NCBI GenBank assembly: GCA_963662155.1
Contig: OY759261.1
Location: 71,542,669-71,606,668 of the forward strand
Direction: 5' to 3'
DNA from: Lamellibrachia columna
Taxonomy: Eukaryota > Annelida > Polychaeta > Sabellida > Siboglinidae
DNA length: 64,000 nt
Below the pieces are notes generated by a model. That model was not told where the DNA came from. It saw nothing but the letters and a program-made list of their open reading frames with translations, and searched no databases. The position numbers and the translations under genes are program-made. Within the stretch, counting starts at the first letter, position 1. Each line of letters opens with the position of its first letter. Shown here one piece after another: positions 1 to 64,000 of this stretch.

Positions 1-192
1 TATATATATATATATATATATTTGTATATATATATATATATTTGTATATATATATATATATACATATATATACATACATACATACATACACACACATATA
101 TATATATATACAAATATATATATGTGTATGTATGTATGTATGAATGTATGTATGTATGTATGTATGTATGTATGTGTATATTTATATATATA
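1..192. repeat. TA-rich microsatellite with TATG/TACA variants
   Basis: Mostly alternating TA, with interruptions by TTTG, TACA and a run of TATG units around 120-175. It ends exactly where the pogo-like terminal sequence begins at 193, so the tract supplies the TA dinucleotide that pogo-type transposons use as target. Confidence 0.95.
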
Positions 193-844
193 CAGTGGAA
201 CCTCGGCTTATGGTCAGCCCGGTAATACAGTCACCCCGCCATTATGGTTATCTTGGGACAGTCCCAAATAATTTCCACAGTAAAAGATAGGACGTTAGTC
301 ATGCTAATCCGGTCACCTCGCTATTCAGGAATACGGTCAGTAACCCAGTGCAAAACGTTGAGATTGCCAAGATTTGGCGGCTGAAACTGCAAGCAGCCGT
401 GGACTGGCTGCTGCTCCATCAAAGGTGATCTCAATATGAAGCCACACACTGGCATCTGCGTGTTTACACAGTGACCAGTTAACTTCAGAAAACAATGCAA
501 GAAGCAAAACACCAGTCATTTTAGTTAACACTTTGAAGGCAAATTTTAGGCCTAAGCTTAGTGGCTGAGTAAATTTTATTGAAAAACATGGTGCAGTCGA
601 CGGCTCGGTCATCGACGCTAACAATAGGACACCTTGTATTACTAGGTGCCCTATTGTTTGCTTAAACACCAGTGAGCACTTGTAGGAATAGCAGGCCTTG
701 GAGGTGGCAAAATGTTGCAAAATAAGTGGCATAACGAACCAAAACAAATGGAAGCGACAGCGAAAAGGCGCTGTTAGGAACGAGCTTAGTTTAAAAGCAG
801 AGCTCGATGTAATCAGAGATAGCAATTGTAACCAAGTCGAATGA
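193..844 (+). mobile_element. pogo/Tigger-like DNA transposon, 5' fragment
   Basis: The block starts after TA with CAGTGGAACCTCGG, which resembles the terminal inverted repeat of Tigger/pogo transposons. Near its far end, codons 779-844 read NELSLKAELDVIRDSNCNQ and then stop. This resembles the first helix of the CENP-B/pogo N-terminal DNA-binding domain. A start codon at 748 (MEATAKRR) lies one frame away, so a single frameshift separates the start from the helix. No DDE catalytic region and no second inverted repeat are visible, so the copy is 3'-truncated or internally deleted. Family assignment rests on the terminus plus this short motif. Confidence 0.6.
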
Positions 845-1010
845 CTATTGGGCCTTTTGTTGGGATAGGAAGTTGCTCATTTGGGAAAACTTATATAAAG
901 TTGTCATTGAGAGCATTTGCTTTGTCATAGTCGGTTGTTTTCAAGTTGTTATTTACTTTTAGAGCCTGAATACCAAGATTTTCTGTTTTGTTTTGTCTGA
1001 TGAAGGACCA

Positions 1011-1398
1011 AAATTAAGAGGAGACCAAATAGAAGTGTTTAAAATAGTGTGACCGGTTATGAGGATGTTGATAGGAATATGTTCTTCAAACTTAAAGAAG
1101 GCAGTAGAACCATAGGACACAAAGCAGCATTAGTTAAGGAACAGTGTAGATTGAGAAAGTACATGAGAAAGTACTCTTTCTCACAGAGGGTGATAAATGA
1201 ATGGAACAAACTGCCAAATGATTGTGTTAATGCTAGTAGTGTGAATATGTTTAAAAATATAATTGACAGATATCTGATAAGGGCGGGCTACATATAGATG
1301 AGAAAATTGTTGGACTCTCGATAAGCCAGTGGCTTCCTTGTCCACTCGCCATCCGGAACTTGTTGTTTGTGATGGTAATCTTGTTAAATTCTTGTATT
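1011..1398 (+). mobile_element. CR1-like LINE family A, 3' fragment (A3)
   Basis: From 1049 to 1297 the frame reads GYEDVDRNMFFKLKEGSRT and on to KNIIDRYLIRAGYI, the extreme C terminus of the family A reverse transcriptase that is complete at 59395-62109. The 3' untranslated part (1298-1398) matches the same place in A1 and A2 and ends in ATCTTGTTAAAT-type repeat units. The copy is 5'-truncated, as is usual for LINEs, and abuts minus-strand element B1. One stop and a frame break lie upstream of the ATG at 1049. Confidence 0.85.
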
Positions 1399-1406
1399 GA
1401 CAGTGT

Positions 1407-2369
1407 TTAATATGTAAAGCAAAAGCTTGTTGGTAGAAGACCACTGTTGTATTTATACATAAACATTTGTATTGAGTAGACATATAGTTGTCTAAACGTT
1501 AAGATGTTTAGTAGTTTAAAGATAGGTTTTGTATGGGTTGATATATTAACTGATACGAGCATTCTCACTGCTTTCTTTTGAACCTTTATAATACTTGAAC
1601 AATATGAGTCAAATGCACCACCCCACACTTCAATACAATATGTCACATGAGGGAATAGAAACGAGTAATATAAGGTGACCAGGCATGGTCTAGTTAAAAA
1701 TCTTTTAGCTTTGTTGATAATGCCTACCCCTTTAGAGATTTTACATTTAACTTTGTTAATATGTTCAGCCCAATTAAGTTTGTTATCAATAGTAACGCCA
1801 AGAAATGTTGTAGAGGATACTTGTTTAATAGCATTATCATTAATTTCAAGTTTTATCGGTTTGATAAGTTTTCTGTTAGAAGTTCTAAATATTATGTATT
1901 GGGTCTTATCAATGTTTAGAGATAATTTGTTAGCATTTAACCAAGCTACAAGTTTTTTTAGTTCAATATTAATTTTATTAGCTATATCATCCAATTGATC
2001 ACCCTGTATAAATACACTAGTGTCATCGGCAAATAATAAGGAGAAAAGAATATCTGAGACATTAGCAATATCATTGATATATAATAGAAACAGCAATGGC
2101 CCCAGTATGGAACCTTGAGGCACTCCACAAGTAATAGAGAGTTTAGTTGAGCTAGTGTTATTGTAATACACATATTGACTTCTATTAGATAAATAACTTT
2201 TAATCCAGTCATTGGCTAAGCTACGTATACCATAACATTGGAGTTTTTGACACAGTATCTCATGGTCAACAGTATCAAATGCTTTAGATAAATCTAAGAA
2301 CACCCCTAGCACAAATTGTTTGTTTTGTAGTGCTTCTGATATTTTGTCTATAATGGTCATTAGTGCCAT
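1407..2369 (-). pseudogene. B1 reverse transcriptase, C-terminal half
   Basis: An open stretch of 320 codons containing the RT palm: FLDLSKAFDTVDHEIL near the start, CGVPQGSILGPLLFLLYIND, then LLFADDTSVF with the catalytic FADD box intact, and the thumb with FLGVTIDNKLNW. The apparent start Met is internal. The same frame continues upstream through a TGA as QFGF-stop-KNHSTN, a known position in LINE RTs. It is part of B1 and not a separate gene. Confidence 0.85.
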
Positions 2370-2508
2370 GTTAGTGGAGTGATTTTTTCAAAAACCAAAC
2401 TGATATTTGTACAGAATGTTATACTTATTAATAAAATTTATCAGCCTGTTATACTTTAGTCTTTCCAATATTTTAGAGAAAGTTGGTAATATTGAAATTG
2501 GTCGGTAG

Positions 2509-3594
2509 TTAGAAAAAAAATTTTCCCTTAGATTTGTAGATAGGTATTAATTCATCTGGGAATATTCCAGTATTTATAGAGAGATTATATAAATATGTTA
2601 ATGGTTTAATAAAGCTTTTACATGTTTTTTTAATTACTTTACTGGAAATATCATCCCATCCAGGACTAGATATTTTGAGAGAGTTTGCTATTGCTGATAC
2701 CTCATTTTCAGTTACCGGTTCAAGATATATAGTTTTAGTATTGCTGTTTTCAATGTATGACATATGGTCTGTTTGGTTCTGTGGAATGTTTTTTGCTAGG
2801 TTAGAGCCAACATTTATATAGAACTTATTAAAACATTCGCTTATTTGTTTTTTGTCTGATGTCACTACTTTGTTGATGATGAATTTTGTCTGCATTATAC
2901 GTTCATGTTTCTTGTTTATTATTTCTTTTAAAAGGGACCAAGACTTTTTAAGGTTATGCTTATTTTCTTCAAAGAGAGTTGCGTAATGTTCACGTTCAGA
3001 TTCCCTTAGTAAGCCATTCAACTTATTTTTGCATACTTTATATTTAGTTTCGTTATATCTTGTGTTTTGTCTCACATATTTAACATATAATCTACTCTTC
3101 TCTTTTATTGAGTTTTTTAGCCCATATGTTAGCCATGGTTTTCTATTCTTGTAGTTAAGCTTGATTGTTTTTATGGGAAAGCAGTCATTGTATTCTCGCA
3201 GTAATGACTTATAAAATACTGAGTAGGCTGTTTGACAATTATTTGTGTATGTCATAATATCCCAGTCAAGATTTTGCATGTTATTATAAAATGTATCTAT
3301 GTTTGCCTGGGAAAAGTTTCTGTTTGTTGTGTATTTAAGATTGTTGGTTAATTTGCAATTATTATCAATGAGAAATATTGGGAAGTGGTCAGATATATCT
3401 TTATACATAATGCCCTGGAGCATGTTTTTATGATTATTTGTAAATATGTTATCAATTAATGTTGCCGATTGATTAGTTACCCTTGTTGGTTTATTTATTA
3501 ATGGAATATAAGAGTGTAAAAACATCAAGTTAAAAAAATTACATGTTGGTGCATGTACTTCATGGTTAAACAGATTAATGTTAAAGTCACCCAT
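2509..3594 (-). pseudogene. B1 endonuclease end and RT N-terminal half
   Basis: The 361-codon frame opens with MGDFNINLF, the endonuclease GDFN motif, has DHFPIFLI (the SDH-type catalytic motif) near residue 70, then a lysine-rich linker and SSPGWDDISSKVIKKTC, the start of the RT domain. It ends FPDELIPIYKSKGKFFF when a run of T in the coding strand throws the frame. The next frame continues SNYRPISILPTFSKILE toward the 1407-2369 segment. Confidence 0.8.
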
Positions 3595-3698
3595 AATGTA
3601 ACATAATTTGTTTTCATTGTTAAGAATATCAAGTATATTAGAAATTTCATCAATACATTTGTTTATATCATTGTTTGGCGGTCTGTATTTATGACTTT

Positions 3699-5760
3699 TT
3701 AACCAGCTCTCTCCACGTTTCCCTGTTCTCGACAGTCAGCGAACTCCATTCCTGTCCACTCTTTGATGTTGTCTTCCCACCTCTTCTTCTGTCTACCTCT
3801 TCGTCTCCCCCCTCTTACGGTACCAGATGATCGTGATGCATGACCGTACCACTTCAGTTTACACTTCTTAACTGTTGTAAGAAGGTCGTCATATGGTCCG
3901 ATGGCTTGTTTGATCTTGTTGCGGACAGCTTCGTTAGTAACATGGTCTTTGTATGATATGCGCAAGATCTTCCGAAAGCATCTCATTTCCATGGCTTGTA
4001 TCCTCTTCTGTAGATCTGCTGAGAGGGTCCATGTTTCAGAAGCGTACAGAAAGATGGACATGACAAGGGAGTGCATCAGCCTTATTTTCGAACTGACCGT
4101 AATGTTTCTGTCGTTCCATAAGGGTTTCAACCTTGTTAGTGCTGCTGTTGTCTGTGCAACCCTGGCAAGTATCTCCGGTTTGGAACCCTCATCTGTGATA
4201 ATTGATCCCAAGTACCTGAAGCTTGTTACTGTCTCAAGTCTCTGTCCATTAACTTTGACCTCTGTGCTGATGCCTTGTGTGTTGTTCGTCATCAGTTTGG
4301 TCTATTCGGCACTGACCTCCATGCCGTATGATGTAGATGTTTTCTCGAGGCGCTTCACTAAATTGACTAGTTCTTGTTCATCTCCTGCTAAGCCATCGAT
4401 GTCGTCAGCAAAACGAAGGTTGGTGATTGTCCTGCCTCCAATGCTGACAGTGCCTTGATGGTTTTCTAAAGCATCAGTCGTGATCCTTTCCAGAAAAATG
4501 TTGAAGAGCATTGGTGATAGTAGGCATCCTTGTCGAACTCCGACTGTTGTTCGAAACCGGTCTCCTATGCTGCTGTTGAAGATTACTGCACTGGTTGCAT
4601 TGTCATATAGGTGTTCAATGGTTCGGACAAGCTTGGAGCCAATGTTGTACTTCCTCATGGTTGCCCATAGGGCCGCATATCAAAGGCCTTCTTGAAATCT
4701 ATAAAGACATGGTACAGGCTTTGCTGATGTTGAAGGTGTTTCTCGCAAAGGATTCTAAGGTTGACGATCTGTTCACTGGTGCTCCGTCCTGCTCGAAAAC
4801 CCGCTTGTTCTTCAGCGATAATCTCTTCTGCCTGGGGTTTGAGTCTGTTGAGTAGTATCTTCAACATGACTTTGCTCGGGTGGCTGATGAGGCTGATTGT
4901 TCTGTAATTTTGGCACATCTGTAGGTTGCCTTTCTTGGGAAGTGTGATGATCAGTAACTGAGTCCATGGGGTGGGCCATTCTCCTGTCTGCCAGATGTTG
5001 CTGATTGTTGTAAGCGTGGTAATCAAGGCTTCTCCCCCAGCTTGAACCAGTTCTGCTGGTATGTTATCAATTCCAGCTGACTTTCCTTTTTTCAGAGACT
5101 ACTGCAGCCTCCACTTCCTCACGAAGAATGGGGTAGTCGTCCTCTTCAGTAGTCTGTGGACAATTTAGTACTACTTGGTCTCCGTTGGTGTTGTGGCTGT
5201 ACAATTCTGAGCAGTATTCTGTCCATCGATTGAGGATCTGCTGTTCTTCTGTCAGGCATTTCCCTGATTTGTCTTGGATAGTGGTAGTTATCCCTTTCTT
5301 CACTGATGTCAGGTCTTTCACTATTTGATAAGCCTTCTTGCTGTTGTTCTTGCTCAAGCTGTCTTCACAGCATTGTTCTGCTATCCAGTTATCTTTTGCT
5401 CTTCTCATATCTTGTTTGATCTTCTTGTTGACTTCTCTGTATTTTGCTGCACCTTCAGGATCACATTTTCTCCTTTTCAATTCCCTTCTTTTGTCACAAA
5501 GATCTAGGATATCTGCTGTGACCCATGGCTTCTTTGTCCGATGGTGTTTTCCAAGGATCTCGCAGGCTGTGTCGGTCACTATTTTGTTGAAGGTGTTGGT
5601 CAGCAAGTTCACGTCGGTATATTTGTCATCCAGTATGATAAGTGGTGCACATTTTCCACCTATCATTGCTTTGAATGCTTCTGCTACATCAGGATCCTTG
5701 AGTTTCTCGATGTCAAATTTGATTCTTGTTGGCTTTGGTTTGCATCATCGACCCATTCAA
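3699..5760 (-). mobile_element. RTE-like LINE, family C copy C1, decayed
   Basis: Minus-strand LINE closely similar to C2 (39505-41407). Segments in order: 5067-5666 (linker, 199 codons, including KFDIEKLKDPDVAEAF just upstream), 4655-5026 (RT fingers and palm start, YHVFIDFKKAFD), 4302-4658 (VGVRQGCLLSP and FADDIDGLAG) and 3699-4292 (thumb and the basic tail GGRRRGRQKKRWEDNIKEW). Against C2 it has a 10-bp deletion after KKAFD, a frameshift near 5090, and AAG changed to TAG in SAEKTKLM at about 4299. Unlike C2 it keeps both aspartates of FADD. It interrupts B1 at codon YRPPN. Confidence 0.8.
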
Positions 5761-5809
5761 AATTTCCCGCCAAAAAATTCTTCTTCCATTTAAGCTCAGG
5801 ACTCTGTGT

Positions 5810-5831
5810 TAGCCACATATAAATGTGGCTA
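5810..5831 (-). other. 3' UTR stem-loop of element D
   Basis: TAGCCACAT, loop ATAA, ATGTGGCTA: a perfect 9-bp stem with a 4-nt loop, about 155 bp downstream of the D stop codon on its coding strand and close to the element's end (AAATGGAAGAAGAA). CR1/L2-group LINEs often keep 3' hairpins for RT template recognition. That role here is inference. Confidence 0.55.
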
Positions 5832-5986
5832 GAGTATTTTCGAGCTGTGATCACTATTGCGTGGGAACGGGTAATGTAATGCCGGTTCGGGTCCGTTTTA
5901 GTCAGTATATGTCACGTCTGCGTAGTTAGGCAATAATTTAGTGCATGGGCTATATGATATCTAATAATAAGGACTGTATAATTGTT

Positions 5987-6712
5987 CTATGTTGGCATGG
6001 TGAGAAGGCACTGTCTAAACCTTTCTACTGACGGTTGGCTAACTAATTCTTGAGTGCTCTTGTTCCATAGTCTGATGGCGCTGGGGAAGAATGAGATTTT
6101 GTAGGCGTCGACGCGGGTGAAAGTCTGGTAGAAGCGACAAGCACTGCCTTTGGTGCGTGTTGGTGCGGCGGCTAGCGACTTCGTTGTCACATCAACCTGT
6201 TTGTGGTTGATGCGGTACAGCATCATCAACTTGGCATCAGCTCGTCTTCTCTCTAGTGACTTCCATTCCAAACTCTCAAGCATGTTCCCTACGCTGCTGC
6301 GTCGCCGGTAGTCGTTCATTACGAAGCGGGCTGCTTGCCTCTGGACATTCTCAACTGCTTTGGTGTACTTTTTGGTGGATGGGTCCCATACAGTCGACGC
6401 ATACTCCACAATAGGCCTTACAAAGGTCTGGTAACACCGCGATTTGATGGCTTGGGGGCAGCTGCTGATGTTGAGCTGTAAGAAAGCCCTGGTATTGTTG
6501 GCCTTCTTTGTTATGTTGTCGATGTGGTCATTCCATGTTAACTTGCTGTCGATGGTTACTCCAAGGTACTTGGTGCCAGTGACCTCCTTCAGAGCTTTCC
6601 CATGGATCGAGTAGCAGCTGACTACTTTCTTCTTCCTTCTGTTGGTGATTCTAATAATCTCGCACTTGTCTGGGTTGAACTCCATCAACCAGTCTGCCTC
6701 CCATTTCTGCAA
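5987..6712 (-). pseudogene. D reverse transcriptase, thumb and C terminus
   Basis: An open stretch of 241 codons starting inside the RT after the FADDC box. It reads KWEADWLMEFNPDKCEIIRI, then TKYLGVTIDSKLTWNDHI (the primer-grip region), FVRPIVEYASTVWDP, NVQRQAARFV and the terminal FFPSAIRLWNKS block, all standard positions in CR1/Jockey-group LINEs. It ends with its own stop, followed by the D 3' UTR. Confidence 0.85.
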
Positions 6713-6824
6713 CCTGTCGATGTCATCTTGTAATGTATCTGCATCAGCTGTTGCGTTGATGTTCCGGTACAGGAGGCAGTCATCAGCAAATAGACATGCA
6801 GTAGAGGATACTTGGTCCGGGAGG

Positions 6825-7820
6825 TCATTGATGTAACACAGGAAGAGGATGGGGCCAAGGACTGTGCCCTGTGGAACGCCTGAGAGTGACAGCAGCTGTA
6901 AATGACCTTTTACCTTCGAGGACTACTTCTTGGGTACGGTTACTCAGGAAGCTTTGGATCCAGTCCAGTGTATTTCCTCGCATGCCATAATGATGTAATT
7001 TGGCTGCCAGATGGGGATGAGACACTTTATCAAATGCTTTAGAGAAATCCAGCAGCACAGCGTCGATCTGTCCAGCATCATGTAGGCTCTTGGCTAGATC
7101 ATCAACTGTTTGGATAAGCTGGGTTTCGAAAGATCTACGTTTGCGGAAGCCATGCTGATAGTCAGTTAGTATGTTGAGGTTTTCTACCGGCACGGTGCCT
7201 TGATCAAGGGATGATTGGTAGATGAGCGTCAGTACTGGTGCAATCTCAGCGGCATAGTCTTTCAGGAGCCTGGCAGGAATCGCATCAGGTCCAGTGGCTT
7301 TATGGGGTTTAACTGCTTCAAGGAGTTTTCTCACGCCAGTTTCACATACTGTGATATCTGGCAAGGTATCACAGTTAATCTTGCCTCCTTTCATGAAGAC
7401 CGTTGAGAATTGGGTGTTAAGAATATCAGCTTTTGTCTGGCTATCGCTGTGGACAATGCCATTCTTCTTGAGTGGGGCTACTCCGCTGTTGTCGTTTTTC
7501 TTGCTTTTGATGAAAGACCAAAACTTCTTCAGATTGCCCCCATTCTGGTTGCTTTCTCCTATCATGGAGTTAATGTATTGGTAATATGCCTTGCGGCACT
7601 CTGATTGAACAAGCTTCTTTGTAGCCTGGTATTTTGCCATGTCCTGGTCAGACCTGGTTCGCTGGGCCTTCTTGTAGTATTTCTTTTTCTTTCTAGACAG
7701 GTTTCTTATCTTGCCGTTGGCCCAGGGCTGATTGTAGCGCTGGGAAGACAGTTTTGTTGGAACGTGATTGTCCAATATGCTTTGGCATTTGGCTGTAAAT
7801 AATGCCCACAATGTTTCCAC
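6825..7820 (-). pseudogene. D linker and RT fingers/palm, internally deleted
   Basis: This 331-codon frame covers the basic linker (KIRNLSRKKKKYYKKAQRT), KKFWSFIKSKKND, the RT start ATGPDAIPARLLKDYAAEIAP and the palm motif VLLDFSKAFDKVSHPHL. Between SLDQGTVP and ENLNILTDYQHGF the usual stretch of about 40 residues (W-K, FKKG, NYRPISL) is absent, so the RT lacks part of its fingers. The last 24 residues are a frameshifted reading of the SGVPQGTVLGP region. Confidence 0.85.
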
Positions 7821-7838
7821 AGGTGTTTCCGGGTTGTA

Positions 7839-8759
7839 TCAGGTTTGCATCTCTTCAGCAAAAGCAGCTAGATCTTCCTTGATCAGTTCAGTGTCTGCTT
7901 TCTTCCATATGTGGATCTTCCTCTGGACAGGTCTTTGTCTTTTTGGCACGATGTCCGAGTTTACATAGACTGCTGCGTCATGATCGCTGACCCCTGGTAT
8001 TTGCTCACCTCTGTTGACGAGGGAAGGTCGATTTAGGAAGACATCTAGGGTGTTGTCAAGTCTTGTCGGGAAGGTGACCATCTGTGATAAGCCCAGCATG
8101 GCAAATGTGTCAATGAAGAGTTCATTTATCTGTTTAGTGTACTGATGTTTCGATATGGTGTTTGTTTGTCAATTGACATCTGGGAGGTTTGTGTCTCCTG
8201 CAATCCACAGGGGGCTGTTTGGGAATTTCCTGGCTATGCTTGATATGGCATCACACATATAGTTTGTGTAATCAGAGTTGTTGTCTGTTGGCCTGTAAAC
8301 TCCGAGTACTACAAGAGGGTGTGGCTGTGCGGTCTGAATTTTCACTCCTACCATCTCACACGGTGACATTATAGATATGCGTTCTGCGACAAGTCCAGTC
8401 TTGATGGCAATCATGACCCCTCCATAACCATCCGCTCTGTCATTCCTGAAAGGAGGGTCATACCCAGGTGGCATGAATTCGCTACTGTTGACATTGGGCT
8501 TGAGCCAAGTTTCACATGCAATTATGATGTCAGGTTTTGCGTCCTCTATAATGTACTGGAATTCAAGCTTCTTTGCACTGATTGAATGTGTATTGACATT
8601 AAGCAGACTTATATTGGATTTCCAATGTTTTCTTGGCGTTTGAGACATGACTAGATCACAATATTCCCAGTATCGTTGCGAAGCTAAGGGGGTCCTCGGG
8701 TGGTGAGGATGTAAAACAAAATTATGGAATAAATAAGATAAAATAACCTTAAAAAGCAT
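7839..8759 (-). pseudogene. D endonuclease domain
   Basis: Two stretches in one frame, split by TGA at about 8167. The upstream part (8169-8759) has ISLLNVNTHSISAKKLEF, IIIACETWLKPNV, the conserved RADGYGGVMIAIK block, VVLGVYRPTDNN and IAGDTNLPDV (the GDFN-equivalent). The downstream part (7839-8099) has TRLDNTLDVFLNRPS and PGVSDHDAAVYV, with the SDH catalytic box. Family knowledge: this domain nicks target DNA to prime reverse transcription. Confidence 0.85.
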
Positions 8760-8952
8760 ACTAAAATTATCATATTAAAACAGGTGGTTAAATTTTGATA
8801 AATAAATAATAGTGACAATAATACTTATATAAAACAACAATCTTCCGGTTAGGTGCACAATGTAAACAACACAGATAATTAAGGCTAGAAAAAATTTAGT
8901 AATAACGTGCACTCCCAACCTGAGTCATCTATATACTAACAGGCAATTTCAA

Positions 8953-8983
8953 CCAGGGCGTCTTTTACCCAGAGTAGCCCTGG
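8953..8983 (+). other. Inverted repeat in the presumed E leader
   Basis: CCAGGGC at 8953-8959 pairs with GCCCTGG at 8977-8983 across a 17-nt loop, about 140 bp upstream of the ORF1 start. Whether it is part of E or of the D/E boundary is not certain. Confidence 0.35.
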
Positions 8984-9122
8984 GACAGAAGTACGTTTCT
9001 CGTCGAGCACGGCACACTTTCACTAGTCAGAACGCCTTGGAAACCCCTGCACGTATTCTTAGTACAACAGCACGCATATGGTAAGTGTTACATGGAACTT
9101 GATTTTTTCTGAAATTACGGAA

Positions 9123-10190
9123 ATGAGTTAAAATTACCAACACAGTGGTCCAAAACAAGATACTGGCGAAAATGTAGCAATTTCTAGCGCTCCAATCACA
9201 AAACTAAAAAATAAGGGGACACGGAGAGGCAGCAAAAACTCTGAATCGGGAAGCGATGTTAGAGAAGCTTGGAAATGCGAAGACTGCGAGAAAATCTTTA
9301 AAAGTGAGAAAGAAAGAATGCTCGAGTGCGAGTACTGCGGAAACCGATACTGCATTAAATGCTTGAAATTTAAACCTGACGAATATGAGGCAATGGGGAA
9401 ACACGGATGCATGTGGTTTTGCTTAAAAGGCAAACCAAAAATTGAAAAAATATTCTCAATGAGAAAGTTATCGAAGAGAGATGCGAGATGTATTTCAAAA
9501 CTATGAACACGAGATTTGAGGCCATAGAGAAAAAACTGGATGCTAAATGCGATAGTAAAGAAGTAAAAGAAATCGTAAGGCAGGAAATGGATGCATTACA
9601 TACATGTAGACCAAATGATGATGAAAGCAGGAACCTACTAACCACCCAAAATAGTGGAATTGTTGTGGAGGAAACAGTAAGAGAAATCAATGAAAGAAAA
9701 AATAGGGAAACAAATTTTTTTATATTCAATGCCCCAGAACCAAAAACAAACCTAAAGGAAGAGAGGGTGAGGATAGATATGGAGTTTGTTGAAGGGTTGT
9801 GTAATGAGGTGTGCAATCTGAACTTAGACGTAAAAGATGAGATAACCAAAGTTATCAGGCTAGGTAAAAAACAAACAGACGGAGATACGGGTGATACTGA
9901 GCAAAAACCCAGACCTCTCAAGGTAGTAATGAAAGACACTAACAAAAAAGAGATGGAATTGTTCAAACAACTATCAAACTTAAGAGATGCAGAGGACAAA
10001 TATAAATGTCTCAGCATCCAGCACGACTTAACAAATAAGAAAGAGAGGAAGGAAGGAAACTCCTAGAGGAGGCCAGGACAAAAGAGATAAATGATGAGGG
10101 GAAATGGTTGTACAGGGTGAGAGGCCCACCATGGGCCAGAAAAATTGTAAGATTCAAACCTCGAAGGGACGAGGAGTAAGACAAGAAAGA
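9123..10190 (+). pseudogene. E ORF1: PHD-type zinc finger plus RRM-like domain
   Basis: The start is chosen at 9123 (ATG AGT TAA, a stop at codon 3). The frame then runs through WKCEDCEKIF, LECEYCGNRYCIKC and HGCMWFCLKG, a PHD-like cysteine array whose last expected cysteine is glycine (GGC). A frameshift near 9445 leads to a coiled-coil-prone stretch (9488 on, FEAIEKKLDAKCDSKEVKEI) and an RRM-like block (NFFIFNAPEPKTN, ITKVIRLGKKQ, RPLKVVMKD). A last frameshift near 10045 precedes KWLYRVRGPPWARKIVRF. CR1-group ORF1 proteins combine PHD and RRM and bind the element RNA. Confidence 0.75.
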
Positions 10191-10229
10191 TCATCTAACC
10201 AGAAAAACACGGTAAATACAAATTATACA

Positions 10230-10987
10230 CATAAACAGTTAAAATGTTTCTACACCAACGCTGATAGTCTGATTAATAAATTTACTGAGTTCAAAGCTCG
10301 AGTTGAATCACACAAGTGTATGGTGATTGCAATCACTGAGGTTAAACCGTAAAACCAGAAATTTCTATTAAACACAGCTGAACTGGGTTTGAGTGACTGA
10401 TTTATACCATAACATCGATAAGCAAGGACGAGGTGTCTGTATATATACCCACAAAACACTAAACGCAAAACCCTTCTTATCTTTAGGAACCAACTTTCAA
10501 GAATCGATATGGGTTGAGATAAAATTAAACAAAAAAGACACTTTTCTGATAGGATGTGTATATAAAAGCCTGGGCAGCTCTGGCAGCAATAATGAACAAT
10601 TAAATGAACTGATCAGTGAGGTAATGCGCTATAAACACTCACATCTTCTCTTGCTTGGAGATTTTAACTACCCCAACATAGACTGGCAAAACTGGTACAC
10701 GCTCTCAGAGAATACTAATAGCCCAGACACTAAATTTAAAGAAGGAATGAGATAATTTCCTCTTCCAACATGTCACACTCCCCACAAGGGTGCGATTAGG
10801 AAATAAATTGAACATTCTTGATTTAGTTTTCACCAATGAAAAAGGTATGATAGATGATATAGTGTATGAAAGCCCACTTGGTAAGAGTGATCACTCTGTC
10901 CTCATCATTACATTTAGGTGCTATGCAGAAATAGCAAGCTATACACGACTTAAATATTATTACGACCAAGGGATTATAATAGTATGA
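10230..10987 (+). pseudogene. E ORF2 endonuclease, broken
   Basis: LKCFYTNADSLINKFTEF (the NARS-type start of LINE endonucleases), VIAITEVKP, then a stop and a frame change. Next come IDKQGRGVCIYTHKTL, FLIGCVYKSLGSS, LLLLGDFNYPNIDWQ (catalytic GDFN), a stop near 10753, then LNILDLVFTNEKGMI and SPLGKSDHSVLI with the SDH box. At least three inactivating changes are seen. Confidence 0.8.
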
Positions 10988-11128
10988 AGACGAAACTAGA
11001 CCACACAGACTGGGGCGAGATACTTGGCACGAGCACTATAAACCATCAATGGTTAGGTTTTAAAGAATATATTAAAAAGATAGAGGATGAATTAAAAAGA
11101 TAGAGGATGAATTCATCCTCATCGACTT

Positions 11129-13032
11129 GTGAGTAATATTAACAGACACAAAGGAAAAGTACCCCTAAACAAGGAATCAGTAAAGAAAATTAAGAAAAAA
11201 CACACTTTATGGAAACGTTTTATGGAGACAAAAGAAGGAAAATACTATACTGAATATTGTAGGGCTAGAAATCAAGTCCGTAAATTAATGAGGAGGATAC
11301 AGAAGGAATTTGAGATGAAGCTAGCAACAGAATCTAAGACAAACCCAAAAGCAGTATGGAAATATATGAACTCCAAAACCAAGGATTGGGAAGGTGTTTC
11401 AGATCTGAACACAGACCCCTAAAGATCCTAAATCTAGACTCACAGATTCTGATAGGGAAAAGGCAGATGTTTTAGGAATTTTTTTTTCAAGTGTTTTTGC
11501 TATAGAGCCAGATGGTGATATCCCTCATATTCCACCAGTGAAGTTAAGGCACAACATGGAAGAATTGACTATTGATGAGGAAATGATTAAAAAAAGACTT
11601 GATAACCTTAATGTGTGTAAATCAGTAGGGCCAGATGGTGTTCATCCTAGGTTGTTGAAAGAGCTATCTAATCATCTATGTAAACCACTAGCTAGGCTAT
11701 TTAATAATTCACTGGCTGTGGGTGAACTACCAAAGGAATGGAAACAGGGAAGGATCTCAGCCATACTTAAGAAGGGTAATTGAAAAAACGCAGGAAATTA
11801 TAGACCAGTCAGCTTAACAAGTATAATATGTAAATGTATGGAACAATGTGTCAAAGATCATATTGTCAATCATATGATTAGGAATAAATTATTCAGTACG
11901 CAACAATTTGGTTTTATTAAAGGTCGATCTACGGTACTCTAATTATTAAATGTTATTGACTCTCATGGACCAAAGCTTTAGATAGAGGGGAATCTGTAGA
12001 CGTTGTATATTTGGACTTCATGAAAGCATTTGACACCGTCCCTCACAAAAGATTGATAGGCAAACTTAAATCGTATGGTATAGAGTATTACACACTAAGA
12101 CAGATCCAGGCGTTCTTGTCTGACCGGGTACAGCAGGTCAATGTAAATGGTACAAATTCTGAGTGGGCAAATATAACAAGTGGTATTCCATAGGGCAGTG
12201 TCTTAGGACCGATCCTATTTGTTTTATACATAAATGATCTTCCTGAGAATATAGTTTCAAATGTATATATGTTTGCGGATGATACAAAGATTTTCAAAAC
12301 GATTATTAGTCCACATGACCAGCATACACTACAGAACGACTTAGATTATTTAACATCTTGGTCAAGTAAATGGTTATTAAGGTTCCACCCAGATAAATGT
12401 AATTTAATGCAGGTAGGGAAAACAATACAGCAAGAGTATGCATACAACCTGAAGATAGATAATACTGCCCATGAATTAGGAGGAATAGAAGAACAAAAAG
12501 ACATTGGGGTTATAATTGATTAAAACCTAGAATTTTATATACACATCAACCAAAAAATAAACAAAGCAAATAGTATCATGGCAGTTATTAGAAGGTCCTT
12601 TACAACCCTAAATCAACATAATTTTGTGCCATTATATAAAGCTTTAGTTAGGAGTCATCTAGATTATGCAATATCAATATGGTCCCCTTATAAACAGAAA
12701 TACAAAGATGCCATCGAAAATGTGCAAAGACGCACAACAAAACAGCTTCCTAGTATGAAGAATATTCCTTACGAGGAAAGACTTCAGAGATTGAAACTTC
12801 CTACACTTGCATATAGACGAACTCGTGGTGATATGATTGAGGTATAAAACTGCTCCATGGGAAATATGACAGTGATGTATCTAACATTGTCAAGCTGCAC
12901 AAAGACAGTGATACAAGGGAAGGAACAAGGGGTCATAATTTGAAATTGTTTATAGAACGTGCTTGTACAAATGTTAGAATTACCAGATTATGGAATGATC
13001 TACCGGAAGTAGTTGTAACTGCCCCAAGTGTC
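11129..13032 (+). pseudogene. E ORF2 reverse transcriptase, broken
   Basis: Linker (KKHTLWKRFMETKEGKYYTE), RT start (SVGPDGVHPRLLKELSNHL), KEWKQGRISAILKKGN, NYRPVSLTSIICK, FGFIKGRSTVL, DFMKAFDTVPHKRL, TSGIP-stop-GSVLGPILFVLYINDLP and MFADDTKIF, then the thumb (KDIGVIID) and LWNDLPEVVVTAPSV. Stops fall at about 11781, 11941, 12191, 12521 and 12845. Coding stops at 13032, where F is inserted, and continues at 14339. Confidence 0.85.
13026..13032. repeat. 7-bp target-site duplication, left
   Basis: AAGTGTC, repeated exactly at 14332-14338 on the other side of element F. Removing F plus one copy restores the E reading frame APSV-NSFKNRLDRHW. Confidence 0.85.
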
Positions 13033-14331
13033 CTGTTAAGTGACAAACAATTTGGTTTTATTAAGGGTCGCTCCACAGTTCTCCAACTACTAAAAGTACT
13101 TGACTCCTGGACCGACACACTAGAAAATGGTGGATGTATAGATGTAGTTTACTGTGACTTTATGAAAGCGTTTGACAAGGTTCCACATCGTCGACTTATA
13201 GGGAAACTCCAGAGCTATGGTATCAAGGGAAAAATTCTAGACTGGATTGCAGCTATGCTGTCCCACAGAAGTCAACGCATTAGAGTTAACAACTCATTCT
13301 CATCTTGGCAGGAGGTCACCAGTGGTATACCACAAGGATCAGAATGCTATTTGTGATCTTTATAAATGATTTACCAGAAGTTATTAAGAGCTCTGAGCTA
13401 TTCCTATTTGCTGATGATATGAAGCTCTTCCATGCAATCTACACTGAGGAGGACTGCACAAGTTTGCAACAAGATCTAATCCTTGCTGAACAATGGACAA
13501 ACACATCACTCTTAAAATTTCACCCAAATAAATGCAGCCATATGAGAATCGGACTATCAAGCATAAGAAACAATGGATACACACTGGGACCTGAACACAT
13601 AACACTTACAAGCACAGACAAGGTGAAAGATATCGGAGTCACTTTCGATTCATCGCTTAACTTTGAGGCACATATGTCAGAAAAAATAACTAAAGCCAAT
13701 TCGATTATGGGGATAATCCGCAGAACTTTCGATCACATGGATGAGCAGTGTTTTTCTACAATTTTTAAGTCTCTTATCCGCCCACATATCGAATATGCTA
13801 ATCAAATATGGTCTCCACACCTAAAGAAGCATGTCACATCTCTTGAAAATGTTCAACGTAGAGCAACCAAATTAATTCCGGGTTTCAAAGACATTGAGTA
13901 TAAAGAACGTTTATGGAAACTGAAATTACCAACTTTAGCATACCGTCGCCTCAGAGGAGATATGATTGAATTTATAAAATCCTAACAGAGAAATATGATG
14001 CAGCTGTCTCATTCAATTTTGTGAAATTGAGGGACAATGATTCTGATACGAGAGGGCACCACCTAAAAATATTTAAAGAAAGATGTCGATTAAACATTAA
14101 AAAAAACTCATTTATACACCGATGCACAGATATATGGAACAGCCTCCCACAGTCTGTGGTAGGGGCTCCATCGGTACAATCCTTTGAGACGAAAATAGAC
14201 AAGTTGTAGCAAAATCATCCAATCAAACTAGATTACACTGCGCTCAATCTGAACTGACGGTAAACGCGAGAGCTGGCATAAGAGGCAGTACAGCCTAATT
14301 AGCCAGAAGAAGACCTGTAAGAACCTGTAAG
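13033..14331 (+). mobile_element. CR1-like LINE, family F, 5'-truncated, inserted in E
   Basis: A copy of about 1.3 kb starting inside the RT (LLSDKQFGFIKGRSTVLQLL). It continues DFMKAFDKVPHRRL, SGIPQGS, a frameshift near 13340, INDLPEVIKSSELFLFADDMKLF, the thumb, and a C-terminal segment at 14021-14209. Its 3' UTR ends in a tandem CCTGTAAGAA-type repeat. It is flanked by the 7-bp duplication. Similarity to E in the palm (FGFIKGRSTVLQLL) shows they are related CR1-type families. Confidence 0.9.
13305..13985 (+). pseudogene. F reverse transcriptase, palm and thumb
   Basis: The first 15 residues are out of frame. The real sequence starts at FVIFINDLPEVIKSSELFLF and includes the catalytic FADDMKLF box, LLKFHPNKCSHMRIG, DIGVTFDSSLNFEAHM, SLIRPHIEYANQIWSP, NVQRRATKLIPGF and LAYRRLRGDMIEF. 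The VLGP part of the preceding motif is lost, consistent with a small deletion after SGIPQGS. Confidence 0.85.
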
Positions 14332-14338
14332 AAGTGTC
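14332..14338. repeat. 7-bp target-site duplication, right
   Basis: The second copy of AAGTGTC. Element E coding sequence resumes immediately after it. Confidence 0.85.
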
Positions 14339-14497
14339 AACTCATTTAAAAACCGTCTAGATAGACATTGGAGTACCGAGGAGTTTCTCTACAACTTCAA
14401 AGCTGCCTTGCCAGGAAGTCGTAGAACATTCCAAGGGAAAATTTAAGATCTGACCACCGAGGCCACCGCCTACGGTCAGGAAGAACCTAAGTAAGTA

Positions 14498-15022
14498 ATC
14501 TCGATGTGTCCACGGCGTGATTATTCAACGCACCGATTTGGGCTTTCCGTAGCCAAATAATTGAAATATGGCTACGGAACTAATAACTTAAGTTTTAAAA
14601 CCGATACGCACTAACCGTTTCACATGTGTATTCCGTGATATACAACCGACACTTGGGCGTCAAGAAACAGAAGAAATATGCTCCAAATAATTATTTATGA
14701 GTACATTTATCGGTCACACAGAAAATATTTCATAAATAGCCGCCATACTGTGCACGTGATGTTGCCTTTGGGTCCCAGGGTCAAACGCAATTTCGTGTAG
14801 AATGAGGCCAGAGTGGGTCAGAAGCACAGACATAACTAAAACACCCGTTAGTAAGTTAGTAGTTTATAGGGGGATGATTAATGATGTAACTCTATGGCCA
14901 GCAGACGGCAATTCTTAGCGTGACGTTATATTGATCTACGAGAATCCCGTTTGGTAATCTCGCTCACAACAACATCCGGTTATATACCAATTTTTACAAG
15001 CACATGCGTTATGACAAAAAGG
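14498..15022. other. Unassigned interval
   Basis: I see no coding frame, repeat or recognisable motif here. The interval separates the end of E from the left flanking repeat of G. Confidence 0.5.
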
Positions 15023-15055
15023 TAATCATTTCACACTTTTACATGGTTATTGTCA
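15023..15055. repeat. 33-bp direct repeat (target duplication of G), left
   Basis: The 33-bp segment starting TAATCATTTCACAC recurs at 17976-18008 with one mismatch (G versus A at position 24). The two copies bracket element G exactly. Confidence 0.9.
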
Positions 15056-15065
15056 TGAAAGACTG

Positions 15066-16601
15066 ATGACCATGTGCATCAGACTGTCCGGAAAGAACTA
15101 CGCCACTATAGTTAGTGCATATGCACCAACAATGACTTACTCGGACGAGGAGAAAGAAAATTTCTACGAAAGTCTGAAGACGACGATCGGCAGAGTCCCA
15201 CGCAGCGACAAGTTGATTGTGCTTGGTGACTTCAATGCTCGAGTGGGACGGGACCATGAAACATGGGAGCGTGTCATCGGACATCATGGCATGGGTAACA
15301 AAAATGCCAACGGCTCTCTACTCCTGAACATGTGTGCCGAATACCAATTGACAATCACCAATACGCTATTCCAACAAGCAAATAAGTACAAGACATCGTG
15401 GATGCATCCTCGATCTAAACACTGGCACCTGATCGACTACGTCATAGTCCGGCAACGCGACTCACGTGACGTCAAAAAGACATGCACCATAGGCGCCACA
15501 ACCTGCTGGTCTGATCACAGGATGGTGAGGAGTCGCATGCGACTAACCTTCCAAGGCAGCAAGCACAGGTGTGGAATGAAACCAAGGAAGAAGCTGGATG
15601 TATCAAGACTAAAATCTGTCGAACTACAGTGGCAACTGGAGAAAAAGCTGGACGAGGTAATCGAGGAACAGGCTGAAACAACTCACGATGTGGATGAGAC
15701 GTGGACTAAGCTGCGTGACATAATCTACCAAGGCGCGCTAGACGTACTAGGCACCACAAAACGCAAACACCGTGACTGGTTTGATGAAAATGATACAGAA
15801 GCAGCCACCGTCCTCAGAAAAATGCATGAGTCACATCTAGAGTGGATAAATGATCGAGATTCGGCAGCTAAAGCAATCACGTATCGACACTACAAGCAAT
15901 CGGCTCAAGCCAGATTGCGTGCCATGAAGGAACACTGGTGGTCTGACAGGGCGAACGAGTTGCAGGAGGCAGCGGAGAGAAAAGACTCAAAGTCCTTCTA
16001 TGACGGTCTCAAAGCGATATACGGTCCACAAGCAAATGGATTTACATCATTACTGAGCGCAGACGCCGAAACACGACTCACAGAGCCCAGTCGCGTACTG
16101 GAACGGTGGGCGGAGCACTTCAGCGATGTGCTAAACCGGCCATCAACAATCTCGCAGGCCGCAATCGACAGCATAGCACAGCGCCCGCTCATGGAAGAAC
16201 TGGCACACCGACCCACACTTGAAGAAACTACCGCAGCGATCAAGAAACTTTCCAGTGGAAAGGCAGCAGGACCAGATGCGATTGCTGCCGAAATCTACAA
16301 GTACGGTGGCACAAACCTTACGAAGCGCCTTGTAAAGCTCTTCAGCAACATCTGGGACAGCAGGGCTGTTCCGCAAGAGTTCAAGAACGCGTCCATCATC
16401 CACATCTATAAAAGGAAAGGTGACAAAAGCATCTGTGACAACCACCGTGGAATTTCTCTTCTCTGTATAGCTGGGAAGATACTCGCGCGCATCTTGCTAA
16501 ATCGACTTGCACTACATCTCGCTGATAACATCCTGCTTCCGAGCACAGCGCAGTACAATCGATATGATCTTCGCAACTCGCCAAGTGCAGGAGAAATGTA
16601 G
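15066..16601 (+). CDS. G endonuclease and RT N-terminal part
   Basis: An open frame of 511 codons. It contains ATIVSAYAP, DKLIVLGDFNARVGRDHETW (catalytic GDFN), SKHWHLIDYVIVRQRD, TCWSDHRMVRSRMR (SDH box), a long linker with HRDWFDENDTEA, RVLERWAEHFSDVLNRPSTI, and the RT start KLSSGKAAGPDAIAAEIYKY with DNHRGISLLCIAGKILARIL. The endonuclease N terminus is missing because of 5' truncation, so the ATG is not the original start. The last 18 or so residues are out of frame after a small deletion near 16550. Likely inactive. Confidence 0.8.
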   Translation: MTMCIRLSGKNYATIVSAYAPTMTYSDEEKENFYESLKTTIGRVPRSDKLIVLGDFNARVGRDHETWERVIGHHGMGNKNANGSLLLNMCAEYQLTITNTLFQQANKYKTSWMHPRSKHWHLIDYVIVRQRDSRDVKKTCTIGATTCWSDHRMVRSRMRLTFQGSKHRCGMKPRKKLDVSRLKSVELQWQLEKKLDEVIEEQAETTHDVDETWTKLRDIIYQGALDVLGTTKRKHRDWFDENDTEAATVLRKMHESHLEWINDRDSAAKAITYRHYKQSAQARLRAMKEHWWSDRANELQEAAERKDSKSFYDGLKAIYGPQANGFTSLLSADAETRLTEPSRVLERWAEHFSDVLNRPSTISQAAIDSIAQRPLMEELAHRPTLEETTAAIKKLSSGKAAGPDAIAAEIYKYGGTNLTKRLVKLFSNIWDSRAVPQEFKNASIIHIYKRKGDKSICDNHRGISLLCIAGKILARILLNRLALHLADNILLPSTAQYNRYDLRNSPSAGEM

Positions 16602-17934
16602 AGAGCAAAACCTAGCTCTATACATGGTGTTTGTTGACTTGACGAAAGCCTTCGACACAATCAGCAGAGATGGCTTATGGCAGATACTACGAAAGATTGG
16701 TTGCCCTGACTTGTTTGTCGACGTAATACGTTCATTCCACGAAGGGATGGTTGCCCGAGTGCAAGATCAGGGTCAAACGTCAGAGCCATTCCCGGTAACA
16801 AATGGCACCAAGCAAGGCTGTGTGATGGCACCACTGTTATTCACATTAGTATTCTCAGCCATGCTCAACGATGCGTTCCATGACAACGACTTGGGAGCAC
16901 TCATCCGGTTCCGAACTGATGGAAACGTATTCAACCTTCGACGACTCAAATCCAGGACAAGAACTTCCAAGTTACTGATCAAAGACCTACTATTCGCTGA
17001 CGACTGTGCACTTCTTGCACATACGATCGATGACATACAAGCGATTACCAATGCTTTCGCCAGATCCGCCCGCCGTTTCGGATTGACTATCAGTCTGAAG
17101 AAAACCGAGGTGATGTATCAGCCGAAGCCTGGAGCAGACTACTCGGCTCCAATCATCACCATCGACAACAACCCACTAAACGTCGTCGACAAGTTCACCT
17201 ACTTGGGTAGCACGCTATCACAAAATGCCATGATAGACGATGACGTCTCAACACGGATTGGGAAAGCGAGCGCGTCATTTGGCAGACTCACCAAGCGCCT
17301 TTGGAATGAACGCGGTGTACGTCTTGCCACCAAAATCAGTGTATACTGTGCCGTGGTGCTACCAACACTGCTATATGGCTGCGAGGCGTGGACACCATAC
17401 CGCCGACACATACGGAGACTCGACCAGTTCCACATGCGCAGCCTAAGGCGCATCGCTAACATCAAGTGGCAAGACATGATTTCCAACACCGAGGTCTTAC
17501 AGCGCTGTGCACAAAAGGGCATCGAACACCACATCAAGCGTGCACAACTCCGCTGGTCCGGGCACCTTGTGAGAATGGCCGATGACCGCATCCCTAAGGC
17601 AGTGTTCTATGGAGAACTGGACGCCGGCAAACGAACACGGGGAGGGCAGCGAAAGAGATACAAGGATGTGCTCAAGGCAACACTAAAATCATGTGGCGTG
17701 CCTCACAACACCTGGGAGTCCACAGCGATGGACCGTGCCCTCTGGCGTCGCACATGCCACGTCGGCCTACACGAATTCGAAAAAAAAGCGGTGCGACGCC
17801 CTGAGAGAGAAGAGACTAAGACGGAAGGCTACCCAGCCTTCATCAAACACTGTCACCTTTGTGTGTCGTGTCTGTGGACGACAATGTGCATCGCGGATCG
17901 GTCTGTTCAGCCACAACCGTACAAACGATACTGA
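16507..17934 (+). CDS. G reverse transcriptase palm, thumb and C terminus
   Basis: 475 codons. True homology starts at CFRAQRSTIDMIFATRQVQE, then MVFVDLTKAFDTISRDGLW, NGTKQGCVMAPLLFTLVFSA, LLFADDCALLAHT (catalytic box intact), KFTYLGSTLSQNA, VLPTLLYGCEAWTPYRRH and LRWSGHLVRMADDRIPKAVF. After an eight-A run near 17780 the frame changes. The original C terminus, with finger CRVCGRQCASRIGLFSH, is in the frame that ends at 17938. The first residues before CFRAQ are frameshift noise. Confidence 0.8.
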   Translation: MHYISLITSCFRAQRSTIDMIFATRQVQEKCREQNLALYMVFVDLTKAFDTISRDGLWQILRKIGCPDLFVDVIRSFHEGMVARVQDQGQTSEPFPVTNGTKQGCVMAPLLFTLVFSAMLNDAFHDNDLGALIRFRTDGNVFNLRRLKSRTRTSKLLIKDLLFADDCALLAHTIDDIQAITNAFARSARRFGLTISLKKTEVMYQPKPGADYSAPIITIDNNPLNVVDKFTYLGSTLSQNAMIDDDVSTRIGKASASFGRLTKRLWNERGVRLATKISVYCAVVLPTLLYGCEAWTPYRRHIRRLDQFHMRSLRRIANIKWQDMISNTEVLQRCAQKGIEHHIKRAQLRWSGHLVRMADDRIPKAVFYGELDAGKRTRGGQRKRYKDVLKATLKSCGVPHNTWESTAMDRALWRRTCHVGLHEFEKKAVRRPEREETKTEGYPAFIKHCHLCVSCLWTTMCIADRSVQPQPYKRY

Positions 17935-17938
17935 CTGA
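17785..17938 (+). pseudogene. G C-terminal C2H2-type zinc finger (shifted frame)
   Basis: Read in the +1 frame after the A run, the sequence is EKKRCDALREKRLRR followed by FVCRVCGRQCASRIGLFSH and a stop. C-x2-C and a trailing H fit the nucleic-acid-binding finger found at the end of this LINE group. One extra A uncouples it from the RT. Confidence 0.65.
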
Positions 17939-17975
17939 GGTCGAGATCCGTCGTACCGACGGCTCACTCCATATA

Positions 17976-18008
17976 TAATCATTTCACACTTTTACATGAT
18001 TATTGTCA
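17976..18008. repeat. 33-bp direct repeat (target duplication of G), right
   Basis: Matches 15023-15055 at 32 of 33 positions and directly follows the G 3' UTR. Confidence 0.9.
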
Positions 18009-18319
18009 GGTAACTTTAGTGATATACATATAAGAATGCATACAGACACGAAAAAGACGTGTTTATTGCTCTGTTTATGGCGTTTTTGTAAGGTTTCACG
18101 TTTCATGAAAAATTAAAATACTTACCTTTTTGCCAAGCGAGATCAACAGCAACAGCCAGATAGAAAAAATTGTATGGCGATTGACTTTGCGTACATTCGA
18201 CGAGGTTGGTGTAATTTGGATTACCGATTTTGACATCGACTTTGTATGGACGATTACAAATTCTAATAAGTATCTTGCACGAGTGGACAAAAATTGGTAC
18301 ATGTACAATAAAACTGGTA

Positions 18320-19396
18320 AAGAACCCAGAAATTCACTGTCAGATGGTGTTGTAGCTTCTCAGAATTTTTTACCGTTTCAAACGGTGTCAAGCAGGGTGG
18401 AATCCTTTCTCCACATCTTTTTAACGTTTACATGGATGACTTAAGTGTAAATTTGAATAAATTACAAATTGGCTGTCTTTATGCAGGAACCATAATGAAT
18501 CATATGATGTATGCCGATGACCTTTGTGTTTTTTCACCTAGTGTTGCGGGGTTGAGAAAACTCACCGATTGTTGTGCCAAGTATGGCAATATGTTTGATA
18601 TAACGTACAATGCCAAAAAATCTGTCTGTATGGTTATTGATAACAAACCTAGGGACAAGAAAAATATTCATCCTGTTGTTATCAATAACCATACACTACC
18701 TTACACTGAAAAATGTAAATACCTTGGCCATATTATAAACAATAATCTTACTGATGATGACGATATTGCCAGGCAGAAAAGATGTATCTATGCTCAGGCA
18801 AATGCTTTAGCCAGAACATTTTACTTATGCAACAATTCCATTAAAACAACTTTATTTAATTCATACTGTGGTTCAATGTACACCTCAAGTCTTTGGTGTA
18901 ATTTTAAAAAACAGAGTGAAAGGTATTACTGTCGCTTATAACAACAGTTTTAGAATTATACACAACCTGTCACTCCGCTGTAGTGCAAGCCATATGTTCG
19001 CTACTAATTATGTTAAATCCTTTAATGAACGTATTCGCTCATCAATTTTTAGCCTTTTATGCCGGTTGGAAAAATCCGACAATATACTTTTTGTGAATTA
19101 TCTTCACACTTTTATTTATTATCAAAGTCCATTGATTAAACATTGGATTGATCAATTGTATGCTTTTAATTCATGATGTTTGTACTTTTATACAAATATA
19201 TTTTTTTATCCTTACTTATCTTATATATATATTTTACTACACGTCATGTATTTATATTTATAGATATATATTTTTCTCAATACATGTACCTCTATTGTTC
19301 ATCATGTGTGTATATGTATGTTTTTTTTAACCTATATGTATTTATAATATTATGGGCTCTTGCCTGAAATAAAACATTAAAAACATTATTAAAACG
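18320..19396 (+). mobile_element. LINE RT 3' fragment with YADD box
   Basis: From about 18350, in changing frames: FTVSNGVKQGGILSPHLFNV, then 18432-18941 with YMDDLSVNLN, NHMMYADDLCVFSPSVAGL (catalytic YADD), NAKKSVCMVI and CKYLGHIINNNL, then 18868-19176 with NNSFRIIHNLSLRCSASHMF. The 3' end has GGGCTCTTGCCTGAAATAAAACATTA, with an AATAAA signal and CATTAAAAA-like tail. The element is 5'-truncated inside the RT. The clade is not certain. Confidence 0.8.
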
Positions 19397-20700
19397 ATGT
19401 GAAGTTGTGGAACAAAATTCAATAATCCTCTGATACATAGCCCGTGTGGTTATATAATAATTATAGGCTCCCCAAAATCAACCGTGGCGCCTCTGGTGGA
19501 TAACTCGTGTTCGATCCTGAACAGCACATATTTAACGAGTTGTCATGTAAGCAAATAACGTATCGTGGCAACATTAATACTTGAGCATGCTAAATGCCTT
19601 ATGTTATGCTAGTTATGGTGTTACGCGAACTTACGGCTCATGAAAAAAAAATTTTTTTTTATGAAATCACATTACATCTTGTGCATTTTATTTATGTACT
19701 TAACAAAGGTTATGAAAAACTAGTACAGTGTACATGTAATTACCTACATCAATAATACAACCACCACATTACACATGATACTTGCTCAATGTGACCTGGC
19801 TGATCATGTGGCGAAGTCAAAATGACGTTCGTGTCTCCTGCTCACCATTTAATATATAATGGTAACTAGATGTTCTTCCAGAAAGTTCCCTTTAGCAAGG
19901 GTGAGGTTGACTAGTTCTGTATTCTCTATCATTAGCTTTGTCTATCCGCTATCCATCCTCTTGGACCTCTTCTGTATATCTGACATCCTACTAAATGCAG
20001 TCTTCCCATTTAAGGTGTTTCAAATTTTGATCAGTGTTTTTTATACTCAGAATATTCGTTACATAGCAATACCAATTACTTGGAGATCATGTTCACGTGT
20101 AGGTCTTTCCTGTCACTGTAATTGTATGTAGAATAATACAATGACAGTTTTTATTGTATTCATACATGCCAGTCATTGAAGGAATCTACTGTATTATGCA
20201 ATCAAACATTTGTAAATGGTATATTTAGAAGATGGTTGTGGCTAATATAAGTCTTTATCATTACCGAAAATTGGTAGGGATGAGACTGAAGATTTTATTT
20301 TGTTTTGTTTTATATTTGTTATGATTTTTTTGAAGATATCATTATCATGATGCTAATATTAATAAATAAAAAATATTTTTTTTTCCTTATTCACGTACAT
20401 ACATTTTTTAAAACTCCCTTGTCAATTGATTTAGCCCACCACGAATCAGGTTGGTTGGTTGATTTAAATTAGGAGTCTGAATGGCTTAATGCACGTTGCA
20501 TAGTCTGTTTAATAAAACTGTGCATACTTTTGTTAAAATCATTGAAAGAATTGCCTTTTGATTGTTATATTTGTTATTTGCAAAAGTAAAAAATAATGTT
20601 AACCATCCCTGATTCGGATGCACGAAAGTAACCATGAAAGTAATGAAACTTCCACCAACTCCCAGATTTAAAATGACCCCAAAATGCCCGCACTTCCATT
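19397..20700. other. Unassigned interval before the micro-exon array
   Basis: AT-rich, with poly-A and poly-T runs near 19650 and 20375. No frame reads like a known protein. A 90-codon open stretch at 19859-20131 has no recognisable features. It could be intron or intergenic sequence of the gene carrying the micro-exons. Confidence 0.4.
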
Positions 20701-21066
20701 ATAAATAATTATTAATGCAAAACATACCTTAACATTTATGCAAAATGTAACGTTGTTGTTTTCATTACCAATCAATGACAATAAAATGAAAATAAGCAGT
20801 TTATTTACAAAATTGACACCATAAACAGATACATGATATTGTTGGCCCTTGCATTCTTTAAAAAAGCAAAATTGTCATAAAAAATAATTATTTTAATGAA
20901 CCGGAAAATCGTTGCAATTCTCTTTAACATTAAATCGTCTGTAACCGGATGATGGTATATGTAATGATGTGCATAATATGTTATTGTGTAAAGCACAATA
21001 TAATTTTGAAATAAAATAAAATTGTGCTAACCATAAAGTTTGACTGTTTTGACATGTTGGCAATAC
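20701..21066 (+). repeat. Type 1 intron unit, diverged partial copy 0
   Basis: Aligns by eye with 21067-21430 (CCTTAA-AATG start, ACAATAAAATGAAAAT, GATGATGGTATATGTAATGA, AAAGTTTGACTGTTTT) but breaks off at TTTTGACATGTTGGC, where the others have the acceptor TTTTGGCAG, so no exon remains. Confidence 0.7.
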
Positions 21067-22135
21067 AAAACACCTTAAAATGTATCCAATTCGTAATGTT
21101 GTAGTAACTTCGTTGTTTTCTTTACTGACCAATGACAATAAAATGAAAATATGCAGTTTATTACAAAATTGGCACCACAAACAGGTAGAGGCTATGAGAT
21201 GTTAGCATTCTTTAAAACGAGCAAAATTGTCATAAAAATAATGATTTTAATTAAGTGGTAACCAATGCAAATCGTTGTAAATTTAACATAAGTTATTTAT
21301 TAACAGATGATGGTATATGTAATGATGTGCATGATACATTATTGTACGTTATTATATGTTAAAGCACAATATAATTTAGAAAAAAATAATGAGATTGTGC
21401 TAATCCTAAAGTTTGACTGTTTTGGCAGGATGACCTGTATGATGATTTGCCTACACCTGTCGAAAGGGTATGTTACATTTTGTATATAGTACCCTGTTTA
21501 CACTACATTAACAGCAATAGTGATCACGATAGCAAGATTGGAAGTTGTGTTTACACGAAGCTGTTTCCGATCAGGATTGCGATCGCGATCCCACTCAATT
21601 TGATCTTGATTGATTTCTCATATTGTACAAATGCAAATACAAAACCTAGAAGACCAGTAAGTATACATTGTTGCATTTCTAACTTACAAAAGTGTGAGTT
21701 GTGCAGTTTTTGTTTTCTGAATTGAATAAAAATTAAAGTGAGCATAAATATTTTTGCATTCCAAAGAATATGTTGAGCATCAACATAGGTCCAGTCAAGC
21801 TTTGCATGGGGGGCATGGATGTGTTGGCCCTATTTACCATTCTCGGTAATATGTGTTGTCATATTTGTTAGCATGCCACATAGATTTTATTGTAACAAAA
21901 TTATGTAAACATTGCATAAGTATCACATTTTGGTCTAACAGTAATGTACCTAAACATTTATTACTGTTAATTTCACTTGTGTTATGTGAGTGTTTTTTAA
22001 TGGCCAAATTTTGGTTGGGTAAAATCTGAAAATTAACTCTTCAAAAATCAATGTTTTGTTCATCAGATTGATTAGTGGTACATTCATGTCTATAAATTTT
22101 CAATATACCATCTTTAGTTACAGAGATTAATTAAC
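21067..22135 (+). repeat. Type 1 intron unit, copy 1a
   Basis: Intron upstream, a 39-nt exon at 21429-21467 and downstream intron. The same order and spacing recurs at 23876-25040. The copy ends at GAGATTAATTAAC, where the hAT-containing insert begins. Confidence 0.8.
21429..21467 (+). CDS. Candidate micro-exon 1 (DDLYDDLPTPVER)
   Basis: TTGACTGTTTTGGCAG acceptor, 39 nt, then GTATGTTA donor. Both borders fall between codons. The peptide DDLYDDLPTPVER has an acidic stretch, a tyrosine with Leu at +3, and Pro. It belongs to the type 1 set with micro-exons 2 and 3, which share the acceptor, donor and intron sequence. No start codon, stop or other domain is visible nearby, so it would be an internal exon of a larger, unidentified gene. 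Confidence 0.5.
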
Positions 22136-22349
22136 TCTAATGCTAGACCTTCCAATATTCTACCAAAAAAAAGCAGAAGATCTTCCTCTTCCTGTAAAAA
22201 AAGATAGAAAACTTTTTCTCGAAAAAACCAACCAAATTGTATGACACCAAATAACAATGTGAAGAGCATAACAAACATTATATACAGTTTATTTACAATC
22301 TCAGAGCAGACTACATTATATCCATTATCATAGGTGTGTCCTGGCTGCA

Positions 22350-23330
22350 CACTCAGGTCTCAGACGACCGGTCTATGATCCTCATTGTATGCCACGGTGA
22401 CATGCTTCGTTGTGGCGATGGGGTCTTTTGAAGGCCTGAACTGGTGGCACTCGCAGTCCTTGTTGATGTTGTGTGCAGCAGGCTACATAGCGTTTCTGCA
22501 CCTAGTGATGCCCAGAACTTCGTGCACAGACTGAAGACCCTCTCGACAGGGGCCTAGTCGTTGGGAAGGATGAGTAGAGTATTCACGAGTGTAGCCAGGT
22601 GCTCGAACCTGACCTGGCTGATGGCATCGTTGTTCTTAAACAGGTAGAAGTGCTGAGCAATCTTGGTGTCCGGGAACGTCTCCTTTATCAACTTCATAAA
22701 ATGGTCACCAGTGGCAAACACAAACTAGCAGAACAAAACTTCAGCTTTTGTGACCTAAAAAGAAAGGAATTGCACAATAGAAAATACTGTATGGAAGCTT
22801 GGTTCCCATACTAGCCTACTACAGTAGTAGTAGTAGTAAGATAGTAAGAAATTAAATAAATAATAATGCATCATGAATTACCTAAATTATGTATCGCCAT
22901 CCATTATGTATACTGTGATTCTTTATTCGGGGAAAATGGATGTATGGAATTCCTTGCCAGAGAATATTACATTCCATTAAAAAAGAATATAGAAATATTG
23001 GAACAAGATATTGGCTAATTATTAAAGGCTAATCAGTAACCTTGCAAATGCCCATTATTTTCATTTGTACCTGGTCATCATGTGAAGTGGCAGAATAGTT
23101 GCGAAGTATAGCCAGGCAAGCCTGTATCCCCGAAGATTTGGCATCCTCCAGTTTCTGGTAGTGTTTCGTCAATGCTTTTGGTGATCCACGGGAACTCGAT
23201 GGCATATTCGTCTCGAAACTTCCCGGCGTACTGTTTCTTTTTCCCCAGTAGATTACCTCCGTTCTCTCGTGTCCTTTTACCCATCTTACTTTGTGGCACA
23301 AGGAAACAACTATTATTGACTAACAACACT
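22350..23330 (-). pseudogene. hAT transposase fossil with internal deletion
   Basis: On the minus strand, from 23295 down: KYAGKFRDEY-like AGKFRDEYAIEFPWITKS (the head of hAT transposases with a BED-like finger region), TKHYQKLEDAKSSGIQACLA in another frame, then about 22700-22640 DHFMKLIKETFPDTKIAQHF. This is followed directly by the C-terminal dimerisation region: FEHLATLVNTLLILPND, a stop, APVERVFSLCTKFWASLGAE. The RNase H-like catalytic core between them is missing. It lies between type 1 units 1a and 1b. Confidence 0.6.
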
Positions 23331-23404
23331 TTCTTTAACAACGAACAAAACCTTAAAACGACGACTATAGATGTCAAAGTTCATGAGGATTCAAATTTGT
23401 TGTA

Positions 23405-23680
23405 ATCATCATCGTCCTTCAGCTTCCACACACAGGGTGCATCGCTTCAGTGATTCTCCACTTAAAAGACCTCCACCAGACTCGATCTTGTGCCACTTCC
23501 AGCTGATTTCGTGTTTGCCAGGTTCATTAGGGCTAGTCAGGTTAGCTTTGGATGGCCCTTGGGTCTTCGCTCATCCATCTCTGCTTCGGCCAATGCTCTT
23601 TTTGTAGGGGTGTCTTTTCTGACATGTGCAGCAGATGAACAATCGACACTGGAATGCATTCACTTGACCAGTTAGAGTTG
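23405..23680 (-). pseudogene. LINE RT C-terminal remnant (AQDRVWWR tail)
   Basis: Minus strand, changing frame: MDERRPKGHPKLT near 23575, then VAQDRVWWRSFKWR near 23490 and DAPCVWKLKDDDD at the end. RR-P-x-G-x-P-K-L-T and AQDR-x-x-WR are typical of the basic C-terminal tail of several LINE RTs (compare the RGRQKKRWEDNI tail of family C). Only the last 90 or so codons survive, with at least two frame changes. Confidence 0.45.
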
Positions 23681-23875
23681 ACGTCATAGTCCAGATTTCT
23701 GAGTCGTAATCGTAAATGGGCGGGGTGAAAATATATGGAGAAAATGTTTGACTGCAATATCATTTGTTTCAAACCATTCAATAGAACCTTTTAATATTCA
23801 TGCCGGGTGGTGCTGCGATTACTGGCATAGTTCGAAAAAAGTGGAAAGTTTTCAAAACGTAGCGAAAATATGAAA

Positions 23876-25040
23876 ATATGGAATAAATACAAAACACCTT
23901 AAAATGTATCCAATTTGTAATGTTGTAGTAACTTTGTTGTTTACTTTACCGACCAATGACAATAAAATGAAAATATGCAGTTTAGTACAAAATTGGCACC
24001 ATAAACAGGTAGAGGCTATGAGATGTTAGCATTCTTTAAAACAAGCAAAATTGTCATAACAAATAATGATTTTAATTAAGTGGTAACCAATGCAAATCAT
24101 TGTAAATTTAACATAAGTTATTTATTAACAGATGATGGTATATGTAATGATGTGCATGATACATTATTGTGTAAAGCACAATATAATTTTGAAAAATAAT
24201 GAGATTGTGCTAATCCTAAAGTTTGACTGTTTTGGCAGGATGACGTCTATGAAGAAATACCTGAGCAAGTCGGAGGGGTATGTTATATTTTCTATATAGT
24301 ACCCCATTTACACTGTATTAGCAGCAATAGTGATCGCGACAGCAAGATTAGCAGCATTAGTGATCGCGATAGGAAGGTTGGAAATTGCATCCCACTCAGT
24401 TTGATCTTGATTGATTTCTCATCCTATGCAAATACAAAACTTAGAAGACCAGTGAGTACACATCATTGCATTTCTAACTTGCAAAAGTGTGAATTGTGAT
24501 GTTTTGGGAATATGTTTGTTGAATTGAATGAAAATGAAAGTGATCATCAATATTTTTGCATTCCAAAGAATATGTTGAGCATCAACATATGTCTGTTCAA
24601 GCTTTGCATGGGGGGCATGGATGTGTTGGCCCTATTTGCAATAATATGTGTTGTCACATTTGTTAGTATGCCACACAGATTTTATTTTTACAAACTTATG
24701 TAAACATTGCATAAGTATCATATTTTAGTCCAACAGTAATGTACCTAAACATTTATTACTGTCAATTCCACTCGTGACTGTTAATTAACTTTTATATAAC
24801 ATATTGTTTCAATAATTATGACAGTCCACACAATATGCAGCAGGTTAGTATGAATCCTTTTGGGTATGTGTTATGGGAGTGTTTTTTTAAATGGCAACAT
24901 TTTGGGTGGGTGAAATCTGAAAATGTACTCTTAAAAAATCGATGTTTTAATTATCAGACTGATTGTGGTACATTCATGTATATAAATCTTCAGTATACCA
25001 TCTTAATGGTCAAAAGTAAGAGAGATTAATTAACAATAAT
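23876..25040 (+). repeat. Type 1 intron unit, copy 1b
   Basis: Parallels 21067-22135 throughout, including the shared GCATGGGGGGCATGGATGTG and TTACTGTTAATT-like segments downstream of the exon. It has its own small tandem duplication of an AGCAGCAATAGTGATCGCGA-like segment at about 24323-24372. Confidence 0.85.
24239..24277 (+). CDS. Candidate micro-exon 2 (DDVYEEIPEQVGG)
   Basis: Same acceptor (TTTGACTGTTTTGGCAG) and donor (GTATGTTA) as micro-exon 1, 39 nt, borders between codons. The peptide DDVYEEIPEQVGG contains YEEI, which is the textbook preferred ligand of Src-family SH2 domains once the tyrosine is phosphorylated. That use is inference from the motif. The frame is kept relative to micro-exon 1 despite many substitutions, which argues for selection on the reading frame. 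Confidence 0.5.
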
Positions 25041-25179
25041 GAGTTTACTAGCAATATGTGTCACTCCTATTACCATAAAGTAATTAATTTTCACAAAGAT
25101 GCAAGTTGTAATAAATATAATTTTTCAGAGTAGTTGTAAAGTACCATTCAAGTATAGCACATTAACCAAAGGAAATATG

Positions 25180-25310
25180 GAATATAATACAAGACATACC
25201 TTAAAATGTATCCAATTTGTAATGTTGTAGTAACTTTGTTGTTTTCTTTACCGACCAGTAACAATAAAATGAAAATGCAGTTTATTACAAAATTGGCACC
25301 ATAAACAGAT
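25180..25310 (+). repeat. Type 1 intron unit, truncated copy
   Basis: Starts ACATACCTTAAAATGTATCC and stops after GGCACCATAAACAGAT, where the other copies continue toward the exon. No exon is present. Confidence 0.75.
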
Positions 25311-26868
25311 AAAAGGGCCAATGTCCCAACAAATTTACAATTGATAAAAATCGTGTCTTTCGTCTCTCAGAACGTGAATTTTAAAGTTAGATTAAAATAA
25401 ATGTCAACATGGATTGCACACACCAAGAGCTATCCTGACATGTACAGTTTGTCTGCCTCATTAAAGTTAATACTGGTAAAAAAATTAAAACGTGCAAAAA
25501 ATGGACAAAATAGCAAGTCCGTTTGAAGTTTCCAAATTTGGAATCACTACCACACAAAAACGTTATTGTAGTTTTTATTTGAGTATGCAATGCAGTTGAG
25601 GTATGTATCAGGGGTGTACAGTATAACAATCCTGTATAAAAAGATATACATTTTTTACAGTATTGTTTCTTATATGACCACTTTTTGTGTGTCCATCATC
25701 ACTGGTTTATAAGGGTCCACAATATTCATTTATGATATTGATATGTTATTGATATGTATTTAGACAAACAATCCCTTCATACATGGTTAGAGAAGGAATT
25801 TAGAAAAAACAGTGATGGAGCTAAACCTAAATGTAAGAAAAATATGGTATGTTAAAGTTAAAACTTATATATATATATAAACTTATATAAACAAGCAAAT
25901 ATCCTGCTACAACTACCTTGATGGCGGTACCCATATTCAAGATATTTCCTGATCTGGCATAAAAAAGGATTTAGGGTGTGTCTGGCATCACTGGCGGGAA
26001 AACTGAATAAACACCGTTAAGAATGCGAATTACAGTGACCCATACGAACTATAGTGGTCAGATACATGTTGCTCTTCCTATTTATGAAAGCAAAGCAACA
26101 CATATTTTCTAAACAAATTATTTTCAAAACAAAACGTGGTGATGCTGGACACTTGCTGGTTACTGGCTACCAGCCCGATAAGTTTGTACTTCTCTAGTAG
26201 CCACTTCATCTTCATTGTTTTTTTTTACTTTATATTGTACCTGATGATGATGAGGAAATAAATTTACTTGCTTACTGGTAAAAAAATATCTTCTTTAGGA
26301 CCCATTTCTGTTGCGCAAGAGCTCTCACTTTGCATTACAAAAACAAGATAGGGGTGTTAGCACAACATTATAATGTAATTTCGGTGAAATTGGAAAGTAT
26401 TTTTGGGGAAAAGTGGCCTTCAAAACTCAGTGGTGATGCTGAAGGTGCAGTTAGGGGAAGGTGCATCCACGCATTGTGAAATGTACTCGTTACTTTTACA
26501 TTAGAAGACATGCAAGGCAAAACAAAACATTTATAGACCCCTATTTTAAGAACAATATAATTTATGGTTTACCCATCATAAGTTATGCTATGAGTACTTA
26601 TATTCTGAATTCAGTTTTATTACATTAAGGACAACAGTTGTCCTTGCACATTTCCTTTAATGAAAACCTTGTTGTGGAGATTAACATACCCCAACTACAT
26701 CCACCAGTAGCACTAGGGTGAGGTGCCAGCACTACATATATCACACCAACTGCTGGTTCCCCATGAATAGGATATAAAAGAAGGTCAATGGTTTGAGGAA
26801 GGATACAAAGAGGCTATGTAACAACATGTCTGGGCTTTCAAAAAAAAGCTCTGGTGTAGCATAGGCAA
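25311..26868. other. Unassigned interval
   Basis: No known domain in any frame. One exon-like open stretch, 25764-25846, lies between a TTTAG and a GTATGT but does not keep phase with the micro-exons (see rejected list). AT-rich, with poly-T near 26219. Confidence 0.35.
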
Positions 26869-27008
26869 TCAGGAAAAAGGAGCATGACAGACAGGACTGA
26901 CATTACTTCCACTAACAACGTTCTACCAATGTCAGTACAATCAGGAAGAAGGAGCATGACAGACAGGACTGACATTACTCCCACTAACAACGTTCTGTCA
27001 GTGCAGTG
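26869..27008. repeat. Two-copy tandem repeat, unit about 70 bp
   Basis: The segment around AGGAGCATGACAGACAGGAC and CACTAACAACGTTCT occurs twice in a row (from about 26869 and 26939), with a few differences. In the antisense frame it keeps an open reading frame, but the peptide is not recognised. Confidence 0.85.
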
Positions 27009-28764
27009 TAATGCTGAGGAAAGACGGTCAGAGCCCTTCAAAAACACAAGGTGAGAAAGAGCCTCTCTGCCCATGAATAACTGATGGAGGCGCAACACAT
27101 TCTAGCGAAGACAAGGCGACCATTTCTCACAGATCGTCACTTGAAGAGAAATTGGACAGGAAGCATGGTTTCTAAGACGTTGCAGCAGCTCGCATGACAT
27201 AAGACAATACAACGTGTGAAGGCCTGTCATCTGCATTTAGAAGTGAATGAGTTGATTAATAGGCCGTATAACTCTACATTCCTCCTATACAAGTAGTAGG
27301 CGGTGATGGGTAGTAAGAAGGAGCGAACTATATTTTGACTAACTGTCGTTGCTGCCTGTTTAATTCGGTGAGGAAAATTCAGATACAAAAATTCATCCCC
27401 TTCTTCTTGTCCTGACCAGCAATGTTTGTAGCTACACATTACAGAAAAGTATGTCATGAATGAGTGGACCCAAAGGACCACATGATGGTGTCGGTGGTAG
27501 TACCAAGTGAAGTACAGATGACGCTGTGTAACGGGGCTGCATGATCACCTGTGCACAAGATTTCTTCTCGTTGGCAGAAACAGTACGAATTGTCATCCTG
27601 TATGTCTTTCCCAGTAATGAGGACATGAACTATGCTTGTGAGGAGGTATCAGAGTGTCTAACGTCTGATGTCAGTCCACTCTGCCACAAACAATGCAGAC
27701 AACTAGCTAACCGTGCGTGAAACATCGTGTTTCCAAGCTTACTGTATAAAGGACAGCCACCAGGTTGTCGAGGTTAGGCAAGTGTGGCCTCTACATCACC
27801 ACCAGTGGGTTGTAGAAGCTCCTATCCAATGTTATAAAAGCTGTATGGTGTCTATTCTCTCACATGTAGGTGAAGGAGCCTTCACAAATGCATCATCATA
27901 ACTTACTTTTAATCAGTTGTAAATAAACAATTATCTTTGGGTCAGTTTTGCCCAACCAGTGTCCAACGTCACCGCAGGGTCACTAGTCAAATGATGCCTA
28001 TTTTGGAATGTTATTTGTTGATTTCTTGGCAGTTATACCTTGCTTGGTCAACACTTTGTAACCCCGACGTTCAAGCGTTACATGGGTTTACACAAATTAT
28101 CTCCGAACGAGTTGAGATTAAATATTTGAAAAAAAAATTGCAAAAAAAAACAATAAAGATTCCATGTTTATATAGGGTTACATGGCACAACATGTTTCAG
28201 TAATTTTCCTGGACATTTTCTACATTATGATGAAGGATATTGATGTAGCCTTATTAAAGATATAGTGTGTGTCCAGCATAACCAACATCAGTCATTTTGT
28301 AGCTCATTTTGACATGTTCCAATCCCTGGACTTATAAAATTTACTGACTATGTGTCGAACAAAATTCACAACACTTATGAAAGAACTGCAGCAAGTGAAA
28401 AAAGGCATATCCAAGATAAAAGCAATGCAGAAGACTATGACCAAAGTAACAATGACAGAAAAAACGAAATTTCCAAGTCAAATGTCGTGTCGTAGCTTTT
28501 GTTTCTTATTTATTGACATGTACACTAGATAAATCGAGAAGATTTTCCTGTGTCCCTCTCATTTGAAATGTTCAAAGTGTATGTAGTATTGTAAATAATC
28601 GTCGGTGACGCTGGACACATGACAAAAAGCATGTTCGAATTCATGTGACTGTTATAAAAAATTATTCATATTAGAGTTTGATATTTATGGAAAATGTACG
28701 TCAGTGTACGTTTTTTTAATAATACATTTAATTTTTACCTGCTACAACACCAGTTGTACATTTT
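27009..28764. other. Unassigned interval
   Basis: Several open stretches under 95 codons on both strands, none recognised. It ends with a polar, tyrosine-containing frame at 28313-28495 that is listed separately. Confidence 0.35.
28313..28495 (+). other. Open polar frame with three tyrosine motifs, ending in TAG
   Basis: The frame reads VPIPGLIKFTDYVSNKIHNT, then YERTAASEKRH, and after a short stretch EDYDQSNNDRKNEISKSNVV and stop. It looks protein-like (polar, low in stop-prone codons) and has tyrosines in TDYV, NTYERT and EDYD contexts, about 450 bp upstream of micro-exon 3. There is no AG acceptor at a suitable place and no start codon in frame, so it may be an accidental or decayed frame. 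Confidence 0.2.
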
Positions 28765-29052
28765 TTTATTATTTTAATTAAGTGGTAACCAGTGAAAATC
28801 GTTGTACATTTAACATAAGTTATCTATTAACAGATGATGGTATATGTATTGATGTGCGTAATATGTTATTATGTAAAGCACAATATAATTTTGAAAGAAA
28901 ATAATGAGATTGTGCTAATCCTAACGTTTGACTGTTTTGGCAGGATGATGATTTTGCTGCACCTGTCGGAGAGGTATGTTATATGTTATATCTAGTACCC
29001 TGTTTACACTGCGTTAACAGTGATAGTGATTGTGACAGCAAGATTGGAAGTT
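28765..29052 (+). repeat. Type 1 intron unit, partial copy with exon
   Basis: Starts at ATTTTAATTAAGTGGTAACC and carries the same upstream intron, acceptor, exon and donor as copies 1a and 1b. It is cut off at GCAAGATTGGAAGTT by LINE copy E2. Confidence 0.8.
28944..28973 (+). CDS. Candidate micro-exon 3 (DDDFAAPVGE)
   Basis: Same splice borders as micro-exons 1 and 2, but 30 nt, so nine bases shorter while still a multiple of three. The peptide DDDFAAPVGE has lost the tyrosine (Phe in its place) and the +3 hydrophobic residue. It may be a degenerate or non-phosphorylatable member of the set. Confidence 0.4.
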
Positions 29053-30046
29053 AAAAAAATCATTATGACCAAGGTGATTATAAAGGTTTAAAGACTAAAT
29101 TGCACAGCACAGACTGGGGTGATATCCTTGGCATTTATAACTATAAATGACCAATGGCTATGTTTTAAGGGATGTATTAAAAAGATAGAGGATGAATTCA
29201 TTCCTTATCAACTAGTGATTAATATTAACATATGTCAAGTGAAACTAACCTTAAACAAGGAATCAGTAAAGAAAAGAAGGAACACACTTTATGGAAGCGT
29301 TATATTGAGACAAAAGAAGGGAAATACTATACTGAATATTGTAGGACTAGAAATCAAGTATGTATACCAACGAGGAGGATACAGAAGGAATTTGAGATGA
29401 AGCTAGCAACAGAGGCTAAGTCGAATCCTAAAGCAGTATGGAAATACATGAACTCTAAAACCAATAATCCGGAAGGTGTTTCAGACCTAAAAATATACCC
29501 TAATGATCCTAAATCTAGACTTACAGATTCTCATAGGGAAAAGGCAGATGTCTTAGGACGCTATTTTCAAGTGTTTTTTCTCTAGAGCCAGATGGTGACA
29601 TCCTTCATATCCCTCCAGTGGAGTTAAGACACAACATGGAAGAATTTGCTATTAATGAGGAAATCGTTAAGAAAATAATTTTAATGTGGATAAATCAGTA
29701 GAACCAGATGGTATTCATCCTAGGTTGTTAAATGACGTATCTAATCATTTATCTATACAACTAGCTAGGCTATTTAACAATTTACTTGCTGTGGGTGAAT
29801 ACAAAGTGAATGGAAACAGGGAAGGATCTCTGCTATATTTAAAAGGGTAGTCGAAAAAAAGGCAGTAAGTCTAACGAGTATAGTATACAAATGTATGGAG
29901 AACTGTGTCAAAGACCATATTGTTAGTCATATGACGAGAAATTAACTTTTCAGTATGCAACAGTTTCGGTTTATTAAAGGTCGTTCTACGGTACTCCAAC
30001 TGTTAAATGTTATGGACTCATGGACTAGAGCTTTAGATAGAGGAGA

Positions 30047-30141
<95 letters not shown>

Positions 30142-30187
30142 GTATCTAGACTTCATGAAAGCTTTCGATATTGTCCCTCATAAAAGA
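29053..30187 (+). mobile_element. CR1-like LINE, family E, truncated copy E2
   Basis: Same linker and RT order as E at 10960-12060: YDQGDYKG, KKEHTLWKRYIETKEGKYYTE, RRIQKEFEMKLATEAKSNPK, KADVLGRYFQVFF, FRFIKGRSTVLQLLNVMDSW and DFMKAFDIVPHKRL, with many stops and small deletions. A TA tract has grown inside the palm coding region. Both ends are internal to E, and it separates the type 1 and type 2 exon units. Confidence 0.85.
30047..30139. repeat. (TA)n inside E2 reverse transcriptase
   Basis: About 90 bp of nearly pure TA, located where element E reads GAATCTGTAGACGTTGTATATTTGG. It therefore arose within the copy and not before insertion. Confidence 0.9.
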
Positions 30188-30728
30188 TTGTTGATTTACT
30201 CATTGAATAAAAGTTCCAGTATGGTTGTCCAGTTGATATAAAACATTATCAGCATTACAAAATATATGATTATCTATAAAAATTATGCACACATGTGCAG
30301 TCCCAAATTGTGGTTTTGGCTAACAATATTTTGAACATCAAATATGCTTAAATTAATTAATTGGCATGTTTTATTTATGTGGTATGTATGTATTTCTGAA
30401 CGGATTTCAATTACGAATCAATGGTAACTAAAAATGAAATAATCAAGTCACTGATGACAGTTGTGAAGAACTTGTTAATTGTTAAGACACTGTCTCCAAT
30501 ATAGCTCTTCTTATTATGATATGTATATATTTTATATATTCGTAACACAATACAAAAGACAGAAAACGTGTCATTGTAACAGTGAAGTTTTATTACCACA
30601 CAGTCCGGTCAGGGGTTCATATCACCACCTTTTGACAATGGCTCATATATATGTGTGCATATATACTCTATTAAATATAAGCTGGGAATAGTATATATTT
30701 GTAGTCATCATTATTTTTATATCCATAG

Positions 30729-30770
30729 GAGGATGACTACTTAGAACTACCTCCACAGCTACCTCCTCGG
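30729..30770 (+). CDS. Candidate micro-exon 4 (EDDYLELPPQLPPR)
   Basis: Acceptor TTTTTATATCCATAG, 42 nt, donor GTAAGTCTTGAA, borders between codons. EDDYLELPPQLPPR joins an acidic tyrosine motif (Y with Leu at +3) to PQLPPR, which fits the class II SH3-ligand pattern PxxPxR. Type 2 introns differ from type 1 introns, but the peptide keeps the DD-x-Y / LP layout, so the two sets may share an ancestor. Confidence 0.5.
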
Positions 30771-31517
30771 GTAAGTCTTGAATCGCTATGCTGATTTACT
30801 CATTGAATAAGTTTCAGAATGGTTGTCCAGTTGATATAAAACATTATCTATAAAAATTATGCACACATGTGCTGTCCCAAATTGTGGTTTTGTCTGAAAA
30901 CGTTGTGAACACCAAATATGCTGAAATTAATTAATTGTCGTGTTTTCTTTATGCGGAATGTGTGTATTTCTGAATGGGTATCAATTACGAATCAATGGTA
31001 GCTCAAAACTTTGGAAGAATCAAGTCACTGAGGTCAGTTATGAAGAACTTTACAGAACGCGATCGTTGGACATACAACATCAAGCATGATCTACGTATCC
31101 GTTTCAATCAATTATAAATTAAGCCAAAACACTCAACAAAAATATTTATGTAAATATTTTCATCATGGTGTGTTTTAATTAATTGACATTTACAAGTTAA
31201 ACTGATCAACTGCATTTGTCAACTTTTTCAGATGGTAAAATGTGACGTTTTACACTTTGACATAACTATTAAGACTCTTTTCCCGCAATATTATCATACG
31301 TATATGTTTTATATATTCGTAACACAATGCAACATACAGAAAATATGTCATTGTATCCGTGAAGTTTTATTAGGCAAACAGTCCCGTCAGGGGTACAAGT
31401 CACCACCTTTTGGCAATGGCTCATAAGGCTCATAACTATTTGTGTCCATATATACTCTATTAAATACAAGCTGGAACTAGAATATAGTTGTAGTCATTAT
31501 TGTTTTTATATCCATAG

Positions 31518-31559
31518 CCGAGTGAATACTTTGAACTGGGTCCACAGCCACCACCCAGG
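31518..31559 (+). CDS. Candidate micro-exon 5 (PSEYFELGPQPPPR)
   Basis: TATATCCATAG acceptor, 42 nt, GTAAGTTTTGAA donor. PSEYFELGPQPPPR keeps tyrosine, acidic residue and Leu at +3, and the PxxPxR pattern (PQPPPR). It differs from micro-exons 4 and 6 at many positions yet has the same length and frame, as expected for an older duplicate under constraint. Confidence 0.5.
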
Positions 31560-32364
31560 GTAAGTTTTGAATAACTATGTTGATTTACTCATTGGAATAA
31601 AAGTTCCAATATGGTTGTCCAGTTGATAGAAAAACATTATGCGCATTGCATTAGATTATCCATAGAAATTGTGCACAAGTGCAGTCCCAAATTGTTTTTT
31701 TTCTGAAAACATTGTGAACACCAAATATGCTGAAATTAATTAATTGGCATGTTTTCTTTATGCGGAATGTGTGTATTTCTGAATGGGTATCAATTACGAA
31801 TCAATGGTAGCTCAAAACTTTGGAAGAATCAAGTCACTGAGGTCAGTTATGAAGAACTTTACAGAACGTGGTCGTCGGACATACAACATCAAGCATGATC
31901 ACGATCTACGTACCTGTTTCAATCAATTATAAATTAAACAAGAACACTTAACAAAAATACTTATGTAAATAGTTTCATCGTGGAGTGTTTTAATGAATTG
32001 ACATTTACAATTTCATTCAGGTCAGGTGATGAATTGTCAGCATTAAATGGATCGACTGCATTTGTCAACTTTTTCAGATGGTAAAAATGTGACGTTTTGT
32101 ACTTTGACATAATTGTTAAGACACTTTGTCTCCAATATAGCTCTTCTTATTATGATATGTATATATTTTATATATTCGTGACACAATACAAAAGACAGAA
32201 AACGTGTCATTGTAACAGTAAAGTTTTATTACCACACAGTCCGGTCAGGGGTTCATATCACCACCTTTTGACAATGGCTCATATATATGTGTGCATATAT
32301 ACTCTATTAAATATAAGCTGGGAATAGTATATATTTGTAGTCATCATTATTTTTATATCCATAG

Positions 32365-32406
32365 GGGGATGACTACTTAGAACTACCTTCACAGCTACCT
32401 CCTCGG
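32365..32406 (+). CDS. Candidate micro-exon 6 (GDDYLELPSQLPPR)
   Basis: Same borders as micro-exon 4, from which it differs at two bases, both amino-acid changing (E to G, P to S). The P to S change removes the first proline of PQLPPR, so the class II SH3 pattern is lost while DDYLELP is kept. The surrounding intron is nearly identical to that of micro-exon 4, so this is a recent duplicate. Confidence 0.5.
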
Positions 32407-32785
32407 GTAAGTCTTGAATTGCTATGCTGATTTACTCATTGAATAAGTTTCAGAATGGTTGTCCAGTTGATATAAAACATTATCTATAAAAATTATGCAC
32501 ACATGTGCTGTCCCAAATTGTGGTTTTGTCTGAAAACGTTGTGAACACCAAATATGCTGAAATTAATTAATTGTCGTGTTTTCTTTATGCGGAATGTGTG
32601 TATTTCTGAATGGGTATCAATTATGAATCAATGGTAGCTCAAAACTTTGGAAGAATCAAATCACTGAGGTCAGTTATGAAGAACTTTACAGAACGTGATC
32701 GTTGGACATACAACATCAAGCATGATCTACGTATCCGTTTCAATCAATTATAAATTAAGCCAAAACACTCAACAAAAATACAATT

Positions 32786-33298
32786 TAGACTGAGTTTTGA
32801 TGACCCCCAGTTTCTGATGTAATGGATGGTGAGAGGTGAAGTTCAGATATTGGTCTGTGTGCGTCTTCTTCCGATACACTAGGAGTTTCACTGTTCCATC
32901 TTCCTTTCGTATCATAAGTGTGTCAAGGAAGGGCAGGGAGTTATCGCTTTCTTCTTCATATGTGAACTTAATGCTGCCTGTTGAGATGCTCTGTCAGTTC
33001 TTGTTCACATCCCTTCCTCACTACTTCCATCATGTCATCCACATATCTCTTCCATAGTTTCAGTTTGCATGTTATCGATGCTGTGAGAATAGCCTGCTGT
33101 TCCAGTCATTCCATGAAGAGATTTGCAATTACAGGTGACACCAGACTTCCCACTGCTGTGCAAAACTTCTGCTGATAAATGGTGCCGCTGAAGCTAAAAT
33201 ATGTAGTTGTGACGATGAACTTCAGCAGCTCCATTATGTCATCTACATTTAGGTTTGTCCATAGTTTCATTTCTGTGTCATCTTCTAGTTGCTTCTGG
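32786..33298 (-). pseudogene. Penelope-like element RT fragment
   Basis: Minus strand: ELLKFIVTTTYFSFSGTIYQ, QKFCTAVGSLVSPVIANLFM, a stop, then LKLWKRYVDDMMEVVRKG with the catalytic YVDD. In another frame follow LPFLDTLMIRKEDGTVKLLV and YRKKTHTDQYLNFTSHHPLH. The QKFGTAMGSPVSPIVAN-like block is the hallmark of Penelope-like RTs. No GIY-YIG endonuclease region is present. It abuts the GA-rich repeat at one end and type 2 unit D at the other. Confidence 0.8.
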
Positions 33299-33388
33299 AG
33301 AGAGAGAGGGAGAGAGATGGAGAGGGAGAGGGAGAGGGAGAGGGAGAGGGAGAGAGAGAGGGAGAGGGAGAGGGAGAGAGGAGAGGGG
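33299..33388. repeat. (GAGAGG)n-type GA-rich microsatellite
   Basis: Runs of GAGAGA and GGGAGA for about 90 bp, directly at the end of the Penelope-like fragment. Confidence 0.95.
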
Positions 33389-33944
33389 GGTGTTCATCTC
33401 TCTGTTGTTACTTTTGTGACAATGAATAGTATCAATCATATATCAGCAGTTAGACTAGCCGATAAGTTTTCTTTGTGAATTGTTATGTAAGATCACAAAG
33501 ATACCACCAACCTCCATGTAGGTAATGCTCCATATCGATTACACAAAAACCACCACACCTGAGTATGACATACTTTAGATATGGCCCCTTATTATAATTA
33601 AGGGTTTGATTATAGTATGAATATGCAATCCCATTAAGCACACATAATTTCAATATTTATAGGACTAAATCTTTGACAGAGGCGTATTCATGCCGCGTTC
33701 TAGGCAGTGTGCTCGTATTCACCGTGAATAAGAGTTCACAAACCACACAAGCCTCGAATAATATAGACGTTATGTCACAAGTCACTTATGTCACAAACCA
33801 TGGACAATATGTCTCAAAAAGGAGCGATATGTCCCAAAAAATATGATATGTACTAAATTATTATAAATGTCATGGTTATGCTTAAAACTCGTTGTTGTAT
33901 TGATTCATTTTATTCAAACATTAGCAACATGATACAAAACAACC
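33389..33944. other. Unassigned interval
   Basis: No coding signal. ATGTC(A/C/T)CAA-like words recur about four times at 33770-33835, a weak degenerate repeat. Nothing else stands out. Confidence 0.4.
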
Positions 33945-33981
33945 ATGTATATATATATATAATATATATATAATATATATA

Positions 33982-34029
<48 letters not shown>

Positions 34030-34030
34030 T
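33945..34030. repeat. (TA)n tract with short (CA)n end
   Basis: TATA repeats with small AATA interruptions, then ACACACACA at 34020-34028. Confidence 0.95.
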
Positions 34031-34239
34031 TTACATATGAATGCGATCTAATTATACATACCTGCAGAACAACGCATGTATAAATGTGTATACAATGTTT
34101 GAAGGGGGTAAACACGAAGTCATTGACTTTTATGTAAGTTTAGTCCTAACAATCGTATTAAGGTAAAAGTATTAAGTTTCTCACACGTGTACTTTTCCTC
34201 ACGCACCAGAATGACAATTAGCTTATTTTTCATAAATTC

Positions 34240-35160
34240 TCAATGTATTTATTGTGAAATAAAATACACAGGTTATCAAATATTAAATAGCAGAATTCAA
34301 TATATCAATAATTACATTTCCACAGTAACACATCTGTGAAATAGATGTTTTGTGTGCTTAGATTTAAATGCAATTATATAATTAATGTTTTTTATGTCAT
34401 CACTTTGAGAATTCCATAATAGCACTCGAGAATATAGATCTCATTGTTCAGCCATTCTAAATCATGACTAGCTCTCAACGAGTACGTTGTTTCCCGCCTA
34501 ACAAATAAACGCTGAATGTTTGATGGCAAACAGCGGTAGTAAGCTTTGTACATAAATAATAAGGTTTTCAGTTCTATAATATCTAGAAATTTTAATATAT
34601 GCAATTGTTGAAAAAGTGAATTCGTATGATCCAAACGCTTGGCACCATACATAACGTAGATAACACTTTTTTGCAACAAGAAAATACCACTAATATTTGT
34701 TGGATATGTATTACCCCATACTTCTACACAGTATGTTAAATAAGGCAAAAACAGAGAACAACATAGAATATACCTACTATTCCTGTCAGACAGATGACTA
34801 CGTCTATACATTACAGCTGTAGTTTCGGAAAGCTTTGATGTTACGTATTTAATATGAACATTCAAATTAAGTAAATACATACACACCCAAACATTTTGCA
34901 ACTTTTACTCTTTCAATAATAACATTTTGTATATTTATAATGACATCTTCACTGAGCATACAATTTCCAAATAGCATATAATTTTAGTTTTAGATATATT
35001 TAATGTTAACCTATTTACTGCAAACCAAGTAGATATTCCAGCACGCTACACACTGTATCACTCAGTCTTTTGATATTATTATAAAAAAAAATTTTATCAT
35101 CTGCAAAGAGGATATATTTTACAAGCTTAAAATGATATGCTGCACATATCATTAACACAC
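34240..35160 (-). mobile_element. CR1-group LINE RT 3' fragment (J)
   Basis: Minus strand. From about 35150: KYILFADDKIFFYN (the FADD box), LDTVCSVLEYLL-type palm end, then 34392-34901 with HIKYVTSKLSETTAVMYRRS, YILCCSLFLPYLTYCVEVWG and NSLFQQLHILKFLDIIELKT, the standard thumb and C terminus. Stops and frame changes lie between the two parts. The upstream end coincides with the start of the duplicated block at 35163. Confidence 0.75.
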
Positions 35161-35162
35161 AG

Positions 35163-35455
35163 TTTATGACAGAACAACACAACGACTCATGTAATAAAAG
35201 CTTCATATTTATTATTCATCTTGGCAATAAAATGGGACAGTCTGGCCAGATCTCTCTGGGGCCAGCTGTGACACCCCGAGAACTGGATGCAAGACCTGGA
35301 TATTTCACATGACCGGACTGCGGTCCTGGGCCAGCTACTTGATCATGATCATGTGACTGCGGTCACATGACCAGAGAATCCTGGGGTCTGCATCCCCCTG
35401 GGTGTCCAGCCAGCCCAAAACGAAGTGTTTAGAACAAATGCCCCCCAGGCGTTTT
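35163..35455 (+). repeat. Direct repeat block P, copy 1
   Basis: Starts TTTATGACAGAACAACACAA and continues through CTCATGTAATAAAAGCTTCA and GGTGTCCAGCCA to AATGCCCC. It is repeated with small deletions at 35839-36083. It is GC-richer than its surroundings and contains a palindromic E-box pair. The nature of the block (LTR, satellite or regulatory duplication) is not resolved. Confidence 0.8.
35349..35370. promoter_or_regulatory. Palindromic E-box pair in block P, copy 1
   Basis: TCATGTGAC and its exact complement GTCACATGA are separated by TGCG. CATGTG/CACATG are E-box cores, and TCATGTGA resembles the M-box bound by MITF/TFE-type bHLH-ZIP factors. Binding is inference. The arrangement is kept in copy 2 (35988-36009) apart from one base of the left arm. 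Confidence 0.4.
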
Positions 35456-35559
35456 GAAATGCTGACCATCCTATCATTTTTTGAAAGGTGGAGAAAGGGG
35501 GCTGGTTGGTGGGTGACGTGTTTCCTTGTCCGTGCTACGAGACAAAGATGGCCCAAGGA

Positions 35560-35730
35560 AGGGATGTTGTCAGATCCCACTGCTGGGATAATGTTTCTAA
35601 TTGGTCAGACACCCCCTGCAGTGAGGGAATATAAGGGGTGCTGCCAGCTCCCATAGCAGGGTTAATGCTTGTAATTGGTCAGAGGCCCCCTGCGGTGAGG
35701 GGATGAACCTTTTAATTGGTCAGCTTTCAT
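35560..35730. repeat. Tandem CCAAT-type units in the block P spacer
   Basis: TAATTGGTCAG occurs three times (about 35598, 35663 and 35714). The first two are followed by CCCCCTGC(A/G)GTGAGGG. ATTGG is the inverted CCAAT box. A TATAAGG lies at about 35630 after the first unit. This looks promoter-like, but no downstream gene is visible. Confidence 0.4.
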
Positions 35731-35838
35731 TCCCCCAGGCCCTTGGTAGGGATGGTCCCTGGCCTCTGGTAGGCTCCCAAGATGCATCGGTCAGTTGTTC
35801 TGACATAAACCACGCACAATGATAACACTATGCTTCAA

Positions 35839-36083
35839 TTTATGACAGAACAACACAACGACTCATGTAATAAAAGCTTCATATTTATTATTCATCTTGG
35901 CAATAAAATGGGACAGTCCGGCCAGATCTCTCTCGGGCCTATTTCACGTGACTGGACTGCGGTCCTGAGCCAGCGACTTGATCATGATCATGTGAATGCG
36001 GTCACATGACCAGAGATCCTGGGGTCTGCATCCCTCTGGGTGTCCAGCCATCCCAAAAAAGAGGTGTTTAGACAGAATGCCCC
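35839..36083 (+). repeat. Direct repeat block P, copy 2
   Basis: Same start as copy 1 (ATTTATGACAGAACAACACA), lacks an internal segment after CTCTCTCGGGCC, and ends GTGTTTAGACAGAATGCCCC. Together the copies bracket about 385 bp of promoter-like sequence. Confidence 0.8.
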
Positions 36084-36578
36084 AAGATATAAGGACGGGG
36101 TGGAAAGTTGGATAATACTGAATGGTTGTTAATCAACAACCAACATGTTGCAGTATCATAAAGACAATTATTACTCATAATCTTGACCTGTGAAGCAATT
36201 ATAATTGTTCTATCCACATACTGAAATACATAGTAGCTTATCACGCAAGAAAAAATATATATATAGATATACATGTAGAGTAAACAATTATAATTGTACC
36301 CACGCAGTTAGTGCCACAACCATGACTTAATATACATACATACTGTTGACAAAGTGGCTTGTCTTGGTCATGGCTATGTAAATAGGTGATACAGTACAAA
36401 ACTTATTTAAAAACATACATATTTATAGTGCTATATGTCCTAAGAACATTATCACACATCCATGTTGCGTGTACCATCATTGTTCTCACACATTAAAATA
36501 CTGATCAGTATTAGTCGTGTACCATGCTATGAAATCATAGTTGTCACAAATGTAAAACTACATTGTCCACATATGTGT
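36084..36578. other. Unassigned interval
   Basis: AT-rich. No coding frame or known motif seen. Confidence 0.4.
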
Positions 36579-36684
<106 letters not shown>

Positions 36685-36738
36685 AGCACACTGATTACAC
36701 TCCTTATCTAAAGTGATACTAAACCCATGGTTAGCAAA

Positions 36739-37569
36739 TTATTCACATGTTACTACACATGGCTTGTTGGGCTTCTCGCAATGATTTGCAAGATGTTTGA
36801 ATATACCTGCAATAACAATCCATCTGCCCAGTGTTTGTATCATGTGATCTGGAATGTGTGCAGCTGCTGCTGTGGTAGCTGCGCCTATCCGGAATGAGTG
36901 ACCACCATACAAAGATGGATTGTAACCAAGACTAAAAAGAAGTGTCTTTAGTTTCTCTATTAAGAAAGAGTGTGTCAATGGCGCCCCTTAAAGTGGTAAA
37001 CAAAGAGTCATGTGACTGGGATACCATATCAATCCTTGTCTGCTGCAGGGCCATCATACTCTGGAAAGGGCAAATGTTCTGCTTTGTTGCAAAATATTTA
37101 AAAGAGTTACCCCTTTGCGAAATGGATCTGTCTTTGATCTTTTCAACTGAAGTGTGAAATAACTTTCATGAATATGAAACTGTATGTCACCTATACTCAA
37201 ATTTGTTAGAGTGTCAAAAGTGTTAGACCGACTTGTGAATTCTCCACATCTTAAAAATCCAAAGAAAGCCAGACAGAATGCTGTCTCTAGGACTAAGTCT
37301 TCACATGGGCCTAAGAAACCTGATCTTAGAACATTACACATTTTACTTAAAATTTCTGCTGTAATAGGTAACCTGGGATTAACTACATTATCCTGTGATT
37401 TCTTTACTGCTTTTAGAATAGTTTGCAAACGCAGGAATGGCTGGCCATTTACAAAACAGCATGGATCCTGAAAACCTTGATATACCTTGATATACGCAAA
37501 CCTAATGCCTGCTAGATATGTCTTTATGGTAGAATACTTTAACTGTAAGAAACTAAAACAGTGTGCCAC
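36739..37569 (-). pseudogene. Tyrosine recombinase of the DIRS-like element
   Basis: TIKTYLAGIRFAYIKVYQGF (core-binding domain), FLRCGEFTS (first catalytic Arg), LKRSKTDPFRKG (Lys region), then GGHSFRIGAATTAAAAHIPD (the H-x-x-R box) and QTLGRW. After GRW the usual S-x-A-Y segment with the nucleophilic tyrosine is replaced by IVIAGIFKHLANH, so the active-site Tyr appears lost. Stops at 36979-37053 split the domain. Confidence 0.8.
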
Positions 37570-38215
37570 AAAGTAGATAAGATTTCTTCTGATATAGTCG
37601 GGTGTGTAGGACTCAGGCTTCCACTTGGATACATATCTGAAAATCTTCTAAATGCTCTAAAACCTGCTTCATATACTGTCCTGGTAGACTTGTTTATTGA
37701 CATATCCCATAGCTGGTCAACTACACTACCTAATACCACATCACATCCGAGGGCATTGGACACTGAGCTTATTAGGTGACCCAATAAGCTCAACATCTCC
37801 CTCTTTGAAATACTGTGTTTATTTTTCAACATATCCAGTATAGTGATTATCCTGCTAAGTTTATCATTAGGCAGCCGGGCTTCCATTCTTTCAATGTCGA
37901 GAATTATCCCAAAATACTGCAACTGTACAGTAGGTTCCACGGTTTTATACAGGGCTATTGGGACACGTAGCCTATTAAATACCAGGTAAGCAGAGCCATT
38001 GTTCTCTCTGCCGTGGCATTGGGTGGATCTATAATTAGAAAGTCGTCTAACAAATGCAACATAAACTTAATTCCATAGTTATGCTGGGTTATCCAACAAA
38101 TCGCTTGTGAAAGCCAGTCAAACAATTTTTGGACTGGACTGGCTGCCAAAAACTAGCCTAGTATAGAAAAAATATTCTCCATTCCACTTGACTCCATATA
38201 GATGCCACAGTAAGC
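36739..38215 (-). mobile_element. DIRS-like (RT plus tyrosine recombinase) retrotransposon remnant
   Basis: Read on the minus strand: RT (38215-37955, YCGIYMESSGMENIF, FDWLSQAICWI, then HLLDDFLIIDPP with the catalytic DD), RT end (37940 on, LQYFGIILDIERMEARLPND, REMLSLLGHL), then the tyrosine recombinase. RNase H, expected between GHL and the recombinase, is missing: GHLISSVSNALGCDVVLGSV runs straight into VDQLWDMSINKSTRTVYEAG. Frameshifts at about 37945 and 37550, and stops at 36979-37053. Confidence 0.8.
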
Positions 38216-38779
38216 TGGTATTCAAACAACATGGAAAGACCTGTAGCCTGATATTGCTTCAGAAAATATCAGCTCAATGAAACATTGCAGAGTTAGCAAG
38301 CCAATTACACCCTATGTGTTGTGGTGGACTTGAGACAGGTCATGTGGCAAGGACTGTTTATATGGCCTCTCTCCCTATTCCCAACTGGCACAAAGCAAAG
38401 GGCAGACCAATTACGAATGTTAGCTTAGAGCAGGAATTACAACCTCAAAGTAAACACATCATACCCTATTATTAGAACACCTGATGTTTGTGTGATCCAA
38501 CAAGGAATTTTTTTAGAATGCTCTCAAAAGTCTGATAAATGATCGATTGACTGGATGTTGTTATTGTGTCTAACGTACAGGCCTGCTAACATGTATATAT
38601 TTTTTATATAATAAAAATATATTTTAAACGGCTGTCTTTTTATTTAGCATAAATCAAAGTCACAATTCAACAAAATGTACAAACATTACTGTTATATTTG
38701 TTTATAAATTGTGTACAAAATATTTAAATTCAGCAAAATGTGCAAAAATATACAATCAACAAATGCTGAGTATATTTTG
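38216..38779. other. Unassigned interval
   Basis: Possibly more of the DIRS-like element upstream of the RT motifs, but I see no readable frame. An AT-rich run lies near 38595-38625. Confidence 0.35.
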
Positions 38780-38935
38780 TTCCGCATAATGTAATTGTAA
38801 CTGAAACGGTGTAATTGTAATTGAAACGGCATAATTGTAATTGAAGAATTATGAGTATAATTGTAATTAAAATGAAATGTAATTGTAATTGACATAATTT
38901 TTTGTAATTGGACCCACACCTGGTTACACCATTAT
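38780..38935. repeat. GTAATTGTAATTG subterminal-type repeat cluster
   Basis: TGTAATTGTAATTGAAACGG-like words occur at least five times in 150 bp and end at TTGGACCCACACCTGG. Clustered short repeats beside such an end are typical of hAT-type transposon termini. It resembles, but is not the same as, the CAATTCC cluster at 41841-42482. Confidence 0.5.
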
Positions 38936-39489
38936 TAACAAGATGGTCGGGGCAGTGATTCCCTAGATGAGATGTTCCCATTACATTTTTTTGTATATTC
39001 CAGGTACTAGCAATATCATTTCTTTTCTCTTCAAGAAGACTGTTAAAATACTGTTTTTAGTAGATCTTAGAATACCAGTTAATTAATTGTTATACGTTTT
39101 ACACCTGGTTTCTGAATTAATTGATCTACATAATAAAAATGCTTTGAATAATTTATTTTTCTTGATACATGCTTTTTTCAGTCCTTTGGTAAACCATGCA
39201 TTTTTGAAATTCAACTTGGCTACTTTAGGCTGGCTATATTTTAGTGTGCAGTGTTTACTGTACATTTTAGTAAATGTATGTAGAAAATGGTCATATGCTA
39301 AATTAGCATCTTCATTATTAACATTGAGCTTCTTCTTAAATAAATAACCACACCATCACCTTTTCTGTTACCCCTGACTATATGAAAAGCGTCATAACCA
39401 ACAAGATTATAATAAGGCGTGGTGTCTTTGTACAACCAAGTTTCACTTATAACTATAATATCAAATTGTATTGTGAGCAATTTAAAGAA

Positions 39490-41406
39490 AATCTTCTTCA
39501 CACTTCACTTTCCCATAATCCGTAAGGATCGTTGGGGCACCATTGATGACTTTCTAACCAGCTCTCTCCACGTTTCCCTGTTCTCGACAGCCCTCTGGGA
39601 GTCAGCGAACTCCATTCCTGTCCACTCTTTGATGTTGTCTTCCCACCTCTTCTTCTGTCTACCTCTTCGTCTCCCCCCTCTTATGGTACCTTGCAAGATA
39701 GTCTTTGCAAGGCCAGATGATCGTAATACATGACCGTACCACTTCAGTTTACTCTTCTTAACTGTTGTAAGAAGGTCGTCATATGGTCCGATGGCTTGTT
39801 TGATCTTGTTACGGACAGCATCGTTAGTAACATGGTCTTTGTATGATATGCGCAAGATCTTCTGAAAGCATCTCATTTCCATGGCTTGTATCATTTTCTG
39901 TAGATCTGCTGAGAGGGTCCATGTTTCAGAAGCGTACAGAAAGATGGACATGACAAGGGAGCACATCAGCCTTATTTTCGAACTGACAGTGATGTTTCTG
40001 TTGTTCCATAAGGGTTTCAACCTTGTTAGTGCTGCTGTTGTCTGTGCAAACCTGGCAAGTATCTCCGGTTTGGTACCCTCATCTGTGATAATTGATCCCA
40101 AGTACCTGAAGCTTGTTACTGTCTCAAGTCTCTGTCCATTAACTTTGACCTCTGTGCTGATGCCTTGTGTGTTCGTCATCAGTTTGGTCTTTTCGGCACT
40201 GATCTCCATGCCGTATGATGTAGGTGTTTTCTCGAGGCGCTCCACGAAATTGACTAGTTCTTGTTCATCTCCTGCTAAGCCATCGATGCCGTCAGCAAAA
40301 CGAAGGTTGGTGATTGTCCAGCCTCCAATGCTGACAGTGCCTTGATGGTTTTCTAAAGCATCAGTCATGATCCTTTCCAGAAAAATGTTGAAGAGCGTTG
40401 GTGATAGTAGGCATCCTTGGCGAACTCTGACTGTTGTTCGAAACCAGTCTCCTATGCTGCTGTTGAAGATTACTGCACTGGTTGCATTGTCATGTAGGTG
40501 TTCAATGGTTCGGACAAGTTTGGAGCCAATGTTGTACTTCCTCATGGTTGCCCATAGGGCCGCATGCCATACCTTATCAAAGGCCTTCTTGAAATCTATA
40601 AAGACATGATACAGGCTTTGCTGATGTTGAAGGTGTTTCTCGCAAAGGATTCTAAGGTTGAAGATCTGTTCACTGGTGCTCCGTCCTGCTCGAAAACCCG
40701 CTTGTTCTTCAGCGATAATCTCTTCTGCCTGGGGTTTGAGTCTGTTGAGTAGTATCTTCAACATGACTTTGCTCGGGTGGCTGATGAGGCTGATTTTTCT
40801 GTAATTTTGGCACATCTGTAGGTTGCCTTTCTTGGGAAGTGTGATGATCAGTGACTGAGTCGATGGGGTGGGCCATTCTCCTGTCTGCCAGATCTTGTTG
40901 CAGATTGTTGTAAGTGTGGTAATCAAGGCTTCTCCCCCAGCTTGAACCAGTTCTGCTGGTATGTTATCAATTCCAGCTGACTTTCCTTTTTTCAGAGACT
41001 TTACTGCAGCCTCCACTTCCTCACGAAGAATGGGGTAGTCGTCCTCTTCAGTAGTCTGTGGACAATTTAGTACTACTGGGACTCCGTTGGGGTTGTGGCT
41101 GTACAATTCTGAGCAGTATTCTGTCCATCGATTGAATATCTGCTGTTCTTCTGTCAGGCATTTCCCTGATTTGTCTTGGATAGTGGTAGTTATCCCTTTC
41201 TTCACTGATGTCAGGTCTTTCACTATTTGATAAGCCTTCTTGCTGTTGTTCTTGCTCAAGCTGTCTTCCATTTCACAGCACTGTTCTGCTATCCAGTTAT
41301 CTTTTGCCCTTCTCATATCTTATTTGATCTTCTTGTTGACTTCTCTGTATTTTGCTGCACCTTCAGGATCACATTTTCTCCTTTTCAATTCCCCTCTTTT
41401 GTCACA

Positions 41407-41407
<1 letters not shown>
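39490..41407 (-). mobile_element. RTE-like LINE, family C copy C2, nested in B2
   Basis: Shares nearly all sequence with C1, with a longer 3' end (SSMVPQRSLRIMGK and stop). It is truncated at its 5' side at GACAAAAGAGGGG, next to a TA tract. The start lies in the linker, so no endonuclease is present. A CAA to TAA change at about 41321 ends the linker frame upstream of the long open frame. Confidence 0.85.
39505..41316 (-). CDS. C2 reverse transcriptase, open but with altered catalytic box
   Basis: 603 codons without a stop. Linker with YQIVKDLTSVKKGITTTIQD, RT start SAGIDNIPAELVQAGGEALI, LIITLPKKGNLQMCQNYRKI, FIDFKKAFDKVWHAALWATM, VRVRQGCLLSPTLFNIFLER, then LRFADGIDGLAGDEQELVNF. The second catalytic Asp of FADD is Gly here (C1 has FADDIDGLAG), so this RT is predicted inactive. 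YLGSIITDEGTK, FLYASETWTLSADLQKM and the basic GGRRRGRQKKRWEDNIKEW tail follow. The ATG is internal to the original ORF. Confidence 0.85.
   Translation of the reverse strand: MRRAKDNWIAEQCCEMEDSLSKNNSKKAYQIVKDLTSVKKGITTTIQDKSGKCLTEEQQIFNRWTEYCSELYSHNPNGVPVVLNCPQTTEEDDYPILREEVEAAVKSLKKGKSAGIDNIPAELVQAGGEALITTLTTICNKIWQTGEWPTPSTQSLIITLPKKGNLQMCQNYRKISLISHPSKVMLKILLNRLKPQAEEIIAEEQAGFRAGRSTSEQIFNLRILCEKHLQHQQSLYHVFIDFKKAFDKVWHAALWATMRKYNIGSKLVRTIEHLHDNATSAVIFNSSIGDWFRTTVRVRQGCLLSPTLFNIFLERIMTDALENHQGTVSIGGWTITNLRFADGIDGLAGDEQELVNFVERLEKTPTSYGMEISAEKTKLMTNTQGISTEVKVNGQRLETVTSFRYLGSIITDEGTKPEILARFAQTTAALTRLKPLWNNRNITVSSKIRLMCSLVMSIFLYASETWTLSADLQKMIQAMEMRCFQKILRISYKDHVTNDAVRNKIKQAIGPYDDLLTTVKKSKLKWYGHVLRSSGLAKTILQGTIRGGRRRGRQKKRWEDNIKEWTGMEFADSQRAVENRETWRELVRKSSMVPQRSLRIMGK

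Positions 41408-41460
<53 letters not shown>
41408..41460. repeat. (TA)n at the 5' junction of C2
   Basis: About 50 bp of TA between C2 and the B2 endonuclease start. Confidence 0.95.
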
Positions 41461-41463
<3 letters not shown>

Positions 41464-41840
41464 AATGCCTTCCATGCAGAGTGGGAAAATCTTGGATTTC
41501 ACAAAAACTTGCGCTTAGACTTGTAGCATTGAAGTGCACCAAAGAGAGGCCAACTTCGTTCTTTATACTTGGTTCGTTATTGAATTGCTGGTCAGTATGA
41601 CATTTACAAGATGTTATGATATTATAGTTTTTCTCAGGATCGACATCCATTTTATAATCACATCTGCCATGTTTGGTATATTTAAAAGTCTCAGAAATAT
41701 CCTCCATTACATGACAATTTGATTCATTATCTATAACATCTGCATTAATACTGTATAATTCATCATCAGAAAGATTAACAAAAGGTAACGATACATAATC
41801 AGTAGTTATGTGATCATCCTTCATTACTATTAATCACACA

Positions 41841-41983
41841 TGGGGTCAATTCTGTTTTGTCAATTCCAATTCCATTTAAATTCTGCCTTGCAAAAATCAA
41901 TTCCAATTCCAAATTGTCAATTCCAATTCCCACTTTTAAAATCTTAGGCTAAGGAAAAATTATAATCCAATTTGTTTTAATAA

Positions 41984-42031
<48 letters not shown>

Positions 42032-42482
42032 CGTAATGAAGGATGACACACACACGCACACGCACACACACACACACAAACTTTGTCCAATGAGAAAGAA
42101 AATGAGATAAAGCCTGAATGGTCTAACTTTGGTTTTACTGTCAGTAACTTAGTATTTGTTTTTGATGCAAATGCTTGATTATAATTATGTTCTTGTTCAC
42201 AATGTTTCAATAACAGAGTAGACAGTGTATATGCTGTAATGTTGACAGCTTCCTGGCTGTTACTAGATTCAGGGTGACATTCTAATAGCAGACAAATGTG
42301 ATTTTAATAGTAAATTTAAGGGGTAACGATTAACAGTATCAAGTCAATAATTCTAACAAAATCAATTCCAATTCCCCCAAAAATCAATTCCAATTAAAAA
42401 TAATCAATTCCAACTAGTTTCGAAAATCGGTTCCAATTCCAGAATTGGAATTGAAAGTCAATTCCGAAATGGAATTGACCCA
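41841..42482. mobile_element. Non-autonomous DNA transposon with CAATTCC subterminal repeats
   Basis: Ends are TGGGGTCAATTC (41841) and GGAATTGACCCA (42471-42482), near-perfect inverted repeats. Inside each end, TCAATTCCAATTCC words recur five or more times, with an unrelated centre holding TA and CA tracts. No transposase. The layout fits an hAT-type MITE. I could not find an 8-bp target duplication. Confidence 0.65.
41985..42080. repeat. (TA)n followed by (CA)n
   Basis: TATA run to 42030, then ACACACACGCACACGCACAC to about 42077, inside the MITE. Confidence 0.95.
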
Positions 42483-42754
42483 ATGTCTGTTATTAGTGAT
42501 TATATAGTTTACCTTTATAGAGGTCTGTTGTCTCTATAATGTTCATGGCGACAATCTCGCGAGATCAGACTTCTGTCTAATCTGTTGTGATCAAATACAT
42601 GTATATTAAGCTTTCTGGTAACGTATCCCATCTCCCTGCATCCGAATTCATGGCCGGCATTGTTTCAAATGTCAGTGTTCATATCATTCGCCAGGTGGTG
42701 CCACTGTGTCCGAACTAGCTTGAGTGCCAATGGCAATGATAATAGTATAATATT

Positions 42755-42812
42755 GTGTGCGTGTGTGTGTATATAATGTATGTATGTACGCATGCATGCA
42801 TGCATGCATGAA
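42755..42812. repeat. GT/GTAT/GCAT microsatellite
   Basis: GTGCGTGTGTGTGTATATAA, TGTATGTATGTACGCATGCA and further GCAT units. Confidence 0.9.
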
Positions 42813-43528
42813 ACAGTGGCTAACGCATTAATCAAACTACATTAAAGATTGGTCTCTGGTAGTTTAATGGCTTCACTCACAAAATATGCTCAATACCTGT
42901 CACCTGATCAGTGAAACAACTTTGTTATTAGAAAGTGAATTACTCCCTGTGTAGCAGTCTATGGCCTCCACACATTGCTAACAAACAGAATGGAAAAACC
43001 AATTGCTAACTATTTATACTTAGAGCACAAGTTAAAATATGTATGGATTTCAAAGTAGGCACATCACACCATATCATATCGTAGTCAATAGATTGATCTG
43101 AGCAGATTGGTCTGTAAAGCAGCAGCTGCATACTCGTGTTTTTCTTATAGCAATTTGCAATTTACAGCTTCCTTTGACATTGGTTCGTCGTTGTTTTTAT
43201 CTAATCTTGTAGCTGTTGCTCATTCACAGCTCCGGGCATTCACTTATTTGATGTGAGTTGAAATATTCTTCGATTATTTACAATGGAATTTATAACAACT
43301 GTTTTCACCCTGTCGCTGCTCCAACAGGTGCATTATGCAAGCTCCACCCACTTATTCTTGTGATTTCTTAATTAATTCAACCAATCATACGCATCCCAAT
43401 CTCCCTCTTACTCTGGATAAAAGTTTGTATTATTTCTGGGAATGATCACGTCTGATCTTGAAATGAACCGTGCAATTTGAACTTTTAATATCATCTTGTG
43501 TTACCAAATATAACTATCGCGAAATCCA
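42813..43528. other. Unassigned interval
   Basis: No known domain. A 45-nt open start (MEFITTVFTLSLLQQ, 43283-43327), followed by GTGCAT, could be a signal-peptide mini-exon but is unsupported. Confidence 0.35.
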
Positions 43529-43618
43529 ATGGCACCACCAAAGTATCTGTGTGGAATCTGCAACAAGGGCTGTGGAACAAATTCCATCCAGTGCTCGTCA
43601 TGCCTGAAATAGGTGCCT
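43529..43618 (+). pseudogene. PHD-finger start of a LINE-type ORF1
   Basis: ATG GCA CCA CCA... gives MAPPKYLCGICNKGCGTNSI then QCSSCLK, a stop (TAG) and VPR. C-G-x-C-x-K and CSSCLK-W-V are common starts of PHD-like fingers in LINE-associated ORFs, and TAG stands where TGG (Trp) is usual. The fragment ends at GGTAAGTTTTG, which happens to look like a splice donor. A host exon cannot be excluded. Confidence 0.4.
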
Positions 43619-44604
43619 CGGTAAGTTTTGTGTCATATACTCTGTGTGTGTGTGTGTCATATAGTATAAATGTTGACTGTTGCTATGTATGTAGATATTT
43701 GTTAAACTTGGACACAGGGTTGGCAATTAAGTCTAAAGCGTCAGAAACTATCAGAAACCATTAGAAATACCTTTCTGACATATAACTATAAAGCATCAGA
43801 AAGTAAACAAAAATGTGCCACTTTTTTAATGCATATGCAGTAACTTAAAAACAATATATTACTTGTAATGCATTATTATCCTGTCAACATTCATGTGAAA
43901 GTACAACTTTTACTATGTGTATTTTTGTGCTCGAATTTGCTTGATTTGTTAGCACATAGTAATGATTATAGAAATAATTGTGGCACCATGATTTCATTTC
44001 ACTAGGCAGCTATTGTATATACAATAGCATTTTATCATCATGTTTTACAGGGACATTGTTGCATGATGCATCTCACTATAATCATCTACCATTATCTTCT
44101 TTCAAGCTAACTGTCACTCTACATCCGTTTTCATTTCTCTGTCATTTTCACTGTCAATATCATTTAACTTGTATACAGAGTGTGTGAGTGCATGGATGAA
44201 TGTATGGATGATATGTTGTACAAGGTTGAATAAATCACTGCCAGGTGTTTGCAATTTGTGTTGATAGATGGAAAGATGGCCACAGATGATCATCACACTA
44301 CGGCCACTCTACACAGCGTCATCATGAAGATTTTATTATTTACATAGGGACAACCATATTAGTGTTTTCAATTTTAATATTAGTACTTTATTTAATGTTG
44401 CAAGACAAGATTGTAATTATTAGTATTTAGACACATATGTTCTATGTAGGCATGTTCTGTATTAGTATGTATCCTATCCATATTTAACATTAATGTATTA
44501 TACTAGTATGACATTTTCTTTTATTGTTTGTATATTTATTAGTCTGTGATGTTAGTATGTTCCATTAGTCTTTGATATTGTTCCATTAGAAAGTCACATG
44601 TTGG
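43619..44604. other. Unassigned interval
   Basis: AT-rich. A short GTGTGTGTGTGT run near 43645. No coding frame recognised. It ends at the 3' end of A2. Confidence 0.4.
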
Positions 44605-44700
44605 CATTATTTAACAAGATTGCCATCGCAAACAACAAGTTCCACATGGCAAGTGGACAAGGAAGCCATTGGCTTATCGAGAGTCCAACAATTTTCTCAT

Positions 44701-45600
44701 CTATGTGTAGCCCACCCTTATCAGATATCTGTCAATTCTATTTTTAAACATATTCACACTATTAGCATTAACACAATCATTTGGCAGTTTGTTCCATTCA
44801 TTTATCACCCTCTGTGAGAAAGAGTACTTTCTCATGTCCAACCTACACTGCTCCTTAGCCAATGCTGCTTTGTGTCCTCTGGTTCTACTGCCTTCTTTAA
44901 GTTTGAAGAACATATTCCTATCAACATCCTCATAACCATTCACTATTTTAAACACTTCTATTTGGTCTCCTCTTAGTCTCCTGGTCTCTAGTGTTGTTAA
45001 ACCACATTGTAATAAGCGACTTTTGTAACTAAGGTCTCTTAATTCTGGAATCATTTTAGTTGCTCTTCGTTGTATTCTTTCTAACTTGTCTATGTCCTTT
45101 TTACGATACGGCCTCCATGCTTGAATACAATATTCATTATGTGGTCTAACTATTGCTTTGTATAGGGGTACAATTAGCTGTTTCTCCTTATACATGATAG
45201 TTCTCCTAATTAGCCCTAGAATTTGATTTCCTTTCGAAGCAGCAATCCCACATTGCTCTGAAACTTTCATGTCAGCACTAAATGTTACTCCTAAGTTCTT
45301 TTCTTGTGTGGTTCTACCTAGTACAGCATCCCCCATTTTATATTCTTCGTCCATTTTTCCATGTCCTATGTGTATACATTTACACTTCCCAAAATTGAAT
45401 AACATTTGCCATTTTTCCGACCATTTAACTAATTTATCTAGATCATCCTGTAAACTTTGTTTATCTGTATCATTAGTAACCTTTCTGAATACTTTTGTGT
45501 CATCTGCAAATTTGAGTACTTTGCTAGATATGTTATCTTCCAAATCATTTATTAAAAACAGTATAGGGCCTAATACTGATCCCTGTGGTACCCCACTCAA
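44701..45600 (-). pseudogene. A2 RT palm and C terminus
   Basis: 299 open codons: SGVPQGSVLGP, FADDTKVF, KWSEKWQMLFNFGKCKCIHI, LGVTFSADMKVSEQCGIAAS, PHNEYCIQAWRPYRKKDIDK, RRATKMIPELRDLSYKSRLL and the terminal RVINEWNKLPNDCVNA. It differs from A1 by scattered substitutions, for example PHNEYC against PHLEYC. Confidence 0.85.
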
Positions 45601-45672
45601 AACCGATTTCCAGTTTGAAATCTCACCATCTACTATTACTCTCTGTCTTCTGTGTGTAAGCCACTTTTCTTT

Positions 45673-46314
45673 CTAGTTGATTACATCATTACCTATACCA
45701 TGGGCTTTTAGTTTAAGTAACAATCTTTGATGTGGCACTTTATCGAAAGCTTTCTGAAAATCTAAGTAGACAACATCCACTGGTGACCCGTGATCTACCC
45801 ACTTTGTAATTTCTTCCAAAAAACATAAGAGATTGGTTAGACATGACCTTGCTTTTAGGAACCCATATTGAGATGTATTTATTAATTTATGTTTCACAAA
45901 GAATTCCACCATGTGGTCTCTAATTAATGTTTCAAGTAATTTACATACAACTGATGTTAAACTGACTGGTCTGTAATTTTCTGGCTTGTTCCTCGATCCC
46001 TTCTTAAATAGCGGCATAATATTTGCTTGTTTCCATTCTGAAGGAACTATTCCTTCTAGTGACAAGTTAAACAATTTTGCAAGTGGTGTAATAATTTGCT
46101 CAACAATTTCATTAAGCAGTTTTGGTGGTATCCCATCAACTCCAAGTGATTTATTATCTTTCATCTTCTTAATTTTCTGTGCTATCATTTCAGGAGTTAC
46201 AGATAATTGCCCTAAATGTTCCGATTTATTGCCCTCAAATTTAGTAAATGGAAGTGAGCTGAAATCTTCTGTGGTAAAAACTGAGCTGAAATACTCATTC
46301 AGGACCTCTGCCAT
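45673..46314 (-). pseudogene. A2 RT fingers and palm start
   Basis: 213 open codons: MAEVLNEYFSSVFTTEDFSS, VTPEMIAQKIKKMKDNKSLG, VDGIPPKLLNEIVEQIITPL, NYRPVSLTSVVCKLLETLIR, YGFLKARSCLTNLLCFLEEI and VVYLDFQKAFDKVPHQRLLL. It ends GIGNDVIN at a TAG that replaces the Trp codon of NWIEKW. Confidence 0.85.
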
Positions 46315-46415
46315 TTGAAACCCGTCTGAAATTATGTTTCCCGTTGTTTTCGAGTGGTCTGACCTTATCTCGAACTTTCTGTTTACTCCTTACATAAGCA
46401 TAGAAACTCTTGCTG

Positions 46416-47047
46416 TCATTTTTTTATATTACCAGCCAATTTTTTTTCAAAGGTTCTTTTAGATTTTCTAATTTCAGTTGTAGCTAGGTTAAGTGCCTCT
46501 TTGTAATTTGCATAGTCTTCATCCTTTCTGGTATGCCTATAAACCCTCCACATAGTTTGCTTAAACACTATTTTTCTAATAGCTTCTTTTGACAAGTGTT
46601 TCTTTCTAGACCGTTTTCCTTGTTTTTTCAAGGGAACAAATTTATCGATGATACTCTCAATTTCATATTTTAGAATATTCCAACATTCAATTGCGGTCTT
46701 ATTCATCAGCATGTTATTCCAATCTAGCTTTGCTAAGTATTTTCTCATATCTTTAAAGTTACCTTTGTGGAAGTTTCTCCTATACGTTTTTTTTATTTCT
46801 GATTTTACATTGATGTCAAAATGTATTTGATTATGGTCACTGTTACCCAATGGTTCATGTATTTTACATTGTCCACTAATTCTTTTTGTGATGATAAAAC
46901 TATATCTAATACATTTTCTCCCCTGGTTGGTTCTAGCACTTGCTGAGTAAGGAAGCTATCCTGAATTAAAAATAGAAGTTGTTGGTCCTCACCCCCTGTA
47001 CTCTCTAGAGATTTCCATTGTATGTGTCCATTGTTAAAATCTCCCAT
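46416..47047 (-). pseudogene. A2 endonuclease end and linker
   Basis: Two overlapping frames. 46805-47047 starts MGDFNNGHIQWKSLESTGGE and carries TRGENVLDIVLSSQKELVDN. 46416-46850 starts MGNSDHNQIHFDINVKSEIK (the SDH box) and continues through KKQGKRSRKKHLSKEAIRKI. The switch near 46850 (HEPLGNSDHN expected) marks a frameshift. Confidence 0.85.
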
Positions 47048-47300
47048 TATGATACATTCCCCTTTACTAACTTCCTTTATAGCATTTTGTATTTTTGTGT
47101 TATCTTCTTCGTTTATGTTTGGACTTCGGTAAACTAATCCAATAGTTAATTTTGAATTTCCTGAAACTATTTTGCACCAAACAACTTCACTGTAATCTGC
47201 TTTCCTTTCTAATTTTATTTCGTAAGTCTGAATAGATTCTTTAACATAAAATAACTCCCCCTCCCCTGCTTCCCATTCGATCTCCTAAACATTACGTATC

Positions 47301-47927
47301 CTTATATAAGCCTTTGTGGTGGCAGATCGAGGATTTTAATAATGTAGACATTTTATTTGTAAAAAGCAAGCATGTACTGATTAATAAATAAAATGTTGTC
47401 TTTATATTTGCTCGATTTCTTTCTTTTTTGGTTGTATTAATTATGACCAAAACATGGCCATACAATGTCATACAATATATTATGAATAACATCATGCATA
47501 TGTAACACAAATTAGTATGATGGATGGAGACTGCAAACATAGTGAACTATACTTAAAATAATAGATATTCCGCAGAGTGCCAACTTTAGCACAAATAACA
47601 AAGGATCCCCCATACTATATGTATGTGTGCATGCATGAATAAGTCGGAAACGCTGAGCCTGGCTATTCCACTTCAAAGTGTGCAAAGGGATGAAATTGGC
47701 TGCAATGGCAGATTTTCAGGTGTTGATGTTTTTAATTAGCCTAACTATGTTAGATTGCTGTCGGCCTATTATAAGGTCATAAACCGACTGATAACTTTGA
47801 AAAAATACGATGTTTCATAGAGCTATGAATATCTTAATGAACAAACACAAAGCCTTTGTGTTTATCTGAATTGAGTGAAGTTTCCTTTGTCAAAGGAAAC
47901 TGCTCAATTCAGATGTATCGTATCCAC
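47301..47927. other. Unassigned interval
   Basis: No known frame. It contains a short GTTTCCTTTGTC / GACAAAGGAAAC-type inverted pair near 47880-47902. Confidence 0.35.
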
Positions 47928-47930
47928 TAG

Positions 47931-48372
47931 GGATCAGCCTACAGTTACATTTCCCATTGGTGACCATGTTAACGTTTTGCATGATTATAAGAAAACTGTA
48001 CCATCAAAAAAATCTGAAACTTCTTACATATCGTTGTCATCATCTTGTTGACATGCTGGTTAAGTGTTGTCAAAATCACATATTTCTAACTCTTAAAATG
48101 GCTGAATGTGCCATACCCGTCAATATTTACCAATTTCTGCATGAATTACTACGCACTTGTGCCTTGCGGCGACAAAATTACCAAAAATTCTTCCGCCTAT
48201 TAAAATCATATAAAAATCCACAGTTACGCTATTAACAGGTTCTACCAGCAAACATGGCAATGTCCCTGCTCAAAGGCACTTATGTCAGATGAAATGAATT
48301 TTTAAAAACTTCCTATATCCAAACTTACTATGCAATACATTCGTGTGTAACACACCAGGAAGTCTAAGCTTG
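47931..48372. repeat. MITE family R, copy R1
   Basis: Begins GGATCAGCCTACAGTTACAT, continues with CATGTTAACGTTTTGCATGA and ATTATAAGAAAAC, and ends near ACACACCAGGAAGTCTAAG. The same order is present at 49968-50158 (R2, internally deleted) and 54976-55418 (R3). Confidence 0.75.
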
Positions 48373-49967
48373 TCACGTCATTATTAACTGTTTGACAGCC
48401 AAGTCAACACAATGCCCTGCCCATAATATTAGCTGAAAACCAGTCACATAATTTAATTACAGGTCCATTTTGACACTTGATAAATCATATATTATGTACA
48501 CTAGATTTCCATAGTAATGCGAACCAATGAAGCCTGCTTACTGTCTCTTTAAATATACCAATTAATTTATTTTCAAATTAATATAATAAATTATATAATT
48601 GCTTGATTTTTATCCAAACATGGCGTAATTTTGTCAGAAAAGTGACAATTTGTCACATTTATCACGATTTTGAGTAATTTCCGATGTGTCAAAATTGTTA
48701 AATGTTGCTGTTTATGTGAGTGCTTTCATGCTTCTAGTTGATAAGACACAAGGCGTACTGTTTGATTTCGATACACCACCATAAAGGGGTATCATATGAC
48801 CAGATACCCTTTGCTGCCAGATTTGAAAATGCTGATATATGCAATGCTTCTAGTGGCAGTGATACAAACAACATACAAGTATTCTGTCCAAATTTGCTAC
48901 ACAATGATACCAATGCACTGGGCCACATAGCAAATATCAACAATGGCTTGCTTGTGCAAAATAGCTACCTGCTCCCTCATAAACTGGTGCCATACCACCT
49001 AATTTTGATAAAATTTCCATTTTGACATCCGCTCTGTACCAGGCTATTCGCGATTGTTACTGCTGTCTGCTTTTTCCAAGCAAACTGTTCACTTTTCTTT
49101 TCAACCTTTGCCCATGGGAATGGCTATATCTTCTGTAAACCACTTCAGGGTTAGGGTTAGCTAGGGATGGGTTTACTTACAGATGGGATTAGCCAAGGAT
49201 GGGGCTAGCTAGAGACGGGGTTATTTACGGTTTGGGTTGCACACCTTCATTTCCTTGTGCCCAGGCACTTAGAAAAACTGCACACAACATTAGATGCATA
49301 TTGAAACATGGTGAATAGACATTTATGAAATGCAACGATTATTTTCTATACAAAAGTGCTTTTATTTTAAGTTGTTTGCTTACCATAGGCTATTTCGTAA
49401 ATTTTAACACATGGAAAATGAAAAAACTGTGTTTATTAACAATTAAATATCTTATTAAACATCAAATTGCATAGCACATCAGCTGATGCACATCAACCGT
49501 TATAGCACAACATTAAAATGTATATTCATTTGACATGTTTGCTATATAGTAGGTCAGTTATAGCCAATATAGGACACCTCCTAAACTGGCTAAAGGTGAC
49601 GGTTAAGACGTTTAAATAATAGCGGCACTTAATAAATGATGATCTTGTTGATTAGATGAAATCAATAATATATATATATATATATAATATAATATCAACT
49701 AGCATGACACTGATAATTTTCTAAGTCAAACACACACAACGTGGGGCAGGTTAGCAGCCGTTTTTATTTATTTATTTAAAAAAAAATATGACCTCATTAT
49801 ATTACCGGAATTGCAAATTATAGAAAATTCTAAGAAATGTGTTATAACAAATTAATAATTTCATCCAAATTATCTGCAATATCAACAATTAAGCTAACAA
49901 CAACGACCAACACATAAACATATTGACATTTTATAACCGTGCTGTGACCACGACTTCTGGTTACTTG
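48373..49967. other. Unassigned interval
   Basis: AT-rich. A 95-codon open frame at 48738-49025 is unrecognised. At 49146-49235 there are GGGTTAGGGTTAG and related GGGATGGG / GGGGTTA words, a small telomere-like degenerate cluster. A TA tract lies at 49672-49690. Confidence 0.35.
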
Positions 49968-50158
49968 GGATCAGCCTACAGTTACATTTCCCATTGGTGA
50001 CCATGTTAACGTTTTGCATGATTATAAGAAAACGGGACCATAAAATAATCTGAAACTTCTTACCAGCCGTTGTCATCATCTCGTTGACGTGCTGGTCAAG
50101 TATGGTCAAAATCACATACATTCGTGTGTAACACACCAGAAAGTCTAACTGAGGCATG
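49968..50158. repeat. MITE family R, copy R2 (internally deleted)
   Basis: Starts like R1 and jumps from ATGGTCAAAATCACATACAT to TCGTGTGTAACACACCAG. Its ends TCAGCCTACAGTTA and TAACTGAGGCATGA form an imperfect inverted repeat. Confidence 0.75.
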
Positions 50159-50317
50159 ATACAACTACACATCACGCCCATTGGCATCGTTGGAAATAAT
50201 AGGGCCTACACCATTATGGGATGCATTTACTAGGGCAAAATCAGTCACATGTTATAATATAATCAGTGCGAGAGGTTTAAAACAGAGATCAAACGTATAC
50301 AAAACACAGTATTTATT

Positions 50318-50402
50318 GAATAATAATAATAATGAGGACATAATCACGTGATACGAATCGCAATGGCTGATTGGATCAGCTAGAATAATAATAATAATAA
50401 TT
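50318..50402. repeat. Two (AAT)n microsatellites
   Basis: AATAATAATAATAATGAGG at 50320 and AATAATAATAATAATAATT at 50384, about 45 bp apart. Confidence 0.9.
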
Positions 50403-50519
50403 GACTTCTATGGCACCTATATCCTCAGGAACCTGAGCTCAGAGGCGCAACAAAACAGAATCAGTAAGCGTAATCGTAAACAAGGACGCGCAAAAGTCAG
50501 TATCAGAACGAGGGACAAC

Positions 50520-52335
50520 CAAACATTTATGGTGGGAATGCAATTTGGAATAGATATGTCTTCAGTTTTTTTCGGAAAATAGCAATAGTTTCAGATGTTT
50601 TCAAAGTGATAGGGAATTCATTCCAGACCCTAGGCGCAGCGACAGAGAAAGCACGTTTACCCAAGTTAAGTTTTGTTTTAGGTACAATAAGTTGTGAAAT
50701 TGATGATCTTAGCTGCCTAGGGATATTTGAAAGATGCAGGAGACTAGCCAAGTAGGATGGTTGTTGTGTAGATAGAGCACGATATGCAAGAGTGGACAGC
50801 TTAAAATTAATTCGATAAAAACTGGAAGCCAGTGTAACTGTTTAAGTAGTGGTAGTGACGGTGAAAACCGAGGCGCCCTGAGAACCACACGTGCCAGACA
50901 GTTTTGTACTCGTTGGAGTTTAGCCAAGTCTCTTTTAGCAATGTTAGTTAGTAGTGAATTGCAATAGTCAAGGCGGCTACTAATTAGTGCCGTTGATATT
51001 GTTTTAGCAGTAGATATAGATATGTGACGCCGAATTCGACGAAGATCACGAATATGATAGAAACAGGATTTACATACTTTAGAGATATGCTGGCGAAAGT
51101 TGAAGTCACTGTCAAAGATAACACCTAGATTGCGAACAGTAACTGATGGGAATGTATCACTGCCAAGCAGTTTAATTGTGAAATGGTTGATGACTATTTC
51201 GTTGTTGTTTAGTGCCAATAATAATAAGGTCTGTTTTATCTGGATTAAGCTTTAGCTTACTTGATTCCATCCACGACAAGATATCAGTAAGACAATCACT
51301 TAAAGTCGAAAGAGATTCTTGTACATTTGATTGTGAAAGTGATTTGTAAACCTGTGTGTCATCAGCATAAAGGTGATGACTGAGATTACGATTAGCAATA
51401 ACTTGGCTGAGCGATGTATATAAGCTGAACAGAACAGGGCCAAGGACGGATCCTTGTGGCACTCCAAATGGTAGATGTTGTGGACTAGATAATGTGCCAG
51501 ATATGTTAATACTTTGATATCTGTCTGATAAAAATGATTTGAACCACCGAAGAGCTGGGCCAGAAATTCCAAAATATCTATGGAGGCGTTGTAAAAGGAT
51601 TGAATGATCAATTGTATCGAAAGCAGCTGAGAGATCAAGTAAAGTGAGTGCTGTGACTTTGCCATTGTCCATGTTATCAACTATATCATTGTGTATCTTG
51701 AGAAGACCTGTTTCGGTAGAGGGGAATCATTTATATGCAGACTGTAGATCATTTGATAAGTGATGGTTATAAATATGTTCATGAAGGCGATTAGCAACTA
51801 CTTTTTCCAATATTTTTGACAGAAAACTGAGATTAGAGATATGACGATAATTCCTTAGGTCATTTTTGCACAAAGTTTGTTTTTTAATAAGAGGATTTAC
51901 AAGAGCTTGTTTGAAATCCTGTGGAACAACTCCACTCTGCATTGAAAGATTTATGATAGTAGTAATGGGAGAGATGACTTGATTGATACAGCTTTTTAGT
52001 AGAAGTGTTGGAAATGGGTCAAGATCACACGATTTGTTAGGATATTTTTAATAATGATGAGAACTTCATTAGTAGTTGCAGGTGTGAAACTCTGTAGTGT
52101 TTTTTTCAGAAAGTGGTGGTTCAGGGAAATCATAGTCATTATCATTAATGACAAAATTTGATCGAATACGAGCAATCTTATCTGTAAAGTATTTTGAAAA
52201 AGAACTACACAATGTATCCAATGAAGAATGTTCAGGCAGTGCTTTTAATTTCTGCCGATGTAGAATTGTGTTAACAGATTTCCACATCTGGCGCATGCTC
52301 TGAAAATGGGAATGCGACCTTTACCCCCGTGCGAA
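50520..52335 (-). mobile_element. L2-type LINE, 5'-truncated
   Basis: Minus strand: linker with SMRQMWKSVNTILHRQKLKA (52296 on), RT 51727-51942 (GVVPQDFKQALVNPLIKKQT, NYRHISNLSFLSKILEKVVA), 51172-51672 (LLDLSAAFDTIDHSILLQRL, FGVPQGSVLGPVLFSLYT, SHHLYADDTQVYKS), then 50709-51218 and 50527-50751 with LGKRAFSVAAPRVWNEFPIT, the typical L2 C terminus. Frameshifts near 51190, 50730, 51700 and 52040. Confidence 0.85.
51172..51672 (-). pseudogene. L2-type RT palm
   Basis: 166 open codons holding the two catalytic motifs: LTLLDLSAAFDTIDHSILLQ and HHLYADDTQVYKSLSQ, with GVPQGSVLGPVLFSLYTSLS between them and SSKLKLNPDKTDLIIIGTKQ after. YADD is intact. The frame is broken on both sides. Confidence 0.85.
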
Positions 52336-54975
52336 GCCATGTTTGTTTTGGTTTGAGTTTGATGCACGGAGACTGTTATTATATAAAATGTACGTTTAGT
52401 ATTAAATGATTTAGTTGCAGTTGACTGGGGAGCTTAGGCGAGTCAGACGGATCAAATAACGACAGTGAAATGAACATCATTTCTGAGGACAGCTTCGAGC
52501 GAGTGCTTTGCGGCAACATCGCTGAGAATGCCATATCTTGGTAACTTTCACAGCTATCGAAATGGAATTCCACCAATATATCCGTGTTGATGTGTACTAT
52601 AACAGTGCAAAATTTCAACTTGATATGATGTGCCTTTGTTTTTGAAATGTATGAATATAGTTTAGTAAACTTGAAAGCTGTTTTTCTCATAATCGTTTTT
52701 CGTCAAATGACCCGGGGCACCTTTTCTTTAATGACTTTATCAAACGATAACTCAGAAAATAATAGAGCTTGGTCGTTGCCTTTGGCATCATTGGAAAGCC
52801 CATACAATTGTCTTTCACGTGGTACCTTTATACAAAACTGTAATTTTCCGACTTATTCCTGATTTTGGTGGAGCGGGTCGCACGCACGCACGCACGCACG
52901 CATGCACGCATAAATAATGTACAGCAGGTATGTGGCCGTTATTTTGTTTTTATGCAAAACAGAATATCATTCAGTGCTAAGTTATGCTGCTCAAGAAACC
53001 CATTGGAGAACATAATTTAACAGCTTAAATAAAAAAAGCCGATCAAAACATAGGGGGCGCTGAACCATAGGACCGAGCGAAGTAAAGCCTCTTATCTTCT
53101 ACATTCTTTGGTTGAACAACCAGGCGCAAAGTAGATGGCGCTCCATTGTTTAGTTAGCGTGTCGCCATGTTCTTCTGTAAAATCTACTCATCCGCTTTGA
53201 GTTCGAAGTGAACAATTTCCTCAGTTTTCAAAATTGTTCCCACGTGGGACAACAATCGGCCCACTACCATTCAGCCAACGGCAGATGGCCTTTGCCATCG
53301 GCAATTGCTATATCTGATCAAATCGCTTTTCGTTTTTAATATCAGCTAGCTCGTTCGTAACACATTTTGTTTTTCACATTTGCTTCCATTTCGCATGCAC
53401 CGATATAATTAAACAATTCATAAATCATACTGCATGGTCTTCCTTTATTGGCTAATTTGGTGTCGTGATATAAACACCTGACTACAGAAAGAATTCATTG
53501 GCGATCTGTAAGTTAAAGGGATTGTTTGCCTCGTCCCGATGATGATGGTCACGCCCACGTCCCAATGGCCTTGACCCCGCTTACTGTTTACCTATTTGAT
53601 AGATCCACCATTTTGAGCGATTATCCGTCATGGGGCGCCCGTGATACACGAGACCATGTCAGCCAGTTATTGTAAATTAAAATAGTTGGACAAATGTAAC
53701 TGTATATTCATGACAACAATTTTGTTTTTGGTGGACACCCTTTTTTCCTTTATAAAATACAGTTGATTTAGCGTACATGGTTAAGTAAATAAAACAAGCC
53801 GAACAGATAATAAATATTATTGTATTGGACGTTGTCAGTGACACTTAATATATAGTTGATTATCGTAACGTTAAGCACTGCCCAATTCAGTGGTAACCTG
53901 GTGTAATTTTTCAACTTCATCTCATCCGTGGGTCAGAGTTTATGCTGAATTAGCAACTATAATTGTTTATTTAGTGTAAACGTCTTAGATTTATACCTTT
54001 AGTAATATGCACTATATCATCGTAAATGACAAGGTGAACGAAGTTAGGCTTTACTTCAGACAACTCAATTATACTACTTAATAAGCCTATATACAATCTC
54101 AATGAAGTTTTTCGTGGACTTTGTAATTAATGCTGATATTCAGATTTCAACAAGCTATTGCTATTTGTAGTATAACTTATTAAATTTATAATATGTGCAA
54201 AATAATCAATGCGTACGCAATTAAATATTTTTTCCTCAGAAGAAACAGTCATATAGAGCCCTATTCCATAACAGGCAATGCGTGAATGTTTATGCGAAGG
54301 AACTTTGAAAAACCTAGGTGGCGCTTCAGTTGCACCATAACAGAAATCACAATGGACTGAGTTCAATGACCGAAGAGCTCGGTTGGAGTCAGAGGAGGTT
54401 GGCAGGCTCGTGTCATGCGCAGTAGATGTTTACATGTTAAGCTCTGCCTACTTGGTAAATTTTATGGGCTCTTGTGTAATTGCTGCATGCTATGAATTTA
54501 TAATGTTTTATAGTGATACGTCATTATACACTGATTTATTGATATATGGATATAAACTGTCGCAATTATTATAATTTTCAGGATTAGTTTTCTTAAGTTG
54601 AACTTGACAAAAACAAGTGCACGTGTTTTCGTAAGCAAGCTCGCATTGCTAAATACTCATTAATCGTTACATAACACAGTCTGATTATCCCATAGTAGAC
54701 CCATACTGCTTGGCTGCTACTTGGTGGACAGTTAATTGTTGGCTGAAGGATAGGAAATTTTTCACACTTGGTCAATAATGTGCAAGCTAGCTATCGACTG
54801 ACAAAAACTCAGAAAAGTTGGTATAAGCCCCTGGATGTTTTTCAAACATTACCCAGCATTGGCAGGAGAATCTTGGTGCAGCAGTATTTTGAATTTGGTG
54901 TAGTGAATTGTCAGTAAAAGCGAGGAATATTCACCAGAATAAGTATTACTATTACATATATATATTATAGGAGTC
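52336..54975. other. Mostly unassigned interval
   Basis: No recognised gene. It includes an (ACGC)n microsatellite at 52879-52912. A segment at 54895-54965 resembles part of the 5' monomers at 55945-56330 (GTGAATTGTCAG, GAATATT, AAGTATTACT). Open frames such as 52379-52690 (minus) have no familiar motif. Confidence 0.4.
52879..52912. repeat. (ACGC)n microsatellite
   Basis: GCACGCACGCACGCACGCAC followed by GCATGCACGCATA. Confidence 0.9.
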
Positions 54976-55418
54976 AGACCACAGTTGAGAATTGCATTGG
55001 TGGCCATGTTAACGTTTTGTCTGATTATAAGAAAACGTGACCATCAAAAATTCTGAAAATTGTCCACAGCAACTGCCATCATCTCATTGATATACTGACC
55101 AAATATTATCAAAATCACGTACCTCCAGCTCTTTTAAATCGCCCCGTCGTGCGCTGCCTATCAATTTTGACAAAAGGAGCCATGTATTCATGTGCCCACG
55201 TGGCCCATAGCAGAAAAATTCCCATAAATCCCTCTGCCAGTTAAACTCTTTAAAAAAATGCACTGCTTCACAGCCAATAGCTTCTACAAACAAACCTGTG
55301 AATATTCCTGCTCAAAGGCACTCATGTCACATAATATTAATTTATTAAGTTCCCATTTTACAATTTCATACGCCCTACATTCGTGTGAAACAATAAACAG
55401 GAAGGTCAACTGTGGTCT
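54976..55418. mobile_element. MITE family R, copy R3, with perfect terminal inverted repeats
   Basis: Left end AGACCACAGTTGA (54976-54988) and right end TCAACTGTGGTCT (55406-55418) are exact complements. Inside are GCCATGTTAACGTTTTGTCT, ATTATAAGAAAACGTGACC and CATTCGTGTGAAAC, all shared with R1 and R2. 443 bp, no transposase frame. The superfamily is unknown, and a target duplication is not obvious. Confidence 0.7.
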
Positions 55419-55944
55419 TACCCCAATAGGTGGTGATATGCTTGGTAACCACTTTACTCTAAATACTACGGAACAGATGTAATCCAATTCTTTAACATAA
55501 ATATTTTCTTCTAATTGTTTCAACTTTAGTCTATATAATATTATATATGTCAGTCAAGCAGTGGATACTGTTATCCGAATGTCAGTTTAGCTCACTGTGT
55601 ACACACTTTCACTATCATACTAAATAAGTCATCGTGTAGTAATCTTGGATTTGAATGAGAGTGTGAGAAAAAGGGCAGATTGGGAAAGAGAGAGGACACA
55701 TGGTTTTACAGCAAGGTTTTTTTTTAATATTGGTGGTCATTGTTATGAGCACTGCACAACAACATTTGCACTGAGTTTCGGCGGACTGTGGGCAGGGTCT
55801 TTGTTAAGACTTGAATAAACTGGTCAAAAGGCATCAGCGTTTCTCTGAGGCATCATCGTGTTCTCCTTCCGGGACCTTGCTAATAACGAGGGAACCCCTC
55901 CTACGTGTCGAGACGTCTCACGACATATATAAATTTATTATAGA
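55419..55944. other. Unassigned interval
   Basis: No coding signal. It may include the start of the A' 5' region near 55790-55940. Confidence 0.35.
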
Positions 55945-56330
55945 CATATATTAGGAAATAGTTTTTGTTAACATTTAGTCAGAGGCAGTTAGTCCCAGAC
56001 TCTGGTAGGGAAGTAAGCGAGCGAAAATAGGGTTTGTTTACAGTTCGAGAATTAAGTGAATTGTCAGAAAGAGTGGAATATTGATTAGAATAAGGATTAC
56101 TTTTACACATATATTATACAAAACCTGTTATAGAAATATACTAAGAAACCGTTTCTGTTAACATTTAGTCAGAGGCAGTATTTTTGAGGTAGCAATTCAG
56201 ATTCCCGGGCTCAAATTGAAATTCAACAAGTGATAAAAGGGGTTTGTTTACAGTTCGTGAATTAAATTGGTGTATCAAACTATCCTTCACATTGTTGAAT
56301 ATATATGAGATAAAGTGATAAATTGACATA
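55945..56330 (+). promoter_or_regulatory. Tandem 5' UTR monomers of LINE A'
   Basis: Two units of about 200 bp. Each has AATA-GTTT(T/C)TGTTAACATTTA followed by GTCAGAGGCAGT and GGGTTTGTTTACAGTTCG. They lie upstream of the A' ORF1 start (56679) and correspond to the 194-bp monomers upstream of A1 ORF1 (63545-63932). Repeated monomers at the 5' end of a LINE often act as its promoter. That role here is inference. Confidence 0.5.
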
Positions 56331-56678
56331 AATTACATAGATAAGGTAATATCAGATATAGTCATAGTAAACGTTTTCGGTAATGAGTAACTAGTAGCAG
56401 TATTTTAGCGTAAGTTGGTATATACATGTGACTGAATCCTATTGTTTTGGTTACACACAGTGTTCTGCGTATTCACTAGGTGGCAGGATTTTTGGCTCAT
56501 GCGAGGTAAGTAGATAGAACACAGCAAGTATATTATTGTCAGAATTAAATAAAACTTAAGTTATTTAATTATATAATAATGAAGTGTTCTTTAGAACACA
56601 AAACAGCCTTATTCAAGGTAAAATGGCAAGGTGAAAACACCATAAATAGCATTAATCTATCACAATCTAAATTCTGTG

Positions 56679-57266
56679 ATGGCGCCGTCCAAATGACAGG
56701 TAAAGGCCACAAGGCATTTAGTATGCAGGTGTTGTAGCAACTGGGTAGACTTCGTCAAGCACTAAGCAAAGGGGACGACGTGGTGGTTTGTTTTCCAGAG
56801 GCAAAAATAGAGGCTATTACAGAGAGGGTGGAAAAAATTGTGGGTCCAGGCAAGGGAGGTTTTATTTTAAAACACATAGGGACTAATAATGCAAAGAGGG
56901 AGGGTACAACTGCCATAGTTAGAAAATACAAGCAGTTAGTTCGAAGAGCTAAGCAGACACGGTTTGAGCAAATAATTCTGTAGGGGATTCTACTGGTTAT
57001 GTGAATCGGAGGACAGGGATATCGAAATTGCCGGAAGATGGCAGTTAACACGTTAGTTCAGCAACTTTGTAGGGAACAGGATGTTGAATTTGTGGGGATG
57101 CTTTGTTGGGAGGGCTGATATGTACATGATGGATGGGCTTCATCTTAGTGGAAAGGGTGCAGCAGTGTTTGTTGATGAACTATTTGCATCAGTCGAAAGT
57201 GGCAAGCATAAAACATATTTTTGGTTGCAAGCATTATTTAAACTAGAAGCGCAGGGGGTTACTTAG
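56679..57266 (+). pseudogene. A' ORF1: zinc finger remnant plus SGNH esterase
   Basis: The start MAPSK at 56679 matches MAPCK of A1 ORF1. A TGA follows at codon 6, then QVKATRHLVCRCCSNWVDFV. A deletion jumps to GDDVVVCFPEAKIEAITERV, then KHIGTNNAKREGTTAIV (the esterase block with GTNN), a stop, and a last frame with YMMDGLHLSGKGAAVFVDEL (the DGxH block). The GDS nucleophile segment is within the deletion, so the esterase is dead. Confidence 0.75.
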
Positions 57267-57308
57267 TGGTGCCTCAAAAAGGACAAGATGCCATTAGTAC
57301 ATACAAAC

Positions 57309-59292
<1,984 letters not shown>

Positions 59293-59296
59293 TAGA

Positions 59297-59316
59297 TTTA
59301 ACAAGATTTAACAAGA
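59297..59316 (-). repeat. 3'-terminal 10-bp tandem repeat of A1
   Basis: TTTAACAAGA twice (plus a partial unit before it). The same unit ends A2 (about 44612-44622) and A3 (about 1383-1394). Short terminal repeats at the 3' end are a CR1-group trait. Confidence 0.8.
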
Positions 59317-59394
59317 TTGCCATCTCGAACAAGTTCCAGATGGCAAGTGGACAAGGAAGCCATTGGCTTATCGAGAGTCCAACAATTTTCACAT

Positions 59395-62109
59395 CTATGT
59401 GTAGCCCGCCCTTATCAGATATCTGTCAATTCTATTTTTAAACATATTCACACTACTAGCATTAACACAATCGTTTGGCAGTTTGTTCCATTCATTTATC
59501 ACCCTCTGTGAGAATGAGTACTTTCTCATGTCCAACCTACACTGCTCCTTAACTAATGCTGCTTTGTGTCCTCTGGTTCTACTGCCTTCTTTAAGTTTGA
59601 AGAACATATTCCTATCAACATCCTCATAACCGTTCACTATTTTAAACACTTCTATTTGGTCTCCTCTTAGTCTCCTGGTCTCTAGTGTTGTCAAACCACA
59701 TTGTAATAAGCGACTTTCGTAACTAAGGTCTCTTAATTCTGGAATCATCTTAGTTGCTCTTCGTTGTATTCTTTCTAGCTTATCTATGTCTTTTTTACGA
59801 TATGGCCTCCATGCTTGAATACAATATTCCAAATGTGGTCTAACTATTGCTTTGTACAGGGGTACAATTAGATGTTTCTCCTTATACGTGATAGTTCTCC
59901 TAATTAGGCCTAGAATTTGATTTCCTTTCGAAGCAGCAATCCCACATTGCTCTGAAACTTTCATGTCAGCATTAAATATTACTCCTAAATCCTTTTCTTG
60001 TGTGGTTCTACCTAGTACAGCATCCCCCATTTTATATTCCTCATCCATATTTCCATGTCCTATGTGTATACATTTACACTTCCCAAAATTGAATAACATT
60101 TGCCATTTTTCTGACCATTTAACTAATTTTTCTAGATCATCCTGTAAACTTTGTTTATCTGTATCATTAGTAACCTTTCTGAATACCTTTGTGTCATCTG
60201 CAAATTTGAGTACTTTGCTAGATATGTCATCCTCCAAATCATTTATATATATTAAAAACAGTATAGGGCCTAACACTGATCCCTGTGGTACCCCACTCAA
60301 AACAGATTTCCAGTTTGAAATCTTACCATCTACTATTACTCTCTGTCTTCTGTGTGTAAGCCACTTTTCTATCCAGTTGATTACATCATTGCCTATACCA
60401 TGGGCTTTTAGTTTAAGTAACAATCTTTGATGTGGCACTTTATCGAAAGCTTTCTGAAAATCTAAGTAGACAACATCCACTGGTGACCCGTGATCTACCC
60501 ACTTTGTAATTTCTTCTAAAAAACATAAGAGATTGGTTAGACATGACCTTGCTTTTAGGAATCCATGTTGAGATGTATTTATTAATTTATGTTTTATGAG
60601 GAATTCCACCATGTGGTCTCTAATTAATGTTTCAAGTAATTTACATACAACTGATGTTAAACTCACTGGTCTGTAATTTTCTGGCTTCTTCCTCAATCCC
60701 TTCTTAAACAGCGGCGTAATGTTTGCTTCTTTCCATTCTGAAGGAACTATTCCTTCTTCTAGTGACAAGTTAAATAAGTTTGCAAGTGGTGTACTAATTT
60801 GATCAACAATTTCCTTTAGCAGTTTTGGTGGTATCCCATCAACTCCAGGTGATTTATTATCTTTCATCTTCTTAATTTTCTTTGCTATCATTTCAGGAGT
60901 TACAAATAACTGCCCTAAATATTCTGATGTATTGCCCTCAAATTTAGTTAATGGAACTGGAAGTGAGCTGATATCTTCTGTGGTAAAAACTGAGCTGAAA
61001 TACTCATTCAGGACCTCTGCCATTTGGAACCCATCTGAAATTATGTTTTCACTGTTGCTTTCCAGTGGTCCGACCTTATCTCGAACTTTCTGTTTACTCC
61101 TTACATAAGCATAGAAACTCTTGCTGTCATTTTTTATATTACCTGCCAATTTTTGTTCAAAGGTTCTTTTAGATTTTCTAATTTCAGTAGTAGCTAGGTT
61201 AAGTGCCTCTTTGTAGTTGGTGTAGTCTTCTACATTTCCAGTGTGTTTATAGACCTTCCACAGCATCTGTTTGTGAGCAATTTTTCTAATAGCTTCTTTT
61301 GACAGGTGTTTTTTCCTGGATCTTTTCCCTTGTTTTCTTAATGGAATAAATTTCTCAATAATGCCCTCAATCTCATATTTTAAACAAGTCCAGCATTCTG
61401 TTGCTGTCTTGTTCTTCAGCAAATTATTCCAATCTATATTTGCTAGATATGTTCTCATCACTTTATATCTGCCTTTGTTGAAGTTCCTCCTCCATTGTTT
61501 TTTATATGTATTCCCTGTTTTTACTTTTATATTAAAATGGATTTGGTTATGGTCACTTGAACCCAAAGGTTCGTGTACTTTAACATTGTCAACTAATTCA
61601 TTTTGAGAAGACAAAATTAAATCTAACACATTCCCACCTCTGGTTGGTTCCAAGACATGTTGAGTAAGGAAACAATCCTGTGTTAGAAGTAGAAACTGAT
61701 GGTCGTCCCCTCCAGCACTCTCTAATGATTCCCATTGTATATGGCCATGGTTAAAATCACCCATTATAACACATTCTCCCTTGCTCACCTCCCTTATTGC
61801 CTTTTGTAATTTTACATCTTCCTCTTCTCCTATGTTAGGACTACGATAAACTACTCCTATTGTTAATGTTGAGTTCCTGGTAACTATGTTACACCAAATT
61901 GCTTCCACACTATCTGCTTCACTTTTCAGAGTAATTTCATATGCTTGGATAGATTCTTTAATATACAAAATTACTCCACCTCCCCTTCTTTCTCGTCTAT
62001 CCTTCCTAAACATTACATAGCCTGTCAGTGCTAACTCAGCATCTACTATATCTTCATTTGCCCATGATTCTGTGATGCCTATTACATGAGGATCAATATC
62101 TGCTACCAT
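59395..62109 (-). CDS. A1 ORF2: endonuclease and reverse transcriptase
   Basis: 904 codons without a stop from this ATG. The frame stays open upstream to about 62280 and includes LKCVCLNARSIVNKKSELDI, the true start of the endonuclease, so the ATG at 62109 is internal and translation may begin near or overlapping the ORF1 stop at 62262. Endonuclease: IGITESW, VIMGDFNHGHIQW (about residue 115), SSDHNQIHFN. RT: SPGVDGIPPKLLKEIVDQIS (about 420), YLDFQKAFDKVPHQRLL, SGVPQGSVLGPILFLIYIND, LKFADDTKVFRKV (about 635, catalytic box intact), then thumb and C terminus. No broken motif seen, so it could still be active. Confidence 0.9.
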   Translation of the reverse strand: MVADIDPHVIGITESWANEDIVDAELALTGYVMFRKDRRERRGGGVILYIKESIQAYEITLKSEADSVEAIWCNIVTRNSTLTIGVVYRSPNIGEEEDVKLQKAIREVSKGECVIMGDFNHGHIQWESLESAGGDDHQFLLLTQDCFLTQHVLEPTRGGNVLDLILSSQNELVDNVKVHEPLGSSDHNQIHFNIKVKTGNTYKKQWRRNFNKGRYKVMRTYLANIDWNNLLKNKTATECWTCLKYEIEGIIEKFIPLRKQGKRSRKKHLSKEAIRKIAHKQMLWKVYKHTGNVEDYTNYKEALNLATTEIRKSKRTFEQKLAGNIKNDSKSFYAYVRSKQKVRDKVGPLESNSENIISDGFQMAEVLNEYFSSVFTTEDISSLPVPLTKFEGNTSEYLGQLFVTPEMIAKKIKKMKDNKSPGVDGIPPKLLKEIVDQISTPLANLFNLSLEEGIVPSEWKEANITPLFKKGLRKKPENYRPVSLTSVVCKLLETLIRDHMVEFLIKHKLINTSQHGFLKARSCLTNLLCFLEEITKWVDHGSPVDVVYLDFQKAFDKVPHQRLLLKLKAHGIGNDVINWIEKWLTHRRQRVIVDGKISNWKSVLSGVPQGSVLGPILFLIYINDLEDDISSKVLKFADDTKVFRKVTNDTDKQSLQDDLEKLVKWSEKWQMLFNFGKCKCIHIGHGNMDEEYKMGDAVLGRTTQEKDLGVIFNADMKVSEQCGIAASKGNQILGLIRRTITYKEKHLIVPLYKAIVRPHLEYCIQAWRPYRKKDIDKLERIQRRATKMIPELRDLSYESRLLQCGLTTLETRRLRGDQIEVFKIVNGYEDVDRNMFFKLKEGSRTRGHKAALVKEQCRLDMRKYSFSQRVINEWNKLPNDCVNASSVNMFKNRIDRYLIRAGYT

Positions 62110-62261
62110 AATGTCTAACTCACTTTTTTTATTTACTATGCTCCTGGCATTTAAGCATACACATTTAAGTTCATTGTCTGAAATTATTGGTGAACATTTC
62201 TTTGGATGTGTATTTGTAGTAGTACTCCTTTGAGTTTTCTCTGTCAGTTCCCCCTGCGCAT

Positions 62262-62939
62262 CTAGTTTAAATAATCTATGGTACCTGTGCCCTCGTCGAC
62301 AACTCTAACAAACTCACACGCAAGAACTGCAGCGCCCTTCCCTGTCAGATGAAGTCCATCTCTCATGAAAAAGTCACCTCTTCCCACAAAGTTTAACCAC
62401 ATGTCTACGAAGCCTACTCCCTCCTCCATACATACCTTCTGTACCTGTGTGTTGATCGCCATCCTTCTACAGTTCCTATATTCCTCACCCCTGCCTCCCA
62501 TTATTGGTAATATCCCCGACAATACGATCTGCCCAACTCGTGCCTCTTTGAGTGTCTTGATCAACCTCCTGTACTTACCAATGATGGCTGACGTTCCCTC
62601 CTTATCTGCATTGTTCGTTCCCACATGCACGAGAACAGCACCTCCCGTGCCACCACCCATGACCTGTCCTGCCTTCTCTGCTATATCCTCTACTTTTGCC
62701 CCTGGTAGGCATACTGTTATGTCATCTCCTCTATTTACAATTTTATCCACTTTCCTAATGATGGAATCCCCCATAAATACCCGAGCTTTCCTCGCTTTCC
62801 CCTGTGATACTACATCGGCAAAGCTCCTTTCCTGTTGCACACTACTAGTATGCCCCCTTTCTCTCCTATCATCAACCTTTACCGTCTTACCACCTGGCAA
62901 TCCCTCTCCACTCACCCGCTTACCTCTCTTTTGTTGCAT
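62262..62939 (-). CDS. A1 ORF1, SGNH esterase half
   Basis: 225 codons. VFMGDSIIRKVDKIVNRGDD holds the GDS nucleophile block (about residue 55), GGAVLVHVGTNNADKEGTSA the GTNN block, and FFMRDGLHLTGKGAAVLACE the D-G-x-H block, so all catalytic positions of an SGNH/GDSL esterase are present. CR1 ORF1 proteins are known to carry such an esterase; its substrate is unsettled. The ATG is internal: the frame is open upstream (AEGNDDDRRQRMQQKRGK) and is joined to the zinc-finger half by a single frameshift near 62965. Confidence 0.85.
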   Translation of the reverse strand: MQQKRGKRVSGEGLPGGKTVKVDDRRERGHTSSVQQERSFADVVSQGKARKARVFMGDSIIRKVDKIVNRGDDITVCLPGAKVEDIAEKAGQVMGGGTGGAVLVHVGTNNADKEGTSAIIGKYRRLIKTLKEARVGQIVLSGILPIMGGRGEEYRNCRRMAINTQVQKVCMEEGVGFVDMWLNFVGRGDFFMRDGLHLTGKGAAVLACEFVRVVDEGTGTIDYLN

Positions 62940-62958
62940 TCTTTGCCTTCTGTCATCA

Positions 62959-63360
62959 TCATTGCCTTCTGCCAGCTTTCTCCCTCACATTGCCACTGCT
63001 CTCCTTGTTCTCCTCGGTCTCACCACCTCTGCTCTCCTCGGTCTCACCACCTCTGCTCACCTCGGTCTCACCACCTCTGCTCTCCTCGGTCTCACCACCT
63101 CTGCTCTCACCATTCTCACCACCTCTGTTCACTTCTGTCTCACCCTGCCCTGTCATCATCAAAATCATACGCCTTAGCTCAATCACCTGCTCCTGCAGAT
63201 ATCTCACTGTAGTACACCCCCTACACACGAAATGGAAATCATCCGCCTGCACCTCCGCCCACGAATTTACACACCCGGACTTTGCAAAGTCTATCCAGCT
63301 ATCGCAGCTAGAACATACCAAATTACGTTTTGCCTTTACCTGGCGTTTGCACGGCGCCAT
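62959..63360 (-). CDS. A1 ORF1, zinc-finger half with peptide repeats
   Basis: 133 codons from MAPCKRQVKAKRNLVCSSCD. The cysteines CSSC, then SGC, and FHFVCRGC form a PHD-like finger (residues 15-50), followed by YLQEQVIELRRMILMM, a short coiled-coil segment. The acidic repeats RGGETEES, RGGETEVS and related occur five to six times. The frame ends REKAGRRQ at a TGA just before the esterase frame. It is the same start as A' ORF1. Probably one 370-residue protein before the frameshift. Confidence 0.85.
   Translation of the reverse strand: MAPCKRQVKAKRNLVCSSCDSWIDFAKSGCVNSWAEVQADDFHFVCRGCTTVRYLQEQVIELRRMILMMTGQGETEVNRGGENGESRGGETEESRGGETEVSRGGETEESRGGETEENKESSGNVREKAGRRQ
63002..63150. repeat. 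24-bp minisatellite within A1 ORF1
   Basis: CTCCTCGGTCTCACCACCTC and variants repeat every 24 bp, five to six times, encoding the eight-residue RGGETEES unit on the minus strand. The unit length is a multiple of three, so copy changes do not break the frame. Confidence 0.9.
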
Positions 63361-63961
63361 GTTATAAATTAAATTTGTATTTGTTTATAATCCGTTTATA
63401 ATCAATTTATACTAGGTAGTCTTCACAAAGACTGTTTTTGTGTTGTAATACACACTTTATAGTATGTTACTTATGTCTTAATTAAATTTACAGCTACTGC
63501 CTTGCAACTTACTTTCTATGTAACAGCTGACTAACAAAACGTAATATCGCTCGCGCTAACGAAATTTCAGTGACCTTATTTAAATAACACTGAATTACTA
63601 CCTACGGCTAACTTTTAACAATAAATGTTGCTAAAACAAAATATTCAGGTTTTCAATATTTAATATGTACTAAATTATTTACAATAATATTATGTCTCGT
63701 ATTATGTACCCAATCAACTGAAAACAACAACCCTTAATTATCGCTCGCGCTACCGAGTCCTCGGAGACCTACGATATAAACTACCCTAAATTACTTCTAT
63801 AGCTAAATTTTAACAGCAACTATTGACTAAACAAGGACTCTTGTAAGTTTATGTTTAATATACACGCAATAATAATACTTATCCGATCAATATTCCATGC
63901 TTTAGACAAATATAAAATCCACCAAAATTCAATCCCGTGTACTCCTCAAGATTTCCCAAGA
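63361..63961 (-). promoter_or_regulatory. A1 5' region with 194-bp tandem monomers
   Basis: TATCGCTCGCGCTA occurs at 63545 and 63739 (194 bp apart), and each is followed by related sequence (TAACTTTTAACA or AAATTTTAACAG about 70 bp on). On the minus strand these are upstream of ORF1, as in A'. CG-containing GCGCGAGCGATA is unusual in this AT-rich window and may be a factor site. Promoter function is inference. Confidence 0.55.
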
Positions 63962-64000
63962 TGCAACAAAACGATCTAGACAGATTAGTGAAATGGTCTG
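63962..64000 (+). pseudogene. A' reverse transcriptase, resumption after A1
   Basis: TGCAACAAAACGATCTAGAC and on reads QQNDLDRLVKWS, the RT segment directly following DKQHL where A' stops at 59292 (A1 has DKQSLQDDLEKLVKWS). The copy continues beyond the window. Confidence 0.8.

What the first reader, a model, noticed from the sequence alone, without database searches (positions are those of the whole stretch)
21429..32406. Tandem array of six frame-preserving micro-exons encoding tyrosine/proline docking peptides
Six short segments (39, 39, 30, 42, 42 and 42 nt) each sit between a pyrimidine-rich AG and a GTATGT or GTAAGT, all start and end between codons, and all translate to one small theme: DDLYDDLPTPVER, DDVYEEIPEQVGG, DDDFAAPVGE, EDDYLELPPQLPPR, PSEYFELGPQPPPR, GDDYLELPSQLPPR. 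The introns around them are tandem duplicates, so the array grew by duplicating intron-exon units. This would let splicing set how many docking peptides a signalling protein carries. I do not recognise such a gene. Exon status and function are inferred.
Basis: partly seen in the sequence, partly recalled or inferred. Interest (0 to 1): 0.88.

Follow-up and report, generated by a model that had tools for sequence, protein, structure and literature searches.

The report
Tandem micro-exons encoding tyrosine docking peptides
An animal chromosome appears to carry a duplicated array of tiny exons, most of them adding a short signalling peptide built around one tyrosine, and in the tyrosine families the exons have changed faster than the DNA around them.

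Summary
They belong to a larger locus of the 880-Mb host genome, C1:71.31-71.68 Mb: more plus-strand exons downstream, and an inverted, partly decayed paralogue with the same order A, B, E. Of 17 distinct A, B and C exons with AG/GT borders, 16 are open in phase 0, 12 and 5 in the other frames; eight of the 16 came from scans that required this. Units grew by tandem duplication, some over 99% identical. Between copies, A and B exons differ more than adjoining introns, mainly at nonsynonymous sites (0.33; flanks 0.16, synonymous 0.21). A hydrophobic residue at +3 from the tyrosine persists in 11 of 13 tyrosine exons. Best reading: micro-exons encoding half-ITAM-like/SH2 docking peptides, some with an SH3 ligand, under diversifying selection. 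Splicing is unseen, the rest of the gene was not found, several units are broken, and no relative turned up in the protein searches.

The parts
20711..21054 (+). A0: truncated A unit; upstream intron only, acceptor and exon lost
   Evidence: BLASTN to A1 and A2 units; sequence at the break
21062..22142 (+). A1 unit (intron-exon-intron)
   Evidence: 21062-21981 is 85.9% identical to 23886-24776
21429..21467 (+). micro-exon A1, DDLYDDLPTPVER, 39 nt, phase 0
22143..23885 (.). insert between A1 and A2 units, not shared with the A2 unit
   Evidence: gap in the unit-to-unit match
23886..25041 (+). A2 unit
24239..24277 (+). micro-exon A2, DDVYEEIPEQVGG, 39 nt, phase 0
25173..25311 (+). start of the A3 unit, cut off by an insert
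   Evidence: 92% identical to 23874-24011
25312..28767 (.). insert splitting the A3 unit
   Evidence: gap in the unit-to-unit match
28768..29052 (+). exon-bearing part of the A3 unit
   Evidence: 83-84% identical to A1 and A2
28944..28973 (+). micro-exon A3, DDDFAAPVGE, 30 nt, phase 0; in-frame loss of 9 nt against A1 and A2, no tyrosine
29053..30188 (+). insert between arrays A and B; reads like a LINE fragment (my reading of the sequence)
   Evidence: sequence; borders
30189..30473 (+). B0: truncated B unit, downstream intron only, exon not present
   Evidence: 79.5-83.8% identical to the intron starts after B1-B3
30476..31288 (+). B1 unit
30729..30770 (+). micro-exon B1, EDDYLELPPQLPPR, 42 nt, phase 0, class II SH3-type ending PQLPPR
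31289..32109 (+). B2 unit
31518..31559 (+). micro-exon B2, PSEYFELGPQPPPR, 42 nt, phase 0, ending PQPPPR; acceptor just below the strict cut-off
32110..32781 (+). B3 unit, 98.5% identical to B1 over 671 bases
32365..32406 (+). micro-exon B3, GDDYLELPSQLPPR, 42 nt, phase 0; no strict PxxPx[RK]

Best explanation
The segments are phase-0 micro-exons of one plus-strand gene whose disordered, probably cytoplasmic region is built from tandemly duplicated intron-exon units. Most A and B exons give one tyrosine docking peptide (YxxPhi, usually with an acidic residue before it); most B exons also carry a proline stretch, in two of the window's three a class II SH3-type ligand. Because every intact exon begins and ends between codons, exons can be added, lost or skipped without a frame shift. 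Two tyrosine exons of the window joined in order give YxxL/I-x(9-10)-YxxL/I, an ITAM-like spacing. Phosphorylation by a Src/Syk-type kinase would let SH2 proteins dock, and diversifying selection has altered the residues that set SH2 choice while keeping the tyrosine. Shown: anatomy, duplication, frame conservation, nonsynonymous excess over flanks, colinear inverted paralogue. Inferred: splicing, cytoplasmic place, phosphorylation, partners, alternative inclusion.
For: Exon borders and frames. Of 17 distinct A, B and C exons with AG/GT borders and lengths divisible by 3, 16 are open in frame 0 (the 17th, with a stop codon and a poor acceptor, near 71675.7 kb), 12 in frame 1 and 5 in frame 2 (the 17th translated by hand). 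Units with no exon left (A0, B0, the minus copy P1, the plus B unit near 71656.1 kb) are outside that 17. Exonic length changes are 9 nt and 3 nt; 6 of 22 intron indels are multiples of 3. The same exon order A, B, E on plus and, inverted, on minus. Pooled B exon divergence 0.403 against 0.130 in flanks (21 pairs from 7 of 8 intact B exons). Five independent pairs: pN 0.330 against flank 0.158, P = 1.4e-6; pS 0.213, not different from flank, P = 0.30. Tyrosine-less C exons as a built-in control: exon 0.076, flank 0.106. L/I/V/M at +3 in 11 of 13 tyrosine exons and an acidic residue at -3 to -1 in 11 of 13. Phase-0 introns split ITAM and ITAM-like motifs in CEACAMs (PMC2832619, passages); the last two CD79a introns are phase 0 (PMC4034164, passages). 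The genome encodes SH2 domains: 50 matches, a lower bound.
Against: No RNA evidence. Eight of the 16 open exons (B4-7, Bp, C1-3) were found by scans that required an open phase-0 frame, so that count is partly built in; looking again at unit matches without that demand turned up two spoiled plus-strand B units, one with the exon replaced by an insertion and one with an in-frame stop. No conventional coding exon, transmembrane segment or domain was tied to the array (each covers part of the locus). pN over pS is not itself significant (P = 0.10), and for A1/A2 and B1/B2 alone pS is as high as pN. In frame 2 the pooled pN/pS also exceeds 1 for A (1.26), B1-3 (1.32) and all B (1.09), though not for B4-7 (0.78). 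Amino-acid similarity of diverged window exons is not clearly above neutral mutants (P 0.05-0.19 for A1/A2, B1/B2, B2/B3; 0.91 for B1/B3). Motif retention under neutral change has P about 0.08-0.12 per family. A3, Bp and the C exons lack the tyrosine. ITAM spacing 6-8 is met by 0 of 63 exon chains.
Confidence: 0.57

Rival explanations
1. A secreted, fast-evolving micro-exon gene like the schistosome MEGs: splicing of short symmetric exons makes variable secreted peptides, and the acidic tyrosines are sulfated or structural, not docking sites.
For: MEGs have exons of 6-81 bp, mostly multiples of three, between introns of 0.1-5 kb (PMC10526429, passages). Exon divergence above intron divergence would fit a host-facing protein; the start of an abstract on accelerated evolution of such genes was in the listing (PMC4350168).
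Against: Class II SH3-type endings in B1 and B2 and a hydrophobic +3 in 11 of 13 tyrosine exons point to the cytoplasm. MEG exons are mostly 15 bp and what they share is a signal peptide, which I did not look for. Window CpG observed/expected is 0.57, which I take, weakly, as a methylating genome unlike a schistosome's.
Confidence: 0.17
2. A dead or dying array: old exons of a real gene, now pseudogenes that no longer splice.
For: Broken units on both strands: A0, B0, one B unit with an insertion and one with a stop on plus; P1 and both E-like copies on minus. A3 and Bp have no tyrosine. The locus is full of retroelements.
Against: Frame 0 is the one frame open in all but one of the bordered exons (with the scan caveat given above); neutral decay does not raise nonsynonymous above flank divergence. 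The six window exons and seven further plus-strand exons plus E keep borders and frame.
Confidence: 0.18
3. The units are mobile or intron-generating elements, and the exons are unrelated pieces of older coding sequence between young introns.
For: Introns are more alike than exons; parts of the introns are dispersed repeats found elsewhere in the genome.
Against: Exon-spanning matches were found only at this locus (one search scored 40 of 87 candidates); the intron between A3 and B1 starts as A-type and ends as B-type, and truncated units lack the exon, both natural for tandem duplication; exons within a family align in frame.
Confidence: 0.05

Closest known systems
ITAM/ITAM-like cytoplasmic exons (CD79a, CEACAM type)
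   Same: YxxL/I motifs with acidic residues before them and phase-0 introns in the tail (PMC2832619 and PMC4034164, passages)
   Different: Spacing here is 9-10 residues, outside 6-8 and only partly inside 6-9; many half-motif exons in a tandem array; proline tail in B exons
Botryllus fester co-receptors (FcoR)
   Same: Tyrosine core motif Y-x-x-I/L/V, an acidic residue before it on half of them, and splicing that swaps motifs at some loci (PMC12065747, passages)
   Different: No Ig_3 match at this locus among the 150 best of 830 candidates; the passages I saw describe no tandem micro-exon array
Schistosoma micro-exon genes
   Same: Short exons, mostly multiples of three, long introns; its reference list cites tandemly repeated exons with 81-base repeats (PMC10526429, passages)
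   Different: Secreted proteins with a signal peptide; the word 'tyrosine' does not occur in the main text
Arthropod Dscam cytoplasmic tail
   Same: Tail exons with predicted SH2/SH3-binding and YXXL motifs, some included or skipped (PMC6851185, passages)
   Different: In the passages its arrays of alternative exons are for Ig domains; no tandem array of homologous tail micro-exons is described there
SLP-76/BLNK and HPK1 docking tyrosines
   Same: A1 resembles the HPK1 site SDDDpYDDVDIP listed as an SH2 ligand (PMC3514216, table passage); amphioxus SLP-76 has a DYEPPP motif (PMC5431462, passages)
   Different: No SH2 or CNH match at the locus

Membership tests
ITAM | two YxxL/I separated by 6-8 residues (PMC2832619) | tested here: not met
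   0 of 63 ordered exon chains; 46 of 63 if 6-12 is allowed
ITAM | two YxxL/I separated by 6-9 residues (PMC4034164) | tested here: inconclusive
   A1+A2 has 9; B1+B2 and B2+B3 have 10 (pairs printed)
ITAM | motif halves on exons with phase-0 introns | tested here: met
   precedent
ITAM | cytoplasmic tail of a transmembrane protein | tested here: inconclusive
   no convincing hydrophobic exon in about 94 kb upstream on plus or 74 kb on minus with strict splice rules (the one hit is a tandem repeat); 5 kb of the plus part reads N
Schistosoma MEG | most of the coding sequence in short exons, mostly divisible by three | tested here: inconclusive
   true of the intact exons found, but scans looked for just that and the full gene is unknown
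Schistosoma MEG | N-terminal signal peptide | not tested
   5' exons not found
SLP-76/BLNK | C-terminal SH2 domain in the same gene | tested here: not met
   50 SH2 matches in the genome, one on C1 (63.3 Mb), none at 71-72.7 Mb; lower bound, split exons can be missed
MAP4K (HPK1) | CNH domain in the same gene | tested here: inconclusive
   5 CNH matches, none on C1; a long domain split over exons is easily missed
Ig-type receptor (FcoR, Dscam) | Ig domains in the same gene | tested here: inconclusive
   none on C1 among the 150 best of 830 candidates
MEGF10/Draper type | EMI domain in the same gene | tested here: inconclusive
   only 1 EMI match in the genome, on C12, 12 candidates scored, so the search itself may be insensitive

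The most novel reading that the evidence does not exclude
The locus is a splice-programmable phosphotyrosine array: cells or individuals choose how many and which of about a dozen in-frame docking peptides one signalling protein carries, and selection diversifies the SH2/SH3 specificity of each peptide while unit duplication and loss change their number.
Probability: 0.24. Interest if true: 0.88.

Novelty: new variant of a known kind. Interest (0 to 1): 0.7.

Why it matters
Tandem exon arrays are known for the outside of receptors (Dscam Ig exons) and micro-exon genes for secreted peptides (MEGs). An array for the inside, where each exon is one docking site, would put signalling valency and partner choice under the control of exon copy number and splicing. 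The faster change of exon than intron, with the tyrosine kept, would be a natural library for asking how SH2 and SH3 specificity evolves, and tandem units of over 99% identity on the inverted strand suggest that the locus is still changing.

Tried and rejected
Protein relatives: the six peptides joined, padded with X to 350 and 648 residues or alone (78), gave 47, 84 and 2 word-sharing candidates and none with E <= 10; no solved structure at E <= 10. Short peptide strings in papers: 2 papers hold any of the six, one of them the HPK1 site.

Domains: Pfam on three reading frames of parts of the locus gave mobile-element or sub-threshold hits, apart from one FLYWCH zinc finger on the minus strand of L011, which I take as mobile-element-borne but did not follow. 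SLP-76/BLNK was dropped; MAP4K, Ig-receptor and MEGF10/Draper identities found no support. Mirrored segments between the two arms (71420/71536, 71443/71518 kb and others) were looked at for shared 5' exons; several frames matched alike, so no coding claim is made.

Mutually exclusive splicing by intron pairing: the 25 inverted repeats shown of 105 all involve AT-rich runs; the other 80 were not seen. No Rfam family in the window at gathering score.

Novelty in print: eight searches of the paper library (with 20 of 636 listed, 47, 49, 50 with 20 of 49 listed, 57, 100) listed no title or abstract start that describes such an array. I opened seven papers, each by passages only. No wider claim is made.

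Purifying selection as the main signal was rejected: one search gave no clear excess similarity. A simple dN > dS claim was also rejected for the window exons alone; in the enlarged set only the excess over flanks is significant.

The best explanation went from 0.60 to 0.57, the dying-array rival from 0.15 to 0.18, the novel case from 0.25 to 0.24.
Full report
OBSERVATION. The six segments at 21429-21467, 24239-24277, 28944-28973, 30729-30770, 31518-31559 and 32365-32406 have the stated borders, lengths and translations. Acceptors and donors score well on approximate matrices. With strict cut-offs set after seeing them, five of the six hits on the plus strand of the window are these exons, none lies on the minus strand, and Markov-1 sequence gives 0.75 per 64 kb. 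At looser cut-offs the window has 11 plus-strand hits against 8.2 +/- 3.4 expected, which is no excess; the anatomy stands out only at the strict setting and because the hits share a theme.

ARRAY. Two intron families are involved. A units: a truncated one (20711-21054), A1, A2, and A3 split by an insert. B units: a truncated one (30189-30473), B1, B2, B3, of about 0.8 kb each. B1 and B3 are 98.5% alike over 671 bases. A0 ends where the exon would begin and B0 starts just after where its exon would end, and the intron between A3 and B1 starts as A and ends as B. This fits tandem duplication of intron-exon units with later insertions, and speaks against introns as free elements.

THE LOCUS IS LARGER. 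The host assembly has 879,693,805 bases in 30 contigs; the window is C1:71542669-71606668, about 1 Mb from the end of a 72.7-Mb contig. The hits listed in my nine answered genome searches fall on contigs C1-C15. On the plus strand the series goes on: C exons VIGTTTSSGSADSMSE (71608331), VIGTTTSSGSADSMPE (71636252), VIETTTSSGSADNMTE (71654812); B-type exons ESYYVPLRRPPPK (71657020), DYSYVPLQQPAPN (71658422), ESEYILVRKPPPW (71659102), DNEYIMVRQPLFG (71676494); and a 72-nt exon E, VIDGNNTPPRRKRDGLSPPFKPSM (71677498). These were picked by scans that required an open phase-0 frame. Two further plus-strand B units are spoiled: near 71656.1 kb the acceptor is followed by an insertion in place of the exon, and near 71675.7 kb a 39-nt exon has kept its donor but has an in-frame stop and a poor acceptor. 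On the minus strand lies an inverted paralogue: A-type exons GGSYEDIHEEVGG and VEVYKKCPAPVRR with one broken copy (71405-71404 kb), then B-type units with ENHPKKPVPQPPTR in six copies at 5.84-5.86-kb spacing (71358-71328 kb; five of six read, four of them 99.6-99.7% identical over 1.6 kb to the fifth), then two E-like copies (71316 and 71311 kb), each of which has lost one splice site. A strict scan also picked single exons DVYDDASSESSPHPGNQ (71408834) and EPAVYTHLDVTPH (71395086), both minus; the stretch with the latter sits in three tandem copies of 99-100% identity. The order A, B, E is the same on both arms; C was found on plus only. In the strict scan of 310,780 bases, both strands, 20 of 30 hits belong to these families, with 7.3 hits expected in all; two of the 20 are the single exons that such scans themselves supplied, five are the identical minus B copies, and one window exon (B2) and one minus A exon fall below its cut-offs.

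CONFINEMENT. Matches that span the B exon were found only on C1 at 71.3-71.7 Mb; the outer parts of the B intron are dispersed repeats on other chromosomes and elsewhere on C1 (40 of 87 candidates scored). For the A query the exon-spanning matches are all at this locus too (18 of 18 scored), and the C exon has three places, all here.

FRAME AND SELECTION. Of 16 distinct exons (A1-3, two minus A exons, B1-7, one of the identical minus B exons, C1-3), 16 are open in frame 0, 11 in frame 1 and 4 in frame 2. With the spoiled exon the counts are 16, 12 and 5 of 17. Exon E, the two single exons and the units without an exon are not in the count. Exonic length changes are 9 and 3 nt; 6 of 22 intron indels are multiples of three. 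In the window, exon divergence is 13/39 (A1/A2), 13/42 (B1/B2), 14/42 (B2/B3) and 2/42 (B1/B3); flanks differ by 0.058, 0.110, 0.115 and 0.010, P = 5.6e-6, 7.8e-4, 3.4e-4 and 0.092. In sliding windows no intron window reaches the exon for B1/B2 (0 of 506) or B3/B2 (0 of 507); for A1/A2 43 of 928 do, for A1/A3 63 of 178, for A2/A3 13 of 169 and for B1/B3 14 of 545, so the A case rests on less. In the enlarged set, pooled exon against flank divergence is 0.403 against 0.130 for B (7 of 8 intact exons, B6 left out; 21 pairs), 0.342 against 0.190 for A (10 pairs; the A1 upstream flank is poorly aligned there, which inflates the flank value) and 0.076 against 0.106 for C (3 pairs). Pooled pN/pS: in frame 0, A 1.83 (4 exons, A3 left out), B4-7 2.85, B1-3 0.89, all B 1.19, C 0.57; in frame 1, 0.75, 0.67, 0.67, 0.77 and 2.75; in frame 2, 1.26, 0.78, 1.32, 1.09 and 0.23. 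So frame 0 is highest for A and B4-7 but not for B1-3, and these ratios come from few sites and overlapping pairs. On five pairs chosen by me as independent: pN 0.330, pS 0.213, flank 0.158; nonsynonymous against flank P = 1.4e-6, synonymous against flank P = 0.30, nonsynonymous against synonymous P = 0.10. I read this as diversifying selection on the tyrosine peptides, with the C exons as a quiet control. For A1/A2 and B1/B2 alone synonymous sites are as diverged as nonsynonymous ones, so homogenised introns around older exons may also contribute; the A1/A2 upstream intron differs by 2.9% and the downstream one by 14.2%.

WHAT IS KEPT. Aligned on the tyrosine, 11 of 13 distinct tyrosine exons have L, I or V at +3, and 11 of 13 have an acidic residue at -3 to -1, while +1, +2, +4 and +5 hold 7 to 9 different residues. 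In eight B exons the tyrosine is kept in 7, and proline in 6 in each of three columns. Simulated neutral change keeps tyrosine, acidic +2 and aliphatic +3 with P about 0.08-0.12 per family. Of the window exons, B1 and B2 hold PxxPx[RK]; B3 and the A exons do not.

MECHANISM. Most likely each exon contributes one docking peptide to a disordered cytoplasmic region. A tyrosine followed by a hydrophobic residue at +3 is a usual SH2 ligand (established knowledge); the HPK1 peptide SDDDpYDDVDIP is a listed SH2 ligand that resembles A1, and YEEIP in A2 equals the core of the Src SH2 ligand of middle T antigen in the same table (PMC3514216, table passage). Two tyrosine exons of the window joined in order give YxxL/I-x(9-10)-YxxL/I, near but not inside the 6-8 definition (PMC2832619, passages). 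Phase-0 introns in such tails have precedent, and Botryllus co-receptors give one for splice-swapped tyrosine motifs (PMC12065747, passages). That the array is spliced, that it lies inside the cell and that exon choice varies are inferences.

IDENTITY. No SH2, CNH, Ig_3 or EMI match lies at the locus, with the limits stated in the membership table. The gene is therefore unnamed. The species is not given.

Noticed in passing
C1:71328020-71358719 (minus; L037-L039): Six tandem copies of a 5.84-5.86-kb unit; the five read are 99.6-99.7% identical around the exon and carry the same micro-exon without a tyrosine: a recent amplification.
   Followed up: partly
C1:71381344-71395274 (minus): Three tandem copies, 99-100% identical, of a stretch with the predicted exon EPAVYTHLDVTPH; only one copy was read.
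   Followed up: partly
C1 near 71656.1 kb and 71675.7 kb (L035, L034): Two plus-strand B units with a spoiled exon: one with an insertion at the exon, one with an in-frame stop.
   Followed up: partly
21062-21428 against 21468-22142: A1 and A2 introns are nearly identical upstream of the exon (2.9% different) and much less so downstream (14.2%): the change falls at the exon, as if a conversion tract ended there.
   Followed up: no
30500-30666 and 30966-31150: The outer parts of the B intron are a dispersed repeat found on many other chromosomes, while the exon-bearing middle was not found there.
   Followed up: partly
57311-58148: An uninterrupted run of 419 GT repeats, 100% pure.
   Followed up: no
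32400-42399 (minus) and much of 1-19000, 44600-47300, 58000-63400: The window holds many retroelement relics; Pfam RVT_1 at E = 9e-41 in the first stretch, the rest judged by eye.
   Followed up: no
C1:71403-71447 kb and 71511-71564 kb: Low-copy segments match in inverted order between the two arms, as if the region were a head-to-head duplication.
   Followed up: partly
window as a whole: CpG is depleted (observed/expected 0.57, TpG/CpA 1.30), as in genomes with CpG methylation.
   Followed up: no
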